Notes under the pieces: model-generated
The model's input: only the letters and a program-made list of their open reading frames with translations
Databases searched by the model: none
Told to the model about the DNA's origin: nothing
Program-made: the position numbers and the translations under genes
Assembly (NCBI GenBank): GCA_030407315.1
Contig: JALQPE010002509.1
Span: 1 to 64,000 of the forward strand
DNA: 64,000 nucleotides
Origin: Asparagopsis taxiformis
Taxonomy: Eukaryota > Rhodophyta > Florideophyceae > Bonnemaisoniales > Bonnemaisoniaceae
Direction: 5' to 3'
Shown here: positions 1 through 64,000 of the stretch, piece by piece
Layout of the letters: each line of letters starts with the position of its first letter
How positions within the stretch are numbered: position 1 is the stretch's first letter

Positions 1-62
1 ATGGCGAACATTGACAGGTGCCGGTTGACTTTGCCTGGCAGGACCGGCGCGGAGCATTGCGA

Positions 63-3000
63 TTACTTCTTCTTCGAATCCCAACCGCCTGATGAAACCA
101 AACGAAACATTGTCGGGAATCGGATACGACGCATTCCTGAAATACGTGTGATACCTCGTTGTCGTGTGTGGACACAACTCTGCGACTTGCCCTGCCCCGG
201 CATGTTGTACAGGCCGTGACCGATGAAGACTGAACGTGGCGGAACGATTACCTTCTTCAGCTTCATCGTCTTGGCGTACATATCTATTCCAGCGCTTTGG
301 AAAAGACGTATTGGGGACCTGACACACCCAGATAGGGAATGGGTCATCTCCCGTTGGCAATAACAAAGTAACCCGGAAGTTGATCTTTGCGGTCGCGAGG
401 AGGAACAGGGAAATCATTGTGCGGGACCTGCCGAGGACACCCCTTTCCCGTTATCAAAAACCGTCCCCCAGATGCCGGCATGACAAGTTTTCTCCCGGTA
501 AACCGCACTCCTTCAGCCTATCAGCTCGGACAAGGATTCCCAACCACACATCCAGCAGGGCTCGCCGCGTCACAAAACTTGACCCGGTCGGTACGCGACT
601 CGTCGTTCTCGGCATAGTCAACCAGGCAGTGGCGCGTAGACGTGAAGCGAGCCCTCCCCTCATTCCGGTTCTTCTCATCTGTTTCATCGTCCCCTGTATT
701 GACAATGGGACTCCACAGCTGCCGGTTCCCAGGGTCCTTGTGCACCTCCTCCCCCTCCCACGTTCCCAAATAGTACCGAAACAATTCCTGGTTAGGAATT
801 TCTTCCATGAGACCCAAAGTCAAATGGGAACTTGTCCGACGCATCGAGGTAGCTACATCCGCGAAATTGTGCATCACCGTATACCCTCGCTCGTTGATTT
901 CCGTTCGGCAATTGTGGAAGTACGCCATACCAGTGCCGGCCTCATACGAATCCTTCCAGCTTGTAGACATTCGCGCAACCTGGGCGAAGTCCAGCCTCGA
1001 GGGTAGACAACGTCGATGTAGGCTCAACATCGCCTTGCAGGGGCAGCCATCTTCCACGCTGCGAAAAAACATCGGATAGATGGTGTCGATCTCCAAAACA
1101 AGATGACGAGCCCGATTTGTTCCGGAATATGCAGCCCTCAAACACAGGGTCCATCGCCACTGCTTCAAATACCTCACCTCTCTGCCATCCTCATCGATTT
1201 CCACACACTCCAATAACAACCTGAGCTCAATCGGGGGCAGAAGCCAACCCTCACCGATGCGATGACGTCCGCGGGACGCTGCGCCAGAGGATTGCCCTTC
1301 AGCTCGGTCTTTGACTTCGAAATCGTCGGGAAGAGATGGCATCCGGTCGTCGAACAGGAGGTCGTGTTTCAGAAGGAGAGTCACGAACGATGTAACCGTC
1401 TCATCGACTTCGACTCCTTCCGGAACAGTAGTGTAATTGTCACTTCGGCGGACCCCCTTGCTTTCGACTTGCCCTTCGTCTGCCACCGTTTTTGTCTTCC
1501 TCGTCCGAAGCATATGGACAGATCTTGGTTGGAGGGAGTCGCACCAGCACGTTGGTTATCTTGGGGGACAATCTCAACGGCAGAATCGGGGGAACGGGCG
1601 GAGTCTTCGTCAACCTCATCACCGGAAGCAGTGGTTGTTGTTGATCGGGTTGGTTTATCAACAACGGCCTGCTCTTCTTCCCGGCGGATTGTTGTACCAC
1701 AACCGGCTCTTCTTCCTCGAGGCGTGTGCTCCCCGTCGAGCGAAGTCGCTGTGAACGGCGGCGGATGCCATGCGAAGCAGGCTCATGTTCGACATTCCGC
1801 TGCTTCTTGTGAGTGAGTCTCACATTGGCAGCAGAAGGGCGGCGTTTGCGTCGAGCCTTAGTTTTCTTCTTCAATGTCGGATGAAAAACTCTTTCAAGTT
1901 CGTTTCCAAATCCTGTAAACGCGTGGTTCTCCGTCGCATTCGAACCTCACTGCTCCGGTCGTCCCCTATATACATTGCAATGGCATTGGTGAGATGCCAT
2001 TGCAACTCCTTCGGCTGCTTATTAACCGACCCAATTGCCATCTCTGTGCTCAGAAATGACTTGCGCACATAACACTCTTTGGGCGCCCAAACGCAGCGTA
2101 CAGAGAATTTGCTATTGCAGTCACGCGACGGACGTATGTATAGAAGTCGTTACGTCAAAGCGTCCATCCGGACGTCCACCATGAGCAGGGTGTTCAAGTA
2201 CTCCGAAAGACCACGCAAGACGAAGACAAAGTTTTCTTCCAGAAACTCGCGCACTATCTTGTGGTCCAGGTGCGTTATCCCAATCTCGTTGCGGCGCTCG
2301 GAATTGTTCAGCTCACGCAACACGTCGTCGAGAAACAGGATGCTTCAGCGTTGCTATAGCCAAACGCGTCCACCGCCGGGCCGTGTTCGTTGAATTCATC
2401 ATCCCCATGAACTGCGCCTCGAACAATGTTCGGATGACATCAGACTCACGCAAGTCGCCAGCGTTGTCCACATTATTTGCCAACAGCAATCGTACGGATG
2501 AACTGCTGGATGGACGACAAGATCGAACCAGGGAGCGCCGTCAGTTTGCGTCCCAGTCGTATGGTTCGACTCTGCACTCTGTGGATGATCTCATGAGGCT
2601 GAAGATCACTGTTGTCCTTCCGCGGCGAAGGTAGTACACATCCAGAGGCTGAGTAACCCAGCGAAGCGGTTTGCGTCCTGTGGCAGCTTGGTTGTGATAC
2701 GGGTGAGGCGCGTGAAGTCATCGGCAATGCTATGCATAGCATTGAGACGATGCAGTCCGTCGATCACGGTCACGTTCGCCATTGGCATGGAATTTGCCAT
2801 TCTGGAACAGACGCGTGGTCGGCGGGCAGATGCGTGTTCTGCGACCTCAGCACCGTCACAGTGATACGCGAAGAGCCACATACCCCACAGCCCAACATAT
2901 TGTTGCGCAGGTCCTCCACGTGGTCTTCTTTCACATCCCGAAGGGTCACGGCCGGTTCCACTAGCTGCCTCACCAACACAGTCGCCTCCTTCTCCGACGT

Positions 3001-3802
3001 AATCCGACGTCACAAACTTGTGGCACCGTAATTTGCGTCCCCTGCTGCTCACGAATGCTCTCCGCCACCTCCGGTCGTCGTTCCACCTCGGTTACGTCCG
3101 CGTAGTAGCTTCGGTGACGTTGGACGCGAGCAGGGTGCTTCGTGCCTCCACTGGAGGGTCTTGCAGAGGCGAGCAGGGCGCTTCGTGCCTCCCGAAACCG
3201 GAATGGAGCGTGCTGGATGCTTCGTACCCCCGAACCAGTGATTTCGCCTGCTGGACCGGTACTGGGCATCCGTCCCGAGCTGGCCTGGTCGTCGCTGCGT
3301 TGAAGTTTGACGCTGCAGCAGGGGTACGAATTTCGCTAGGCCATCCTCCGGAGCGGGGCGCATCATCCGAGTATCCCAAGGGTAAAACGCCGCGGCGTAT
3401 GCTCCACCCATCGTCTCCGGCGGTCCCCTCGGCGCCATCAAACATGTACTGGAACGGGAGGTCCCTTGAACTTGTCCTTAGTCGCAATGTTGCGCACGAC
3501 GATATAGTCCGCCTCGTCGGTTTCCGGCAGCTTGTGTTGTGCAGCATGCGCGGAAGGCCAACATCGCCACCAGCAGTGCTCACCGAAGCCGTCCCAATAT
3601 GCACAGCCGCACGTCCACGTCCGCAAACAAATTGACATCGACGCCGCGCTTGAGTCCGCGCGACTCCGCTGACGCGCTCACTTGATCGCCGCAAACCGTT
3701 GAAAACAAACTGCTGAAATGCGTATCCGCCATGGTTGTTGAGTTGGAAAGGAAAAGAGTGGTTGACGTTGACGTATTCGAGTGATGGGATGGTATGTTTC
3801 AC
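63..3802 (-). pseudogene. Decayed ParB-2OG-Fe(II) dioxygenase gene (third 2OG copy)
   Basis: Read on the minus strand, this stretch is a broken homologue of the intact ParB-2OG gene at 52808-56449 and has about the same length (~1246 codons against 1213). Pieces appear in order in shifting frames. A ParB-like motif VIDGLHRLNAM lies at about 2730-2770 (DGLHR codons 2747-2761). An open stretch of about 60 codons at 2150-2340 resembles the region after the ParB domain. A basic linker is at 1440-1874. A 330-codon piece at 521-1513 contains YFHNCR...ERGYTV, matching YWERAR...FDGYIV of the 30.7-kb paralogue. The dioxygenase HxD box reads RQVPHNDF (HND codons 413-421). The end piece VPPRSVFIGHGLYNMPGQG (63-347) matches VPPYSVLVGRGDLYHYGVG, with the distal iron-binding His replaced by Asn. 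At least five frameshifts or stops are present, so no active product is expected. Homology was read by eye. Confidence 0.72.
3126..3230. repeat. Short minisatellite inside the decayed ParB-2OG gene
   Basis: Three imperfect copies of a ~24-bp unit (GCGAGCAGGGTGCTTCGTGC and onward) start at about 3126, 3169 and 3208. On the minus strand they encode a repeated GGTKHPAR-type peptide, so they look like an expanded low-complexity piece of the old coding region. Confidence 0.6.
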
Positions 3803-4070
3803 GTTGAAGAATGGTCGTGAACGCCCAATCGCTGGAAATAATTAAACAATACAACCGAAATTTTGTTAGGAACACACTATCGTGACCGCTGGAATGCAGA
3901 GACAGGCAATCGAGATGTGGGTCCGTTCGGAACGGGCCCGAGTCGGGCTCTCGAAACTGACGTAGCGTGGCGTGAAGCAGGCAGTTTCCTTGATGTGTAA
4001 TGTGTTAAAATTACAGCTGTCATGCTAGGCGGCTTTTGGGGCGGCTGCGAGCACCCCTTTATCCGGGGAA
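3803..4070. other. Intergenic, nothing recognised
   Basis: No open frame or repeat is supported between the start of the decayed ParB-2OG gene and the first copy of the ACATG-hairpin repeat. Confidence 0.5.
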
Positions 4071-5135
4071 CACCCTGATTTGAGTTAAAATTTGGGCTAT
4101 TCTCAAAAACACATCACATGGTGAACATGTTTTGAGATGGGGTGTGCCGTACGGCACAATCGATCCGCCCAAATCGTTGTTTTTTTTTCAATTTTTTTGT
4201 GCCCCGAAATTTTAGAATTGGGGGCTGGCCCGCAGTACATCTGAGCTGGACATCCACCGGACGTCCATTTCAGGTTGATCGTGTGCTGCCTACATCCCGA
4301 CATTGCAGCAACTAAGCAGGCGGGTTCACTACTACTTATAAAGTGCACGGAATAGAGTAACGTGATGGGTGAGTGGAGTAGTGTTGTGTTGAGGGAGTAA
4401 GGCGGGACCATTATGAAAACACGGAAGAAGATGCGTACCTAGCATAACTTAGGCTTGAAGCCTGGAATCGACCCATCTTTCGGCGCCATTTAGCCTCACA
4501 GTTAGTGCTTACAGAATCCAGTGATGACCCCGCTGGGGCGGCGGCTCCGGTTCCTGGGGCCGTTGTGGCCCAATTAGACACCCTGATTTGAATTAAAATT
4601 TGGGCTATTCTCAAAAACATGCACATGTGAACATGTTTTTGAGATGGGGGGTGTGCCGTACGCACAATCGACCCGCCCAAATCGATGATTTTTTTACAAT
4701 TTTTTGTGCCCGAATTTAGAGAATTTCTGGGCTGCCCAGCAGTGCAAATCGAGCTGGACATCCACCGGAGTCCATTTCAGTTTGGTCGTGAGAGAGCGTG
4801 AGGCGGGACCATGATGGAACAAGGACCAAGACCTGTCCCTGGCGTATTGAGCCTGAAATTGACCCTTCGTCAGACGCCATTTAGCCTTACAGTTAGTGCC
4901 TACAGAAGCCAGTGACAACCCCACTCGGGGGCGGCGGCCGGTGCCTGGGGCCGTTCTGGCCAAATTAGACACCTTGATTTGAATTAAAATTTGGGCTATT
5001 CTCAAAAAACATGCACATGTGAACATGTTTTTGAGATGGGGGTGTGCCGTACGGCACTTTCGACCGCCTAAACGAGAAAATTTTGCAATTTTGTTCCTGC
5101 CCGAAATTCTACAAGTTCTGGGCTGGCCAGGAATG
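4071..5135 (+). repeat. Tandem array of the ~500-bp ACATG-hairpin repeat (about 2.5 units)
   Basis: Units start near 4071, 4570 and 4969. Each has the same order of blocks: a GAATTAAAATTTGGGCTATT leader, a hairpin AAAAACATG...CATGTTTTT with a CACATGTG core, a GCCGTACGGC palindrome, an AATTTTAGAATTTCTGGGCT block, a GGACATCCACCGGACGTCCA block, then about 250 bp ending in GGGGCCGTTGTGGCC. The same unit is repeated inside the 11.5-kb insertion (40.5-43.2 kb, and inverted at 45.8-47.3 kb). No coding capacity is apparent; small frames over it are spurious. Confidence 0.85.
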
Positions 5136-6101
5136 CATTAGCTATCTCCTCTAAACCGATTCTAACAAGCAGAAAGAATCCTCTCCTTCATGACGATGCT
5201 CTCCATCGTCTTTTCGAAGCCATTTCCGTACGAAAAATAATCGAAAAACATATTTGACTTTAACCTAACAGCTATCGCGAGCACCGTACTCAGCTATTTT
5301 CTCTGTAATTTCCTTCCTCCAGCCAATCAATAGCCGCTTGGTCACAGGCTTAAAAGCCTTCCACTATCTGTCCTATCCATCGAAGACCCTCGGAGGGTTC
5401 GATCCAGTCCTTGATCACCATGATGGGTGTGCAACCCGAGAAATTGAAAATGGAACATATTGCGACAGGGACGAGATATCATTCAATGAAAGAGAAGTTC
5501 TCTTTCGTTTACTTTTTTCTAACAAGATTCTAAACGTCTACAAACCCTATGTCGTCCTCCGTTTTCATCCCGGAGAGATGTGGATGTGAGGTAAGACGCA
5601 GTGGTGATATTGTGTTGATTCCCACAGACGGAGGTGGAGGAGGTGGCTACGGAGGAAGCCTGGAGAACTTCTCGGTACTGAGATCTCACATGTGAGAACA
5701 TGTGAGATGTCAGTACCCATGGGATGAGAAGAAAAGCATGTTCAGGTGCGGTTCGGATATTCGATCCATTAACGGAGGTGGTGGAGGAGGCTATGGTGGA
5801 AGCCTGGAGAAGAATAGAGTAGTCTATACCCATGGATCACAAGAAGACGTGGGGCTCCTTTTCGAAGCCATTCGTCTCTTGAATAAATTTAGCACCCAAA
5901 TCATATACGATATTGCCGAGTTGACACCCCGTATGTCTCGTTAGTAGAAATAGCAGGGGTTCCACCACTCAGCTGGCGGGAAATAGTTACTGATTATATG
6001 AGATATGGCTTAGCTCCCGCCAAAACCGATAGCTCTGGGCTCAGGTTCTCCAAATGTGGTTATACGAATGTGTTCTGACAATGCTAGAAGACGAATATCT
6101 G
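5136..6101. other. Non-coding stretch with a glycine-codon-like duplication and a hairpin
   Basis: Two imperfect copies of a ~45-bp GGAGGTGGAGGAGGTGGCTA-type block lie at about 5625-5668 and 5770-5815. A clean hairpin GGTACTGAGATCTCACATGT with its inverted partner is at 5674-5717. Nothing else is supported here. Confidence 0.5.
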
Positions 6102-6311
6102 CATCCTGATTTGAATAAAATTGGGCTATTCTCAAAAAACATGCACATGTGAACATGTTTTTGAGATGGGGGTGTGTCCGTACGGCACAATCGACCGCCG
6201 AAATCGATGTTTTGCAAATGTTTTGTGCCCGAAATTGTAGAATTTCTGGTCTGGCCAGCAATGCATACTGAGCTGGACATCCCATGTCCAGTGGCCGTCC
6301 GGATGTCGCCA
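6102..6311 (+). repeat. Single partial copy of the ACATG-hairpin repeat
   Basis: This copy contains the TTGGGCTATT leader, the AAAAACATG/CATGTTTTT hairpin with CACATGTG, a GTACGGCAC block and the GAGCTGGACATCC block. It is separated from the main array by about 1 kb. Confidence 0.8.
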
Positions 6312-6739
6312 ACCTGGTAAGCGTGATGCACCTGTGACAACCTATGTGACTGCAGTCACAGCCGCCATGGCGCGGCCGTGCAGTACAACACTCAAAGACA
6401 GGGAATCACAATCTTTTTAAAATTTTTGTCTACCACGTATCCATCACAACTTATTACCTACACCGGTTACGGGTTTCAAGACCTTTCCATTGCTGCTGTG
6501 TACCCGTATACTCTGTTCCGTTCGATATCCAAACCAAGTGTTCCTCACGAAAGAGTGCAAACGTCACGAGATACGTCGTCAAATTTGACGTGACTGTCTC
6601 GCCGAGCGGTCGCCATCCTGTACGAATTTCTACTCATTCCATTATGACGAAAAGCGCAGGCGCAACAGCAATCCGATCGTTGACGACGCAACCGTGCCAA
6701 ATCTGCGCGAATCCCGCTAGCCCTGGGGGATTCTAGGAC

Positions 6740-7305
6740 ATGGGTACACGTCGAAACGTAGGTCGCGCCGTCCGCGAAACTACTCTCGCTGGCAAAGACT
6801 TCCTCCGCCTCTTGCTGGATTTATTCGCCCACTCAAGTTTCGCAGACTTGACGGACAAGCCGGGAGGGTTCACATACGCGACCTTGGCGCTTGGGTTGCG
6901 CAGGGCACGGAAGAACAATTTCTGGCGCTGCAAGGTCGACTCAGCATGGCCTTCAGCGGTCGTTCGAAGAATGCTGGAGTCGAGGCGGATGTTGCTGAAA
7001 TCGTCATGGCAGAGATGAACGTTGAGCGAGCCAAGCAGATTGTTCGTCTGGCATTACCGATTGCCGAGTTTTCAAGACAGGATGAGCGTATCGGGCAATG
7101 GGTTGAGCACTGTATCCTTTCTGGGATCGTGCCGCAGACCTTCCTTATTGGATGTAACATGCTTCCTTCGCCACTACAGGGCGCCGCAGCGGGGGAACCA
7201 AGCGCCTTCGTTCTTGCTCCACCGGAAAACGTTCGAGGTATTGATGTATCCAAGCGTTGTCTATCATCCGAAATCACAACAAGAACCTGCCGCGTCGCCG
7301 AATAG
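6740..7305 (+). pseudogene. Unrecognised reading frame, probably frameshifted
   Basis: Two overlapping frames on the plus strand (6740-7018 and 6946-7305) look like parts of one reading frame. The second extends upstream without an ATG through TEEQFLALQGRLSMAFSGR and continues to VAEIVMAEMNVERAKQIVR. The composition is helical and there is no zinc knuckle or catalytic motif. It lies directly upstream of the 5' LTR and could be a fragment of an older retroelement gag or an unrelated gene. I do not recognise it. Confidence 0.25.
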
Positions 7306-7399
7306 GCGACGCGGCCGAAGAGGGAAACGAAGCCGCACGCGTCCCAGCCCATCGGAAAAGCACTAATCGGCTTGTTACGTGGTCAAGTTTTATACCATG

Positions 7400-8192
7400 T
7401 GTGGTGCAATTTATGCCACTAACGCGAACGCGGGTTGAAGCGATATCGACGAGTTGAGTCCGCGTGCATCCGCGCTGAGTTAGTTAGTAAGCGAGCGTAT
7501 GCGTGGCGATTCGATTACGTGGCACGGCGCGGCTGTGCGAACGCGTACGATTGCGAGCTTGGCGCCACGTGTAGCGCCTTTTGCGAAATTCCTTTATTTC
7601 CTTTTTTTGGGTTTTTTTATGACGAAAGTCTTTTTCCCAAAATTTCCCTTTTGCGTGCGAGCGACGAGCGGCGCCGGCCGGCCGCCATGGAATGACAGAC
7701 TGTCCTTTAGTAGTTAGCTATAATGGTCGTTCAGCTTCGCACCTTACCAATAAACAGTCAGCATCTTCGCAGCTACGAGTTAAGCGTTTAGCGAATCGCG
7801 AGGACCGATTGCGTTGAAACGTTGCGTGCGGGTTGCTCACGATCGCCGACGTTCGCGCGTGCGCGCGCGCGCATAAACCGATCGTCGAACCGCGTCGCAC
7901 CGCGATAGCGCGCGTTGCGTCGCACGCCACTAGGCCAGGGATTTACGACCCCTGTGGATCGCGTTGTGCTCGAGTTTACTCGGTGATCTCGCCCTGAGAT
8001 CACGGCTTGCGCCGGCCCGCGAATCCTGTGTTGCGATCGTTCCCTACGCGTTCCGTCGTGTACCACCCCGTTCGCCAGCGCGACCGAGCGACGCGCGAAC
8101 GCAAGTTCAACCAGCGCGTTACGGTTCACCTCGCCCTGACACGGCTGCAATTCTAGAACTCCCTTAGCGATCGCCACCCGGCTGGCCCTACA
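7400..8192 (+). repeat. 5' LTR
   Basis: The LTR begins TGTGGTGCAATTT and ends CCCTACA (TG...CA). It matches 19298-20087 along its whole length with small indels. It contains an AT-rich homopolymer stretch (CCTTTTTTTGGG and following, about 7600-7650), a TAGTTAGCTATAA element at about 7710, and an ACCAATAAACAG motif near 7745 that could be a poly(A) signal. Confidence 0.9.
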
Positions 8193-8194
8193 AC

Positions 8195-8208
8195 TGGTCT
8201 CTCGACCT
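8195..8208 (+). promoter_or_regulatory. Probable tRNA primer-binding site
   Basis: Two bases after the LTR end the sequence reads TGGTCTCTCGACC. This complements a tRNA 3' end of the form GGTCGAGAGACCA, so it begins with TGG opposite the CCA tail. The tRNA species was not identified. Confidence 0.65.
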
Positions 8209-8768
8209 AGAATTGCGCGAACCGACGTGCGAACTCAGCGAAGCACAGAAAACTCCGCTTGGGGAAAACACGGGACGCCAAACCTATCGCTTACTCTAAT
8301 TCTTTTTATCCGTTCGTCGTGCGCGACAGCGAGGGCGATTGACGCGTGCGCGCGTATCGCTATCCGGAAGCGGTGCTATAGCCTCTCTGGTTTGTTATAA
8401 CTACCCTACCTCTACTACGACGAATCGCCGCGCGGAACGACGCGATCGAAGACGCAGCGCGTGCGCGTGCTAGTTCGCAACCCTAACGCGGGTTCGGCGG
8501 TGCCGAAAATATTGGGTTCGCGGACGATCGAGACCTGTCTTTGCGCGTTCTGAGCGAGGAAGAAGCCCTCCTGCGAGCGAACTCGTCCCCCTCACCCTTA
8601 CTACGCGCGCCCGATACGCAGACAATTTTCGGGAAGCGCTTCCCTTTTTACTTGCCAATTTTTCGACGCGCCGACGCGAGATGTTGACGCGCGCCGAATT
8701 CCCCTTCTACCCTTCCCATCATCCCTTTTTCCCTTTTCCCTAGGCGACGATCGAACGCAACCGCGCCG

Positions 8769-10616
8769 ATGGATCCATCCGCGCCGCCGAGCGATCGAAC
8801 GCGCCGACCGAAACCGCCGCCAGTCGCGTCGCAAACGCACGGCAGTCGACGCGCTGGTCGCTTCACATATCCCTGACCCTACCGCTTCTCCGTGGCCGCC
8901 GTTACCGACGCAAGCGCTCGCGAGCATCGACGACGACGCGCAAACGTCCGACGATGGCGCCGCCACGAAGCGCGAGGCCGAGTTCCGCGTTCCAACGTGC
9001 ACGCTACGCCGTCCGCAACGCTTCCGAGCTTGGTTCGACAAGTAGTGGACGACCCTACGTTCCAATGCATGCTCCAGGCTGAAGTACGAGCTGCAGTGGA
9101 CCGCGCTATCAAAGGCCAATCACGTGGACTAACGGCTCAGATGAGGGCGCAAGTCCACAACCTAATCGTCACTACGATGGACTCCCGCGAGGAGCACAAT
9201 ATTGAACGCGCGAACGTCGCTGCGCGCGAAAACCGAACGCGAACCGCAGCGCGCGCGACCCCTATGAACTACGCGCGCAGCGCGGACCCCGAAGGATGGC
9301 TGGAATTGGCGCGCCAGGACCTGTCATTCGACAACCACCCGCATTCCGATAGCGAAAATGGACCCGCGCATTCGGGGCTGGTAGAGATCCAGCCGTTGAA
9401 CGAGCTGTTCACCGCGCGTTCGTACCGCAGCTATCGCTTGCGTAATACGGACCGTGCGTTTAACCCGAGCATGCGAGGAATTGGCTAACACCGCGAAAAT
9501 GGTGCGCCATTCGATGCAAGGAGAGAATTTCACGGGCGCTGACGGAATCGTCGTGCTGTCGTTCCTGAAGTATTTCAAGAGCGCATGCGACGACACCGGC
9601 GTATCCGAAGGCGCAGCGTTGCCGATTCTCAAGTATTTCCTCGCCGACGAGGCGCGCGACACGTTCCAAACGTACGTGGGGACGAACGTTCCGAGGCTCG
9701 CGCGCGGGCGTCGATTCGATTACGTGCTACGCGGAAGCCGTTCAGTGGCTCTGCTGACCTATGCGCGCGAAGGCGACGTCGCGCAGCGTATCGTTATGTG
9801 GCGCAACAAACGCAAGACCCGAAGGGAAACCGAAACGCAATTCGCTACGAGAATACGACGCCGCGCGCTCGCTGCGGCGATGCGTTTAGCGAGCGAACGC
9901 TTGTTTTCTATTTCGTCGATGGTCTACGACCCTATGCGCAACACCTCGTGCGGGACGCGCTGTCTCGCGACCGCGTCGATACACCTTTCGAGAGCTAGTC
10001 TCTATGGCGCAGAGCCATGGGGACACGCACCGAGCGATGACGCCGACGACGAGCGCGCGGACCGCTACTGCGACGAACGCCTGCGCTCTACGTGGAAGAG
10101 GAGGAGACACCAACGATGCAAGCACTGACCGTGGGGCATACCCCGCCATCAGGTTCTCATCGCCAAATGTCTCAACCTCCGCCGCGACGCCGCACGCTCC
10201 GCGCGAACGGAATGTTTCTCGACCCCGAGCCCCATGCGAAGTCCAACCTCGCTGGGCACCCCTTCGTCGAATTATCGTACGCCACGCTCTCGCGACGCAT
10301 CGCCCGCGACCGCTCGCGACGTTTTGCGCATAACGACGACCGAGAACGCGAACGCGCGGGACCGTACACGGCGCACATACCGCGCGCAACTTACCCACCG
10401 CCCATCTTGAGACAGACGGCCCCGGCCGACACGTCTCGCACAGCGGTTTCCGCTGTCTGATATGCCGGAAGTTCGGGCATCCTATGGTAAGCTGCCCGCT
10501 GCTCTCATCCGAGCAACAGGCCGCAATTTGCGAGATGCATAGCCACGCGCGTCTGACGCCCGAAGAGCTGAACTGCAGCGTAACGTTCAGGTTTCGAAGT
10601 TTCCGCGGACGATGAC
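8769..10616 (+). pseudogene. gag of the Ty3/Gypsy element (frameshifted)
   Basis: The likely start is ATG 8769 (MDPSAPPSDRTRR). Coding continues in changing frames. Gag-like segments are CEELANTAKMVRHSMQGENF (about 9468-9530), FLKYFKSACDDTG...FLADEARDTFQTY (9560-9680) and YFVDGLRPYAQHLVRDAL (about 9910-9965). A CCHC zinc knuckle CLICRKFGHPMVSC lies at 10454-10495. The knuckle is expected at the nucleocapsid end of gag and binds RNA during packaging. At least four frame changes are needed to join the pieces, so no full-length Gag would be made from this copy as read. Confidence 0.8.
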
Positions 10617-10931
10617 GCACGCGAGCGCGAAAGCGAACGCACGCGCGAAAGACGACGCGCACGACGGCGAGCAGCTCACGCCCCACTCAGTTCGCTTCGC
10701 AGAAGACCGGGGGAAAACGCCTACGAGGAGTCGTAGGGGTGGGCCGACTCCTCTTCACTCAACGGACACGCGACGCGCGATGACGCAACCGCCGCGCGAA
10801 AGACCGCCTCCGTTACCACCCGAAACAGTGGTCCTGTTTCAGACCCCTACCGCGAACTACAAACTCGAGATACGCGTCGGATATATATATCCGACGCTGA
10901 TTATGATTATAATCTACGCACGGCCACCGCG

Positions 10932-11726
10932 GTGACCGCTGTGCTTGATACCGGCGCGGGCCCGAGCCTCATTCGCGAGAACGTATTAGGCGCTGATTGG
11001 AAGCGCCACGCTACGCCGCCGACGCTGCGTTGCGCGATTATCGACGCGAATGGACGACGCCTCGCGCCGAACGCGTCGTTGCGACTCAGCGTTCTTCTAG
11101 GTGCCCGCGCGCACCTTCAAACTTTCCTGGTGATGCCGCGCTTATCCGTCCCTTGCATTCTGGGAGCAGACTTCATCGACCGTGTGGTTCGGATGATCTA
11201 TACTGGGCCGCAGCGCGCGTTGCGAACCCGCTATGGAGACCACGTTCCGATGCTCCCACGAACGCCGACGAAACCGCGCCGCGCACTGACCCCCAAGAAT
11301 ACCCGACCGACAGAATTCGCACCAATCCGCGTTGCGCGTCGCACGTCGATTCCGCCGCACGCGACGCGCGCCATCGAAGTCACCACGGGCGCTGACGGAC
11401 GCTGCATTACGATACCCGCGACCGACCTCTACGGACAGAAGTTGTTGCGTCTAGCCAATGGTGAAACGCAGGTTAAAAGGAACGTGCCCTTCAGTGTGCA
11501 TGTGCACAACGCCGGCACCCGCCTACAGGTATTGCCCAAAGGCATGAAGCTGGGCGCCGCGGTGCCCAACCCCGTAGGTTGCCTACAAGTTGCACAAGAG
11601 GCACCGACCGCCCGACGATGCGACGCCACGCGACGCGACGAACCCGCCGGACCCGCGCGAAGCCGACGGGATTGCGAACGCGACGCCGCATTGGGAAGAC
11701 CTCTTACGCGCGACGCTACGCGATGA
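10932..11726 (+). CDS. Retropepsin-like aspartic protease segment of pol
   Basis: The catalytic triad DTGAGPS is near the start of this frame (AVLDTGAGPSLIREN), and the second conserved stretch CILGADFIDR follows about 75 residues later, as in Ty3/Gypsy retropepsins. The frame has no proper ATG at its 5' end, so it must be entered from gag. It ends at a stop at 11724-11726, overlapping the RT frame, which is offset. The usual continuous PR-RT polyprotein is therefore broken by a frameshift between about 11560 and 11640. Confidence 0.82.
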   Translation: MTAVLDTGAGPSLIRENVLGADWKRHATPPTLRCAIIDANGRRLAPNASLRLSVLLGARAHLQTFLVMPRLSVPCILGADFIDRVVRMIYTGPQRALRTRYGDHVPMLPRTPTKPRRALTPKNTRPTEFAPIRVARRTSIPPHATRAIEVTTGADGRCITIPATDLYGQKLLRLANGETQVKRNVPFSVHVHNAGTRLQVLPKGMKLGAAVPNPVGCLQVAQEAPTARRCDATRRDEPAGPARSRRDCERDAALGRPLTRDATR

Positions 11727-13083
11727 GCGAGTAGACGATGACCTACACGCGCGAATTATCGAGATGCTGCGAAAGCACGAGCGAATGTGGAATGGCACGC
11801 TCGGAGCCATCCACGCGACAGAACACCGCATCGAACTGGTTCCGGGGGCGACCCCCGTCAACCAACCACCGTACCGCGCCGGACACGCGTCGCGCGAAAT
11901 TATCCGTACGCAAGTGGATAAGATGCTCCGCGCCGGAGTGATCGAACCTGCTACATCGGAACGGGCGAGCCCGGTCGTAGTCGTGCCTAAGAAGGACGGG
12001 ACTTCCCGCTTCTGCATCGACTACCGCCGTTTAAACGCCGCTACCGTAAAGGACGCGTATCCGATTCCACGCATGGACGATTGCGTCGATTCGCTCGGTA
12101 ACGCGACGGTTTTCACTACGCTGGACTGCAACTCGGGATACTGGCAGATCCCAGTAGCGCACGCCGACCGCGACAAGACTACGTTTACGTCGCAGGTTGG
12201 TACGTATCGCTTCCGCCGCATGCCCTTCGGACTGTCGAACGCGCCCGCGACGTTTCAGCGCGCGCTCGATATCTTGCTCGCGAACGTGAAATGGCAGCAC
12301 TGCCTAGTCTACCTGGATGACGTAATCATCTTCTCCGCAGACGTAAACGCGCACGTGCAACACGTCGACGAGATACTGGGAATCCTCGGACGCGCTGGCG
12401 TTTCGCTTAAATTCGCGAAGACTGAGTTCTTCAAGCGCTCGGTAGACTACCTGGGACATACTATTTCGCCGGGGAAGCTATCCGTACCGACGACGAAATG
12501 CGACGCGCTGCGCGATGCGACGTATCCGACGACGAAAACGCAGCTGCGCAGCTTTCTGGGAACTTGCAACGTATACCGCCGATTCGTCGAAAAATTCGCG
12601 TTCGTCGCGGCGCCGCTTACGCAGTTGCTAAAGAAGGACCAAGGAGACAGCCTACCCGCGCCGACGCCGGAGCAAACGCGCGCGTTCGAATCACTGCGAC
12701 GAGCGATGCTATCTCCGCCTATTCTTCGCCTACCGCGCGAGGGACACCCATACGTGCTCGATACCGACGCGTCGCAAGGACAAATCGGATGCGCGTTACT
12801 ACAGTTAGACGCCGACGGAGACACATTGCATCCAGTCGGATACTGGTCGCGCACGCTTAACGACGCGGAGCGAAATTATTCGACGACGGAACGCGAATGC
12901 CTCGCGGTGGTATGGGCAGTGCTACTACTACGTGCGTATCTAGAAGGACGGAAGTTCACGGTTCGCACGGACCAAAATTCGCTGCGCTGGATTCTAAACA
13001 TGACCTCTGCGGAAGGACGGCTGGCGCGCTGGCGATTGCGACTCGCCGAGTTCGAGTTCGACGTCGAATATAAAAAAGGGTAA
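11590..13083 (+). CDS. Reverse transcriptase-RNase H segment of pol
   Basis: This is the best preserved part of the element. RT motifs appear in order: VVVPKKDGTSRFCIDYRRLN, TLDCNSGYWQIPV, FRRMPFGLSNAPATFQRALD and the active-site box YLDDVIIFS. Next is FLGTCNVYRRFVEKFA, then RNase H with VLDTDASQGQIGCALLQ, YSTTERECLAVVWA and RTDQNSLRWIL. The frame ends at TAA 13081-13083 just before what reads, one base shifted, as HVIADALSRMA, the normal link to integrase. The first in-frame codon is not ATG, so translation would depend on the upstream pol frame. Confidence 0.95.
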   Translation: MHKRHRPPDDATPRDATNPPDPREADGIANATPHWEDLLRATLRDERVDDDLHARIIEMLRKHERMWNGTLGAIHATEHRIELVPGATPVNQPPYRAGHASREIIRTQVDKMLRAGVIEPATSERASPVVVVPKKDGTSRFCIDYRRLNAATVKDAYPIPRMDDCVDSLGNATVFTTLDCNSGYWQIPVAHADRDKTTFTSQVGTYRFRRMPFGLSNAPATFQRALDILLANVKWQHCLVYLDDVIIFSADVNAHVQHVDEILGILGRAGVSLKFAKTEFFKRSVDYLGHTISPGKLSVPTTKCDALRDATYPTTKTQLRSFLGTCNVYRRFVEKFAFVAAPLTQLLKKDQGDSLPAPTPEQTRAFESLRRAMLSPPILRLPREGHPYVLDTDASQGQIGCALLQLDADGDTLHPVGYWSRTLNDAERNYSTTERECLAVVWAVLLLRAYLEGRKFTVRTDQNSLRWILNMTSAEGRLARWRLRLAEFEFDVEYKKG

Positions 13084-14029
13084 AACGCCATGTCATCGCC
13101 GACGCGCTCTCGCGAATGGCCACGCGAAGCGGCGACGAGACGGAAATACCGGACGAGATACCCTGCTTCGACGCCGCGAATATCGTTTGAACCGCACGCG
13201 GACGCTTATGCGCGAACCGATACCGCGCTACTATGCGACTACGCAGAATAATACCCGAGTTTGGACTGCCTACTGGCAACTCGGTCGTGCATCGAACCGC
13301 CCTTGTCCACTGCGAGTGGATTCGCGAGCAAGCGACGGACGAATTCTGCCAAAACGCGAAGCGCGATGTCGAAACTGCGCCGCAGTCGCGCTTTCACCTG
13401 TCCCCCGATGGGATACTTATGAGGACCGCGCCGCTCGACGACGCCACGCAGATAGTCGTGCCCGAAGCGATTAAGGGGCCGCATTTTGCGAGCTAACCAT
13501 TACGCGGTAACCGCAGGACATCCGGGCGCGCGACGCACGTATGACGCAATTCGACGCGCGTACTACTGGCCGATGATGAGCGAGGACGTCTACACTACAG
13601 TGAGACAGTGCGATGCGTGCGCACGTAACCGCGTTACGCAATATCGCCATACGAACGCCCTGAAGCTATTCCCGCGACGCGCCCGCTCGAAGACGTCGCT
13701 ATCGATATCCTTGGTCCGCTGCCCGAGACTCCGCGCCAACGCCGCTTCGTACTCGTAATCGCAGACCGCTATAGCAAACTCTGCCGACTCATCGCGCTCG
13801 GACGCGTATCCGCACTCGCCGTTGCGAAGGCATTTTGCCGAGACTGGTTTTTCGTCTATGGACCGGCCGCGCACGCTACTTTCGGACAATGGGCCGCAAT
13901 TCCGCTCGAAGCTGTTTCAGGAGACTTGCGCGCTGATGGGTACGCGGAACATATTTACGACGACATACCATCCGCACGAACGAGGCGCGCAAGGTCGACC
14001 CGGAAGCCGGGTATGGAACGCGCGAGTTC
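13084..14029 (+). pseudogene. Integrase of the Ty3/Gypsy element (frameshifted and internally deleted)
   Basis: The link HVIADALSRMA lies near 13090. The HHCC zinc domain is at about 13486-13640 (HPGARRTYDAIRRAYYWPMM followed by CDACARNR). Core pieces are VLVIADRYSKLCRLIAL (about 13749-13800) and LLSDNGPQFRSKLFQETCAL...FTTTYHPH (about 13876-13980), which carries the second catalytic Asp. Immediately after TTTYHPH the normal QTNGQVER block, with the catalytic Glu, is missing and sequence jumps to the region before the chromodomain. A matching block from a less GC-rich element lies after the 3' LTR at 20088. The catalytic triad is incomplete, so it is non-functional as read. Confidence 0.82.
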
Positions 14030-14374
14030 ATGATTGACAGGTTGACGGCTGAGGGCATCGACGATACCGGCACGCCTTTATTCCGGGAGCGCTGGAAGGG
14101 CTACTCCGCGCGCGATGATACGTGGGAGCCCGAAGCGTCCCTGCCCGCGCCTATCGTCGCCCGTTTTCGCCGTGATCAAGGACGGCCCGCCTCTAAAACC
14201 GCTGCGCGCGCTACTGCCGACGGCCCTGCGGCGCTGCGTAACCGCCGAAGTCGCTCAATGAAGCTCTCAGCCCCGAGGGAGGCGCCCGATGGCGCGCCGC
14301 GAAAAACGACACCTACCCGCATCAGCGCGCGTATTGCAAGCCGACAAGCGACGCCCCGGGCGCAACGCAATTAA
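14030..14374 (+). CDS. Chromodomain at the integrase C-terminus
   Basis: The frame reads IDRLTAEGIDDTGTPLFRER, then WKGYSARDDTWEPEASL. This is a typical chromodomain core (hydrophobic strand, WxGY, TWEP) and classes the element as a chromovirus. Such domains tether integration to histone marks. The listed ATG is internal to pol, and the domain would normally be the C-terminal end of integrase. A basic, low-complexity tail follows. Confidence 0.85.
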   Translation: MIDRLTAEGIDDTGTPLFRERWKGYSARDDTWEPEASLPAPIVARFRRDQGRPASKTAARATADGPAALRNRRSRSMKLSAPREAPDGAPRKTTPTRISARIASRQATPRAQRN

Positions 14375-16347
14375 TGCACGAAGCGTTGCGGGCGGTGGGG
14401 TTGCCATCCACGTGCGTTTACGTCGACGAAGAAGCTGCGCGAGCGCCAGATGACCACCTGGCAGCGGTAAGCATCCAACGCAAACACAGCTACCCGCCTT
14501 GCATCACGCCAAACTACTATCGGCAGTACGGACCGGGAGGAGATACGACTTATTGCCGCCAAGCGTCGCCGCGCCACGCAACCGCTTCGTCGCACAACAC
14601 GCAAACGCTTCCTCGAACGCCTTGTAACCGTTTCGTCGTACGCCACGCAATCGCCGTTCGCGCCAACGCTCCGTCGTTCGGCACGCAACGCCCGGTTCGT
14701 CGTACGCCATGCAACACGCGTCGCATCGTCGTCCGCTACTCCCCGCGCAAGCGACATTCTACCGCTGAATGACCTGGACTACTGCCGCACGCAATGAAGC
14801 GACGCCGCTCGCGAGCCGCGTACGTGCGCGCTGACAGGTTGGACACGATTCGACGTTTGCCCGCCGCGCTACTACCCGCGCCGACTACCCGCGCGAAGGC
14901 GCGCCGCCCCGGACTAAACTACCTGAATCTCGACGCTTGGCAACACACGAAAGGGCCCTCACAGACGCTGGTCGGTCCGGCATCGACACGCGTCGCGCGG
15001 GACGCCACCACCGCGAAAATATTGAGCCCCCTCGCTGACGCTCGAGACGTTGCCTGTTAAGAAGTGCGATAAGCGCGAAAAGCCCATGACGGACGTTGCG
15101 TCAATCTCGCTAAACAGGCGCCACGCAATATTCGCCGCTTGCGTTTCGGTCGCCTTTCGTTCGCCACGCGACTATCCGCCGTTTACGCCACGTAACGCCC
15201 AACGACCGTCTACCGCCACACGGACACTGCGCCACTACGCTCGTTGGAACCGCCGCGAATACGAACGACCGCGTATCTCTGGATTCGTTGCGAGTTGGAC
15301 CTCGACTAACACCCGACCTACTCCAGAGGCCGCGACATGCGCGGGACCACACGATGCGTTTTCGCGCGAAAAAAGGGGAGCGACACTGGCGCTGGCGTGC
15401 GAGCTGGCCCGGCTATTTAGCAATTCTACCGTCCCACTCGAATTGTCCCATTGGAAAAATGCGACAAAAGGGGCACCCGAATCGCGCGCCGTCAAGCTGG
15501 CCCCCGCACCGTGACGAACTGTCCCCTACTACCGTCACCTGATTGGACGACAACATACGCGAACTCCAGCGAGGCGCTCGAAGCTGGTGGAAGGACGCAG
15601 ACCCCTGGACGCACGCAGCCCCCTACCGAGAATATAGTGGTGCCCACGTGCATGGTTCCCCCTCAACCCAAGCGTGGAGAATGAGGCTCGCTCCAAGAAG
15701 GGAAGAATGTGACCCCACCCGAGCCCCCTAGGTACCATTCGGCCGTCCGCTCTAGTCACGGAACAATAGACACGGTAGCAAACGGCGAACGCAGGTAGTA
15801 GGCGACGCGAACGACGGATGCGAAGAAGCGAATGAACCAGCGACGCGAACGACGAATGCGTAAGGCGGCACGAATTGACGACGCGAAGCGGACGCGAACA
15901 ACGAATACGCATGCGAAAACTAACCAGCGACGTCGAGAATTGCGCGTGACGAACCGACGAAACGAAACCGCTACGACGAACTCGTACCGACGCGCTACCC
16001 GTCCAGACTCCCTTCTTCTACCCCCCACTCAAACCTTTCTCGCTTCGCAACTTATGCATTCTACCCCTCCCTTCCCCCCGCGCGCACGACTGGAGGAACG
16101 CCGACGTGGGCAGCGGGCAAATACGGTTTCAAGCAACGACACGCGCGCCCCTTCGCGGAAACACCGGCTCATGCATGCATTTGACGGAACCCGCGTTGCG
16201 CTGTCGCTCACTCAAAAGCTGCAGGAACCCTGGCGTTTCACGGCCGCAAGCGTGTCGGACGGGAGGACCCCGCATTAGGTGGGGTACAAACAAGGGGAGT
16301 TTATTTCAAAAGAGGATGCAATGCGAGGAGGAAGAACGAAGTGATAG
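14375..16347. other. GC-rich internal region of the retrotransposon, nothing recognised
   Basis: About 2 kb between the chromodomain and the antisense frame is rich in CGAACGACG-type words. It contains many short frames on both strands, but none shows a motif or a start I would defend. It may be decayed sequence or untranslated spacer. Confidence 0.4.
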
Positions 16348-19124
16348 CTAAGACGGAGGCGCGCGCGTGTCGTCGTCTCGACGCGAAGCCCGGCTCGACG
16401 AACTGGCTGCCGCACCGCGCGATCGAGCACGCCTTGAAGCCGTATCTGCCTGGTGACCGCGTCGCCATTCGGAATTTAACACCCGAACGACGCGCCCGTC
16501 GTGTACGCCAATCCGGAGTGGAGGGATACCCCTACGCCTCGCGCGACCCGCGGAACTCGCCGCTGCACGCGAACGCGTCATGGGACGCGCCCCGCCACGA
16601 CCCGAACCAACGCTTCCCGTCGCGCCACGCGTCGCATCTGCGCGCAACCCGCTCTCCGACTGCGTCGCGCCAGTCGACTCCCTTTCATCAACAGAACCCG
16701 CAGGAGAACGCTGCATGAAATTGACGACGTCATTTAACGCCGAGCCCATACGGTGAGCGCGTTCGATAGTTTCCTGAACCCGACGGACAGTCTCCCTCTC
16801 CCGAGCGCGATACCCGTCACGCACAGCGGCGATTCGAGCAGCCAACCGACCCCTCTCCGCCTCCAAATTAGATTCGACTTCGGCCAACGCACGCTGCGCG
16901 GCCTCCTGCGCTGAACCGGCGGAATCATAACGAGACTGAAGGGCCGCCAACGCTTCGCGACCACCTTCAACCTCCTTCTCCTGTTTCGCCGCACGACCTT
17001 GCATTACGCCGATATCCTTATGCATACGCTCGATGCGCACGGCGTCTTCGTCGACCTTACGCTTCAGCGCGGCCTCGCGCGCCTCGTTCGCATCGTCGCG
17101 AGCCTTAATCGCCTCGTCGCGGGCCTTGATAGCCACGTCAAGGCGCCCCAGGACTTCGTCTCGAGCTTGGGGGACCGACGTCACACGCGAAAGCGCCTCG
17201 TCGCGGTTTTGTTCAGCAGACGAGATTTGTGCCTGCAAGTTGGCCGCACCCGTTGAATCCGCTAAGGCAACGACGTCTTCGCCGTCCACCGCCGCCGGCG
17301 CCTCCGCCGGGTCAATAACCGCGACCGCGCTCGACGCCGCGACGCTACCAACCGCCGCGCTCGCGCTCGCACCACCCGAAGCGTTAGCGTTGTCTTGGCT
17401 TGGATTGGACTTCTTCAACTCCTGCAGTTCGTTATAAACCTTGACGTACTCTGCCCGTAGCGCGGCGTCCAACTGAGTAATGTCAACAGGAGGCCGAGGC
17501 GACTCAGAGAATAACGAATAGCGCCCGTCGCGGAAACGCCGGCGCTCGACGGCCAATAACGCAGCCATGCCGAGGTATTGCGCGTACTCGCGCGAATTAG
17601 TTGCGCGCATCACATGCAATTCGTTGGAAGATAAGGCCGACAAGACGGCATCCACGGTCACAACGTCACCCGCTTCCAAGTGCGCGAATGCGCTGCGCGA
17701 CGGGTTACGCGGCGACTTCAACAACAAGTGCGGAATTTCGGTATGACGATGAACCCCGAGCGCGCCGTGCGCCCATTCTATCACGCCGCGTTCCGCGCTC
17801 CAAGGCAACCACTGGCCACCCTCGTTAAAGTCCACACCCGGGGCGACGTCGAAGACAGGCGTCTCGTCCCAAGGACATGCGCGATGCTCCGTCAAAAGAC
17901 TCTCCAAATGCGCAACCGAATACGTGCCGCCACGAACGACCGCCGCAGCGCCGACGCTCTCGATGCCAGCCACGAGTCTGTCGCTCAAGCGAACGATGCG
18001 GCGCTCGACGAACGCGACATGGAGCCACGCGCAAGCCACCATGACGACCCACTCGCTAAGGGCAACGGCCCAGAAATAAGAACGCGTCTCCACAGGGACG
18101 TCGAGACCAAGAAGAACGGACGGCGCATAGTGGAAGACACAGGGCAAAGGAACGGAAAAGATTCTGGCGCCTCCGGCCAGTCGCGCGGATCGTAGCGCGG
18201 AAAGAAAGCGCCAACGCGATCCTCGGGGAACTCGCGAAACTCCGCGTCGCGATACGTGACGAAGTAACCAGCGGAGCGGCGCATGCGTAACTCGCGGCGC
18301 GCTTCGGCACGCATCCCCGCGTCAAAGAACCACGGTACACTGACTTCTCCTTCTTGTTCGATGTCGTTCCAGGGGACACCACCGTCCAACAAGAAGCCGG
18401 CGCTAGGCGCCGCCGCCCACGGATCAAGATGCGCAAATTCGTCGCGACGCATCGTTCGGAGCCGCGCCAGATGACGCACAAGCCGCTCGTCCGCTGCGTC
18501 CTCGAGGAAATAGGCATCGCATGGAAGATTAGTGGGTACGGCTAAATCGCACAGGGCCGCTTCACGCCGCGCATCCCACACGGCCTGCGCGTTCTTATGA
18601 CCGGGCAACACCGCGTAGCGGTTGACGTCGGCGATACGCACCCACTGGGTACGCCGCGGGAAGTATTGAACACGGCCTAGCTCAGTCCAAGTCGGCATCG
18701 CGCGCGGAAGGAAACGGAAGGCAGAAGGGTCTTCGTAGCGCGCACGCGGGGCGACGGCGGGTACGTGTTGCGTAGCAGAAGGAAGAGAAACAGACGAAGG
18801 AGCAGGAATGGACCGCAAAGGCACGCCGACGTTCGTGCGACTCCCAGACGCGGATGCGGGAGCACCAGTCACGTCCACTGTCGCGTCGATACCGGGCGAT
18901 GCGTCAGCGCCGTCCGTATTATGCGCACTCGCCGTAGCGCCAACCGGAGCGCTCGCGGATGACGCTTGAGCCATGGAAAGATAGAACGGGCTCTCGGGGC
19001 TCGCAGGCGCAGGCGAAGCGAAGCGCGAAACGGCAGACGGAGTGCGTAGCGGCGTCGCAGCGCCTTCGCCGGAAGGAATGCTGGCCCGCAGCCAGCTCGG
19101 AAGGGTATCACCGTCGTGCGCCAT
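16348..19124 (-). CDS. Antisense ~925-codon coiled-coil ORF inside the LTR element (one frameshift)
   Basis: On the strand opposite to gag-pol, a frame starts at ATG 19124 (MAHDGDTLPSWLRAS; the upstream in-frame codon is TTG). It runs to about 18100 and then continues one base shifted (about 17985-18147) to 16348. The first half is Ala/Ser/Pro-rich, followed by a folded-looking region (RARYEDPSAFRFLPRAMPTW, VRIADVNRYAVLPGHKN, WAAAPSAGFLLDGGVPWNDI). The second half has a long Ala/Arg/Glu-rich coiled coil (about 17240-16750, KARDEAIKARDDANEAREAA) and a basic Ser/Arg tail. I do not recognise a family. Antisense ORFs between pol and the 3' LTR are known in some Ty3/Gypsy lineages, and this one fits that position. 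It has no Cys knuckle. Confidence 0.65.
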
Positions 19125-19289
19125 AGCGTGCGAATCGGTAAGGATGACGGCGAACGCGGGTGGCAAGAGAGAAGGAAGAAGGAGATGGAACAAAAGAGAA
19201 GAGGTTGCAGACGAAAAGAGTAGAACGAAGGAAACGGAAGAGCACGTGAGGAAAGAGATGACGCGCGAGGACGCGCTGTGATGTTAGTC

Positions 19290-19297
19290 GGGAGGAG
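19290..19297 (+). promoter_or_regulatory. Polypurine tract
   Basis: GGGAGGAG directly abuts the TGTAATG start of the 3' LTR, the position of the plus-strand primer of LTR retrotransposons. A broader purine-rich stretch precedes it (about 19165-19260). Confidence 0.7.
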
Positions 19298-20087
19298 TGT
19301 AATGCAATTTATGTTGCAAGCGCGCGCGCGGGTCGGAGCGATGCGTCGCGTTGAGTCCGCGTGCATCCGCGCTGAGTTAGTTAGTAAGCGAGCGTATGCG
19401 TGGCGATTCGATTACGTGGCACGGCGCGGCTGTGCGAACGCGTACGATTGCGAGCTTGGCGCCACGTGTAGCGCCTTTTGCGAAATTCCCTTTATTTCCT
19501 TTTTTTGGGTTTTTTATGACGAAAGTCTTTTTCCCAAATATTTCCCTTTTTGCGTGCGAGCGAGCGGCCGCCGGCCGGCCATGGAATGACAGACTGTCCT
19601 TTAGTAGTTAGCTATTAATGGTCGTTCAGCTTCGCACCTTACCAATAAACAGTCAGCATCTTCGCAGCTACGAGTTAAGCGTTTAGCGAATCGCGAGGAC
19701 CGATTGCGTTGAAACGTTGCGTGCGGGTTGCTCACGATCGCCGACGTTCGCGTGCGCGCTGCGCATAAACCGATCGTCGAACCGCGTCGCACCGCGATAG
19801 CGCGCGTTGCGTCGCACGCCACTAGGCCAGGGATTTACGACCCCTGTGTAGATCGCGTTGTGCTCGAGTTTACTCGGTGATCTCGCCTGAGATCACGGCT
19901 TGCGCCGGCCCGCGAATCCTGTGTTGCGATCGTTTCCCTACGCGTTCCGCCGTTGTACCACCCGTTCGCCAGCGCGACCGAGCGACGCGCGAACGCAAGT
20001 TCAACCAGCGCGTTACGGTTCACCTCGCCCTGACACGGCTGCAATTCTAGAACTCCCTTAGCGATCGCCACCCCGGCTGGTCCTACA
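19298..20087 (+). repeat. 3' LTR
   Basis: It begins TGTAATGCAATTT and ends TCCTACA. It is collinear with 7400-8192 and differs by short indels, for example in the CGCGCGCG and T/A homopolymer runs. Sequence identity to the 5' LTR stops at CTACA on both copies, which defines the LTR end. Confidence 0.9.
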
Positions 20088-20452
20088 CTTACCATCTCCA
20101 GACAAATGGGCAAGTCGAACGGTATAACCGTACTCTATTGAGCATGCTACGTAATTACGTTAATGATAACCAGGACGACTGGGATGCTTACGCATCAGCG
20201 TTAACCTATGCGTACAACACGCACGTGCATCGCACAACGGGTACCACACCCTTCGACCTAATCCTAAGCCGGCCTCCACCGCCATACGCAACACACCATT
20301 CGGTGAAAAGGAAGGCAACGCCAGACGCGTTCACGAAGCAAGACTTCCTACGCCGTATTACGGATACCATTGATATGGCAGGTAAACGCCTTCACAGCGC
20401 GCAAGCACGCTACAAGCCTAACTTCGACAGAACAGGAAAAGCAAGTTTTTGA
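20088..20452 (+). pseudogene. Integrase C-terminal fragment of another Ty3/Gypsy element
   Basis: Directly after the 3' LTR a frame reads YHLQTNGQVERYNRTLLSML, then WDAYASALTYAYNTHVHRTT and GTTPFDLILSRPPPP. This is the part of Ty3/Gypsy integrase carrying the catalytic Glu (QVER) and the HxxTGxTPF block. It is just what is missing from the integrase at 13980, but codon use is far less GC-rich, so it is probably a different element. It ends at a stop near 20450 without a chromodomain. Confidence 0.8.
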
Positions 20453-21419
20453 AAAACCAGTAAATTTTATGGTCTGGACCATTAGAAATTAGTGGAATGG
20501 CAAACCATAAAAAAATCGCAGAAATTACCGGCGCCGTGCCATAGATAAGTAGTGGAAATACCGTAAAGAATAGAGTGGAATGAAACTGCGCCGTGGGAGT
20601 GGGTATAAGCACCGTGACATGGTGGAATTTTCCACTACTGTACGGAAAAATAACATTGGAAAGGACAAAGACACGTCGCGTTGGTCATGACGGTGACCGG
20701 AGGTGGCATATTCCATTATTTTTAGAATTTACTTGCTGGAATCACGAGACGAGGGAACCATATGTATGACAGTACCATGTTGGACTCGAACCATGAACAT
20801 TGATGGTCACGCCGGTCTGAGGTACTGGTGGTAGTCGTAGCAATGTAGTGATGGTAGAGGGATGGAGTGGTACTGACTGTTCCAACGCGCCATACGCTTC
20901 GATGACGTCACGTTTTGGACGTCCATGCAGAATCATATGAAAGAGGCGAGATACAGAGTGTATGACGTGAACTAGCTAATCTCGTTATGGTCATTGTTCT
21001 ACCATAGGTAGGGTACGGTCGAAAGAGTAGATAATTGTACTTGAGTTTAGTTTCTGTAGTATTACTTAGTAAAGAATGGCACCATCTATGTTGATTTTTA
21101 GCACAGATACTACGGCATAGTTACTGTCGAAGTCGCAAAATTTTGTAATAAAGTCACTCCCGCATACACAAGATTGACCTGAATAGTGAGTTCCGCCCTG
21201 GCTTTAAGCGTTACTAGTATCTTAAACGCAGTATTAGTGGATTTGAAAACTTGTGCGGCAGTAGGGAACAAGGTAGTGAATTCGTATCATACGATAAAAA
21301 TGAAAAATTGGACGTTACAGACATGGGTGAAGTAGTATCTAGTGAAGAAGTCGACGAAGACTTGTCCTAAACAAAATTGCAGATAGTGCGTTGTAGTATC
21401 TTTATTTCGTGGAGGAACT
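20453..21419. other. AT-rich intergenic, nothing recognised
   Basis: The stretch contains recurring short TAGTGGAA/GTGGAAT words but no supported gene. It holds the presumed promoter of the plus-strand gene at 21420. Confidence 0.4.
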
Positions 21420-23114
21420 ATGACGAGGCGTGAATCATTGCGAATTAGGCGACAGAGCGAAAAAGCGAAAGCTGGTCGTGAGCGTGAGCGGGCAGCTGCC
21501 GTAGATGCACTCCCATGTGTCGGAACGGAAATAGACGTATGGTTCCAAGTTGGCGATGACGCAATATGGTGGAAGGCTACGGTTGTGGAAATGAAACTTC
21601 CTGAGCAGTATCCTGTCTGCAGTGGTAAGCCGTCAGTGGGAGACCGCATCGACGTAGACAGAGGAGATGGAATGTACACGCCTGGTGTGGTGGAGCAGAA
21701 TGGAAAGGATGTGGATGATGCAATCGTGAGGTTGACGAGGGAGGAAAAGGAGATATCAGTCTTGGAAGTCACTACGTGGCGGCATTCGAACGCTGTGAAG
21801 CCGAGTCATAATGAAATGGCAGTGGCAGAAGGCAGATTGTTATACGATGCTATTCCTGAAATGAATTATCCTTGTGTCGCCTACGAAAACGTAAAGTTTC
21901 TGCTCGGAAATAAGTTGATGTCGGGGGGCCAGCCCCCGACACCGTGGCGAACGAGCAATGGAGAGGCTGTGGATTACGAAGCGGAGAGAGTAGAATGTCA
22001 TGACCAATCAGATGGAGAATCTGAAGCGATATCACCGCAGAGGAAGAAGCCAAAAGTGGAATCAGCACTTGACGTCAAAACATACAGTGGTATGGAGACA
22101 AGGCTGAGAACACTAGAAAATATAATGCTTTCTGGAAATGCTAGCGAGATTCGGCTTGGTTGGAACGAAAGGGTTCTAAATTGTGCATCAACAGTATCGG
22201 CTGGTAAGATTTTGTTAATGCTCTTGCAGCGTGCGGTAGAGAAAGTTGTGGAACAGGTTAATCGAAGCACTTTGTCAACCCCAGGGGGTGGCTACCCACA
22301 TGGTGAGATTGACGGTGCATGCACGAGTGGAACGGCTATTAGCGGACCTGTCCAGATTCCAATCTCATTGAGCACTGAGCTATTCCGGGAAATGCTAAAG
22401 GGAACAGCAGAAACCTATCGAGGGGGGTATTACAAAGTGTACCCAGGGCTTCACGCGGCAGTGGCTGGAAATGGCGGAGAAGCTGTGAACATTACGTGTT
22501 CCAGTTTTTCCACACTATCGGATCTGCTAGGATTGGGGCACAGATGGCGAACTGAGTCTCTGGTTCATAGGCGTAACATAAGCAACTCGGAAGGGGAGGA
22601 GAATGAAGAGTGTGGTGACATGAACGGAACAGCGAGGCCATGTGCTCTGCGGTTGTTTGGTACGATATTGTGCTCGGAAACGATGGAAGCACAGTCGACA
22701 TCTGTTGCAATTGGCAGTAGCTCGTTCTGCATTGCCGGATCTAAATCGAACGTATGGTGTCTGGCTCGCAACGGTAGTGCTGTAGTCCAAGGTGAATATG
22801 TGAACGGAATGGAGCTGCAGGAATGTCCCTCGATATGTGGCGTGCACGGGGGGTTCGATGGTGACGGGAGTCTAGAAGGGTGGAGAAGCGAAAGAAAGAA
22901 ATGTTTCCGCATTGAATGGGAACCTACGACGCAAAGGAAAAGAGGAAGGGCTGGTGACATGTTGTGGGGAACATTGAGAGTGCATATGCCGTATGTCATA
23001 TTCCGTGGTGTGGAAGAACCATGTAGAATAGGCAAGTTAATATCGGAAGATGTGGTCAATGATGTGGTGGGGTATAGTGTGTCAGAGAAAAGGGCAGAGG
23101 AGTACATAAAATGA
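21420..23114 (+). CDS. Tudor/Agenet-like nuclear protein, set A (candidate chromatin reader)
   Basis: A 564-residue intronless frame starts at ATG 21420. After a basic coiled N-terminus (RLRIRRQSEKAKAGRERER type), residues about 35-110 look like a Tudor/Agenet barrel: GTEIDVWFQVGDDAIWWKAT, then GDRIDVDRGDGMYTPGVVEQ and EISVLEVTTWRH. A PWRTSNGEAVDY block follows, then an acidic/basic linker with the NLS-like PQRKKPKVE, a short coil METRLRTLENIML, and a C-terminal domain (about 380-560) ending in GTLRVHMPYVIFRGVEEP. Barrel, PWR block, coil and C-terminal pattern recur in the broken gene at 35082-36441, so the two are paralogues. It converges on the coiled-coil gene 126 bp away. Tudor-type barrels commonly bind methylated lysine or arginine; whether this one does is inference. 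Confidence 0.7.
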   Translation: MTRRESLRIRRQSEKAKAGRERERAAAVDALPCVGTEIDVWFQVGDDAIWWKATVVEMKLPEQYPVCSGKPSVGDRIDVDRGDGMYTPGVVEQNGKDVDDAIVRLTREEKEISVLEVTTWRHSNAVKPSHNEMAVAEGRLLYDAIPEMNYPCVAYENVKFLLGNKLMSGGQPPTPWRTSNGEAVDYEAERVECHDQSDGESEAISPQRKKPKVESALDVKTYSGMETRLRTLENIMLSGNASEIRLGWNERVLNCASTVSAGKILLMLLQRAVEKVVEQVNRSTLSTPGGGYPHGEIDGACTSGTAISGPVQIPISLSTELFREMLKGTAETYRGGYYKVYPGLHAAVAGNGGEAVNITCSSFSTLSDLLGLGHRWRTESLVHRRNISNSEGEENEECGDMNGTARPCALRLFGTILCSETMEAQSTSVAIGSSSFCIAGSKSNVWCLARNGSAVVQGEYVNGMELQECPSICGVHGGFDGDGSLEGWRSERKKCFRIEWEPTTQRKRGRAGDMLWGTLRVHMPYVIFRGVEEPCRIGKLISEDVVNDVVGYSVSEKRAEEYIK

Positions 23115-23240
23115 TACAGGTAGTGAGATGAACATGGAAGAACTAGTTTAATTATTCTGAAGCATACATTGCGGAGCAGAGGCAAGCAATGGGAACTACT
23201 ACAGTCACATGAAGACGGCGGTGTTCCAGCTAGAACAGTT

Positions 23241-24914
23241 CTACATGCCAATTAAAGAAATACCAAGTTCATCATCCTCCTCGAGAGGTACACAATCATG
23301 ATTGGAAACTGGTCTGTTTGCTGGGTTATCTTCTGAGCGCTCAGTATGTCTGAAGCCTGAAACGAAACGGACAGACTCGTATTCTTGTGCTGTTAGGTTT
23401 CTCTTCTTTCTAATGATCCCCGTGAGGCAGTCACCTCCCATGAGGTAGTCCCGGAGCTCAAGATGTCCCCATGTAACGCGCAAGGGGAATCCATCCTTCC
23501 CAAAATGAGATGTAGGCTGTTGTTTCAGGGCTTCGTTAAATAAACCTTGGAGGCATATTGCAATCTTATAACATGCTTGAATAGCATGAGGTTCATGACA
23601 GAGCATCTCCAGTTGTGTACATTGGCAAAAACTGCATAACAATATCATAGCTAGAGTAAGAAAGGAGAATGAACAGACAGCCAACTTCTCCACTCGCGTA
23701 CTCGCAATGTTTTCACCATCGATATCACCGCTCACCTGAACTATGTAAGTAACCTGAATGTGAAGCTCAGGACGGCTCAGAATGAAATTTGAGAAGATGG
23801 AATCATTTTTTGAATACACTTCGAGAGCTTCTTCTCCTGTTCCGTAAGCTCTCGAAGTTGTCGGAATAGAGTCAGGTGGACACATTTCTGTTGTGGAAAC
23901 AGCATGGGCAGGAGAAACATCCACAGTTGCCTTCATATCTCGGTGGATGAGGAAGAATGCTTGTTTGACCAATTCCATTTTCATCTGTTTCCGGGAAGTG
24001 TTGAAGAACTGTGTAAGCTGCCGTAGTGCAGAGGTAATAATCGGAATAGACTGTAAGTCAGACGGAGAAAGGTTGGATACAGCGGAAGAAGATGAAGAGG
24101 ATGTACCAGTACGGCGTGCTTCTTTCGAACCAGACAGTCGGCGACGCTTTGAAAGAGTAACCTGCAAATGCGTAGACTGTTCCACGTTTCGTTCTGCCTC
24201 CGTGGGCATCGAAATATCCATGGCATGGAAAAGAGCTCGTTGGGAAATGTGCAGCCAAGACGGCTTTTCGATGGGCACTACTGTAGCATTGCGTAGTGCA
24301 TAGTCTCGAGATAGAGTATTGCTGTTCAAGTCCTCCTCCTCCCCAGGATCGAGGACCCCAGCATTCCTGCTCGTCGAGTCCTTCCATCGCACAATTCTGT
24401 CATTTGCCATTGAAATAAACGCAGTTCCGATAATAGAGCGTTTTAAGAACACATGTCGTTTCCCTACTGCCGTTCCGATAAGAGATCTCTTAGATTGCCT
24501 TACCTCAGAATTTGAACTTGAAGTCTGCGAAAACGACAGGGCAGCAAGAAGCAACGTTGTGCAGGAATCCACCTGTGGTGATGTTGCAGACCTCGAATTA
24601 CAATTGTTGAGCAAATTGGCGTCAACAAAGGTTTTAACAAGCTCTGCAACAGTTCTGAAAGCGACGAATCGAGATGTCACCTGCCTGTTGTTGAACAGAG
24701 AAGACACCAGCGTGGCAATTTGACCTGCTTTTCTTGATCTCTCATCCAGAACAACTGAAGGGACAGTGTTTGTTCCGGCAGCAGCGGAGGCCATGTATCG
24801 AATACACGCCAGCTCCAATTGAATAGACGAAAGGGAATCGCGCATGTACTGTTCGAGGGATGCGAACCGTTCTTCGAACTTTGCAAACCTAGTCAAAGAT
24901 AAATCATCTCTCAT
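23241..24914 (-). CDS. Coiled-coil, NLS-bearing protein of unknown function, set A
   Basis: A 557-residue frame starts at ATG 24914. An N-terminal coil (FAKFEERFASLEQYMRDSLS...) is followed by a helical region, an NLS-like SKRRRLSGSKEARR near residue 255, a Ser-rich linker and a C-terminal domain. The C-terminal pattern LHIQVTYIVQVSGDIDGENI...SFSFLTLAMILLCSFCQCTQ matches MLFKVEYEVQIIGEPDKRFL...ALNFAVAYTQCS of the 33280 gene, so the two are divergent paralogues. One hydrophobic stretch (about residues 415-440) could look like a membrane segment, but the paralogue shows it is part of a folded domain. No enzyme motif was seen. Role unknown. Confidence 0.65.
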   Translation of the reverse strand: MRDDLSLTRFAKFEERFASLEQYMRDSLSSIQLELACIRYMASAAAGTNTVPSVVLDERSRKAGQIATLVSSLFNNRQVTSRFVAFRTVAELVKTFVDANLLNNCNSRSATSPQVDSCTTLLLAALSFSQTSSSNSEVRQSKRSLIGTAVGKRHVFLKRSIIGTAFISMANDRIVRWKDSTSRNAGVLDPGEEEDLNSNTLSRDYALRNATVVPIEKPSWLHISQRALFHAMDISMPTEAERNVEQSTHLQVTLSKRRRLSGSKEARRTGTSSSSSSAVSNLSPSDLQSIPIITSALRQLTQFFNTSRKQMKMELVKQAFFLIHRDMKATVDVSPAHAVSTTEMCPPDSIPTTSRAYGTGEEALEVYSKNDSIFSNFILSRPELHIQVTYIVQVSGDIDGENIASTRVEKLAVCSFSFLTLAMILLCSFCQCTQLEMLCHEPHAIQACYKIAICLQGLFNEALKQQPTSHFGKDGFPLRVTWGHLELRDYLMGGDCLTGIIRKKRNLTAQEYESVRFVSGFRHTERSEDNPANRPVSNHDCVPLEEDDELGISLIGM

Positions 24915-25209
24915 TTTTGCTGGAAACCGTTGAATGGTTCACGCCCAGGATAGAGTACTTGAGTAGAACTGGAAACGTTGCTGAGGAGAAGGGAAGGATA
25001 AGTAGAAGAGACCAGGGGGAAACTTGTCTCGAGCATGGACGGAAGATGTAACGGATAAGGACATTGGTACGGCCGTTACAAAAGCTGCGGGCAGTAACGG
25101 TCCTGGGCATACCCAAAAGCAATGGAGCCAGCAATGCAATCAGCCAGAGAAGTTATTTTGGTTACATCTCTATGTGTTTGCAGAACGTAGGCTAAGGTAT
25201 ATTCGGGGC

Positions 25210-25333
25210 AAGGAAATTGGTAATCTTTTTTGCGCTGAAATTGCTGCAGTAAAGAGTGATCTACCCAAGTGCACATAGGTAGATCAGTTTTTACTGCAGT
25301 AATTTCATAGCTAGAAAAATTACCGAAATTTAA
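25210..25333. repeat. Degenerate copy of the ACTGCAGT foldback element
   Basis: An inverted repeat with arms GGAAATTGGTAATC and ATTACCGAAATTTA and an inner CTGCAGTAAAG...TTTTTACTGCAGTAAT. It is a diverged relative of the elements at 25721 and 29883. Confidence 0.65.
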
Positions 25334-25720
25334 TCTCAGCACTATGTAAGCAGCACTAGCTGACTATGTAGATGACCACGGCTCAGTTTGTTCTTCCGGG
25401 CTGTTTTGTTGCTAGGAGCGTTAACGCTATAATTATAGAAGCGTTAAACTTCATACCACATAGAATGTACATTGAGCAGCTTTTCCTGCGTGTGGTACAT
25501 GCATGATGTACGAAATGCGAGAATGGATGTACAATGTACAAGACAGTTGTGGTACCTGCATTTCTCTCTACATTGTCATTGTGCTGAAAAACAAGCGGAG
25601 ACCGTCCGCATGTGGAACAAGGCAAACAACTAAGAACGGCTGGTATCCAAACCTCAGCCTTCGACATGCCATGTAGGGTTGTGTGGTGCCCGTGGCTATG
25701 CCAGAACACATACAAGGCAG

Positions 25721-25847
25721 CGTAAAATTTGGTAATTTTTTGGGCTCTAAAATTACTGCAGTAAAAACTGATCTAGCAAAGTGCACTCGGGTAGATCAGT
25801 TTTTACTGCAGTAATTTTTGAGCCCAAAAAATTACCAAATTTTACGC
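25721..25847. repeat. 127-bp near-perfect foldback (MITE-like) element
   Basis: The left arm GTAAAATTTGGTAATTTTTT is matched by AAAAAATTACCAAATTTTAC at the right end. Inner arms contain TTACTGCAGTAAAAACTGAT and its complement, with a short GTGCAC centre. It lies between the coiled-coil and MTase genes of set A. Confidence 0.85.
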
Positions 25848-25977
25848 ACAGAATATACCTTGTCCAACCTTATGCAGACGCATTACGTACCAAACGGGAA
25901 ATTCTTCTACGCATTGCTTGCTTGGGGGAAAGAGTACATTACGATAAAAATAAATTGAAGGTATGGGAAACAGAGTG

Positions 25978-26032
25978 AAAACATTAATGGAGAAGGATTT
26001 ACTTGTGAAATTTGACTGTGAGAGGGTAACAG
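25978..26032. other. Short 3' spacer of the MTase-SET gene
   Basis: This is the spacer between the foldback-containing interval and the stop of the minus-strand MTase-SET gene. No feature was identified. Confidence 0.4.
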
Positions 26033-29000
26033 CTAGACAGTGAAGTAATCATGACCGTATTCGATAAACAGCTCGGATCCAGCTGAGATAGCCTCGTTAG
26101 CAGTAACACATACAACTTGGTAGCTAGACACAGAGCTCTCACTGATGAGTTCTTGTACAGGGGAGGAGAAACTAACATTAGCAGTTCGCGACGGGCGATC
26201 GGTTCCCTCTGCTGGATCCACGAACGTTGGGTCGTTGATTTTCGAAGCAGCGCAATACTCGAATGGAACAATGAAGATGGGGCGGCTAGACGTAGACGGA
26301 AGCAAGCAGGTGATATTTGGGTCCTTGATTTGAACTGCGTACTTCTGGAAGCGCTCAATCGAGAACGAAGTCGGACCCGTACCAAACGTCTTCAGTTTTG
26401 CTTGGTAGAGATCCTTGTAAACCACTGCCCCAAAATAGTACCCGACGATATCTCCTGGATCAATATCTACTCTTGCGAAGAGTCCATCACCAGCTGCAGG
26501 TATAGTTGAAGTTGCAACGTATACATTGTGTGCCATTGCATCAATTGATAGCAGGGTTTTACTATCCATGGTGGACAACAAGCCCAGCAGTGATTGTGGC
26601 CATTTGTGAATAGGAAGGTCTATCAAGTCATTGTGCTGGTCTGGGATGCACCAAATGGCGGTCAGAAAGCTGATGAGGTGGGGTGGAAGTTGTGTCGAAC
26701 TTGGTAAACTGGAGGGGTTCTTCGAGTGGGAATCGTCATCGGAAGTTCCGAGTTGAGAAGTGGCCAGCTGCTGCAGGGCGGGCGTGGACTGTTGAGCAAA
26801 GTTCCCAATGGAGACCTGCTGCAGAAATGCAAGATTGACTCTAGGAAGGGATAGTTCAAAGCAGTCCGTGAACTTCTCACACCCCACAAACCTCCTGTAC
26901 TGACCGTGGTGCATAGTAAGGCATGCAACTGCAGTAGAGAAAGTGCCAGCAAACATGTCCACGACCAAGTCTCCCTGGTTTGAGAAACGTCCAATGAGCT
27001 CTTGCATGAGAGCTACGGTCTTCTGCTCGGGGCGCAACGTAACCTTTTTCTTGTCCTTGTCCAAATATTTCACTGTCTCCGATGCTGTGATGCGCGGGAT
27101 GTTGTCGATGACATTTGTCCAAGCCTTGAACCTAGAAGGGATGTATCCTGCATTTCGGTAGTTCACCATCCCCCAGCCTTCTTTACCCTTACCCAGCTTC
27201 GTAGCATGTACAACCAGCTCGACCATATTTAACAAACTGGTTGTAATCCTATATGGAGGCGAAGTAAAATGGGTGGGGCTCCGAGTACAGACGATAGGCT
27301 GCGAATCAACCGCGAACATAGGACTACCCGTAGAGTATTTCACTTTGCGAAGCTCGTATACCCAATTGTAGAACAGAGCAGCAGATGTGAATATGAGAAC
27401 ATGACCACCCTTGCGCGTCACCTTGGAAATTTCAGCTACCGTGTCTTCGATTTCTTCCTGACGGAGGACATCGTAACCAGAGTTTCCTCTGCCAGACATA
27501 CGCCTAGTATTGTACGGCGGGTCAGTGAGTACCAACTGAGCACCTTCCCGGATTTGCGGCTTTCGAGGATTGTCAACAGCGTCATAGTTCTTCAAAAGGT
27601 CTCTGAAGCTGCAGTTGAAAGTATGCAGGACAGATCCTTTCATGTTGTCCATTTCTGGAGGAATCAACACTTCATCTTCTGCACGCATGGATTTTATATC
27701 AGCTCTGGCCGCTTCGGCGGTACCGCTGTTACCGCTATTCCTGCTCGAGCTTCCTGCACCAGAAGGGCTTTCATCTAGTCGTCTGCGTTTAGCATTCGGG
27801 CTCGTTCCGTTCCCGCCGGGCGGAGAATCCCGTACTGGAGAAGCTGTTCTCTCAGTGTCTCCGAACAGCTCCTCATTAGGGTCGGGCGTTGATTGTGGCT
27901 CTTCTGTGAGGCTGAATGCCGTGAGTTGCCTTTCAACCATACCCAGAGCCCGAATAGTCGTAAACCTCCCAGCATCTGGGGAACCAGTCGACGCCTGGAA
28001 GCCCTGTAGGAAAGGTATTGCTCGCGGTGAAGAAACGGTTTGGTCGAACAATTCTTTGTGCCGACAGATCGTCATTATGTGCTCCCAGAAGGACGTTGCG
28101 CAGAGGCGCATCTGAGCATCTTGCAGCAGCGTACGATGGACAGCCGCACTCGAGATGCTTGCCGAGTGCTGCACTCTTCGAACAGCTCCTCTGCCGTGCA
28201 ACAAAGTCTTCAGCTCTCGAAGCGGTGCGAAGCCCCTATTTTCCGAGTCCAGGACGTGGTACGTGAATACTCTCTGGTCGTACAGAAGGTACGGTTGCAA
28301 GAGCTCCTCGGTATTGGTAGCCCCTAGCGACTTTGCCAATACATCCCATGACTTCAGAATCACATGAATACCATATCCAAGACGCTGGGCAGTCCACGGA
28401 CTATCCTTCTTGAGAAGCGGCGTGGGTCTATTCGAAGACCTCGTTCTTGTACGTGAGCGTGGCCGGGATTCTGCCTGCAACTTCCAGTCTCGGTCCATTT
28501 GTATCAATGCCATGAGAAATACAACCCTCTCGAAAGTTGTGGTAAGTCTCGGAGTTGTCCAGCTATCTTGATGCGAAGCGCGCTCCTGGGTCTGTGAAAC
28601 GAAGAATTGGCATGCTAGTGATTGTCTTGAGAAGGCATCTCGACCAATCGCGGACTGGGAGAAGTTATGCTCGGTGTAGAACTCTTTCTGAACTGGAAGT
28701 GGTGGTCCAGGACTCTGAGAGTTTTTGAGTGGATCCTCTGCTGATTGCTCATCACGCTCATGGACAAACACGGGAATAAAGAAGGATACGGATAAATCCA
28801 GCAACCCACAGCTCGTGAGGAATAGATCCCATACCCGTGTGTCTATATCTACACTACCATCTTCACCAGCAGAAATGGTGAAGTTTCGGACTGCTTGCAC
28901 AATGTTAAAGGTGTGACGATGGTAGGCATACGAGAACCATTTATCCAGAACGATTGAAGCATTCGCTGGCAGGTCAAACTTGTACATACTGCTCACAGCC

Positions 29001-29506
29001 CTTCGAAACGCTGTGAGCGAACGTTCTGCAAGGGGCACATGATCCTCTTTCTTCTCAGCTTCATGCCAACAGTCTCGCATGTGAGCGACTATTGCTACAC
29101 TTTCGTAGAACGGAATAATCCTTTCCCTCTCCAGGAGATGAAAGAGAATAGAGGCAAGCGTATGTGGTTTGGTAGTAATAGATTCGTAGCTCATGCGAAG
29201 TAAATATCTCGATGTGTTCCGTCGGGGGCGCGACCACACCTCCTCGCACACGTCCATGCCTCCCACCAAGGTTACGTCACCATTGTCCGCAATGCTACCG
29301 TACAGATAGAGACGTTCGAAATCCAGATGCACTACGGATGTGACATCGGAGGCTGGGGTGCTAGCCCCTGCGATAGCAGGAATTGAAACAACGCGAGCGG
29401 GATCAACCCATAGAATGGTTCCGTTTCCGTACTTGTCAGATGGATGCATCGGCCCATCTTCGCTGTACGTTTCGACAAGCCCGTGCCGGGGTTGTGGCTG
29501 CGCCAT
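26033..29506 (-). CDS. Beta-class DNA adenine methyltransferase fused to a SET domain, set A
   Basis: A 1157-residue intronless protein from ATG 29506 (MAQPQPRHG; the frame runs on upstream only from a TTG). Residues about 30-230 align with the ParB-like region of the set B copy, but the ParB box is lost: LVGGMDVCEE stands where the other has LDGAHRCM. A linker has the NLS-like NAKRRRLDE near 600. The amino-MTase motif IV VLTDPPYNTRR (D662) comes first; GGHVLIFTSAALFYNW, LRPEQKTVALMQELIGRF and motif I VVDMFAGTFSTAVA with RRFVGCEK (about 840-870) follow. That order (IV before I) is the beta class. Residues about 990-1157 form a SET domain: AAGDGLFARVDIDPGDIVGY, CAASKINDP, and the terminal ISAGSELFIEYGHDYF. 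Expected roles are AdoMet-dependent N6-adenine (or N4-cytosine) DNA methylation plus protein-lysine methylation. A single protein carrying both is unusual. Confidence 0.85.
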   Translation of the reverse strand: MAQPQPRHGLVETYSEDGPMHPSDKYGNGTILWVDPARVVSIPAIAGASTPASDVTSVVHLDFERLYLYGSIADNGDVTLVGGMDVCEEVWSRPRRNTSRYLLRMSYESITTKPHTLASILFHLLERERIIPFYESVAIVAHMRDCWHEAEKKEDHVPLAERSLTAFRRAVSSMYKFDLPANASIVLDKWFSYAYHRHTFNIVQAVRNFTISAGEDGSVDIDTRVWDLFLTSCGLLDLSVSFFIPVFVHERDEQSAEDPLKNSQSPGPPLPVQKEFYTEHNFSQSAIGRDAFSRQSLACQFFVSQTQERASHQDSWTTPRLTTTFERVVFLMALIQMDRDWKLQAESRPRSRTRTRSSNRPTPLLKKDSPWTAQRLGYGIHVILKSWDVLAKSLGATNTEELLQPYLLYDQRVFTYHVLDSENRGFAPLRELKTLLHGRGAVRRVQHSASISSAAVHRTLLQDAQMRLCATSFWEHIMTICRHKELFDQTVSSPRAIPFLQGFQASTGSPDAGRFTTIRALGMVERQLTAFSLTEEPQSTPDPNEELFGDTERTASPVRDSPPGGNGTSPNAKRRRLDESPSGAGSSSRNSGNSGTAEAARADIKSMRAEDEVLIPPEMDNMKGSVLHTFNCSFRDLLKNYDAVDNPRKPQIREGAQLVLTDPPYNTRRMSGRGNSGYDVLRQEEIEDTVAEISKVTRKGGHVLIFTSAALFYNWVYELRKVKYSTGSPMFAVDSQPIVCTRSPTHFTSPPYRITTSLLNMVELVVHATKLGKGKEGWGMVNYRNAGYIPSRFKAWTNVIDNIPRITASETVKYLDKDKKKVTLRPEQKTVALMQELIGRFSNQGDLVVDMFAGTFSTAVACLTMHHGQYRRFVGCEKFTDCFELSLPRVNLAFLQQVSIGNFAQQSTPALQQLATSQLGTSDDDSHSKNPSSLPSSTQLPPHLISFLTAIWCIPDQHNDLIDLPIHKWPQSLLGLLSTMDSKTLLSIDAMAHNVYVATSTIPAAGDGLFARVDIDPGDIVGYYFGAVVYKDLYQAKLKTFGTGPTSFSIERFQKYAVQIKDPNITCLLPSTSSRPIFIVPFEYCAASKINDPTFVDPAEGTDRPSRTANVSFSSPVQELISESSVSSYQVVCVTANEAISAGSELFIEYGHDYFTV

Positions 29507-29882
29507 TTCAGGGGATGCTCGGGAACGAGGGAGAAGAGAGAATGCGATAGATTGGTAGAGAAGATTGCAATGCAATCCGGCACATGTGCCTGACAGGACG
29601 GCAAGGAGATTTTTCCGCGCGCCCGCAAAATTTGAAATTGGAATTTATGGAAGCCCCGATTTCTGACGAGGGGTCGCGGGATGATGAAAGAGTTTGGAGT
29701 TTTGTTGTTGAAGATTGGTGAAGGGGTGCAATGTTTTGAACGGGTATGCAGCTTGGGCGCATTCTGTATCATGACAGTGCATTAAACAAAATCTCCACAA
29801 CCTTGAGCTAGCTTCACTAATAATACAGAGACACTGCACCTAAATTCAAGCCCCATTAGCTACAGACGGTCGCCAGACTAGT
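29507..29882. promoter_or_regulatory. Presumed promoter region of the set A MTase-SET gene
   Basis: Non-coding sequence upstream of ATG 29506 on the minus strand. No clear TATA or initiator element is recognised. It is bounded distally by the foldback element at 29883. Confidence 0.3.
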
Positions 29883-30004
29883 CTAAAATTTGGTAATTTT
29901 TTGGGCACAAAAATTACTGCAGTAAAAACTGATCTAGCCAAGTGCACTTTGCTAGATCAGTTTTTACTGCAGTAATTTTTGAGCCCAAAAATTACCAAAT
30001 TTTA
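29883..30004. repeat. Second near-perfect copy of the ACTGCAGT foldback element
   Basis: It has the same arms (CTAAAATTTGGTAATTTTTT and its complement) and the same inner ACTGCAGTAAAAACTGATCT and complement as 25721-25847, with a few substitutions in the loop. It lies between the MTase-SET and 2OG genes. Confidence 0.85.
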
Positions 30005-30421
30005 TGCCCCACTCGTAGTGACCGTATGGCTCGTACTCCGTCCTACTTTGTACCAGCGACCTTATGCCATGGAACACTCACCACCACGAGTAAGCACCAC
30101 GTGGGCAGCACCTTCTATAGTTCGGTGCAATTATGTTTATCGACTATTGGTGCACAACTGTCTGGATGCATCACGATGACTAGATGTTCAAGATTGTATG
30201 AGGAGAGAAGTAGACGGACATAGATGCACGTCATGGTAATACCGGTTCGGTTTTGAACAGAGCTGCAATGCGCCGTCAATGTTCGTCAACGACCATCCAG
30301 CGAAGAAGCGTAGCATTTGGAATGTTTAGAAACATCAGTAAAGCATGGAATGTATGAACTTGACGTAGCCTGGGGCAGGAGCGGTTGTCCAAATCTGGAA
30401 CAGGTGGGCGCCGGACGGGTC

Positions 30422-30464
30422 TAAAATTTGGTAATTTTTGAGCCCAAAAAATTACCAAATTTTA
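30422..30464. repeat. Core-deleted foldback copy
   Basis: Only the outer arms remain: CTAAAATTTGGTAATTTTTG joined to GCCCAAAAAATTACCAAATT. The inner CTGCAG arms and loop are gone, so it looks like an internal-deletion derivative. Confidence 0.8.
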
Positions 30465-30725
30465 GGACCTGAATAGCAGCTGGAAAAGACAAAGTAGAGG
30501 TACTGCTGAGGTCGGGAGCGCTCTTAGCTCATGGATACGCACTCGTTAGTCTGGGTTGAGAGGAAAACAATATCGTAGATCACAGAATGTCACAAGTTGT
30601 CAGTAAGCAATGGGGAAGAGTATACTGTTAGTATATAGTATACTATGCTACAGGTGAAGCAATGGAGGAACATTAAGAAAACAATAGAAACTTTAGTTGA
30701 GAGCAACCTATAGGTGAAATCCTAC

Positions 30726-32374
30726 CTACTCAACTGTGATGTAATCTTCACTACTATCCGGTACCTCATCGTCCGACTCAAAGTCGTGTGCGAACTCGTA
30801 AGGTTTCGGCAGACGATTGGGGTCGTCACTCTGCACCGGTGCGTAGACGAGATCATTGACTAGCTCGGAAGAATCACGTACAGCCATGCTATGGACTCGA
30901 ATGTGATGACCGTATTGTACTCCAGTCTTAGAAATTTTGTCCTTCACGAAGTCGTAATCCTGCCATCCCGCACCAGCGTGCTCTACGTCACCACGAGTCA
31001 CGAGAACAGAGAAGGGTGGAATCCAAACCAATTTTGGATGGAGATGGGGCCAGACGGCCAGGAAGGCATCACGAGGGGCGTTGAGGAAGGCATGACTCCG
31101 CGGTCGTACCAGAATTGGGGACCCAACTGCACCAGTAGCTATGAAAGAATAGTCTGGGTCTGGTGCAGGGGTCCCACAATAGCGGTTCGGTTCCTCGCGT
31201 GGCGGTCCTGGGTACGTGAAGTCGAGATGCGGGATCTGACGAGTACAGTTGGAACCCGTCAGGAGCATCCGAAGTCCTGTCCTCCCAAAGCGCAGCTTGG
31301 AGCCTTTCTTGAATCCGTTCAAAGATGAAACGGAATCCTCCAAGTGCAACATTTCCGCTATAATTGCGAGGATGACATCCACGGAAACCTTGTCATGAGC
31401 CAACGACATGGATTCCTCCCCGTCGAGGTCTTCAATGACAGCCGAGCGGGGGGTCATGTACCGCTGGCGAGACGCGCCACCCCGGGCATCCTGGGCAGCT
31501 GAACCGGAGTTCAGAATCGTGCCCCGCGCCCCTTCCACATTGTCATCGAACTTTTGGGCAAACCCAGAGAGCAGTTCGTGGATTGCAGACCGTACATCGG
31601 AAGCTCCTAGTATGTCTTCGAGGACGATGTATCCATCGAAATCAATACTAGCCCTTGCCCGCTCCCAATAAACAATCCTCTCCTCGGATGTACCACCAGC
31701 CGCGGAGTTGATATCCTCCCTGATCTCCTCCACCTCCCCACTCGTCATGATGAACCCAGAGCGGTGTTCAGGATGGAGCAGACCCGAAATTGAACGCACG
31801 AACGTAGCAGCTTGGGCAAGCGTGGTCTGCTCCGTGAGAAAGGAAGGTGGCGGTGGCTGCTCGTCCTCATACCTGTGTACCCGAAACCCCTTGGAAGTCA
31901 CCTTCGTCTTTGTAGGGTTTCGCCGTCTTCTATCTCACCTTCACGCTCCTTTTCGCCAGATGAGGGTGGCTGTGCAGGAAGCGGAAGGGAGACAGGGGGA
32001 GAAGACGGGCTACCGAGAGCGATGAGTTGCTCTGCGATAGCGGCACTTCTGGTCTTGGACCGAGTCATCCGAGTCGGAGGAGGAGTGGTCGGCTCTCTCC
32101 TCCTCTTTTCTCCCCGCCGCGGTGTTCCAGAGGCAGTTTTCTTGGCTGGTTCCCGGGATATGGGCGCCTTCCCTCCCATCGTACTCCGCGGAGCCTCACC
32201 GGTCTGCTTATCCTTTTCTTCAGCAGACTCGGTAGAGGACGCGTCCTTTTCGAAAGGATTGTACGCATCACCTTCCCACGCTTCTTGTAACGTGACCCCT
32301 GCAGGAGGGGTCCAAGAAGGGGGGTCATCCGGTTGACGGCCATCGTAGCACTCACGGGAGCAGACGAACACCAT
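30726..32374 (-). CDS. 2OG-Fe(II) dioxygenase-like protein without ParB domain, set A (one frameshift)
   Basis: Two abutting minus-strand frames form one ~549-codon gene. The N-terminal frame (ATG 32374 to stop 31898) is basic and Pro/Ser-rich (TPRRGEKRRREP, TRMTRSKTRSAA). The second frame starts one base shifted, at a GTG and not an ATG, and carries the enzyme domain. Numbering the 391-residue frame, the HxD box is PHLDF (H225, D227), the distal His lies in SVLVTRGDVEHAGAGW (H308), and a candidate 2OG-binding Arg is in GHHIRVH (R335). These are the hallmarks of the 2OG-Fe(II) oxygenase double-stranded beta-helix. Paralogues are the C-terminus of 52808-56449 and the decayed copy at 63-1513. 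The substrate is unknown; nucleic-acid base or histone demethylation/hydroxylation would suit its neighbours. The frameshift may be decay, recoding or an assembly error. Confidence 0.75.
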
Positions 32375-32397
32375 CACTACGGTGTTGGGAATGAAAA

Positions 32398-32750
32398 AAG
32401 ACAGTAAATTTACTGTCTGAGACAGTAAAAATTACTGTCTGGCCAAGACAGTGCGCGGAGACAGTAAAATTTACTGTCTGGAAATTTCAGAATACTGCTG
32501 CAGCAGTAAACTGGCACGAAATCTGGACAGTACCAAAAACAGTAAAATTTACTGTCCAGAACAGTAAATTTTACTGTCCGGAAGTGTTGCCGCCAGACAG
32601 TATGTGCAGACAGTACATTTTACTGTCTGAGACAATACATTGTACTGTATTACTGCACTGTCTGGGGAAATCTGTAGACAGTAGTGTAGATAGCAAATTG
32701 TATTGTCTGCGGGTAGTACCGTGCATTGTTTGACAACACTGTCTGGTGGA
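32398..32750. repeat. Cluster of ACAGTAAA-TTTACTGT palindromes upstream of the 2OG gene
   Basis: About ten copies or half-copies of a palindrome of the form GACAGTAAAATTTACTGTC lie within ~350 bp, immediately 5' of the minus-strand 2OG gene. Copies include those near 32400, 32420, 32460, 32540, 32560, 32610 and 32640, with decay towards 32750. Such an array could be a binding-site cluster or a run of nested foldback insertions. Confidence 0.85.
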
Positions 32751-33279
32751 GTGGACTTAGAGGAAATATGGAGCATAGTGTTGGTGTGAAGGTAAATATT
32801 GGAATGGTGTGTGGTATACGACTATATTAATTGTGATGGTGCTTTACAGATAGTTGGGTGCGGGGAAGCTAGATGCTGAATAGGAAGTTGTAGAAAGGAA
32901 GATTGGGAGAACAGAACATATCTGGTTTGTCTCACCGTAACGAGAGAATGTACAGAGTAGCTATATATGTTGAGTTTAGCATTTCAAATTATACCTATCT
33001 ATCTTTGCATTGAAAGTGTCTAGTAGGAGACGTCAGTCTGGTAGCGAGGTGTGGTATGCACAGGACGTGGGTGGTGGCAAAGGAAAGAATACGCACCATC
33101 CACCACTAAATTATGAAAAATAACCGTTACGGAGCACTGAGAAGCATTATTATTATGTAGAGTAGACCAGGATGGATGCATCCACTGAAATGATATTTGC
33201 TACAACACTGCTGTACTAAGCGTGACATCCTTCCTTCAAAGCAATTCTCCTTTTAGCAAACTCCAATTGCAAGGTCAAG
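32751..33279. promoter_or_regulatory. Presumed promoter region of the 33280 gene
   Basis: AT-rich non-coding sequence between the divergently oriented 2OG (minus) and coiled-coil (plus) genes, beyond the palindrome cluster. No specific element was recognised. Confidence 0.3.
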
Positions 33280-34806
33280 ATGAATCCCGAAACCTCCGTA
33301 AGCATCGCCGCATTTTCCGAAATAACGCGTGAGGGCTTTTCGAACATCACTGCAGAGTTGAAAGCCCTGAGTGATAAAATGGATGCCGTCGAGAAGAGCA
33401 CCATTCAATTACGCGAGACTCTCGGAAATGTCGCCAAGACTGTCTCCATGCTAAACACCGATATGCAGGAGGTCAAGAGCATCGTCGATGGGCTTCTGAG
33501 CCAGGGACAAGGACATCCGAAGAAGATCGCCTCCGAGAAGGACAGGGAACGTCTCCGCATTGCGCAGGATGCGGAGAAATCGTTCACGTTCGAAATGGTG
33601 TGTGCTGTGCTGTGTGCTGTTGTTCCAACGTACACGAAGGCAATGGTGGATAAGAGGGATAGGCATTTCAACGGATGCCAGTTAATCAATACGCTGATGT
33701 TCGCCAGGCAGAGCAATGAGCGAAAGGATGTGTTCAATAGGACGCTTGCCGGCCGGAACCACATTGAATTGCGCTGCCAAGTTGTGACCTCTTTAATCAA
33801 GAATACGTGTCAAAACAATTCTTTCAGAGAGGGAGGAGACCGTTCCAGCTCCAATGGAACGTCGGAAGGTATCGAACGGTGGAGGGCGCGGGGGTATGTG
33901 ACTACCGGGACCATTGAGGAGACAATTCGCGGAACGGACTCTGCTCGCATGGATGGAATGCATGGGACGTCCGAGGCAAGTGATGGGGCCGCTCGAAAGC
34001 AGAAGCGAAGAAAGGTTGGTGACAATGGGCCGTTGCACAGAAAGGAGGTAGGCATCACTGTGACGAAATCGGCACTCACAGCAGTGACCGGGTTTATGAA
34101 CAAGTCCAGAGATTATGTGCGAAACCGGTTCATCCGAGATCTTGGATTCGTTCTATACAGTGGGTTTCAAGGTTCAGTCCGAATGGAGCATCATTTGCAC
34201 GACGGTGGGCTGGACATTGAGTCAGTTCCAAGTCTGTACTCGGCGCAGAGGAAAATGAATGCAGCGGAGCGTGCAGCAATGGATGACAAGAATATGAAGA
34301 TTCTTCGCGACTTCATTGCAGTGCGAAAAGAAATGCTATTCAAAGTCGAGTACGAAGTTCAAATAATTGGAGAACCGGACAAGAGGTTTTTGACTAGGAG
34401 GATCAATTTAGTAGAGGTTGCACTGAACTTTGCAGTCGCCTACACGCAATGTTCTGATAAGAACATGTTCCTGCGACGTTCAGAATACTCCTTGCAATTC
34501 ATCTACATACTTGCATACGGGTTCCGAACGATTTTGAAATTTCAAAGTGGAACAGAGGTGGAAGGAGCGCAAATCCGGGAAATCAATGAAGCAGTGAAAC
34601 TGCTTCTTCCCGGGGAGCGGGTGAGTAGTCGGTTCATGAATGAGGAGGTTTTGACTATATCGCGTGATAGATATGAAGAACTGAATGTAGACGATGGGGG
34701 GGAATCAGTGCTGGAGGAGAGCTTCAGGTCTATGGAAGAGGACGGAGGAGATGCAGAATATGTGAAGGTATTCGTCGATGATGAAATCGAGAATGAAGGG
34801 GAGTAG
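33280..34806 (+). CDS. Coiled-coil, NLS-bearing protein of unknown function, set B
   Basis: A 508-residue frame starts at ATG 33280. A long N-terminal coiled coil (about 15-75: ITREGFSNITAELKALSDKM, then VEKSTIQLRETLGNVAKTVS) is followed by a helical region, an NLS-like ARKQKRRKVGD near 245 and a C-terminal domain with MLFKVEYEVQIIGEPDKRFL and ALNFAVAYTQCSDKNMFLRR. It ends in a highly acidic tail. The C-terminal domain aligns with that of the set A protein at 23241-24914. It converges with the broken Tudor-like gene at 35082-36441, just as the set A pair converges (21420/23241). No catalytic motif was seen. A scaffold or DNA-element-binding role is only a guess. Confidence 0.65.
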   Translation: MNPETSVSIAAFSEITREGFSNITAELKALSDKMDAVEKSTIQLRETLGNVAKTVSMLNTDMQEVKSIVDGLLSQGQGHPKKIASEKDRERLRIAQDAEKSFTFEMVCAVLCAVVPTYTKAMVDKRDRHFNGCQLINTLMFARQSNERKDVFNRTLAGRNHIELRCQVVTSLIKNTCQNNSFREGGDRSSSNGTSEGIERWRARGYVTTGTIEETIRGTDSARMDGMHGTSEASDGAARKQKRRKVGDNGPLHRKEVGITVTKSALTAVTGFMNKSRDYVRNRFIRDLGFVLYSGFQGSVRMEHHLHDGGLDIESVPSLYSAQRKMNAAERAAMDDKNMKILRDFIAVRKEMLFKVEYEVQIIGEPDKRFLTRRINLVEVALNFAVAYTQCSDKNMFLRRSEYSLQFIYILAYGFRTILKFQSGTEVEGAQIREINEAVKLLLPGERVSSRFMNEEVLTISRDRYEELNVDDGGESVLEESFRSMEEDGGDAEYVKVFVDDEIENEGE

Positions 34807-35081
34807 TATCGGATGAAACCAGTTTCGGTGTAGTAGACGAAGAATGAAGAAATAAAATTTCTGTTGAGTTGAATTTTGTAATAGATGGAAGTAGATAGAT
34901 GCGAGACATCAGGAAACCAGTCAGACGATAGTGTCAAGTCGAAGGAAAAGCGCAGAGACAGGTAGTGGAATAGTCGAAGTAAGAAGGGGCGAGGGTATCC
35001 GTCTTTACTAGAAATTGATGGCCACAGGAGCTCTAGAATGGAAAACCCAGGAACAGGATAACTACGGATAGGTGTGCTTTA

Positions 35082-36441
35082 TCATTTTTGCTCCGGACTG
35101 CAGGTGGCAGGTGGAGGAGAGGGTGGGTGGGTAGTGTCTGAATCCGCATTGAAGCCAAGACGAGAGATAGCCTCATAGCCAATGTCTTCAAGCTCCTGGC
35201 ATGTAGTAGTACCACTGAAAATACAGCAAGGTAAGCGTAGATGTAGTGTACCAAACGTCTCTGCGGTTGATAGAGGCTGGAAAGTGCTGTAACAAGCTCG
35301 GCGCTGAATACGTCTCCACAGTAACGAAAACGTTGCTCCATGGGTAACAGTAGCCTTATCACGTAGGTGGAAAGAGTCCACGATGCTAGACTGTGATAGT
35401 TGGCTAAGACATAGGGGATGTAAAAATGTATTGTTGACATGGTCAAACTCGTAGGAGTCTCTGCAAAGAACTGTCATACGTTGGTCTGGGCTGGACAGGA
35501 CGTAAGCAGATGAGCCGACGAGAAATGCGGAAGAAGGAGCATCATGAGAGCAATCAACGTCGACTAGATTTCCTAAAATTCGGACAATCGATGAGCTGCC
35601 TCCATCGCGTTCCGCCCTGCTCTTCACCAATATTTTCTGGAACCCGTGTTGCGAGGTACCTATGGAGTCACATAGTGCCTGAAAGGTGGGGAAAATGATG
35701 GAAAGATCCGACTCATTTCCAGAGGGAAAGGTGATGTCCTCAAAGGACGGCTGGAAGAGAACGTCACGATTCTCTTTCGCCTTGCATTGAATGGCAATAG
35801 TGCGGAATTGAGCAAGGGAGCAGTCAGCCTGTACTCTGATTTCTTCTTGCGATGTTTGTCGCATTCCCCTGGAGTGCTCGGATTTTGTCATCCGGAGGGA
35901 GAGGGGCTTGTCCGTGTACACACCAAGCTTCTGAAACAGAATGCTACATACAGTCAGAGCAGAGGAGGTCATGGAGCTGTTGGAATCGAATGGAGGGGAA
36001 GAGGATGTTTGGCAGCTGACTCCAGCTTTTCCAATCTTGCCAGCATTTCTGCTATGGTCTTCTTCATTTGATCCGCAGTGCAATCTTGAAGGATGCCGCG
36101 GTGGCGGTGGCGAGTGTGGTCAATGCCGTAGTCCGGGTCTCTCTCTGCTGGGATGCAGGTGAGTCCATACTGCGAAGCTCACCACTTCGCCACGGGAGAA
36201 CCCTTCCGGAATCCTTGTCGACGAGCTCGTTACGATCTGAAATCTTGACTTGAGAAAGGGTAGAGTCGAAACCATATTCAGCTTTGTATTCGAGCAATGC
36301 ATGGAGGAATGGGTCTGTTTCAGTCTTGACCTGAGTAATTTCCTTGACGATTGCAGACCACCACACAATTTTTCGTTTCCTCCCAAACGGCCGAAGTTCC
36401 CATTGAACTTCTATAACGTCGTTTGGAGCGAGAGGAAGCAT
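35082..36441 (-). pseudogene. Tudor/Agenet-like protein, set B (frameshifted)
   Basis: The first piece (ATG 36441 to stop 36064, 125 codons) holds the barrel: DVIEVQWELRPFGRKRKIVW, WSAIVKEI, and VKISDRNELVDKDSGRVLPW RS. Compare EIDVWFQVGDDAIWWKATVV and TPWRTS of the set A gene. A coil MKTIAEMLARLEKLESAAK sits in a third frame at about 36030-36075. The rest continues in yet another frame (35082-36083), whose C-terminal pattern SSAFLVGSSAYVLSSPDQRM...FGTLHLRLPCCIFSG parallels the set A protein. At least two frame changes are needed, so the gene is broken as read. It is head-to-head with the ParB-MTase-SET gene at 36955. Confidence 0.7.
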
Positions 36442-36954
36442 GTTGGGATAGCTATGGGATAGAATTGTTGTATTAGTGAAAGCCTAACCGTTACCTTCTG
36501 CTAAAGAGTAGTATATACTAGGAGGATTGGAAAGGTCGAGAAGAGATGTTTAGGTGGTGTAGAAATAGAATGGACAATTGACAAAATTGACACGTCAGTG
36601 TGGATGATGTCTGCCATGAACTGATTGCAGCATAAAATTTGATGTGAATAATCGTTCTAGAAGTGAATGTCGGATGCATACGATTGGACTACAAAGATAC
36701 GCTTAGAGATGTTACGGGGCCCAATAAATTGCATGGAAAAATATTTTGAGTATTACTTTAGTATTACATTGATTATTGAGCTAACAGTCGATGTAGTTAT
36801 CTTGTAAAGGTTCGGACAGGGGTGGAAAGGAAACAGCCACCGAAGTGCTACCACTCGCTGACACTTTGTTTTAAACAACCAACTTCTGCTTTGCGCCACC
36901 CTGGTCAAGCAGCAACCAACTATCCCTTTCTTAAAAACTCTACCTTTGTTCGCC
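36442..36954. promoter_or_regulatory. Shared divergent promoter interval, set B
   Basis: A 513-bp non-coding gap lies between the minus-strand Tudor-like gene and the plus-strand ParB-MTase-SET gene, so both promoters must lie here. No TATA box or repeated operator-like motif stands out. Confidence 0.4.
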
Positions 36955-38952
36955 ATGGAAGGAACGTTCCACAATCACGGTGAAAAGCACGACGGATGGG
37001 TGTTCATCGACCCCAATCAAGTCAGCAAATTCGTATCGATTCGCGATGTTGATGCAAGTCATGTGGAAGCGCTCATGGAGAGCATTCGCAACAGCGGTTA
37101 TGACACAGCTCATCCCGTGACTGGCAGGTTTCGAGAAGGCGTTCTGGAGATATTGGATGGAGCGCACCGCTGCATGGCAATTGTACGTGGAATGGAGAAG
37201 GGCGTCTTTCCTCCTGGCGTTACGATTCCTATGCGAGAAGAGTCTATCGTGGCGGACACCAACAGCAGTACTGCTGTTGTGCTGGACCGTGTGAGAGCGA
37301 CGACATCCAACGACATTGCAGGCCTGCAAAGGCGCATGATGTTTGTTGAGTATCTGATGATCGCCGTTGATCTCAGAGACGAGTACTGGGTCCAAAACGG
37401 AAAGGAAAAGTACGCTCATATTTCGTCTGTGAGGATGGCCGATGTGTTGGGCTGGATCAAATCCTGCGATCCAAGCGGCCAAATTGCTTCAAGCCTGAGT
37501 GGTAAACCGCAGTACATCTCATGCATGTCTATCCTGGCTGTGCTTCGGCCGTATCACCGAGCAGAAGATTCGAGTTCGATTGATTTGCGTCTGTGGCAAA
37601 TGTTTTGTCATGCATGGGGACTCAATGCAGAGATGGGTGATTCTCCGAGGATGGTTGAGTTTCCGAAACAGGTGGGGGTGACTAGTTCTCGTGCCGTCGA
37701 AATGTTTGGCAAGACACCCCGCGGAGAATTGTCCTCTCCACTGAACCGCGAACTGCTTTCGAGCAGGTACTTTCTAGACGGCGCTACATCCGACATGCAA
37801 GATTCTTTGCAGGCTAGCCAGAAGCGGTTCAGGAGGCTGATGGTTATGATGTGCCAGTGTATCTTGGCTATTCGCAGTAAGGAGATGGGCAGTGTGCCAT
37901 CTAGGCGGGCCAGAGCCACATCCGGGGCCATTGGTGGTGGTGGAATGGTTGGAATTGCAACATCCAGTGCGCAAGCCAACCAGCTTGGATTTGTTGTCGA
38001 CCGTGTGTTAGCAGCGTGGGATACTGGGGCAAGAGTGTTGGGGTATGAGGATGTTGAATCGATGTGCTGGCCGTTCATGGTATTCGATCCTGCGAGCCTT
38101 TGCTTCAGGTCACTCCCGAATCGGTCTGATGGCTGCGCGGTCGAGGAGCATCGGAAAAACCTGACCATTGTCCCGAAAACTGTAGACAGTGAAAACGGGT
38201 TCTGTGCCGACCTTCCAGTGGCTGTGGATGCAAGGCTGCGATCATTGACAAGCGCCTTCCTGCTGTCGATACGCCAATGTGTCACTGAGGTGAATGTGTT
38301 CGCCGAGCGTGGTCAGCTGATGCAGAGACTTCGAGACTTGCTTTTCGACACTCCTGACAAGTTCGGCTTGAACTCGTTCATGCGAGCCAAGTTGAACACG
38401 TCTCATGCCCTGGATGGTCAGAGGAGGCTGAAGGCTTGGTTATTGCGAACCCGAGAGCAACGAAAGCTTCCTCTGACCATGGATGAGTTGCACAGTCTTG
38501 AGGATACGCCCGAGCCTGGCATCCTTGAAGGTGCACCTGCGCAGATGGAAATATCCGCAGCAGTGCCAAACAATGGCAGCGAGGATATAGAAGAGGATAG
38601 TCTGGAGCCACAGAGGAAGAAGGCTAGGCTGGAGCGCGGTGGTGGAGAGGACGATAATGCGGCGGTTGCTAGCGAAACAGCAACAAGAGAAGGTGCGGCC
38701 GAGGATGACGCTATGGAGGTTGACACTGTATCGCCTACAGAAGCACCGCTCGTTGACGTCGGAAAGGAATCCAAGCCGGAATATGTCACCAAGCTGGAAG
38801 CTGTGATGGGGCGTTACATTCACACTGTGAATTGTGACGCCACTGATGTAGCCAAAGAGGTGGAGGACAAAATTAGTTTCCTGGAAGATGGCGTGTTGGA
38901 GGACAGTGTTCAGCTTGTGCTCACTGATCCTCCATTCAACACGAGGCGGGAA
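36955..38952 (+). pseudogene. ParB-like/beta-class adenine MTase-SET gene, set B: 5' part, interrupted
   Basis: The frame starts at ATG 36955 (the upstream in-frame codon is TTG). Residues about 15-110 are ParB-like: WVFIDPNQVSKFVSI, HVEALMESIRNSGYD and the active-site box ILDGAHRCMAI (D68-R72), the DGxHR signature of ParB/Srx-type domains. A helical linker region matches the set A protein, then an NLS-like PQRKKARLERG near 560. The frame reaches MTase motif IV as VLTDPPFNTRR (D658). There it is cut by the 11.5-kb insertion at 38953. The rest resumes at 50489. If the insertion and one AA copy are disregarded the frame runs through, giving a total of about 1155 residues against 1157 for the set A protein. 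The interruption therefore looks secondary to an intact gene. Confidence 0.85.
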
Positions 38953-38986
38953 CGTCTGTGTTCTCGGAAATGGACGCGGACGTCCA
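38953..38986 (+). repeat. Left terminal inverted repeat
   Basis: It starts CGTCTGTGTTCTCGGAAATG and continues GACGCGGACGTCCA. It differs from the inverted right end at two positions. Confidence 0.9.
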
Positions 38987-39150
38987 CAACCTCTAGTACA
39001 CCTAGTATTACTAGGCGGACGTCCATGTTCTCCAGTATTTTTGGATGTCCGCCTAGATCCGGACGTCCATGCGGTCTAGTACGTCTAGTATTACTAGGAC
39101 GACATTCATTGTTTCTAGTACCACGGATGTCCCCCTCGGGATGGACTTCC
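38987..39150. repeat. Left subterminal CTAGTA/GGACGTCC repeats
   Basis: Imperfect alternation of CTAGTA..TACTAG words with GGACGTCC or GGATGTCC words every 20-40 bp. It resembles, but is less regular than, the array at the right end. Confidence 0.7.
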
Positions 39151-39289
39151 GCCATGTCTATGTCAACCTAGGACGGGCGCCGGTTCAGAAATTCAAAAAT
39201 TTCGACCCCAGAAATTTCTGCCGCCTTGCTCGACATGGATGTCCGCATCCATCACGGCGACCACTCTATTTTTCCTTGTCGGTCGACTC

Positions 39290-40210
39290 CAATTTTGTCT
39301 TTAATTTTTTCATCCTCTCGCTCACACCCCCTTCCATTTGGTGCTCACCTCCCCCGTACTGTACCTCAAACACCCCCAATACCACTCTAGAACGCATTTT
39401 CAGCTACCTATCCCCGCTTCCACGGTGCACACCTCCATTCCATACCTACTTTTCTGCTCTACCGTACAGATTTCTTATAACCAGTCCTCATACTACCTCA
39501 GAATAGGGAAAAACATCCCCTATCCCCTCGACCATGCTCTCCCCCATCACCTTTGCAACGTATTGTTCTTCAATACCCTCTCTCCTCTACCTTCAACCCC
39601 TCTCCTTCGCCCTCTCCACAAACTTCCCCTGCAGCTTACTCTTCGACCTGCTCCACCCCTCCCTCCCTCACCTGCTCCATGCCCCCACGCCATCCGCATC
39701 TTCGATACCGTATACACCACCACCACCACCACCGGCCCACGCTCCCGCTCCCCCGCCGTCTCCCCAGAAACCTCCCCGCTCTGAAACACATATCAACCCC
39801 CCACTTCGCACCCATCCTCCCACTCCCCTCCCTCCCCAAATACAATAACCCTCTTCTTCCCCATCACATCCCCACTCACCACAGCCAGAACAGACGCCAC
39901 CCCCCTTCCCACCTCTTTCTCCTCACTTTCCTAAAACCCCCTCCTCTCGGGGCCTTCAACCGCACCCTCCTACGGTCCCACCTAAACACCTCCTCCGCCC
40001 TCACTACCCCAACACCCCGCAGCGTCTCCCCAATCCCCATAATATGCTTGTCGGCACTCCTCTCCGAATCACACTCCAATCTAAACCCGCACTCCGTACA
40101 TTTCCACTTCCCCCTGTACCATCCCATCCCAAGATTCCATCCACCCCCCACAGAACACATCCTCATACCACAGAAGAATTTTCTTCCTCTCATACCTCAT
40201 CCTTAAAACC
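39290..40210. other. Strongly strand-asymmetric C/T-rich stretch
   Basis: The plus strand is almost devoid of G over long runs (CCTCCCC, CACCACCACC and TCTCCCC words). The long plus-strand frame here (39553-40206) is Pro/Ser/His-rich low complexity and is not considered a gene. On the minus strand a frame at 39876-40193 contains KWKCTECGFRLECDSERSAD, a possible CxxC motif, but it has no defended start. Confidence 0.5.
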
Positions 40211-40544
40211 TCCATCTCTTCCATGTAAATTTCGATGTAAATATTTTCTCCACTATGCAAACTCATACATGTATGAGCGTATGCCTTTCCGCTTCGTCAA
40301 CCCTGAATATTTGTATTCATGTATTCATAAAATGGAGCCACCCACATCCCTATCCCGTTCTGCAAGCTTTACAAACCACCAGACGCATACTCCACAACTA
40401 TACAACAAACACTACTCGCTATTTCAGACGACGCGGTACACAAGTAGCGTAGTCTCAACCTTCCGTGCAGCCTTCCCTGATGCGTACAAGTGCGAAACAC
40501 GTCTAGACGTATATCACAAGTGAGCGCGGGAATTTTCGGCACAG

Positions 40545-42040
40545 GAGATGCTGGGCCACCAAATTGATTTTTCGGAAATTTTAGAATTTCTGGGCTGGCC
40601 AGCAATGCAATCGAGCTGGACATCCACCGGACGTCCATTTCAGGTTGATCGTGAGAGAGTAGGGCGGGACCATGATGAAACAAGGACCAAGACCTGTCCC
40701 TGACGTGTTGAGCCTGAAATCGACCCTTCGTAAGACGCGATTTTGGCTTACAGTTGGTGCTTACAGAAGCCAGTGATGACCCCGGTCGGGGCGGCAGCCG
40801 GTTCCTGGGGCCGTTGTGGCCAAATTAGACACCTTGATTTGAATTGAAATTTGGGCTATTCTCAAAAACATGCACATGTGAACATGTTTTTGAGATGGGG
40901 GTCTGCCGTACGGCACAATCGACCCGCCCAAATCGATGATTTTTCACAATTTTTTTCTGCCCGAAATTTTAGAATTTCTGGGCTCGCCAGCAATGCAATT
41001 GAGCCGGACATCCACCGGACGTCCATTTCAGGTTGGTCGTGTGCTGCCCACATCCATGCATTGCAGCAACTAAGCAGGCGGGCTCACTACTCATACAAAG
41101 TGCACGGAATATGAGTAACGTGATGTGTGAGTGTTGTTTGTCGTGAGGATGTAAGGTGGGACCATGATGAAACAGGGAAAAAGATGTCTCCCTAGCATAA
41201 CTTGGGCTTGAAGCCTGGAATCGACCCTTCGTAAGACGCGATTTTGGCTTACAGTTAGTGCTTACCGAAGCCAGTGACGGCCCCGGTCGGGGCGGCAGCC
41301 GGTTCCTGGGGCCGTTGTGGCCAAATTAGACACCTTGATTTGAATTGAAATTTGGGCTATTCTCAAAAACATGCACATGTGAACATGTTTTTGAGATGGG
41401 GGTCTGCCGTACGGCACAATCGACCCGCCCAAATCGATGATTTTTCACAATTTTTTTCTGCCCGAAATTTTAGAATTTCTGGGCTCGCCAGCAATGCAAT
41501 TGAGCCGGACATCCACCAGACGTCCATTCTGGGTTGTTCGTATGCTGCTCACATCTACGCATTACAGCAACCACGCAGGCGGGCCCACTGCTCATACGAA
41601 GTGCACGTAGCATGTGCAGCATGATGGATGAGCAGTGTTTGTCGTGAGAAAGTGGGGTGGGAGCATGTCGAAACAAGGACCAAAACTTCGCCCTGGCGTA
41701 TTGAGCCTGAGCCTGGAATCGACCCTTCGTGAGATGTGGCTTTGCTTACAGTTGGTGCTTACAGAAGCCAGTGACGGCCCCGGCCGGGGCAGCAGCCGGT
41801 TCCTGGGGCCGTTGTGGCCAAATTAGACACCTTGATTTGAATTGAAATTTGGGCTATTCTCAAAAACATGCACATGTGAACATGTTTTTGAGATGGGGGT
41901 CTGCCGTACGGCACTTTCGACCGCCCAAATCGATATAATTTTGCAATTTTTTTCTGACTGAAATTTTAGAATTTCTGGGCTCGCCAGCAATGCAATTGAG
42001 CTGGACATTCACCGGACGTCCATTTCAGGTTGGTCGAGTA
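40545..42040 (+). repeat. Tandem ACATG-hairpin units in the left arm
   Basis: A partial unit at about 40545-40835 is followed by full ~490-bp units starting near 40836 and 41329 and a further unit from 41820. Each carries the AAAAACATG...CATGTTTTT hairpin, GCCGTACGGC and the GGACATCCACC block. Adjacent units are nearly identical, which implies recent duplication. Confidence 0.88.
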
Positions 42041-42376
42041 TTGCACATGGATACAGTTTTGCAGCTATTTCTCAGCCCAACATTTTAGAATTTCAGGGCT
42101 GACCAGCAATGTAACCGAGCCGGACTTCTACTGGACGTCCATTTCAAGTTAGGCTAGTGCTGCACATTTGCTCGCATCGCAGCAACTAAGCAAGTGTTGA
42201 CAGCACCGAGATGCCATGCAGACAAGGGAGAATCGGCTGCAAACGGCTTCCCTGGTCGGCGGCTGGATGTCTGGATGTGAATGGCTGCAAGCATGGAAAT
42301 CTTGCTACCGCACAGCGCATACACACTGCAGCAGCACATCACTGACGCATGCGAAAGTTGGGTGCTGCAGTGCGTG

Positions 42377-42552
42377 GTTGTTTGTGTGTTTGTGTGTTTG
42401 TGTGTTTGTGTGTTTGTGTGTTTGTGTGTTTGTGTGTTTGTGTGTTTGTGTGTTTGTGTGTTTGTGTGTTTGTGTGTTTGTGTGTTTGTGTGTTTGTGTG
42501 TTTGTGTCTTTGTGTCTTTGTGTCTTTGTGTCTTTGTGTCTTTGTGTGTGTA
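42377..42552 (+). repeat. (TGTGTTTG)n minisatellite, about 22 copies
   Basis: A perfect 8-bp tandem array TGTGTTTG covers most of this stretch and changes to TGTCTTTG in the last five copies. The other arm of the inverted repeat has only about four copies (46484-46514). Open frames across it (VCVFVCLC repeats) are artefacts. Confidence 0.95.
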
Positions 42553-43438
42553 TGACGAACCTTGTGGTATCCCTAGGCGTGCACTGGTACAAAAAGTTTG
42601 GACTGCCCCATCGGTCGTACTTTGGCGCATTTACATGCATCGGAGAACGACCAAGGAGGTAGAGCAGCAATCACTGTTGGCTGAGCGTCCAAACTGGAGG
42701 GCTTGGGGCAATGGTTCTATAGCAGTCATTTATAGGACGCCCACCGTTGATGACTGAGATCCACGGTGGGTTTAGTATTCATGGTGTTGTCCTGCATTGG
42801 CGGACGTCGAAGACGAGTACTTCCAGTGAGCGTCCAAGGTGAACAGCTCAGCAGAGGATTATGATGTGGATGTGAAGGCATGGATGAGGCCAGCAGGAAC
42901 GTTTCTGCAAGATGGGCGTGAGTGGGTAAGTGAGCGGGGAGGGGCCGCTCGGGGCGCTTGGTAGCTTCTGGGGCCGTTGTGGCCAAATTAGAATCAAGCC
43001 TATGTCCGGCAGACGTCCTGAATTGCTTTATTTTTTGGGCTATTCTCAAAAACATGCACATGTGAACATGTTTTTGAGATGGGGGTGTGCCGTACGGCAC
43101 TTTCGACCGCCCAAATCGATGTATTTTTGCATTTTTTTTCTGACTGAAATTTTAGAATTTCTGGGCTCGCCAGCAATGCAATTGCGCTGGTCATTCACCG
43201 GACGTCTATATGCGCTCAAGCGATTGCTGTCTGCTTCAAATACCTGATACATTATTGCCCCACACGACATAAAGTCCCCCAACATGCGACGCCCATCAAA
43301 CATAAACATTTTCATGCTCTTACTACATTCTAGTCGCACACATACATCCATCTTCAAACAAAAAATGTCATTTAAACACCACCAGTCCCGCTTCATCGTA
43401 CGCCAATACCGCCCAGTCGCCCAGCAGACAAGCTAGCC

Positions 43439-43792
43439 GTGCAGAAAATAAGCACTGCCATCTACGACGGAAACGACTGGATCTCATCATCGCTCTCAGC
43501 ATTTCCAACAAGCCCAACATGTTTCCCCTACGTCACCCTGCAAAACGATACCATTGTATACTTCTGCATTCTCCGTCAATTGCATTCATTCAATCTGCGC
43601 AATGAATTCTTCAATCTCGAAACCGGCCGGGTTTTCTGCCCATCCTGCAATAAGGGCATTGGAGAAAGTTCTCTAGCAATGGCCACTAAAGCCTTGATGC
43701 AACTACACGGTGCTGATTGCTTCTATCGCTTCCTCAAATCTGTCGACATTTACAACATACCATCCATCCGACACATTTCCAAACTAAACTAG
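43439..43792 (+). other. Possible small zinc-ribbon-like frame in the centre of the insertion
   Basis: An open frame of 117 codons begins at a GTG with no early ATG. It contains GRVFCPSCNKGIGESSLAMA followed by TKALMQLHG. The CxxC...S...A.K..M spacing resembles KCTECGFRLECDSERSADKH on the minus strand at about 40080. This could be an exon of an unrecognised gene or chance. No function is proposed. Confidence 0.2.
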
Positions 43793-45828
43793 ACTGTTCA
43801 TTGACAAACTCGTGTGTAGCCCCATTTAGACCACTCACCACTGGTATCTGCTGAGTCACCGCGCACTGCCCTGGTGCTCCCTCCTGAATTCGCTTGGGCT
43901 GTCTCAATACATTCCGTACTATGCCTATGAAGCAGTCCCGTTATGGATCAGCGTTCTGCGTGTTCAGCACATCATCCCCACGTTACCAGAGCTGCAATTT
44001 CTCAGCGGTACGGGTATCATCAATCCTTAGCACAGATGTGATACAGCAGCCGATGCAGGTCAATTTCTAGACTCGTAATTTTGCACTCAAGAAGGGAGAT
44101 CGGTATGGAAATTGTCCAGGCATAACAAACCGCCTGTCCTGCTCTCCTGCAGAGCAAGCTCCATCGATCCAGTCGATCAGGAACCTGACGACATGTAGTC
44201 GGCGTTCGTTCCGGACGCGGAAAGGGCAAATTTTTGTGTGGCGTTTGCAGATTCAGTCGCAACGGGAAGCGATGAAACTTTCCGCATGGCGTTTGACTGC
44301 GGTTTATCTGAGACAGACATCGAGCGATCGGTGTTTCTGTCCAGATGAAGCTGGAGATCAATGCCGTATTTGAGCTGATAATTGGAGCAAAGATTTGAAA
44401 CAAATTTTCTGTGCAAATTTACGACACGACACGGCGGAGGGTGGATAACTCAACGTTAGATGTTATTGGTTGAGCCAACATTACAAGACCGTACCGACGA
44501 CACGCGCAATCATTGATTTTTCGCTCATTGCTTAGAGAGCAAAACTGTCCAATGGTCGTATCAAGTTAGACCAGCACATATTTCCGCAACATCTTGGTGG
44601 AACGAAGTCGGTGCTCACGAAAGCCTGAGAGCTGCCTTGAGTCGAGGATTTTGTACGCCGCCTTATCTGTGGTAGTTTCATACTGCGTTGTTTCACCGTT
44701 GGACTTGTGCCACGCACACTTGGATCTCTCTCCATACGTACGTGTAGATAAGATGTGAATTGAGCTACAATAGCATACCAAACTGGAAACCAGTATCTAC
44801 ATGCTTTGTGAGAATATAATGCCTCTTCCTCGAGAAAAGGCCTCCTTCGGAATACTAGATTTCATTCAACCATATCCATCCATCTCCCATCGCTTCAGCA
44901 TGAAATCATCACCATTCCATCCATCACAACGTTCGTCTCTATCCAAACACTACTCTCCACACATCTCCCCGATCTTTCAGTCCGACCGTACCCGGCGGCG
45001 GCCGAGAGAAACGTACTGGCCATTGTTAAAAGTATCTACGACGGCAATGAGCGCATATATTAAATCATTCTCTATGTGCACACAGACCCTGATTGCCTCT
45101 CGTTTGTGGCAGAAATGAAACAAACACAAAGACTGCAACTCGTCCATGCGAGAAGCAAAAGCTACAGATTTTTAGCAAGTATCGATAGCTACAAAGAACC
45201 ACTGCAACGTTTATTCTAGACTTGTATACATTTTCATTAGCACTTACATTACCATACACGAATAGTATTGCATTAAAGATTTTTATGAGAATGACAGGGG
45301 TCAGCGGCCGGGTTCCCTCCAGCTCAGCTTGGCTCAGCTCCGGATGCAGATGTGGTGAAGGGAAGAGAGAAAAGTCAGATATTCTACCATGATCTGATTT
45401 GATTTGCAATCTGAGAACTTCTTGACTCCCAAAAGGTGTAAACAGTATCCCTGCATATTGGCATCGACCAAAAGAACTGCAGCACTAACTCAATTTTCAT
45501 TGCAGAGATCAGCACAACGTATTCGTCTTGAGTGTCACAAGTTGCAATTAGATGGCGCTGACTCGAAGCTAGGAGAGTTGGTAGTTGTGCCGAGTCGGCG
45601 TCTTCGGTTTGATCGCTCGTGTAAATATCCAAGCAAAATGGCAGGCAAGGAGATACAAAGCCACGCAACAATCAAGCTTACCACATTCCCCAGCCAGAAT
45701 CACCATAGAAATCCTTGCAGTCTGCATCACACAGATCATCTTACGCAGTGCGTGCTGCCCAGGTCGTTATTCGGCCCTATCCAGAAACACTTTCAGGCCT
45801 AGTGCAACCAGTAGATCTGAAATGGAAA
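43793..45828. other. Unique centre of the insertion, nothing recognised
   Basis: This is the spacer between the arms of the inverted repeat. Short frames on both strands lack motifs or credible starts. Confidence 0.4.
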
Positions 45829-47530
45829 TGGACGTCCGGTGAATGACCAGCGCAATTGCATTGCTGGCGAGCCCAGAAATTCTAAAATTTCAGTCAGAAA
45901 AAAAATGCAAAAATACATCGATTTGGGCGGTCGAAAGTGCCGTACGGCACACCCCCATCTCAAAAACATGTTCACATGTGCATGTTTTTGAGAATAGCCC
46001 AAAAAATAAAGCAATTCAGGACGTCCGCCGGACATAGGCTTGATTCTAATTTGGCCACAACGGCCCCAGAAGCTACCAAGCGCCCCGAGCGGCCCCTCCC
46101 CGCTCACTTACCCACTCACGCCCATCTTGCAGAAACGTTCCTGCTGGCCTCATCCATGCCTTCACATCCACATCATAATCCTCTGCTGAGCTGTTCACCT
46201 TGGACGCTCACTGGAAGTACTCGTCTTCGACGTCCGCCAATGCAGGACAACACCATGAATACTAAACCCACCGTGGATCTCAGTCATCAACGGTGGGCGT
46301 CCTATAAATGACTGCTATAGAACCATTGCCCCAAGCCCTCCAGTTTGGACGCTCAGCCAACAGCGATTGCTGCTCTACCTCCTTGGTCGTTCTCCGATGC
46401 ATGTAAATGCGCCAAAGTACGACCGATGGGGCAGTCCAAACTTTTTGAACCAGTGCACGCCTAGGGATACCACAAGGTTCGTCATACACACACAAACACA
46501 CAAACACACAAACAACCACGCACTGCAGCACCCAACTTTCGCATGCGTCAGTGATGTGCTGCTGCAGTGTGTATGCGCTGTGCGGTAGCAAGATTTCCAT
46601 GCTTGCAGCCATTCACATCCAGACATCCAGCCGCCGACCAGGGAAGCCGTTTGCAGCCGATTCTCCCTTGTCTGCATGGCATCTCGGTGCTGTCAACACT
46701 TGCTTAGTTGCTGCGATGCGAGCAAATGTGCAGCACTAGCCTAACTTGAAATGGACGTCCAGTGGAAGTCCGGCTCGGTTACATTGCTGGTCAGCCCTGA
46801 AATTCTAAAATGTTGGGCTGAGAAATAGCTGCAAAACTGTATCCATGTGCAATACTCGACCAACCTGAAATGGACGTCCGGTGAATGTCCAGCTCAATTG
46901 CATTGCTGGCGAGCCCAGAAATTCTAAAATTTCAGTCAGAAAAAAATTGCAAAATTATATCGATTTGGGCGGTCGAAAGTGCCGTACGGCAGACCCCCAT
47001 CTCAAAAACATGTTCACATGTGCATGTTTTTGAGAATAGCCCAAATTTCAATTCAAATCAAGGTGTCTAATTTGGCCACAACGGCCCCAGGAACCGGCTG
47101 CTGCCCCGACCGGGGTCATCACTGGCTTCTGTAAGCACTAACTGTAAGCCAAAATCGCGTCTTACGAAGGGTCGATTTCAGGCTCAACACGTCAGGGACA
47201 GGTCTTGGTCCTTGTTTCATCATGGTCCCGCCCTACTCTCTCACGATCAACCTGAAATGGACGTCCGGTGGATGTCCAGCTCGATTGCATTGCTGGCCAG
47301 CCCAGAAATTCTAAAATTTCCGAAAAATCAATTTGGTGGCTCAGCATCTCCTGTGCAGAAAACTCTCGCACTCATTTCTGATATACGTTTTGACGTGTTT
47401 TTTACTTTTAAGCATCAGGAAAGGCGTTACGGAAAATTGGGACTACGCCACTTGTGAGCCGCGTCGTCTGAGATAGCGAGTAGAGTTTGTTGTATAGTAT
47501 TTATATTGTACTCCAAATGTGCGTTCGAGA
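45829..47530 (-). repeat. Right arm of the large internal inverted repeat
   Basis: Reverse complement of 40378-43206. Compared with the left arm it lacks about 1 kb (two hairpin units) and most of the TGTGTTTG array. It is near-identical for the inner 650 bp and increasingly diverged outwards past 47340. Confidence 0.85.
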
Positions 47531-48263
47531 CCTCGTTTGTAATGTTCTCGTGGTTTTGTGGGTATCAGTTTTGTGCTCACTTCTGGCAGCCCAATGGTGG
47601 AATGTGCCTGAGCGATCAATCATCACCGCTAGGTCACACATTTTGCTGGCAACGTGCGCTTGGAAGGATGAATGACCGCCGTGGGAGATGGATTTTCAAT
47701 TAATTCATTTGAAATAATAAAATTATATTAATTGCGAACTTCATGGAATAAGTTTGTGCTTTACAGTGGATATTACAGGGATCATTTAAGGGAAGCAAAT
47801 GGATTGTGATATATATGATTATACCATTCCGATGTTCTCGATCCGGATCTCATCATTCGGGAGTTCAGAGACCATGGCTTGGGCCATTATTAATCTCAAT
47901 ACCGGCGATGATATGGAGTATGCACAGCAGGACTTAAGCTGACGTTGAAAGCTGTCCAGTCGACGCCGCAGGTACATTTAACCTGTGGAATTCCACTTCT
48001 CCGCCGTCACTGGCTGAGGTTCTTTGGTCGTGTTTCCTTTGTTTGGTGTAGAGGATAGAACGACGGTGAGTATGCCAGTTTGGAGAGTATGCAGCGAGGG
48101 AAGCGTGTGTTTTGAGTCGTACTGTTGTCGTTGATGCGATATTGATTCATTAGAAGCTTCGTGAGTCATGGTTTGCATGTTGTGAACCATGGGAGGCAGG
48201 TAAGTAAGTGAGTCTCGCGGGTGTGCAATAAGGGATGCATGGGTTTTTAGTCTGACTGTTCTG
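47531..48263. other. Non-coding, nothing recognised
   Basis: An AT-rich stretch between the right palindrome arm and the splice-signal-like repeats. No supported gene. Confidence 0.4.
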
Positions 48264-49460
48264 GTTCATTTTGATGTTGTATAGGTGGTGCAGGAATAGT
48301 GATGAAGTAAGGTAAGTTTCATTGAGCTGAAAGACGGGTTTCGCGATGAAATGGAATGCTGACTACATTTTTTCGTTGCACGATTTGTGAATTATTGGTT
48401 GTATTGTTTGTATGATGCAACGAGATGAAGAGGTTAAGTGCGTCCTGAGGGTATGAAGCGAGGGAAGTGTTTGTTTTAAATGTGACTGTCGTCTTTTATG
48501 CAATATTTATTTATTGGGAGCTTAGTGAGTCATGGTGCATATTTGCTGAAGGGTGGAAAGGAGGTAGGTGAGCATTTGAGGGGTGCAGTGAGTGGAATGT
48601 GGGTTTTGAGTCTGACTGCTGTGGTTGATGTTGATTTTGTGTAGGTGATTCTGGAATGGTGATGACGGAAGGTAAGTTACATTGAGCGCCTAGTTAAGTT
48701 GCGCGAAGATATGGAATGCTGACTACATTTTTTTGTACAATTTTTGACTTATGGTTTCTATTGTGTGCAGGATACAACGAGGGTAAGTGAGTTCTGAGGG
48801 TATGCAGCGAGGGAAGCATGGGTTTTCAGTCCGACTGTTGTTGTTGATTTCGATTTTTTGTAGGTGATGCAGGAATGGTGATGACGGAAGGTAAGTTGCA
48901 TTTAGCGCGCAGTCCGGTGGTGCGAAGATGCGGAATGTTGACTTCATTTGTTGGTTGTGAGATTTTCGACTTTTGGTATGTATTGTGTGTAGAATGAAAC
49001 GAGAGTAAGTGAGTTCTGAGGGTATGCATCGAGAGAAGTGTTTGTTTCGAATCTGACTATTGCAGTTAATGCGATATTTATTCATTGGAAGCTTATCCAG
49101 TCATGGTGCGTATTGTGTCGAGCGAAGGAAAGTGCGGAAGTTTTGAGAGTATGCTGAGAGGGACATGTGGGTTTTGAGTCCGACTGTTGTGGTTGATTTC
49201 GATTTTATGCAGGTGATGCTGGAATGGTGATGACAGAAGGTAAGTTTCATTGAGCGCCAAGACTTGTTTTGCGAAGATATGGACTGCTGACTTTGATTAT
49301 TCATTGCAAGGTTTTTGGATCATGGTTTGTATTGTGTGTAGGATGGATGAGAGGTAAGTAAGGGATTTTCTAAGATATCTGGCGTGGTAAGCGTTGCTTT
49401 TGAATCTGACTGTTGGGGTTGATGTTGTGTATGTGATGCAGGAGTGGTGAAGCAGGAATG
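48264..49460 (+). repeat. Degenerate repeats with regularly placed splice-site-like signals
   Basis: Four copies of a 27-bp block of the form GTGATGCTGGAATGGTGATG (then ACAGAAG) sit at 48285-48311, 48645-48671, 48864-48890 and 49213-49239, with a truncated fifth near 49432. Each is preceded by a T-rich run ending in TAG or CAG and followed by GTAAGT. A second block (GATACAACGAGG-like, about 12 bp) is likewise preceded by TTGTGTGCAG/TAG and followed by GTAAGTGAG near 48770, 49000 and 49345. Spacings alternate roughly 360 and 219 bp. They look like tandemly duplicated micro-exons with introns. No protein is inferred, because the blocks contain stops in some frames. Confidence 0.65.
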
Positions 49461-49799
49461 GCAGGACTCAGGGAGAGTGAAGAAGGGATCTAGGAAGATG
49501 GGGAATGAAGCTGTGAGGTGTTTCTGGTATGTGTATATTTTCAGGCATACGATAGAAGTAAGAGTGGGTTTCAAGTCGTGTAAGATTTTGCTGACCATGT
49601 TCGTGTTTCATGTCTTGATGATTTAATGGGCTGGGGTGGTGTCGAGGAAAGCGGGGATGGTATTGGGAAGGAGCAGATTTTTTGTAATCTAGGTCGTGAG
49701 GGTTCTTGAAGTATGTGCGGATGGTGGTGCATGGCGTTCGGATGGTAGGGAGAACGCGATAGTGAGGGAGATGGGTGATCGACGGTATGCTGACAGGTA

Positions 49800-49935
49800 T
49801 TTTGTATTCTGGCTGGATACGTATTCCATATTCTAGCTGGATACATATTCCGTATCCTGGCTTGATACGTATTTCCTATTCTAACCGGGTATTTATTTCC
49901 TATTCTGACCAGATATGTATTTCCTATTCTAGAGA
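49800..49935 (+). repeat. 27-bp tandem repeat (about five copies)
   Basis: Period-27 units of the type TTCTGGCTGGATACGTATTC are repeated with substitutions. The short open frame across it is a by-product of the period being divisible by three. Confidence 0.8.
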
Positions 49936-50054
49936 GACGTATTGTATACGAGCAGTTTCGTAAATGAGAGAATAAAATACGGTCCGATATGGGCCCTTAA
50001 TTTACCATCCGCTGTAATTTCTTCCCTCCGGGTTTTTGCTGATATATTGTATAC

Positions 50055-50358
50055 TGGATGTCGGGTCCTAGTATCCGGCCAAACGTACTAGAAAAACTGG
50101 ATGTCGGGTCCTAGTACTCCGCCAAACGTACTAGAGAAAGTGGATGTCGGGTCCTAGTATTCCGCCGAACGTACTAGAGAAAGTGGATGTCGGGTCCTAG
50201 GATCCCGCTGAATGTACTAGAGAAATTGGATGTCGGGTCCTAGTATTCCGCTGAATGTACTAGAGAAATTGGATGTCGGGTCCTAGTATTCCGCCGAACG
50301 TACTAGAGAAAGTGGATGTCGGGTCCTAGTATTCCGCCGAACGTACTAGAGAAAGTGG
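50055..50358 (+). repeat. Right subterminal array, seven ~43-bp units
   Basis: Units of GGATGTCGGGTCCTAGTATT followed by CCGCCGAACGTACTAGAGAAA are repeated seven times and end about 100 bp inside the right terminus. They resemble the left subterminal words (CTAGTA, GGACGTCC). In CACTA and related transposons such arrays bind the transposase. Confidence 0.88.
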
Positions 50359-50454
50359 ACGTCCGCATCCAAAAAATTTTTATTTTTTTTCGGACGCGGA
50401 CGTTCATTTGTTCTAGTAAATCTCGGGGCCGACTAGGACCCGTACTAGAGAGAC

Positions 50455-50488
50455 TGGACGTCCGCGTCCACTTCCGAAAACACAGACG
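50455..50488 (-). repeat. Right terminal inverted repeat
   Basis: It ends CCGAAAACACAGACG, followed by AA. Its reverse complement starts CGTCTGTGTTTTCGG and matches the left terminus. Confidence 0.9.
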
Positions 50489-51960
50489 AAGGCGGCAGAG
50501 AAAACTCGGAGTACGATATTCTGGAGCCGGAAGAGTTGGCGAGTGTTGCGTGTGAAATAGTTCGAGTTCTTCGGCCTGGCGGTCATGCTCTAATCTATTC
50601 CAGCGTGCGCCAACTCGTGGCATGGATGGATGCAATCAGAAATGCCGAGCCTGGCAAGACGATTGTGGACAGTGTTCCAGTCGTGCTATCTCGCCGACCA
50701 CACAGCTTTACGTCCAATCCATCGACGAAAACGTGCACACTGCATAATATGCACGATTTCGTTATCCATGCGTATAAGCGGGGGAAGGGTATGTCTGCGT
50801 ACGATATGGTGGATTACAGGTTGCACAATCCGGACATATCGAGGCACCCTGGGTTCACCAACGCGATTGACAACGTTCCGAGGTTGTCGGCTGGTGAAGC
50901 TCAATACGATGGGCAGAACAACCGACTGCGCCATGAGCAGAAGGCGTTGACCACTCTTCGTGAGCTTCTGGAACGATTTTCGAAGCAGAACGATATCGTG
51001 ATGGATTTCTTCTCGGGAACATACAGCACAGCCATAGCGTGTATGACGTTGAGGGATGGTACGTATCGTCGGTTCATTGGGTGTGAGAAGGAAAAAATGT
51101 GCCACGATGCATCGCAGGAGTGGATACTGCATGCTTTCGTCAGTGAGGTGAAAGCCGGGCGATATGGGGGGATCTTGCAGCGTGAGGTGGAGAGTATTCT
51201 TGGGGACGAGTCGGTACCGGTCACAGGAAAAGCTCCAAGGCTTCGTCAGAAGCACATCTCAGATGCACCAGAAGGTTTACCTGCTGTGACAGCATTGCCG
51301 AACCATCTGCTTGTGTTCGTTGCGTCAATGAAGAAGGACGGGTCTATGCTTCACAGATTGAGCGGGGTGCCTATGGACCAGTGGCCGGCCGAGGACATGC
51401 ACTCGTTTTGGAGCATAGACCCGGACGCGATTCTGGCTGCTGATGCCGCATTCTACGGTGTCTATGTTTCGCAATCGGAGGTAAGAGGTGGTGGGTTTGG
51501 CGTATTCGCTGCGAAGAAACTGAAGAAGGGGACGGTCATTGGCTGGTACAACGGGACGATATTCTATGCGAAGATTCGAGACTCGGAACCGCAGAGATCA
51601 GTGATGTACGGCCCGGAAGGATTTGGGTGCACAGGAGAGAGGTTCCAGGACTACAACATGGAATTGGAAACCACGTACATAGGGAGGGGTGCACCTGTTC
51701 GGAAGGTCTGGCTCGTTCCAGCGGTCTATAATTGTACCAGCTACCTCAATGATTGTCGGGTCATTGACGGAACGGAGAAAGCGACCGAGGTGAGTCGAAC
51801 ACAGTCAGCCGAGTTTCGACAAGGCGATGCCATAGACAAACCGGACTTTGCTTCAAATATCAAGAATCCCCATGCTGTCAAGGTCGTTCTGACCAGAGAC
51901 GTTGAAGCTGATGAGGAGATATTTGCTGACTATGGTAGAAAATATTGGCCAGCTAACTGA
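50489..51960 (+). pseudogene. ParB/MTase-SET gene, set B: 3' part after the insertion
   Basis: Sequence resumes with GGRENSEYDILEPEELASVA, which aligns with SGRGNSGYDVLRQEEIEDTV of the set A protein, directly after its DPPY box. It continues with LRPGGHALIYSS, RHEQKALTTLRELLERF and motif I VMDFFSGTYSTAIACM with RRFIGCEK. The SET domain (about 51440-51957) has GGGFGVFAAKKLKKGTVIGW, CTSYLNDCR and the terminal DVEADEEIFADYGRKYW, closer to the SET consensus than in set A. The first in-frame ATG is only at about 50620, so an independent protein from this part would lack motif IV and the target region start. It could at most make a SET-containing fragment. Confidence 0.85.
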
Positions 51961-52807
51961 GCTACTTTGATAGATTTGATTAAACACGCATTGACAGAGA
52001 CAAGAGACTGTGCATCATCTTCCAAGAGCGCTAGATATTATAGACTACACTACAACAATCGTGACATGACTGCAGGAAGGCATCTGCGGCCTGGAGTGCA
52101 AACTATCCACTTTTCTACTGCTATACCTATGGATACGAAAAGGAGAGAAACTAGAAAGATGTGAGTGAGAAATTGTGTAGCAACGCAGCATGTAGAACAC
52201 CAGTAAGAGAGCGATGTAGGAGAAGCAGTCACCCCATTACAGTGCGGGCCGTTTACCGGGGATGCTGACAGCAAAGTCATCGTTACGATGACTTTGCTGT
52301 AAGGAACCCTGGTAAACGGCTTCGGCTGTAAGCAGGAGGGAGTTTCGTCCTTCTCCCATCTTGGTAAAGGTAAGAAGCGAAGTGTGAAGTCGGGAAAATT
52401 GCTCAGCAAAGGTCTGTACGGCTGTGAGCAGCTCTCAGGAGTATTTTACCTCACGTGGTCTCTGTTCAGTGTATACCCTGTATATGTATAGGTAGCCTAG
52501 TGTAGGTGGGAAGATAGACGAAAATTCTACCAAGAATTTATCACGGTGACGGCTGTCGTACTCGAAATCTGCGCGTTGTCAAGGGTTGAAACTAGTCTCC
52601 CCCTACGGCCTAGCTAGTAAAATCATATAACGTTGTAGACTAATATTTAAAAGTAGCAATCAATCTGCTGAGTAGCACTAAACTATGAGATGAAGGACAG
52701 ATGTATAGATGAGAATTGAAAAGTGGGCTAAGATAACAATGTTGAGATGAGAAAGACATAGCTTTATAGCAGGGAACAGTAGTATAGGTTTTAATACTTC
52801 TGATATG
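51961..52807. other. Intergenic between convergent set B genes
   Basis: The 3' ends of the MTase-SET gene (plus) and the ParB-2OG gene (minus) face each other here. Apart from the foldback at 52237-52334 nothing is recognised. Confidence 0.4.
52237..52334. repeat. TTACAG foldback element, short form
   Basis: Nested palindromes: outer TTACAG...CTGTAA, middle GCCGTTTACC...GGTAAACGGC, and inner ACAGCAAAGTCATCG with its inverted copy CGATGACTTTGCTGT. It is related to the elements at 56655 and 58270. Confidence 0.85.
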
Positions 52808-55800
52808 CTATCTATTGCTCCTATCGTACTTGTAATATTCGACGGTGTGGATGTGGTCCGTGAGGACGTCCTTCTCCGTCTTCAAGTAGATGTGGCCGCG
52901 CGTGGGCAGGCCATAGACTAGCTTTTCGCCCGCAGGAATATCTCCGCGCTTGAAGCCGACCCCGTAATGGTAAAGGTCACCGCGACCAACCAATACGGAA
53001 TAGGGTGGCACATACAGCCTATGAATGGGAACCTTCCACATATCGGCGTCCGGATTGGCCAGGCATACATGACTATAAGGGGCAGCTACTATAGAGAATC
53101 CATCTGCTCCGCTCGACATCATGAAATATGATGGAGACTCGGTAGGTCCTGCAACACGACTCGTTGATACCTTGAAGTCCGTGTGCCCATCCTGGTCCGC
53201 AGCCCCATCTGCTGTAAGAAGCAGCCGCAATCCTGTCTTCGGGAAGAAGACAGGATCATCACCCTCCATTCCCAACTTCAAGAACTCCGCACAAACACCA
53301 AGAGCAAGCTCTGCCACCAACTTGTTCTTGTACATCTCCAAATTCCCCTCCTCCAACTTGTCGCACAACTCACGCCGCGGCAGAGAGAGGCGCCCACGAC
53401 CACCATCGATGCGGTCCTTCGCATCACCCACGTTGTGGATGAACTGCCACGGCGAAGGATCGAAGCCGGGCTTTGCGAAAGCTGGCGGCTCGTCCTGTGG
53501 CTCCCTGTCGTCATCGTTAGAATCAGACTGCTGGGAGGGTTTTTCAACCTCCTCAACCAGCGGGAACTGCCTAGCGAAGTGACCGAACAGCTCATGCGTC
53601 GCATTACCAGCCGTGGACGATGCCAACAGGCCTTCCATAACAATAACACCCAAGTTTTCCAACAATGCCTTCTTCACCGCAAAGTACCTGTCCACCACCG
53701 TATCCTCAGCACCCGGCGATGTAGCTGCCTGGAATGCTGCCGCCCTCATTTCCGCCCTAACCGTCTCCACCGTCGTACTTTCCATATAGTACTTCATCCG
53801 GCTGCCAGACGCAATTGCGCTGGGGAGAACGGCGGCCACATTCTCATCGACGATACTGTCGGGAATGGGATTCTCCTGGGCGTCGTCGAACTGGAGAACC
53901 GGCTCCCGAGAGCGACCTCGGGAAGCCGACTTGGATTTCTTTGACGACGACTTCGAAGAAGTCTCACCGAGCCTTCTCTTTTTGGTAGAAGGCTCGGGCG
54001 TCGCAGAAGCTGCTTCCAAGTTACGCTTCCCGAGGATGGAGCTTTCACCCGCATCCTCGGGGGCGCTCTCCAGTTCGACTACCTCCACAGCACCACCCGC
54101 CGTTCCACCACGACCGGAACGACTCGCTTGCAGGCGGGTACTCCTTCTGGGCATCACTTTCCTCCCAGAAGTTTCCACTCCGGGCGGTGCAGAATCACTG
54201 ACTTCAATGACATCTTCGTCAGGATCTGCACCGCCCTTCGCACTGCTGCCCTCGACCACATTCTCGGGAGTAGGGCCCTCCGTCGAAATCCTTGCAACCG
54301 TCTTCTGTCCAACCCCACCGGATGGTGAAGGGACGAAACTGTCATCGCTGGAGCTTCCCGAACTGCTAGCAGATGCAGAACGGGAAGCTTCGACAGCGGG
54401 GGCCGGAGCAGCAGGGTGCTGCTCGGCAGCCGGAGTCGCAGGCTCAGGCTGCGAAGCCGGTGAGACCTGCTCCTGCGCGGCTTGGACAGGACGGTTGGGG
54501 GTACCAGTCCCGGCGTGGGAAACTGGACCAGACTGTTCACTGCCAGCCTGGGGACCACGCGCAGTCGGCTTGACCGGGGTCACCGCAGGGGAGGATGCAG
54601 ACACGGCAGGGGTAGTGAGAGGAACAGGGGCAACCTCGGAATTGCTGGCAGATTCCAGTTGAGGTGGTGGGGGCAAAGGGATGGAGGATGAAGGGATGGG
54701 CAAGGAATTGGAAGAGGAAGGGATGGGGGCATCATCACCACATGTGGCTGGGAGCGCAGCATGTGGGATGTCTGGGTACATCGCGTGAAAGCGTTTCCGC
54801 ATAATCATGTCGCGGTACCCAGTGACGCGCAGGAGCATTTTCCTGGCGTCCTTCCCGAAGACAGACTTCTTACGGGGAAAAATGTTCTCCGACTTGTAAC
54901 CATCGGGGGGGCCTTCCTTGGGACGGAAGTCTGCCCAACACCCCTTCTTGGGGACCATCTGAGCAAGAACTTCGACAACGCGCGAGCGAATGTCGAAGCT
55001 CTTGCTCGGGTCACCCACGCTGGGAATTGACCCATCCAGCATCCGCAACACATCCGACACGTTCCAGTACTCGGCCACCTCCTTCACGTACCCGAAGATT
55101 TCCAACAAACCAGCAATCCATTCCTGCCCAATGGTGCCAACCGAGTACGGTTTCAGCCCGGCCGACCGACGGCTACAAGTGTAGCGCGCCGTCATCTCCA
55201 GGATGAAACACTTCTGCACATCCGGAGCACTCCTGAACGACCCATTGAACAACAAGTTCACCGTACAACCAGCCAGATCCTCGGTCGAAGAGAACTGCAC
55301 GAACTCCGGCCTGTTCGGGATGCTCGACCAGTACTTGAAAGCAGGGCTTTCAATGGTCTTGAAACCTCGGGCGATGGAGACGTAGCGCATGAGCTGTCTC
55401 GGACGAATCCAGCTCAGCGCTTTCCGTTCTTTGATGTATTGAACGGTCGGCTCGATCTTCTTCTTTCCCAGGCGGTGGATATTGATGAACTCCATCACAG
55501 AGCACACATTGTCAGCAACTGTTACCTCGCTGACATTGTGGGTGTGGAAGTTCATCAGCCGTGAAAGCGGGAGTACTTCTTCGGAGCAGAAGACATCCCG
55601 GCCAAGCCGAGTCGGTGGGAGGAGAAGGTCGACTGGAATAGTTCCAAAGCGACGGTAGATGTCAGACTTGACAAACTCCTCCCACTCTGGACTGTCCTTC
55701 GCAGGAGCAGGTCCAGCCGACTCGAGAATGGCCTTCAACGCGGTCACTCGGTGAGATCCATCGACGTATTGCAGTCGGACTTTGGCATTGGAATCAATCA

Positions 55801-56449
55801 CCTCGCAGACGGACACGCGTGAAGCAATCACGGAAAATCCCTGAGTGAGAAACGTTTTCTTCAACTCATCAACGCGATGCGGCCTGACCACCCTGGACAC
55901 GACTGCCGGAGGAGAAACATCCAGGGGGGAAATGAAGACTGGAATGTTTCGGCAGCTCTCCGGACTTATGTCATAGTCCACATCCACCGGGATGGGCACT
56001 GTGCCAGGGTAGGCCAGCCTGGTGCTGCGGAGAGGCTTGTTCGGTACGATGTCACGAGCGTTGTGATCATCGACCTTCTCCGCATCCTCTGCCAAGTCGC
56101 TGCCGGACGCGATGATCATGTCCGGAGCAGGCGAGCTAGGCAGAGGAGCACCAGATCCCTCGACGGCTGGCGCCGCTTCGGCAGATTGAGCCGGAAGCGG
56201 AGTTGCGGGAACGCCAGCGTCGATTGTCGGGACAACCGCGGGATCGGAAGCGGAAGGGGGGGAGGGGACGGGCTTAGGTGCTGGGCTGAGCTGGGTCAGC
56301 GCTGCAGCAGCTTCGCAAACGTCCATGGGGACAGGGGGGGCCAGAGAAGGAGAAGGAGAAGGAGTGGGAGAAGGAGTGGGAGAATCGTTGTCACGGCGGC
56401 TGGCAGAGCGCACCTGGCGGTCGAAAGCGTTGGGGGATTGTTGAGCCAT
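52808..56449 (-). CDS. ParB-like domain fused to 2OG-Fe(II) dioxygenase, set B
   Basis: A 1213-residue intronless protein from ATG 56449 (MAQQSPNAFDRQ; the upstream in-frame codon is TTG). After a Pro/Ser/Ala-rich N-terminus, residues about 175-380 are ParB-like: FISPLDVSPPAVVSRVVRPH, VDELKKTFLTQGFSVIASRV and the box YVDGSHRVTAL (D230). Then come VLPLSRLMNFHTHNVSEVTV and a helical domain. A long disordered middle (about 580-900) has NLS-like TKKRRLGE and MPRRSTRLQ. The C-terminus is a 2OG-Fe(II) oxygenase fold: GLRLLLTADGAADQDGHTDF (H1089, D1091), SVLVGRGDLYHYGVGF (H1161) and a candidate 2OG-binding Arg in GLPTRGH (R1184). All iron ligands are present. The closest relatives in view are 30726-32374 and the decayed copy at 63-3802. 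The reaction (Fe- and 2OG-dependent hydroxylation or demethylation) follows from the fold; the substrate is unknown. Confidence 0.82.
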   Translation of the reverse strand: MAQQSPNAFDRQVRSASRRDNDSPTPSPTPSPSPSLAPPVPMDVCEAAAALTQLSPAPKPVPSPPSASDPAVVPTIDAGVPATPLPAQSAEAAPAVEGSGAPLPSSPAPDMIIASGSDLAEDAEKVDDHNARDIVPNKPLRSTRLAYPGTVPIPVDVDYDISPESCRNIPVFISPLDVSPPAVVSRVVRPHRVDELKKTFLTQGFSVIASRVSVCEVIDSNAKVRLQYVDGSHRVTALKAILESAGPAPAKDSPEWEEFVKSDIYRRFGTIPVDLLLPPTRLGRDVFCSEEVLPLSRLMNFHTHNVSEVTVADNVCSVMEFINIHRLGKKKIEPTVQYIKERKALSWIRPRQLMRYVSIARGFKTIESPAFKYWSSIPNRPEFVQFSSTEDLAGCTVNLLFNGSFRSAPDVQKCFILEMTARYTCSRRSAGLKPYSVGTIGQEWIAGLLEIFGYVKEVAEYWNVSDVLRMLDGSIPSVGDPSKSFDIRSRVVEVLAQMVPKKGCWADFRPKEGPPDGYKSENIFPRKKSVFGKDARKMLLRVTGYRDMIMRKRFHAMYPDIPHAALPATCGDDAPIPSSSNSLPIPSSSIPLPPPPQLESASNSEVAPVPLTTPAVSASSPAVTPVKPTARGPQAGSEQSGPVSHAGTGTPNRPVQAAQEQVSPASQPEPATPAAEQHPAAPAPAVEASRSASASSSGSSSDDSFVPSPSGGVGQKTVARISTEGPTPENVVEGSSAKGGADPDEDVIEVSDSAPPGVETSGRKVMPRRSTRLQASRSGRGGTAGGAVEVVELESAPEDAGESSILGKRNLEAASATPEPSTKKRRLGETSSKSSSKKSKSASRGRSREPVLQFDDAQENPIPDSIVDENVAAVLPSAIASGSRMKYYMESTTVETVRAEMRAAAFQAATSPGAEDTVVDRYFAVKKALLENLGVIVMEGLLASSTAGNATHELFGHFARQFPLVEEVEKPSQQSDSNDDDREPQDEPPAFAKPGFDPSPWQFIHNVGDAKDRIDGGRGRLSLPRRELCDKLEEGNLEMYKNKLVAELALGVCAEFLKLGMEGDDPVFFPKTGLRLLLTADGAADQDGHTDFKVSTSRVAGPTESPSYFMMSSGADGFSIVAAPYSHVCLANPDADMWKVPIHRLYVPPYSVLVGRGDLYHYGVGFKRGDIPAGEKLVYGLPTRGHIYLKTEKDVLTDHIHTVEYYKYDRSNR

Positions 56450-56654
56450 TGCTTTGGTGAAGAAATGAGGAAAGAAGAGTGAAAGATTGAGAAAGAGAGA
56501 AGAAGATCTGAACGACAAGCTGTTTTGCTGCGTAAGCTGAGTAAGATAGGCGAAACTTAGAGAACTGACATATTCCTATTAGTATACACCCTGGTAATGA
56601 TATTCAGCGGTTGACCAATCCGAACCTTCCACATCACTTTTCGTTGTACGACAA
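56450..56654. promoter_or_regulatory. Presumed promoter region of the ParB-2OG gene
   Basis: Non-coding sequence upstream of ATG 56449 on the minus strand, bounded by the foldback at 56655. No clear TATA element was identified. Confidence 0.3.
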
Positions 56655-56862
56655 TTACAGCTCAGGCAGTTTACCAAGGATCCTTACAGCAAAGCCATCG
56701 TTACGATGACTTTGCTGTAAGGAAACGTTTCATTACAGAGGCCAGGAATTTTTTTACCGGGTAAAGAAATCATGGCCACTGTAATGATACCTTTCCTTAC
56801 AGCAAAGTCATCGTAACGATGACTTTGCTGTAAGCATCCCTGGTAAACTGCTCCATCTGTAA
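56655..56862. repeat. TTACAG foldback element, ~208-bp long form
   Basis: Outer ends are TTACAG and CTGTAA, then GCAGTTTACC...GGTAAACTGC. Inside are two copies of the ACAGCAAAGTCATCG/CGATGACTTTGCTGT hairpin flanking a CATTACAG...CTGTAATG and TTTACCGGGTAAA centre. It lies just upstream of the ParB-2OG gene, as the 52237 copy lies just downstream. Confidence 0.85.
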
Positions 56863-58269
56863 GCCGTTGGTCTCAACCCTCGCTCTCATTTCTGTTGTCC
56901 TCCTTCATCATCTCCACCTACCTTCTCCCTACACACCACGTCTCTAATGTCACTCTGCCCACCCTTTGGTGCATGAAATATTTTCTTACCACTGCCATAG
57001 TCCACACATACTGCTGCCTTCATACTTCTGCATGCCTACCCTTCAATCTTTCTTCCATCTTTCTCTACCGTGCTAGGCTTAGACCATGCTCTGTGCACAT
57101 CTGACTTACTTAATATCATTGTATAGTTAGAAACTAGAATAATAATTACATCACTAGAGTACACTGCAAATGTTAGTAACTATGGTTGGTGTGGTACACA
57201 ACACCCTACCTCCTTCATGAGTAAACTTTGCGCACAGAACCGTTCAATTCCAGGTAGTGCAGCCAGCGCAAACCAGGCTTGCACGACGCAGAGTGCTCCC
57301 CAGAGCCGTCAACAGCCGTCCAAACCATCGTTGTACGATGTTCCCGGCTCCACACTTCCCTTCTCACCCTTCCCAGGGTGGTAGTGATGCTTTTCTCTTC
57401 AGCAGAAGGAGAATTGCTCTTCTCCGCTGTAGTATTCATGATACTATTGTCTCCCATTGTAATCCCTGCAATCTCAGTTCGTTCAATCAGTTCTCTGTTC
57501 AAATGTTGTGTAGACGATGAAATCCACAATTGTGGTACCTCCGAGTGCGCTTCCAGTCTCTCAGCTTCCTCTCATATACTGTCCGGACAAGACATTCCCT
57601 ACCTACGTTCAGTCCTGATGAACCTTACGCTGCACCCGCTCAGCACCTCTGACTCTACCTGATCCTGATACCTCCACAAAGCGTTTAGCCCTTTCCATCA
57701 ATCTACACCTAATAGTATGTACCTCTAGCGCATATAATGCAATCGAACCCGTTTACCTCACCACGTCAATTATCATTCATATTCCAACAACCTATTTCAT
57801 CCACACTCTCCACCTCGCTTCTTCTTCCGTACCATTGATTCCTATCAATCGATTCTACGTGAGTTTTATACATTTACTACGATCCACCTCTCCTACAAGT
57901 CTGAAAAATTCATTTCTACACTAACTTTTGCTACTCACAAATAAACGGTTCCCGTGCAGGCCACTGCTTGAATTTCTTCCTATTGGCGTACTCGGCTGCA
58001 AAGGATTCATAGACTATTTAAACGGTGATCATATAAATGGTTTTCAATGTGCTCCAATGGACAATACACCAATGAACATCAATATGAATTCATTTCAACT
58101 ATCTATTCACTATTGCGATTCAGTTTTCTTGCATACCAAATCTCATTGCGTTCCTACCCTAGTCGATTCAAAATGCTTCCTCTTCGTCAGTTGATCAATA
58201 TTCCTTACAACGAGCAGGTCCTCTGGACATCCTAAAGTTGGTTACTTAACCTTAACAATCGATGAATTT
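56863..58269. other. Intergenic, nothing recognised
   Basis: A pyrimidine-rich stretch. A 104-codon minus-strand frame (57215-57529) has no recognisable motif and no conserved context. No gene is called. Confidence 0.4.
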
Positions 58270-58580
58270 GCTGTAATGAAACGTTTTCTTACAGCAAAGT
58301 CATCGTTACGATGACTTTGCTGTAAGAAAAGAAAACATTACAGCAGCCATGATTTCTTTACCGGGTAAAAAAATTGTGGCCGCTGTAATGAAACGTTTTC
58401 TTACAGAAAAGTCATCGTAACGATGACTTTGCTGTAAGAAAGCAAATCATTACAGCGGCCACAATTTTTTTACCCGGTAAAATTTCTTGCTCATTTTTTA
58501 CCCGGTAAAAAATTCTTGGCCACTGTAATGGAAACGTTTTCTTACAGCAAAATCATCGTAACGATGACTTTGCTGTAAGC
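58270..58580. repeat. Composite TTACAG foldback cluster
   Basis: Three copies of the ACAGCAAAGTCATCG...CGATGACTTTGCTGT hairpin alternate with CATTACAGCGGCCA-type blocks and TTTTTACCCGGTAAAA palindromes. It looks like nested or tandem insertion of the same foldback family, just downstream of the transposase gene. Confidence 0.88.
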
Positions 58581-58699
58581 ATACCTCCCTCCATCCTCTC
58601 AGATCCTCTCCCCACTACTTTGCACCAATCCACCAACGCCCTAGATTGTACAATTCATATGTGATGCATCTGGTTCTTCATTTTATTCTTCCCTAAAAA

Positions 58700-61600
58700 T
58701 CATGCAGCCCTCGGTGGAAATCCGTCTCGCCTACATAGTGCATATATCTCTCCACCCTCCAGCAGTCCGGGTCCGTGCCTTACCTCCCTCATGTTCTCAT
58801 CATATTCGCATACACTCCCATTGCAATAGTGCATACCAAACACCTCAGTGACTCCCTCACTCATCTCCACAATTACTGTTCGTCGCCTCTCTTCGACCTT
58901 GAACACTCCTTCATCAGTTTTTTGCAAACCCAGGCAAACTCCATAAGCTGTACCTTGCTCATCTCTCGCACTCTCGTTCCTAAGGATAAAGAACGCTAGA
59001 ACAATAAAAAACCGCGGTTCATAATTAATTCTTCCCCGCATTATCTCTGATGTGAGACGAGACGCCGGGTACAGAATCGCTTGTGAAGTTGCACCATCCT
59101 CACATATCCTCTGTTCAGGGCAAACAGCATGGATGATAGCTCCTGATTCTAGAGAGCCAGACCTCTGCACTGTTTTCCTTCCCCACTCTGTCGTAGTGCT
59201 TCTAGAAACTCTTCTCACCCATTCGGCATACTTTCCACACCCGCTTGTTCCGCTTCCGTACCTTTCGGTAAAGAACCGTTTGAAAACACCTACAGCACCC
59301 TCTGCCATATCACATTTTCCATTCATGTACTCCTTGACCTCGTCAATAGATATACCTCCATGCCCTCTCCACGTCACAATTTCACCATCCGCCGACAATA
59401 TCTTTCCTCGACGCTGGGAGAGAAGCTGGAGAACCGGTTCCTGGAAGCAGTTTTTCACTACCTCGTCTTCCACATCTATTTCTCTCCCTAGCTCCTGTGA
59501 AAGAACGTTGACCATTTGAGAGCATTCGGACGAGGACCAATGTTGTGGCTCCATGCCGATTTCGCGCAAAACAATGGCCACTCTCGTCTGCCAGTCATCC
59601 GCAAGAACTAATTCCAGCGCTGAAAGCTGTTCGCTTTGGTGATTGGACATTCTCACACCTTTCTTCAGCGGCTGATGCATCCGTTCGAATATAAGCTCCT
59701 GCACGTGCTTCACAGAGCCGTAGGCAGGAAGCGTATGAACACAAAACTCGACAAGACGATGAACATTAGGCTTGTCCAAATGTGCTCCTGCTCCCTTCAC
59801 TTTCCGACAATACTCATTCAACGTCTCCACGTAGTCTATGGTTCTTCCCAGAATGTATTCATTCCTGCCACCTTCTCCGTCAGCCGTCTCTACTTCATGT
59901 GGACCGTCTTTCCACCATACGGGCATGAAACTAATACACGAAACCAGCTTCTGAAACATCACTACTAGTTTGACGGCCCCATCAAATTTTTCACGATGAC
60001 CTTCCCCTTTCCCATCCATCATTCGAGCTGCGTTTTCGAATGCCATAGGTGCTATCAGAAGCACACTGAATATGTCACTCATGTTCATGGAAAGCAGATT
60101 GTTGGTTCCAAATAAACGGTTCTGCCTTCCCATCCTGAACTTCTTCAGAGCGCCCAGAATTTGCAATTCGGCTACCTCTCGAATTCGTGGGCTGGCAGCT
60201 GAAATACAAGCGTTCAGTACATCTTGTGCCAGTCCAGACAATAGATGGTCAGGTGCTATCACTGCGGAACGGTACGGGTCAAAAATTGATGGGACAACTG
60301 AAACTCCGTTTTCCGTCTTCGGTACTTCTTCCTGCACTGCTTCCAAGGAAGTGCTCAGGACATGAAATGGTAAATCTTCCCCTTCTTCTGCAGCCAGTCC
60401 GAGAGTGCGAAGCTGGGTTTCTGTGGCATCCTTACGTGTCGATGCATTCCGATACTTGCTCCTGGCATGCGTCGATGTTTGCCCGTTCACTACCGAAGTG
60501 TATGCATTCTTCGTGCCACCAGTACTGCTCAGGTCATATTTGCGGAAACTGCAGATGTGGCACGGAGAGTTTGATGTGTGTCCAAGAACATCCAGGGTAT
60601 GTGAAACTGCAGGATAGTCTCCAATGCTCCCCACTGGGTCTAGAAATACCACAACATCTTCTCCCTCTGCATTTTTCGTTGGGAAACCCTCTGTGCTTCC
60701 TCGCACTATATCTTGAACGATATATCGCAATACACAATTTGTGGACACTCCGGAGGTGGCAAACCAATCACTCGAACGGCTTGGTAGCTTCCCCTTTTCC
60801 GAGGCGGTAGATTGAGAGGTAACATATAGCATCCACCAAAACTTCCCTTCCTGCTTGTGAATGGTTCAAAGTCATCCGTGTAAAGGAGAAATCGGTAAAC
60901 AAAGTAGTTTCGACCATCCTCCAGCTTTCCCCAACATGGTGCATCTTCTCGCGGAGACGCTGGGTGCCATTGCGACCTGTGGTCTCCGAAACCATCCGAG
61001 AACACCCCTGAAACACGAATTTCTTCATAGTTGGGGCTTCCTAGTCTATCGGGCGGGTTTCTGGCTTCAGCAAAGCTCGCGCCCGGTGAAAAGCAAAGTA
61101 ACATGGTGGATGCTTCTCCGACCTGCTCTTTCAAATACCTGTTCACCAATACGACGTTTGGAACAATATCACCCTCTTCCATTCCAATTGGTAATAGAAC
61201 GGTTATCACGTCCCCAGCTCGTGTTCCTTTTCCCTTGGCTCCTGCTCCGATTACACATTGCGATATCGCTCGCAGAGCATGCTGCCTCTCCCATTCCAAT
61301 AGATGTGACATTCGCGGCTGCAGATATTTTTCGACATGCACATCATGCTCACCGTCGTGTCGAGCCTCATAGGTAACTATGGTCCTAGCATGAAGTTCCC
61401 ACAACGACGTAACCGCCACTCTTCTCCTCTTCGGTTTCCCACCATCTCTGTCATTCTTCCTGAACCCTTTTGCTCTTTCGATGACGGCAACCTGAAGAGC
61501 TCCTGGATGACATCGGATTCGAATTGCTGTTCCATCAGGTACATAAATGTGCTTCAAACCCTTTTTCCCATCGCTGTCAATGGGAACAACTGCTGTGCGA

Positions 61601-62502
61601 ACGAATGGGTCGCTCAAAACACCCCTCCTGCACTTTGCAATGAACGAATCTTCAATGCTGCACTCTGCGGTTGATTTTTCTCCTTCCGAGCTTCGATTGT
61701 TCGCATCACTGCGGAATGCTTTAAAGATTGGTCGAGTCTGGACATCTTTCAGAGTCCATGTGCTTGGGAGTACAATACGAACTTTCGCCATTCCTCCACA
61801 ATTGTCTCTGTCATCTGTTGTTCCACGGGTTCCTACTGCACCTCGATGCTGTGCAGCTCTTGCTCCGCTCTTTCGAAGGTCTATCGGAAACTCGATGTCA
61901 CAGCTCTTTGCATAGCAGTGTTTCCTCAAGAATGGTAGTATCTTCTGTCGCATCACAGAGTCCGACGGGACGTGCTCACTTGGATCTCTGCGGAAATTCA
62001 TTCCGAACAGGGTACCTTCATAGTGGGCTCTTGTCATTCTTTGAGTTCCACTCAGCTGAAGAGCCCCATACATCGCAGGCCATCGTAGTAATGCCTTGAA
62101 ATCACCACATGCTTCATCCCCAGCATTTCGGTCTATCGGGCCTCCAGTTGAAATGGAATCAGAACCTCGTCCGGTTGCTTCTTCCGATTCCATTAGCGTG
62201 CTCGATGCTACGTAGATGTCACTTTCAGCTTCATCGTTGTTGCTGTACACATCAATACAACCTTCTATTGTGTCACCCATAGGGATTGGGGACTCCAATA
62301 GGTCATCTGTGGTACACTCACGTCGTAGCTCATTACCTCTCGGGATTTCTTTGTTCATGCAGGCTGCATCACTGCTGCGGATTTCTCCCTGCAGTTTCCC
62401 AGGAAGCTGTTTACTGGGACTGGCCACATTGAGTGAATCGAATCTCGCCTTTGTCCTACGACTTGTGGTTTTCTTTCGAATAGGAGTCCGTCTCGGAGCC
62501 AT
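58700..62502 (-). CDS. CACTA-like (tnp2/Transposase_21-type) DDE transposase, one frameshift
   Basis: Two overlapping minus-strand frames (62502-60706 and 60832-58700) make one gene of about 1230 codons. The basic N-terminus (APRRTPIRKKTTSRRTKARF) is followed by an acidic region. First-Asp block: FLLYTDDFEPFTSRKGSFGG (D543/D544), then MLPLNLPPRKRGSYQAVRVI GLPP. After a one-base shift near 60735 the second frame gives VVVFLDPVGSIGDYPAVSHT and LDVLGHTSNSPCHIC, the GDYPA...CxxC block typical of tnp2-type transposases, and later HVQELIFERMHQPLKKGVRM SN, the candidate Glu. The shift lies inside an overlap too short for an intron, so it is decay, recoding or a sequencing error. Such enzymes cut at terminal inverted repeats and usually make 2-3-bp target duplications. 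It is a candidate mobiliser for neighbouring sequence. Confidence 0.75.
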
Positions 62503-63463
62503 CTTGATGTTTTTGTTCTTTTCTTCTTCGCTCAGTTTTGTTGCATAGAATACAACTCTAAACTTCTATGACATGACTACTATCTCAATACAGTACTACT
62601 ACTTTTAACCGTTACGAAACCTTTCCAGGCTTTCATTCGATCCAATGAACTGGTTCACCACAATGCTTTGTCCTATGCTCATTGCTTTATGCACATTGAT
62701 TGCTATTTCAGCCGGACTCAACATCGTTTTGCTATCTTGTATCGCATTCCCTAACCACAAACCCAGCCAAGATGTATCCATTTCCGGAAAACGGCCGTTT
62801 ATTTCGCAGTGATGCTCTAGGCACTAATACTGAATCTGATTTTCTCATACACGTGCTTCCTACTCGTATACTCTACCACATTTTCGGCCCTATTTACAAG
62901 TTGAAAACACAATCTCTCGTTGAATCGTACTCGGTGTGATATCTTAAATTAGCATAAATTTATATATTGCAATGCAGATTCACTGCTCGCTTGCAACATG
63001 AAAATTATAAAATTTCTCCCACACTGCTGTTTCCTAGCCTCCCACATCCACGTGGCCCGCTTTGACTGCCTGCCAAGTGTGCTCAGAGCATGCAATGACG
63101 TCATCGATATATACCGTCCAAATCATCACTGGAAGCGCGGACTCCTCGTCCAGGAAAGTGCGCCATTTTTCCTACTCCTCGCCTCCCCCTTTCCAGTAGG
63201 CCCCATATGCTAGTGTTTTTTCTATATTTCTGTAGTGATGACGTCATTATAGACTAGAGAAGGCGGTAGAAGATACAATAATTTTGCGCCTGTTCTGCCA
63301 GGTCATGTGCTTCAAAGCGTAATTCGCACCCTAGGTATCGTTTTTCTGGGCCTCCCATCGCACCGCTCCGTTTCAAATTCATCCCTCTATTGTTCTCCTA
63401 CACGTCATTTCCGCCCGCAGAATGCTACTTAAACAACAGATTCTGGAAATCCCTGTTTCCATC
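62503..63463. other. Intergenic upstream of the transposase gene
   Basis: It holds the presumed promoter for the minus-strand transposase. No gene or element was recognised. Confidence 0.4.
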
Positions 63464-63604
63464 TTCATATCCGTCGGAAACAAAGCAACAACTCTGGCTG
63501 TGGAAGCAGTATAGATCATCTATACTGCTTCCAAAGCGTAAGTTGTAGATCATCAATACTGCTTCCAGAGCCAAAGTTGTTGCTTTGTCTCCGACGGATA
63601 TGAA
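63464..63604. repeat. Nested inverted repeat (foldback)
   Basis: The left arm TTCATATCCGTCGGA...ACAAAGCAACAACT is matched by AGTTGTTGCTTTGT...CCGACGGATATGAA on the right. The centre contains GGAAGCAGTATAGATCATCT running into TATACTGCTTCC, a second smaller palindrome, so two hairpins are nested. Confidence 0.85.
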
Positions 63605-64000
63605 CCATGATGGTACGTTTCCACAACTCACGCCACTAACCCAGTTTTCTATTCGTTTTCTCTTTCTCAGGTTTCCAGTCGGTGAGTGTTCCACTTCTAC
63701 TTTCATTTATCTTTCTCTCTTACCACTTCTCCACTAATTTTCTTTTCTGCCTGTGAGTACATATCTCAATTTGGGATGCAATGGTATTTGTTAAGGTACG
63801 TTAGTCTCCTAATCACCATCAATTTCCCTCTCCAATTCAACGTCACTAACTTGTTTCCTTTCTATACATCATTTTTTCTTATTCTCTTCATTTCCTAGCT
63901 TATTCATGCAGCTCAATCAGTTGATAGATTTCTAGACTTTTCTAGTAGTTTTAGTTTTACTCGTCGGAATAGTGTTAGTTGTAGTAGCATTTTTAACATA
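63605..64000. other. AT-rich end of window, nothing recognised
   Basis: No reading frame or repeat supported. Confidence 0.4.

Follow-up and report, generated by a model that had tools for sequence, protein, structure and literature searches.

Predicted DNA methyltransferase-SET fusion genes on putative giant CACTA/Plavaka-like transposons of the red alga Asparagopsis taxiformis

In Ectocarpus, the giant 21.5 kb transposon Sola1-1_Ec32 carries an accessory gene that combines a ParB-like domain with an N4C/N6A methyltransferase (MTase); its product is proposed to attach to the element that encodes it and to mark it, and similar ParB-MTase accessory proteins are cited for green and red algae (PMC12477816). 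The same source cites Petroll et al. 2025 for giant red algal EnSpm elements with multiple accessory genes. SET genes are carried by HarbingerS and MuDR elements of Phytophthora, and fungal EnSpm/Plavaka transposons bear TET/JBP genes for 5mC oxidases, which are thought to let them escape silencing (PMC12730594). In bdelloid rotifers, N4CMT, captured from bacteria, unites 4mC writing with a chromodomain that serves as reader (PMC8885841). Algal transposons with ParB-MTase genes are thus already on record, as are SET genes on transposons of other kinds.

The locus described here resembles Sola1-1_Ec32 in that an MTase accessory gene and a putative ParB-like domain are found on what appears to be a giant DNA transposon. 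In contrast to Sola1-1_Ec32, which belongs to another superfamily and for which the portion of PMC12477816 used here names no SET domain, the MTase here forms one polypeptide with SET, and a further ParB-like gene, ending in HxD..H, lies next to it. With the elements of Petroll et al. 2025, as summarized in PMC12477816, it shares the red algal host, the apparent EnSpm type and the multiple accessory genes. A DNA transposon with a SET methyltransferase gene also recalls HarbingerS and MuDR, although these represent other superfamilies and the portion of PMC12730594 used here mentions no DNA methyltransferase fusion for them. The fungal TET/JBP elements likewise combine the EnSpm/Plavaka type, putative in the present case, with a DNA-modification gene, whereas the partner gene here is oxygenase-like by pattern and is not assigned to TET/JBP. 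As in N4CMT, a bacterial amino-MTase is joined to a eukaryotic chromatin domain; unlike that rotifer gene, the present one joins a DPPY enzyme to SET and resides on transposons. Our literature search found no earlier report of an MTase-SET fusion, and Petroll et al. 2025 may already describe these genes.

The window, i.e. the whole stretch of DNA analyzed, comprises 64,000 nucleotides (positions 1 to 64,000 of contig JALQPE010002509.1). At 26033-29506 on the minus strand it holds the MTase-SET gene P0001, whose translation is a stop-free frame of 1157 aa from ATG (26036-29506). While the N-terminal ~600 aa are without a family match, residues 657-878 match N6_N4_Mtase (PF01555, E 8.6e-14, 52.4 bits vs. 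a Pfam cut-off of 26.7) and residues 1006-1151 match SET (PF00856, E 1.4e-5, 25.9 bits vs. 22.4). Both domains thus lie in one polypeptide, as the original prediction had claimed and had proposed to check with these same two profiles. Its further assignment of the MTase to the beta class, best known from bacteria and phages, is also supported. In the alignment motif IV (LTDPPYN) spans 660-666, ahead of motif I (DMFAGT) at 850-855, with D662-P-P-Y upstream of F852-A-G-T; DPP[YF] followed by [FY][AS]GT recurs in all seven aligned proteins, and the PHROG search matched the MTase to phrog_67 (E 1.5e-25). The closest solved MTases in profile comparison are DpnA (2e-11), MboIIA, CcrM and RsrI. Since the DPPY motif and these nearest solved relatives point to N6-adenine enzymes, the substrate base is most likely adenine; an NCBIfam adenine MTase model matched at 1.2e-8, under that model's cut-off. 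The AlphaFold model of P0001 (mean pLDDT 37.5) was too poor for a fold search.

P0001 is part of a family-1 element that starts in the window at its left end (20432) and is cut at 32374 by a family-2 element. The family-1 copy on contig C2263 measures ~22.06 kb and begins ACAGGATAAGCAA; the family-1 ends are ACAGGATAAGCAA, reading CAC only if one extra base is counted. Besides P0001 the in-window part (20432-32374) contains the genes P0005 (21420-23114, plus strand, without family match) and P0006 (23241-24914, minus strand, related to family-2 P0007 at E 1e-7) as well as the C-terminal part of a partner gene with ParB-like and HxD..H regions (30726-32374, minus strand), likewise cut at 32374. 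The partner frame is broken near 31.9 kb in the window; the C2263 version is one frame of 1226 codons. Two large palindromes of the TTACTGCAGTAA type (25172-25847) are located downstream of P0001, and the same palindrome, ~95% alike, recurs between P0001 and the partner gene (29884-30007).

The family-2 element (in-window part 32375-64000) is ~19 kb long, has CACTA ends and subterminal repeats, and sits inside the ~22-kb family-1 element, where its insertion target was the family-1 partner gene; the exact empty site was found. Its 13-bp terminal inverted repeat, CACTACGGTGTTG, is present at both ends, the left one in the window and the right one beyond it, seen on contigs C436 and C390. Subterminal ACAGTA/TACTGT repeats reach 22.9 per kb at 32375-33074 against a window-wide density of 0.53 per kb, and 24.3 per kb at the opposite end (C436). 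Family-2 genes are P0007 (33226-34806, plus strand), a gene A without family match (35082-36119, minus strand, 467 aa in other copies), a paralogous MTase-SET gene, the partner gene P0002 (52808-56575, minus strand; HxD..H C-terminus, N-terminus ParB-like by alignment only) and a transposase-like gene that occupies two overlapping frames (P0003 and P0004, 58700-62502, minus strand) and is related to a 1401-aa family-1 frame (E 5e-65). The paralogue, which had been placed at 36955-51960 as a gene of the same layout, does exist and does have the fusion layout, but it is not one gene there. A foreign 11.5-kb insert with inverted ends and GAA at each side (38953-50487) separates its 5' part (36946-38952, plus strand, with a ParB-like N-terminus) from its 3' part (50488-51960, plus strand; MTase E 1.1e-11, SET E 8.6e-7, 29.8 bits). 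The halves match uninterrupted frames of 1161-1186 aa at ten fetched loci with 97.8-99.6% protein identity. A third family is represented in the window by an N-terminal MTase-SET gene fragment (6721-7302, plus strand, match ending at 7399).

The elements carrying MTase-SET genes appear to be giant CACTA/Plavaka-like DNA transposons. CAC..GTG inverted ends together with subterminal repeats were found in families 1 (with the extra base counted) and 2, the two examined, and target-site duplications of the 2-3 bp expected for this type fit two of three copies (C436 TC/TC and, with CAC ends, C2263 AC/AC; C390 has AT vs. CG). In family 3, 37 of 140 SET matches have a Pfam Plavaka transposase at a constant distance and in a constant orientation, a count that leaves out the ten strongest SET matches, dropped as host-like. 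The transposases of families 1 and 2 had no Pfam match, and their profile comparison with one Plavaka protein gave E 0.014 at a probability of 3%. The original prediction had spoken of a gene coded beside transposons. This is incomplete: the MTase-SET gene is cargo of giant DNA transposons in many near-identical copies, and for this reason its product would be an element-encoded modifier at most. We regard it as fairly probable that P0001 serves giant CACTA/Plavaka-like transposons as an accessory gene and that its product would methylate two kinds of target, namely DNA belonging to the same element family and lysines in chromatin proteins close by, either histones or the transposase.

How much of this activity the SET domain contributes is where the best surviving alternative departs. 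The closest solved SET by profile is SETD7 (1.7e-5), in agreement with the predicted eukaryotic type. In SET domains GxG serves AdoMet, the Tyr of the C-terminal YG is catalytic, and the usual core motif is NH (NH(S/xC)). P0001 has GDG (GxG) and EYG, and all five SET-bearing aligned proteins retain GxG, Y-x-G and the terminal YG; in the same five the core NH is replaced by ND (IND/LND), and NH(S/xC) does not occur. The MTase might therefore act on element DNA while SET, no longer an enzyme, is kept as a binding or dimerization module that reads chromatin or transposase, a scenario we consider rather unlikely. Besides the ND core, it draws on the weaker Pfam score of SET and on related MTase families of the same genome that are without SET (L006 and L023 in the domain scan, L001 and L004 in translations). 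Measured on one pair, P0001 versus a subfamily 79% identical to it, dN/dS comes to 0.03 in the MTase, 0.06 in SET, 0.16 over the whole gene and 0.19 in the flanking linker. SET is thus under less constraint than the MTase, and yet its value is low compared to the linker; these ratios indicate that both domains are kept by purifying selection. In close copies the constraint on SET is not clear (four nonsynonymous and no synonymous changes in L009/L024, a ratio of 0.52 in L020/L027), and within families 2 and 3 the close copies differ at too few sites for dN/dS.

If the protein acts on its own element, aiming could be provided by a ParB-like N-terminus, as in family 2 and the family-1 partner gene (not seen in P0001 itself), and also by the palindromic repeats between genes and near element ends. 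Weak matches to phrog_1033 (ParB) were obtained for the family-1 partner (3.6e-4), P0013 (7.8e-5) and the paralogue (9.5e-4). The P0001 N-terminus had no ParB match in PHROG (hhalign probability 0.3%), the partner gene P0002 none by PHROG or Pfam, and the ParB-like parts no Pfam match in the proteins scanned. At the other end of the partner gene H236-x-D238 and H319, which would fit the HxD..H iron triad of a TET/JBP or other 2OG-Fe(II) oxygenase with its double-stranded beta-helix fold, are invariant in four aligned rows, in effect two near-identical pairs. Pfam, NCBIfam and PDB profile searches found no oxygenase match, and the partner C-terminus is oxygenase-like by pattern only; the AlphaFold model of P0002 (mean pLDDT 30.0) was too poor for a fold search, and the protein database holds one relative of the partner gene. 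That the protein instead acts on the host or on rival elements, methylating in trans the host's histones or regulatory DNA or masking competitors' sites, appears improbable. In its favour, several SET and non-SET MTase families share one genome and a family-2 element has inserted into a family-1 element, but no sequence feature points at host targets and the palindromic repeats within the elements suggest self-targets.

The genome search of the host assembly (141 Mb) gave 41 matches to P0001, 22 of them full-length, stop-free and 99-100% identical. Copy counts are inflated, since a single site can be represented by two alleles, as in C2263 and C2494, which have both flanks in common. The assembly holds at least 150 MTase matches (150 of 150 scored, out of 2605 candidates). 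These numbers, together with the low dN/dS of both domains, speak against a chance occurrence. Twenty of the 150 listed loci were fetched, and leaving aside three that are not SET families, both domains share one frame at 13 of 17 (family 2: 10 of 12; family 3: 3 of 5), so that the fusion occurs in three element families, P0001's family 1 included. The resemblance of SET to eukaryotic SETD7 could be taken to mean that transposons passively captured a host chromatin modifier gene, as the original prediction implied. This is very improbable, as the fetched MTase-SET loci belong to repeat families and the ten strongest, host-like SET matches (50-101 bits) are near none of the MTase matches listed. 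The protein database contains four relatives of P0001 (P0009-P0012), three of which the alignment search returned, and viral contigs yielded none in a search that may omit records near this genome. The contig C2342 holds an element copy together with an RNA polymerase III subunit gene, so this copy is nuclear. Elsewhere in the assembly, phycobilisome genes gave 13 PF00502 matches (11 on C469 and single ones on C931 and C2462), in keeping with a red alga; on C469 one phycobiliprotein match is repeated after 177,170 bases, as would be expected if the plastid were a circle of roughly this length. Profile searches for a fungal host with PF00172 and PF20151, and a search with MT-A70, gave no match, but their controls were silent as well, so that these negatives are uninformative. 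An assembly or contamination artefact, for which the allelic duplicates might speak, can be dismissed, as the original prediction had held for assembly, given copies with different flanks on many contigs, single frames, selection on both domains, the nuclear gene on C2342 and an identical protein in JGI and ENA records, which may not be independent of this assembly.

Returning to the element-encoded modifier, the MTase-SET protein and the partner ParB/oxygenase-like gene might write and reset a self-mark, which would maintain element expression against host silencing. Alternatively, the mark might time transposition after replication, by analogy with Dam methylation, which does so for Tn10. 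A more far-reaching version, which we put forward tentatively as possible but doubtful, is a double writer (6mA on element DNA plus methyl-lysine on bound nucleosomes or transposase) that would form, with a ParB-guided oxygenase as eraser, a heritable two-layer mark independent of host 5mC enzymes. A profile search with PF00145 for such enzymes had no match in this genome. The 6mA mark is disputed in many eukaryotes. Since the copies are recent and near-identical, 6mA self-marking by these transposons is directly testable by long-read methylomes. To our knowledge, DNA methylation and protein methylation would be coupled here, within a single chain, more tightly than anywhere else. If true, it would be parasites, and not the host, that carry this coupling, and if the double-writer version holds, a eukaryotic parasite would possess its own two-layer heritable epigenetic mark.

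The MTase-SET gene of the family-1 element (window 26036-29506, minus strand) is a stop-free frame from ATG that encodes a protein of 1157 aa, P0001. The Pfam searches proposed with the original prediction both match above the curated cut-offs, N6_N4_Mtase at residues 657-878 (E 8.6e-14) and SET at residues 1006-1151 (E 1.4e-5), so that the joining of both domains in one polypeptide is borne out, as is the beta-class motif order, with DPPY ahead of FAGT. With a profile of eight relatives the top solved methyltransferases were DpnA (2e-11), MboIIA and CcrM, all adenine enzymes; the SET part matched SETD7 in a search of solved proteins.

Within the 141.5-Mb assembly of the host, which has 3156 contigs, the P0001 query returned 41 matches from 40 scored of 3840 candidates. 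At least 22 of these, the window's own copy counted, are full-length, stop-free and 99-100% identical, and a 79% subfamily contributes at least four full-length matches, two without stops. Contigs C2263 and C2494 have both flanks in common, hence allelic duplicates occur among the matches. The gene had been described as coded beside transposons; with its many near-identical copies it is instead a transposon's own gene. PF01555 matched all 150 scored candidates of 2605, and of 20 loci chosen from these for examination 17 belong to SET families, 13 of them with MTase and SET in a single frame (family 2, 10 of 12; family 3, 3 of 5; the frame at locus L024 stops slightly early). On all eight contigs chosen as common to family-3 MTase and SET matches, SET lies 3' of MTase on the same strand. 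The paralogue, assigned the same layout, belongs to family 2, for which this holds at most loci examined, but the window copy is split by a third element.

A family-1 copy on C2263 (~22.06 kb, inverted ends ACAGGATAAGCAA) contains, besides the P0001 gene, two other frames: that of the partner (1226 codons) and one that is transposase-like (1401 codons). In the window the left end lies at 20432, with the genes P0005 and P0006 between it and P0001. The match to the C2263 copy breaks off exactly at 32374, hence family 2 jumped into the family-1 partner gene; the family-2 element starts at 32375 with the end CACTACGGTGTTG. The inverted counterpart of this end is present on C436, where the element measures ~19.4 kb, and on C390, and ACAGTA/TACTGT reaches 23-24 per kb at family-2 ends versus 0.53 per kb in the window. 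The third element (38953-50487, GAA at both sides) spans 11.5 kb with long inverted arms (e.g. 40397-41050 and 46846-47498, 93%; 42525-43209 and 45828-46512, 99%) and has repeats in common with family-3 loci. Direct repeats at 7399-8192 and 19297-20087 (95%) flank retroelement pol frames; 7399-20087 is an LTR-type element, which seems to cut a family-3 copy at 7399.

For family 3, 140 SET matches (150 listed minus the ten strongest, host-like ones) were compared with 123 listed Plavaka matches. At least 39 pairs lie within 12 kb and at least nine more at greater distance. Spacing and strand are fixed for at least 37 of the 140: at least 28 opposite-strand pairs at about +5.1/5.6 kb, which is a single spacing measured from the low coordinates, and at least nine same-strand pairs at -9.5 to -10.0 kb. 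The C41 pair has the first spacing on the same strand, and the C476 pair, at -8.9 kb, falls outside both classes. On C178 and C206, of the first class, MTase itself was among the matches, 6319 bases from Plavaka on each. One family-3 gene (L018:6615-8996) has a coiled coil whose resemblance to NET2A (E 0.00076) and to WTAP (E 0.0096) is weak and does not reach the cut-offs. Families 1 and 2 have transposase-like genes that are related to one another (E 5e-65) and without a Pfam match; by eye these have a PCHxC motif in common with Plavaka, although profile comparison connects them to it only weakly (E 0.014, probability of 3%).

Matches to phrog_1033 (family-1 partner, 3.6e-4; paralogue, 9.5e-4; P0013, 7.8e-5) and N-terminal similarities of the family-1 partner to the family-2 MTase-SET protein (E 3.5e-4) and the family-2 partner (E 0.002) suggest a ParB-like part. 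The window's family-2 partner had no match in PHROG or Pfam, and no ParB likeness was found at the P0001 N-terminus. Since the oxygenase reading of the partner gene is a residue pattern alone, a role as "eraser" would be a guess. Window 21420-22100 and gene A (35082-36119), neither with a Pfam match, begin with a WW-A-V stretch recalling, by eye, Tudor/Agenet-type readers. L001, L004, L006 and L021-L023 represent additional MTase families with ParB-like stretches by eye; in Pfam, L006 and L023 match MTase (E 9.9e-20 and 1.2e-16) and not SET. A frame adjoining L023's gene looks, by eye, like a different transposase type.

PF00145 had no match in the host genome, with 10 of 14 controls positive and intron-split genes able to escape, and the host may be without C5 methyltransferases. 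The nuclear genes for Rpb2 and Rpc2 stay open over 1076 and 1243 aa and therefore have few introns; a decayed extra Rpb2-type match with several stops lies at C600:21708-22573. C469 bears nine phycobiliprotein matches plus one split match in an 892-aa frame, and an rpoB of plastid-type appearance by eye. The host is thus most probably a red alga. Two equal-score phycobiliprotein matches lie 177,170 bases apart, and this plastid-like contig may read beyond one circle.

Transposons with SET genes (HarbingerS, MuDR) and others with TET/JBP genes (EnSpm, Plavaka) are described in PMC12730594; rotifer N4CMT bears a chromodomain (PMC8885841). A term search of a paper on red algal sex chromosomes (PMC12502185) gave no methyltransferase. 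No mention of an MTase-SET fusion was found in the titles, abstract openings and passages covered, all from open-licence papers, and Petroll 2025 may already describe it.

The MTase-SET gene is an intact, many-copy, dual-domain gene under selection. For one pair, P0001 and the 79% subfamily, dN/dS is 0.16 over the whole gene (N-terminal 0.22, MTase 0.03, linker 0.19, SET 0.06). Close copies in families 2 and 3 have too few changes for dN/dS, and SET is without clear constraint in two of four close-copy comparisons (L009/L024, L020/L027). GxG, Y-x-G and the final YG are all retained in an alignment of five SET-bearing sequences, and ND stands in all five at the core position where NH is usual. 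The main rival explanation holds that the MTase is active and SET is a binding module. On our reading of a dual enzyme, the MTase would probably methylate adenine in element DNA, and the chances are about even that the SET domain would methylate protein. More tentatively, the element might write a self-mark, with a reset step.
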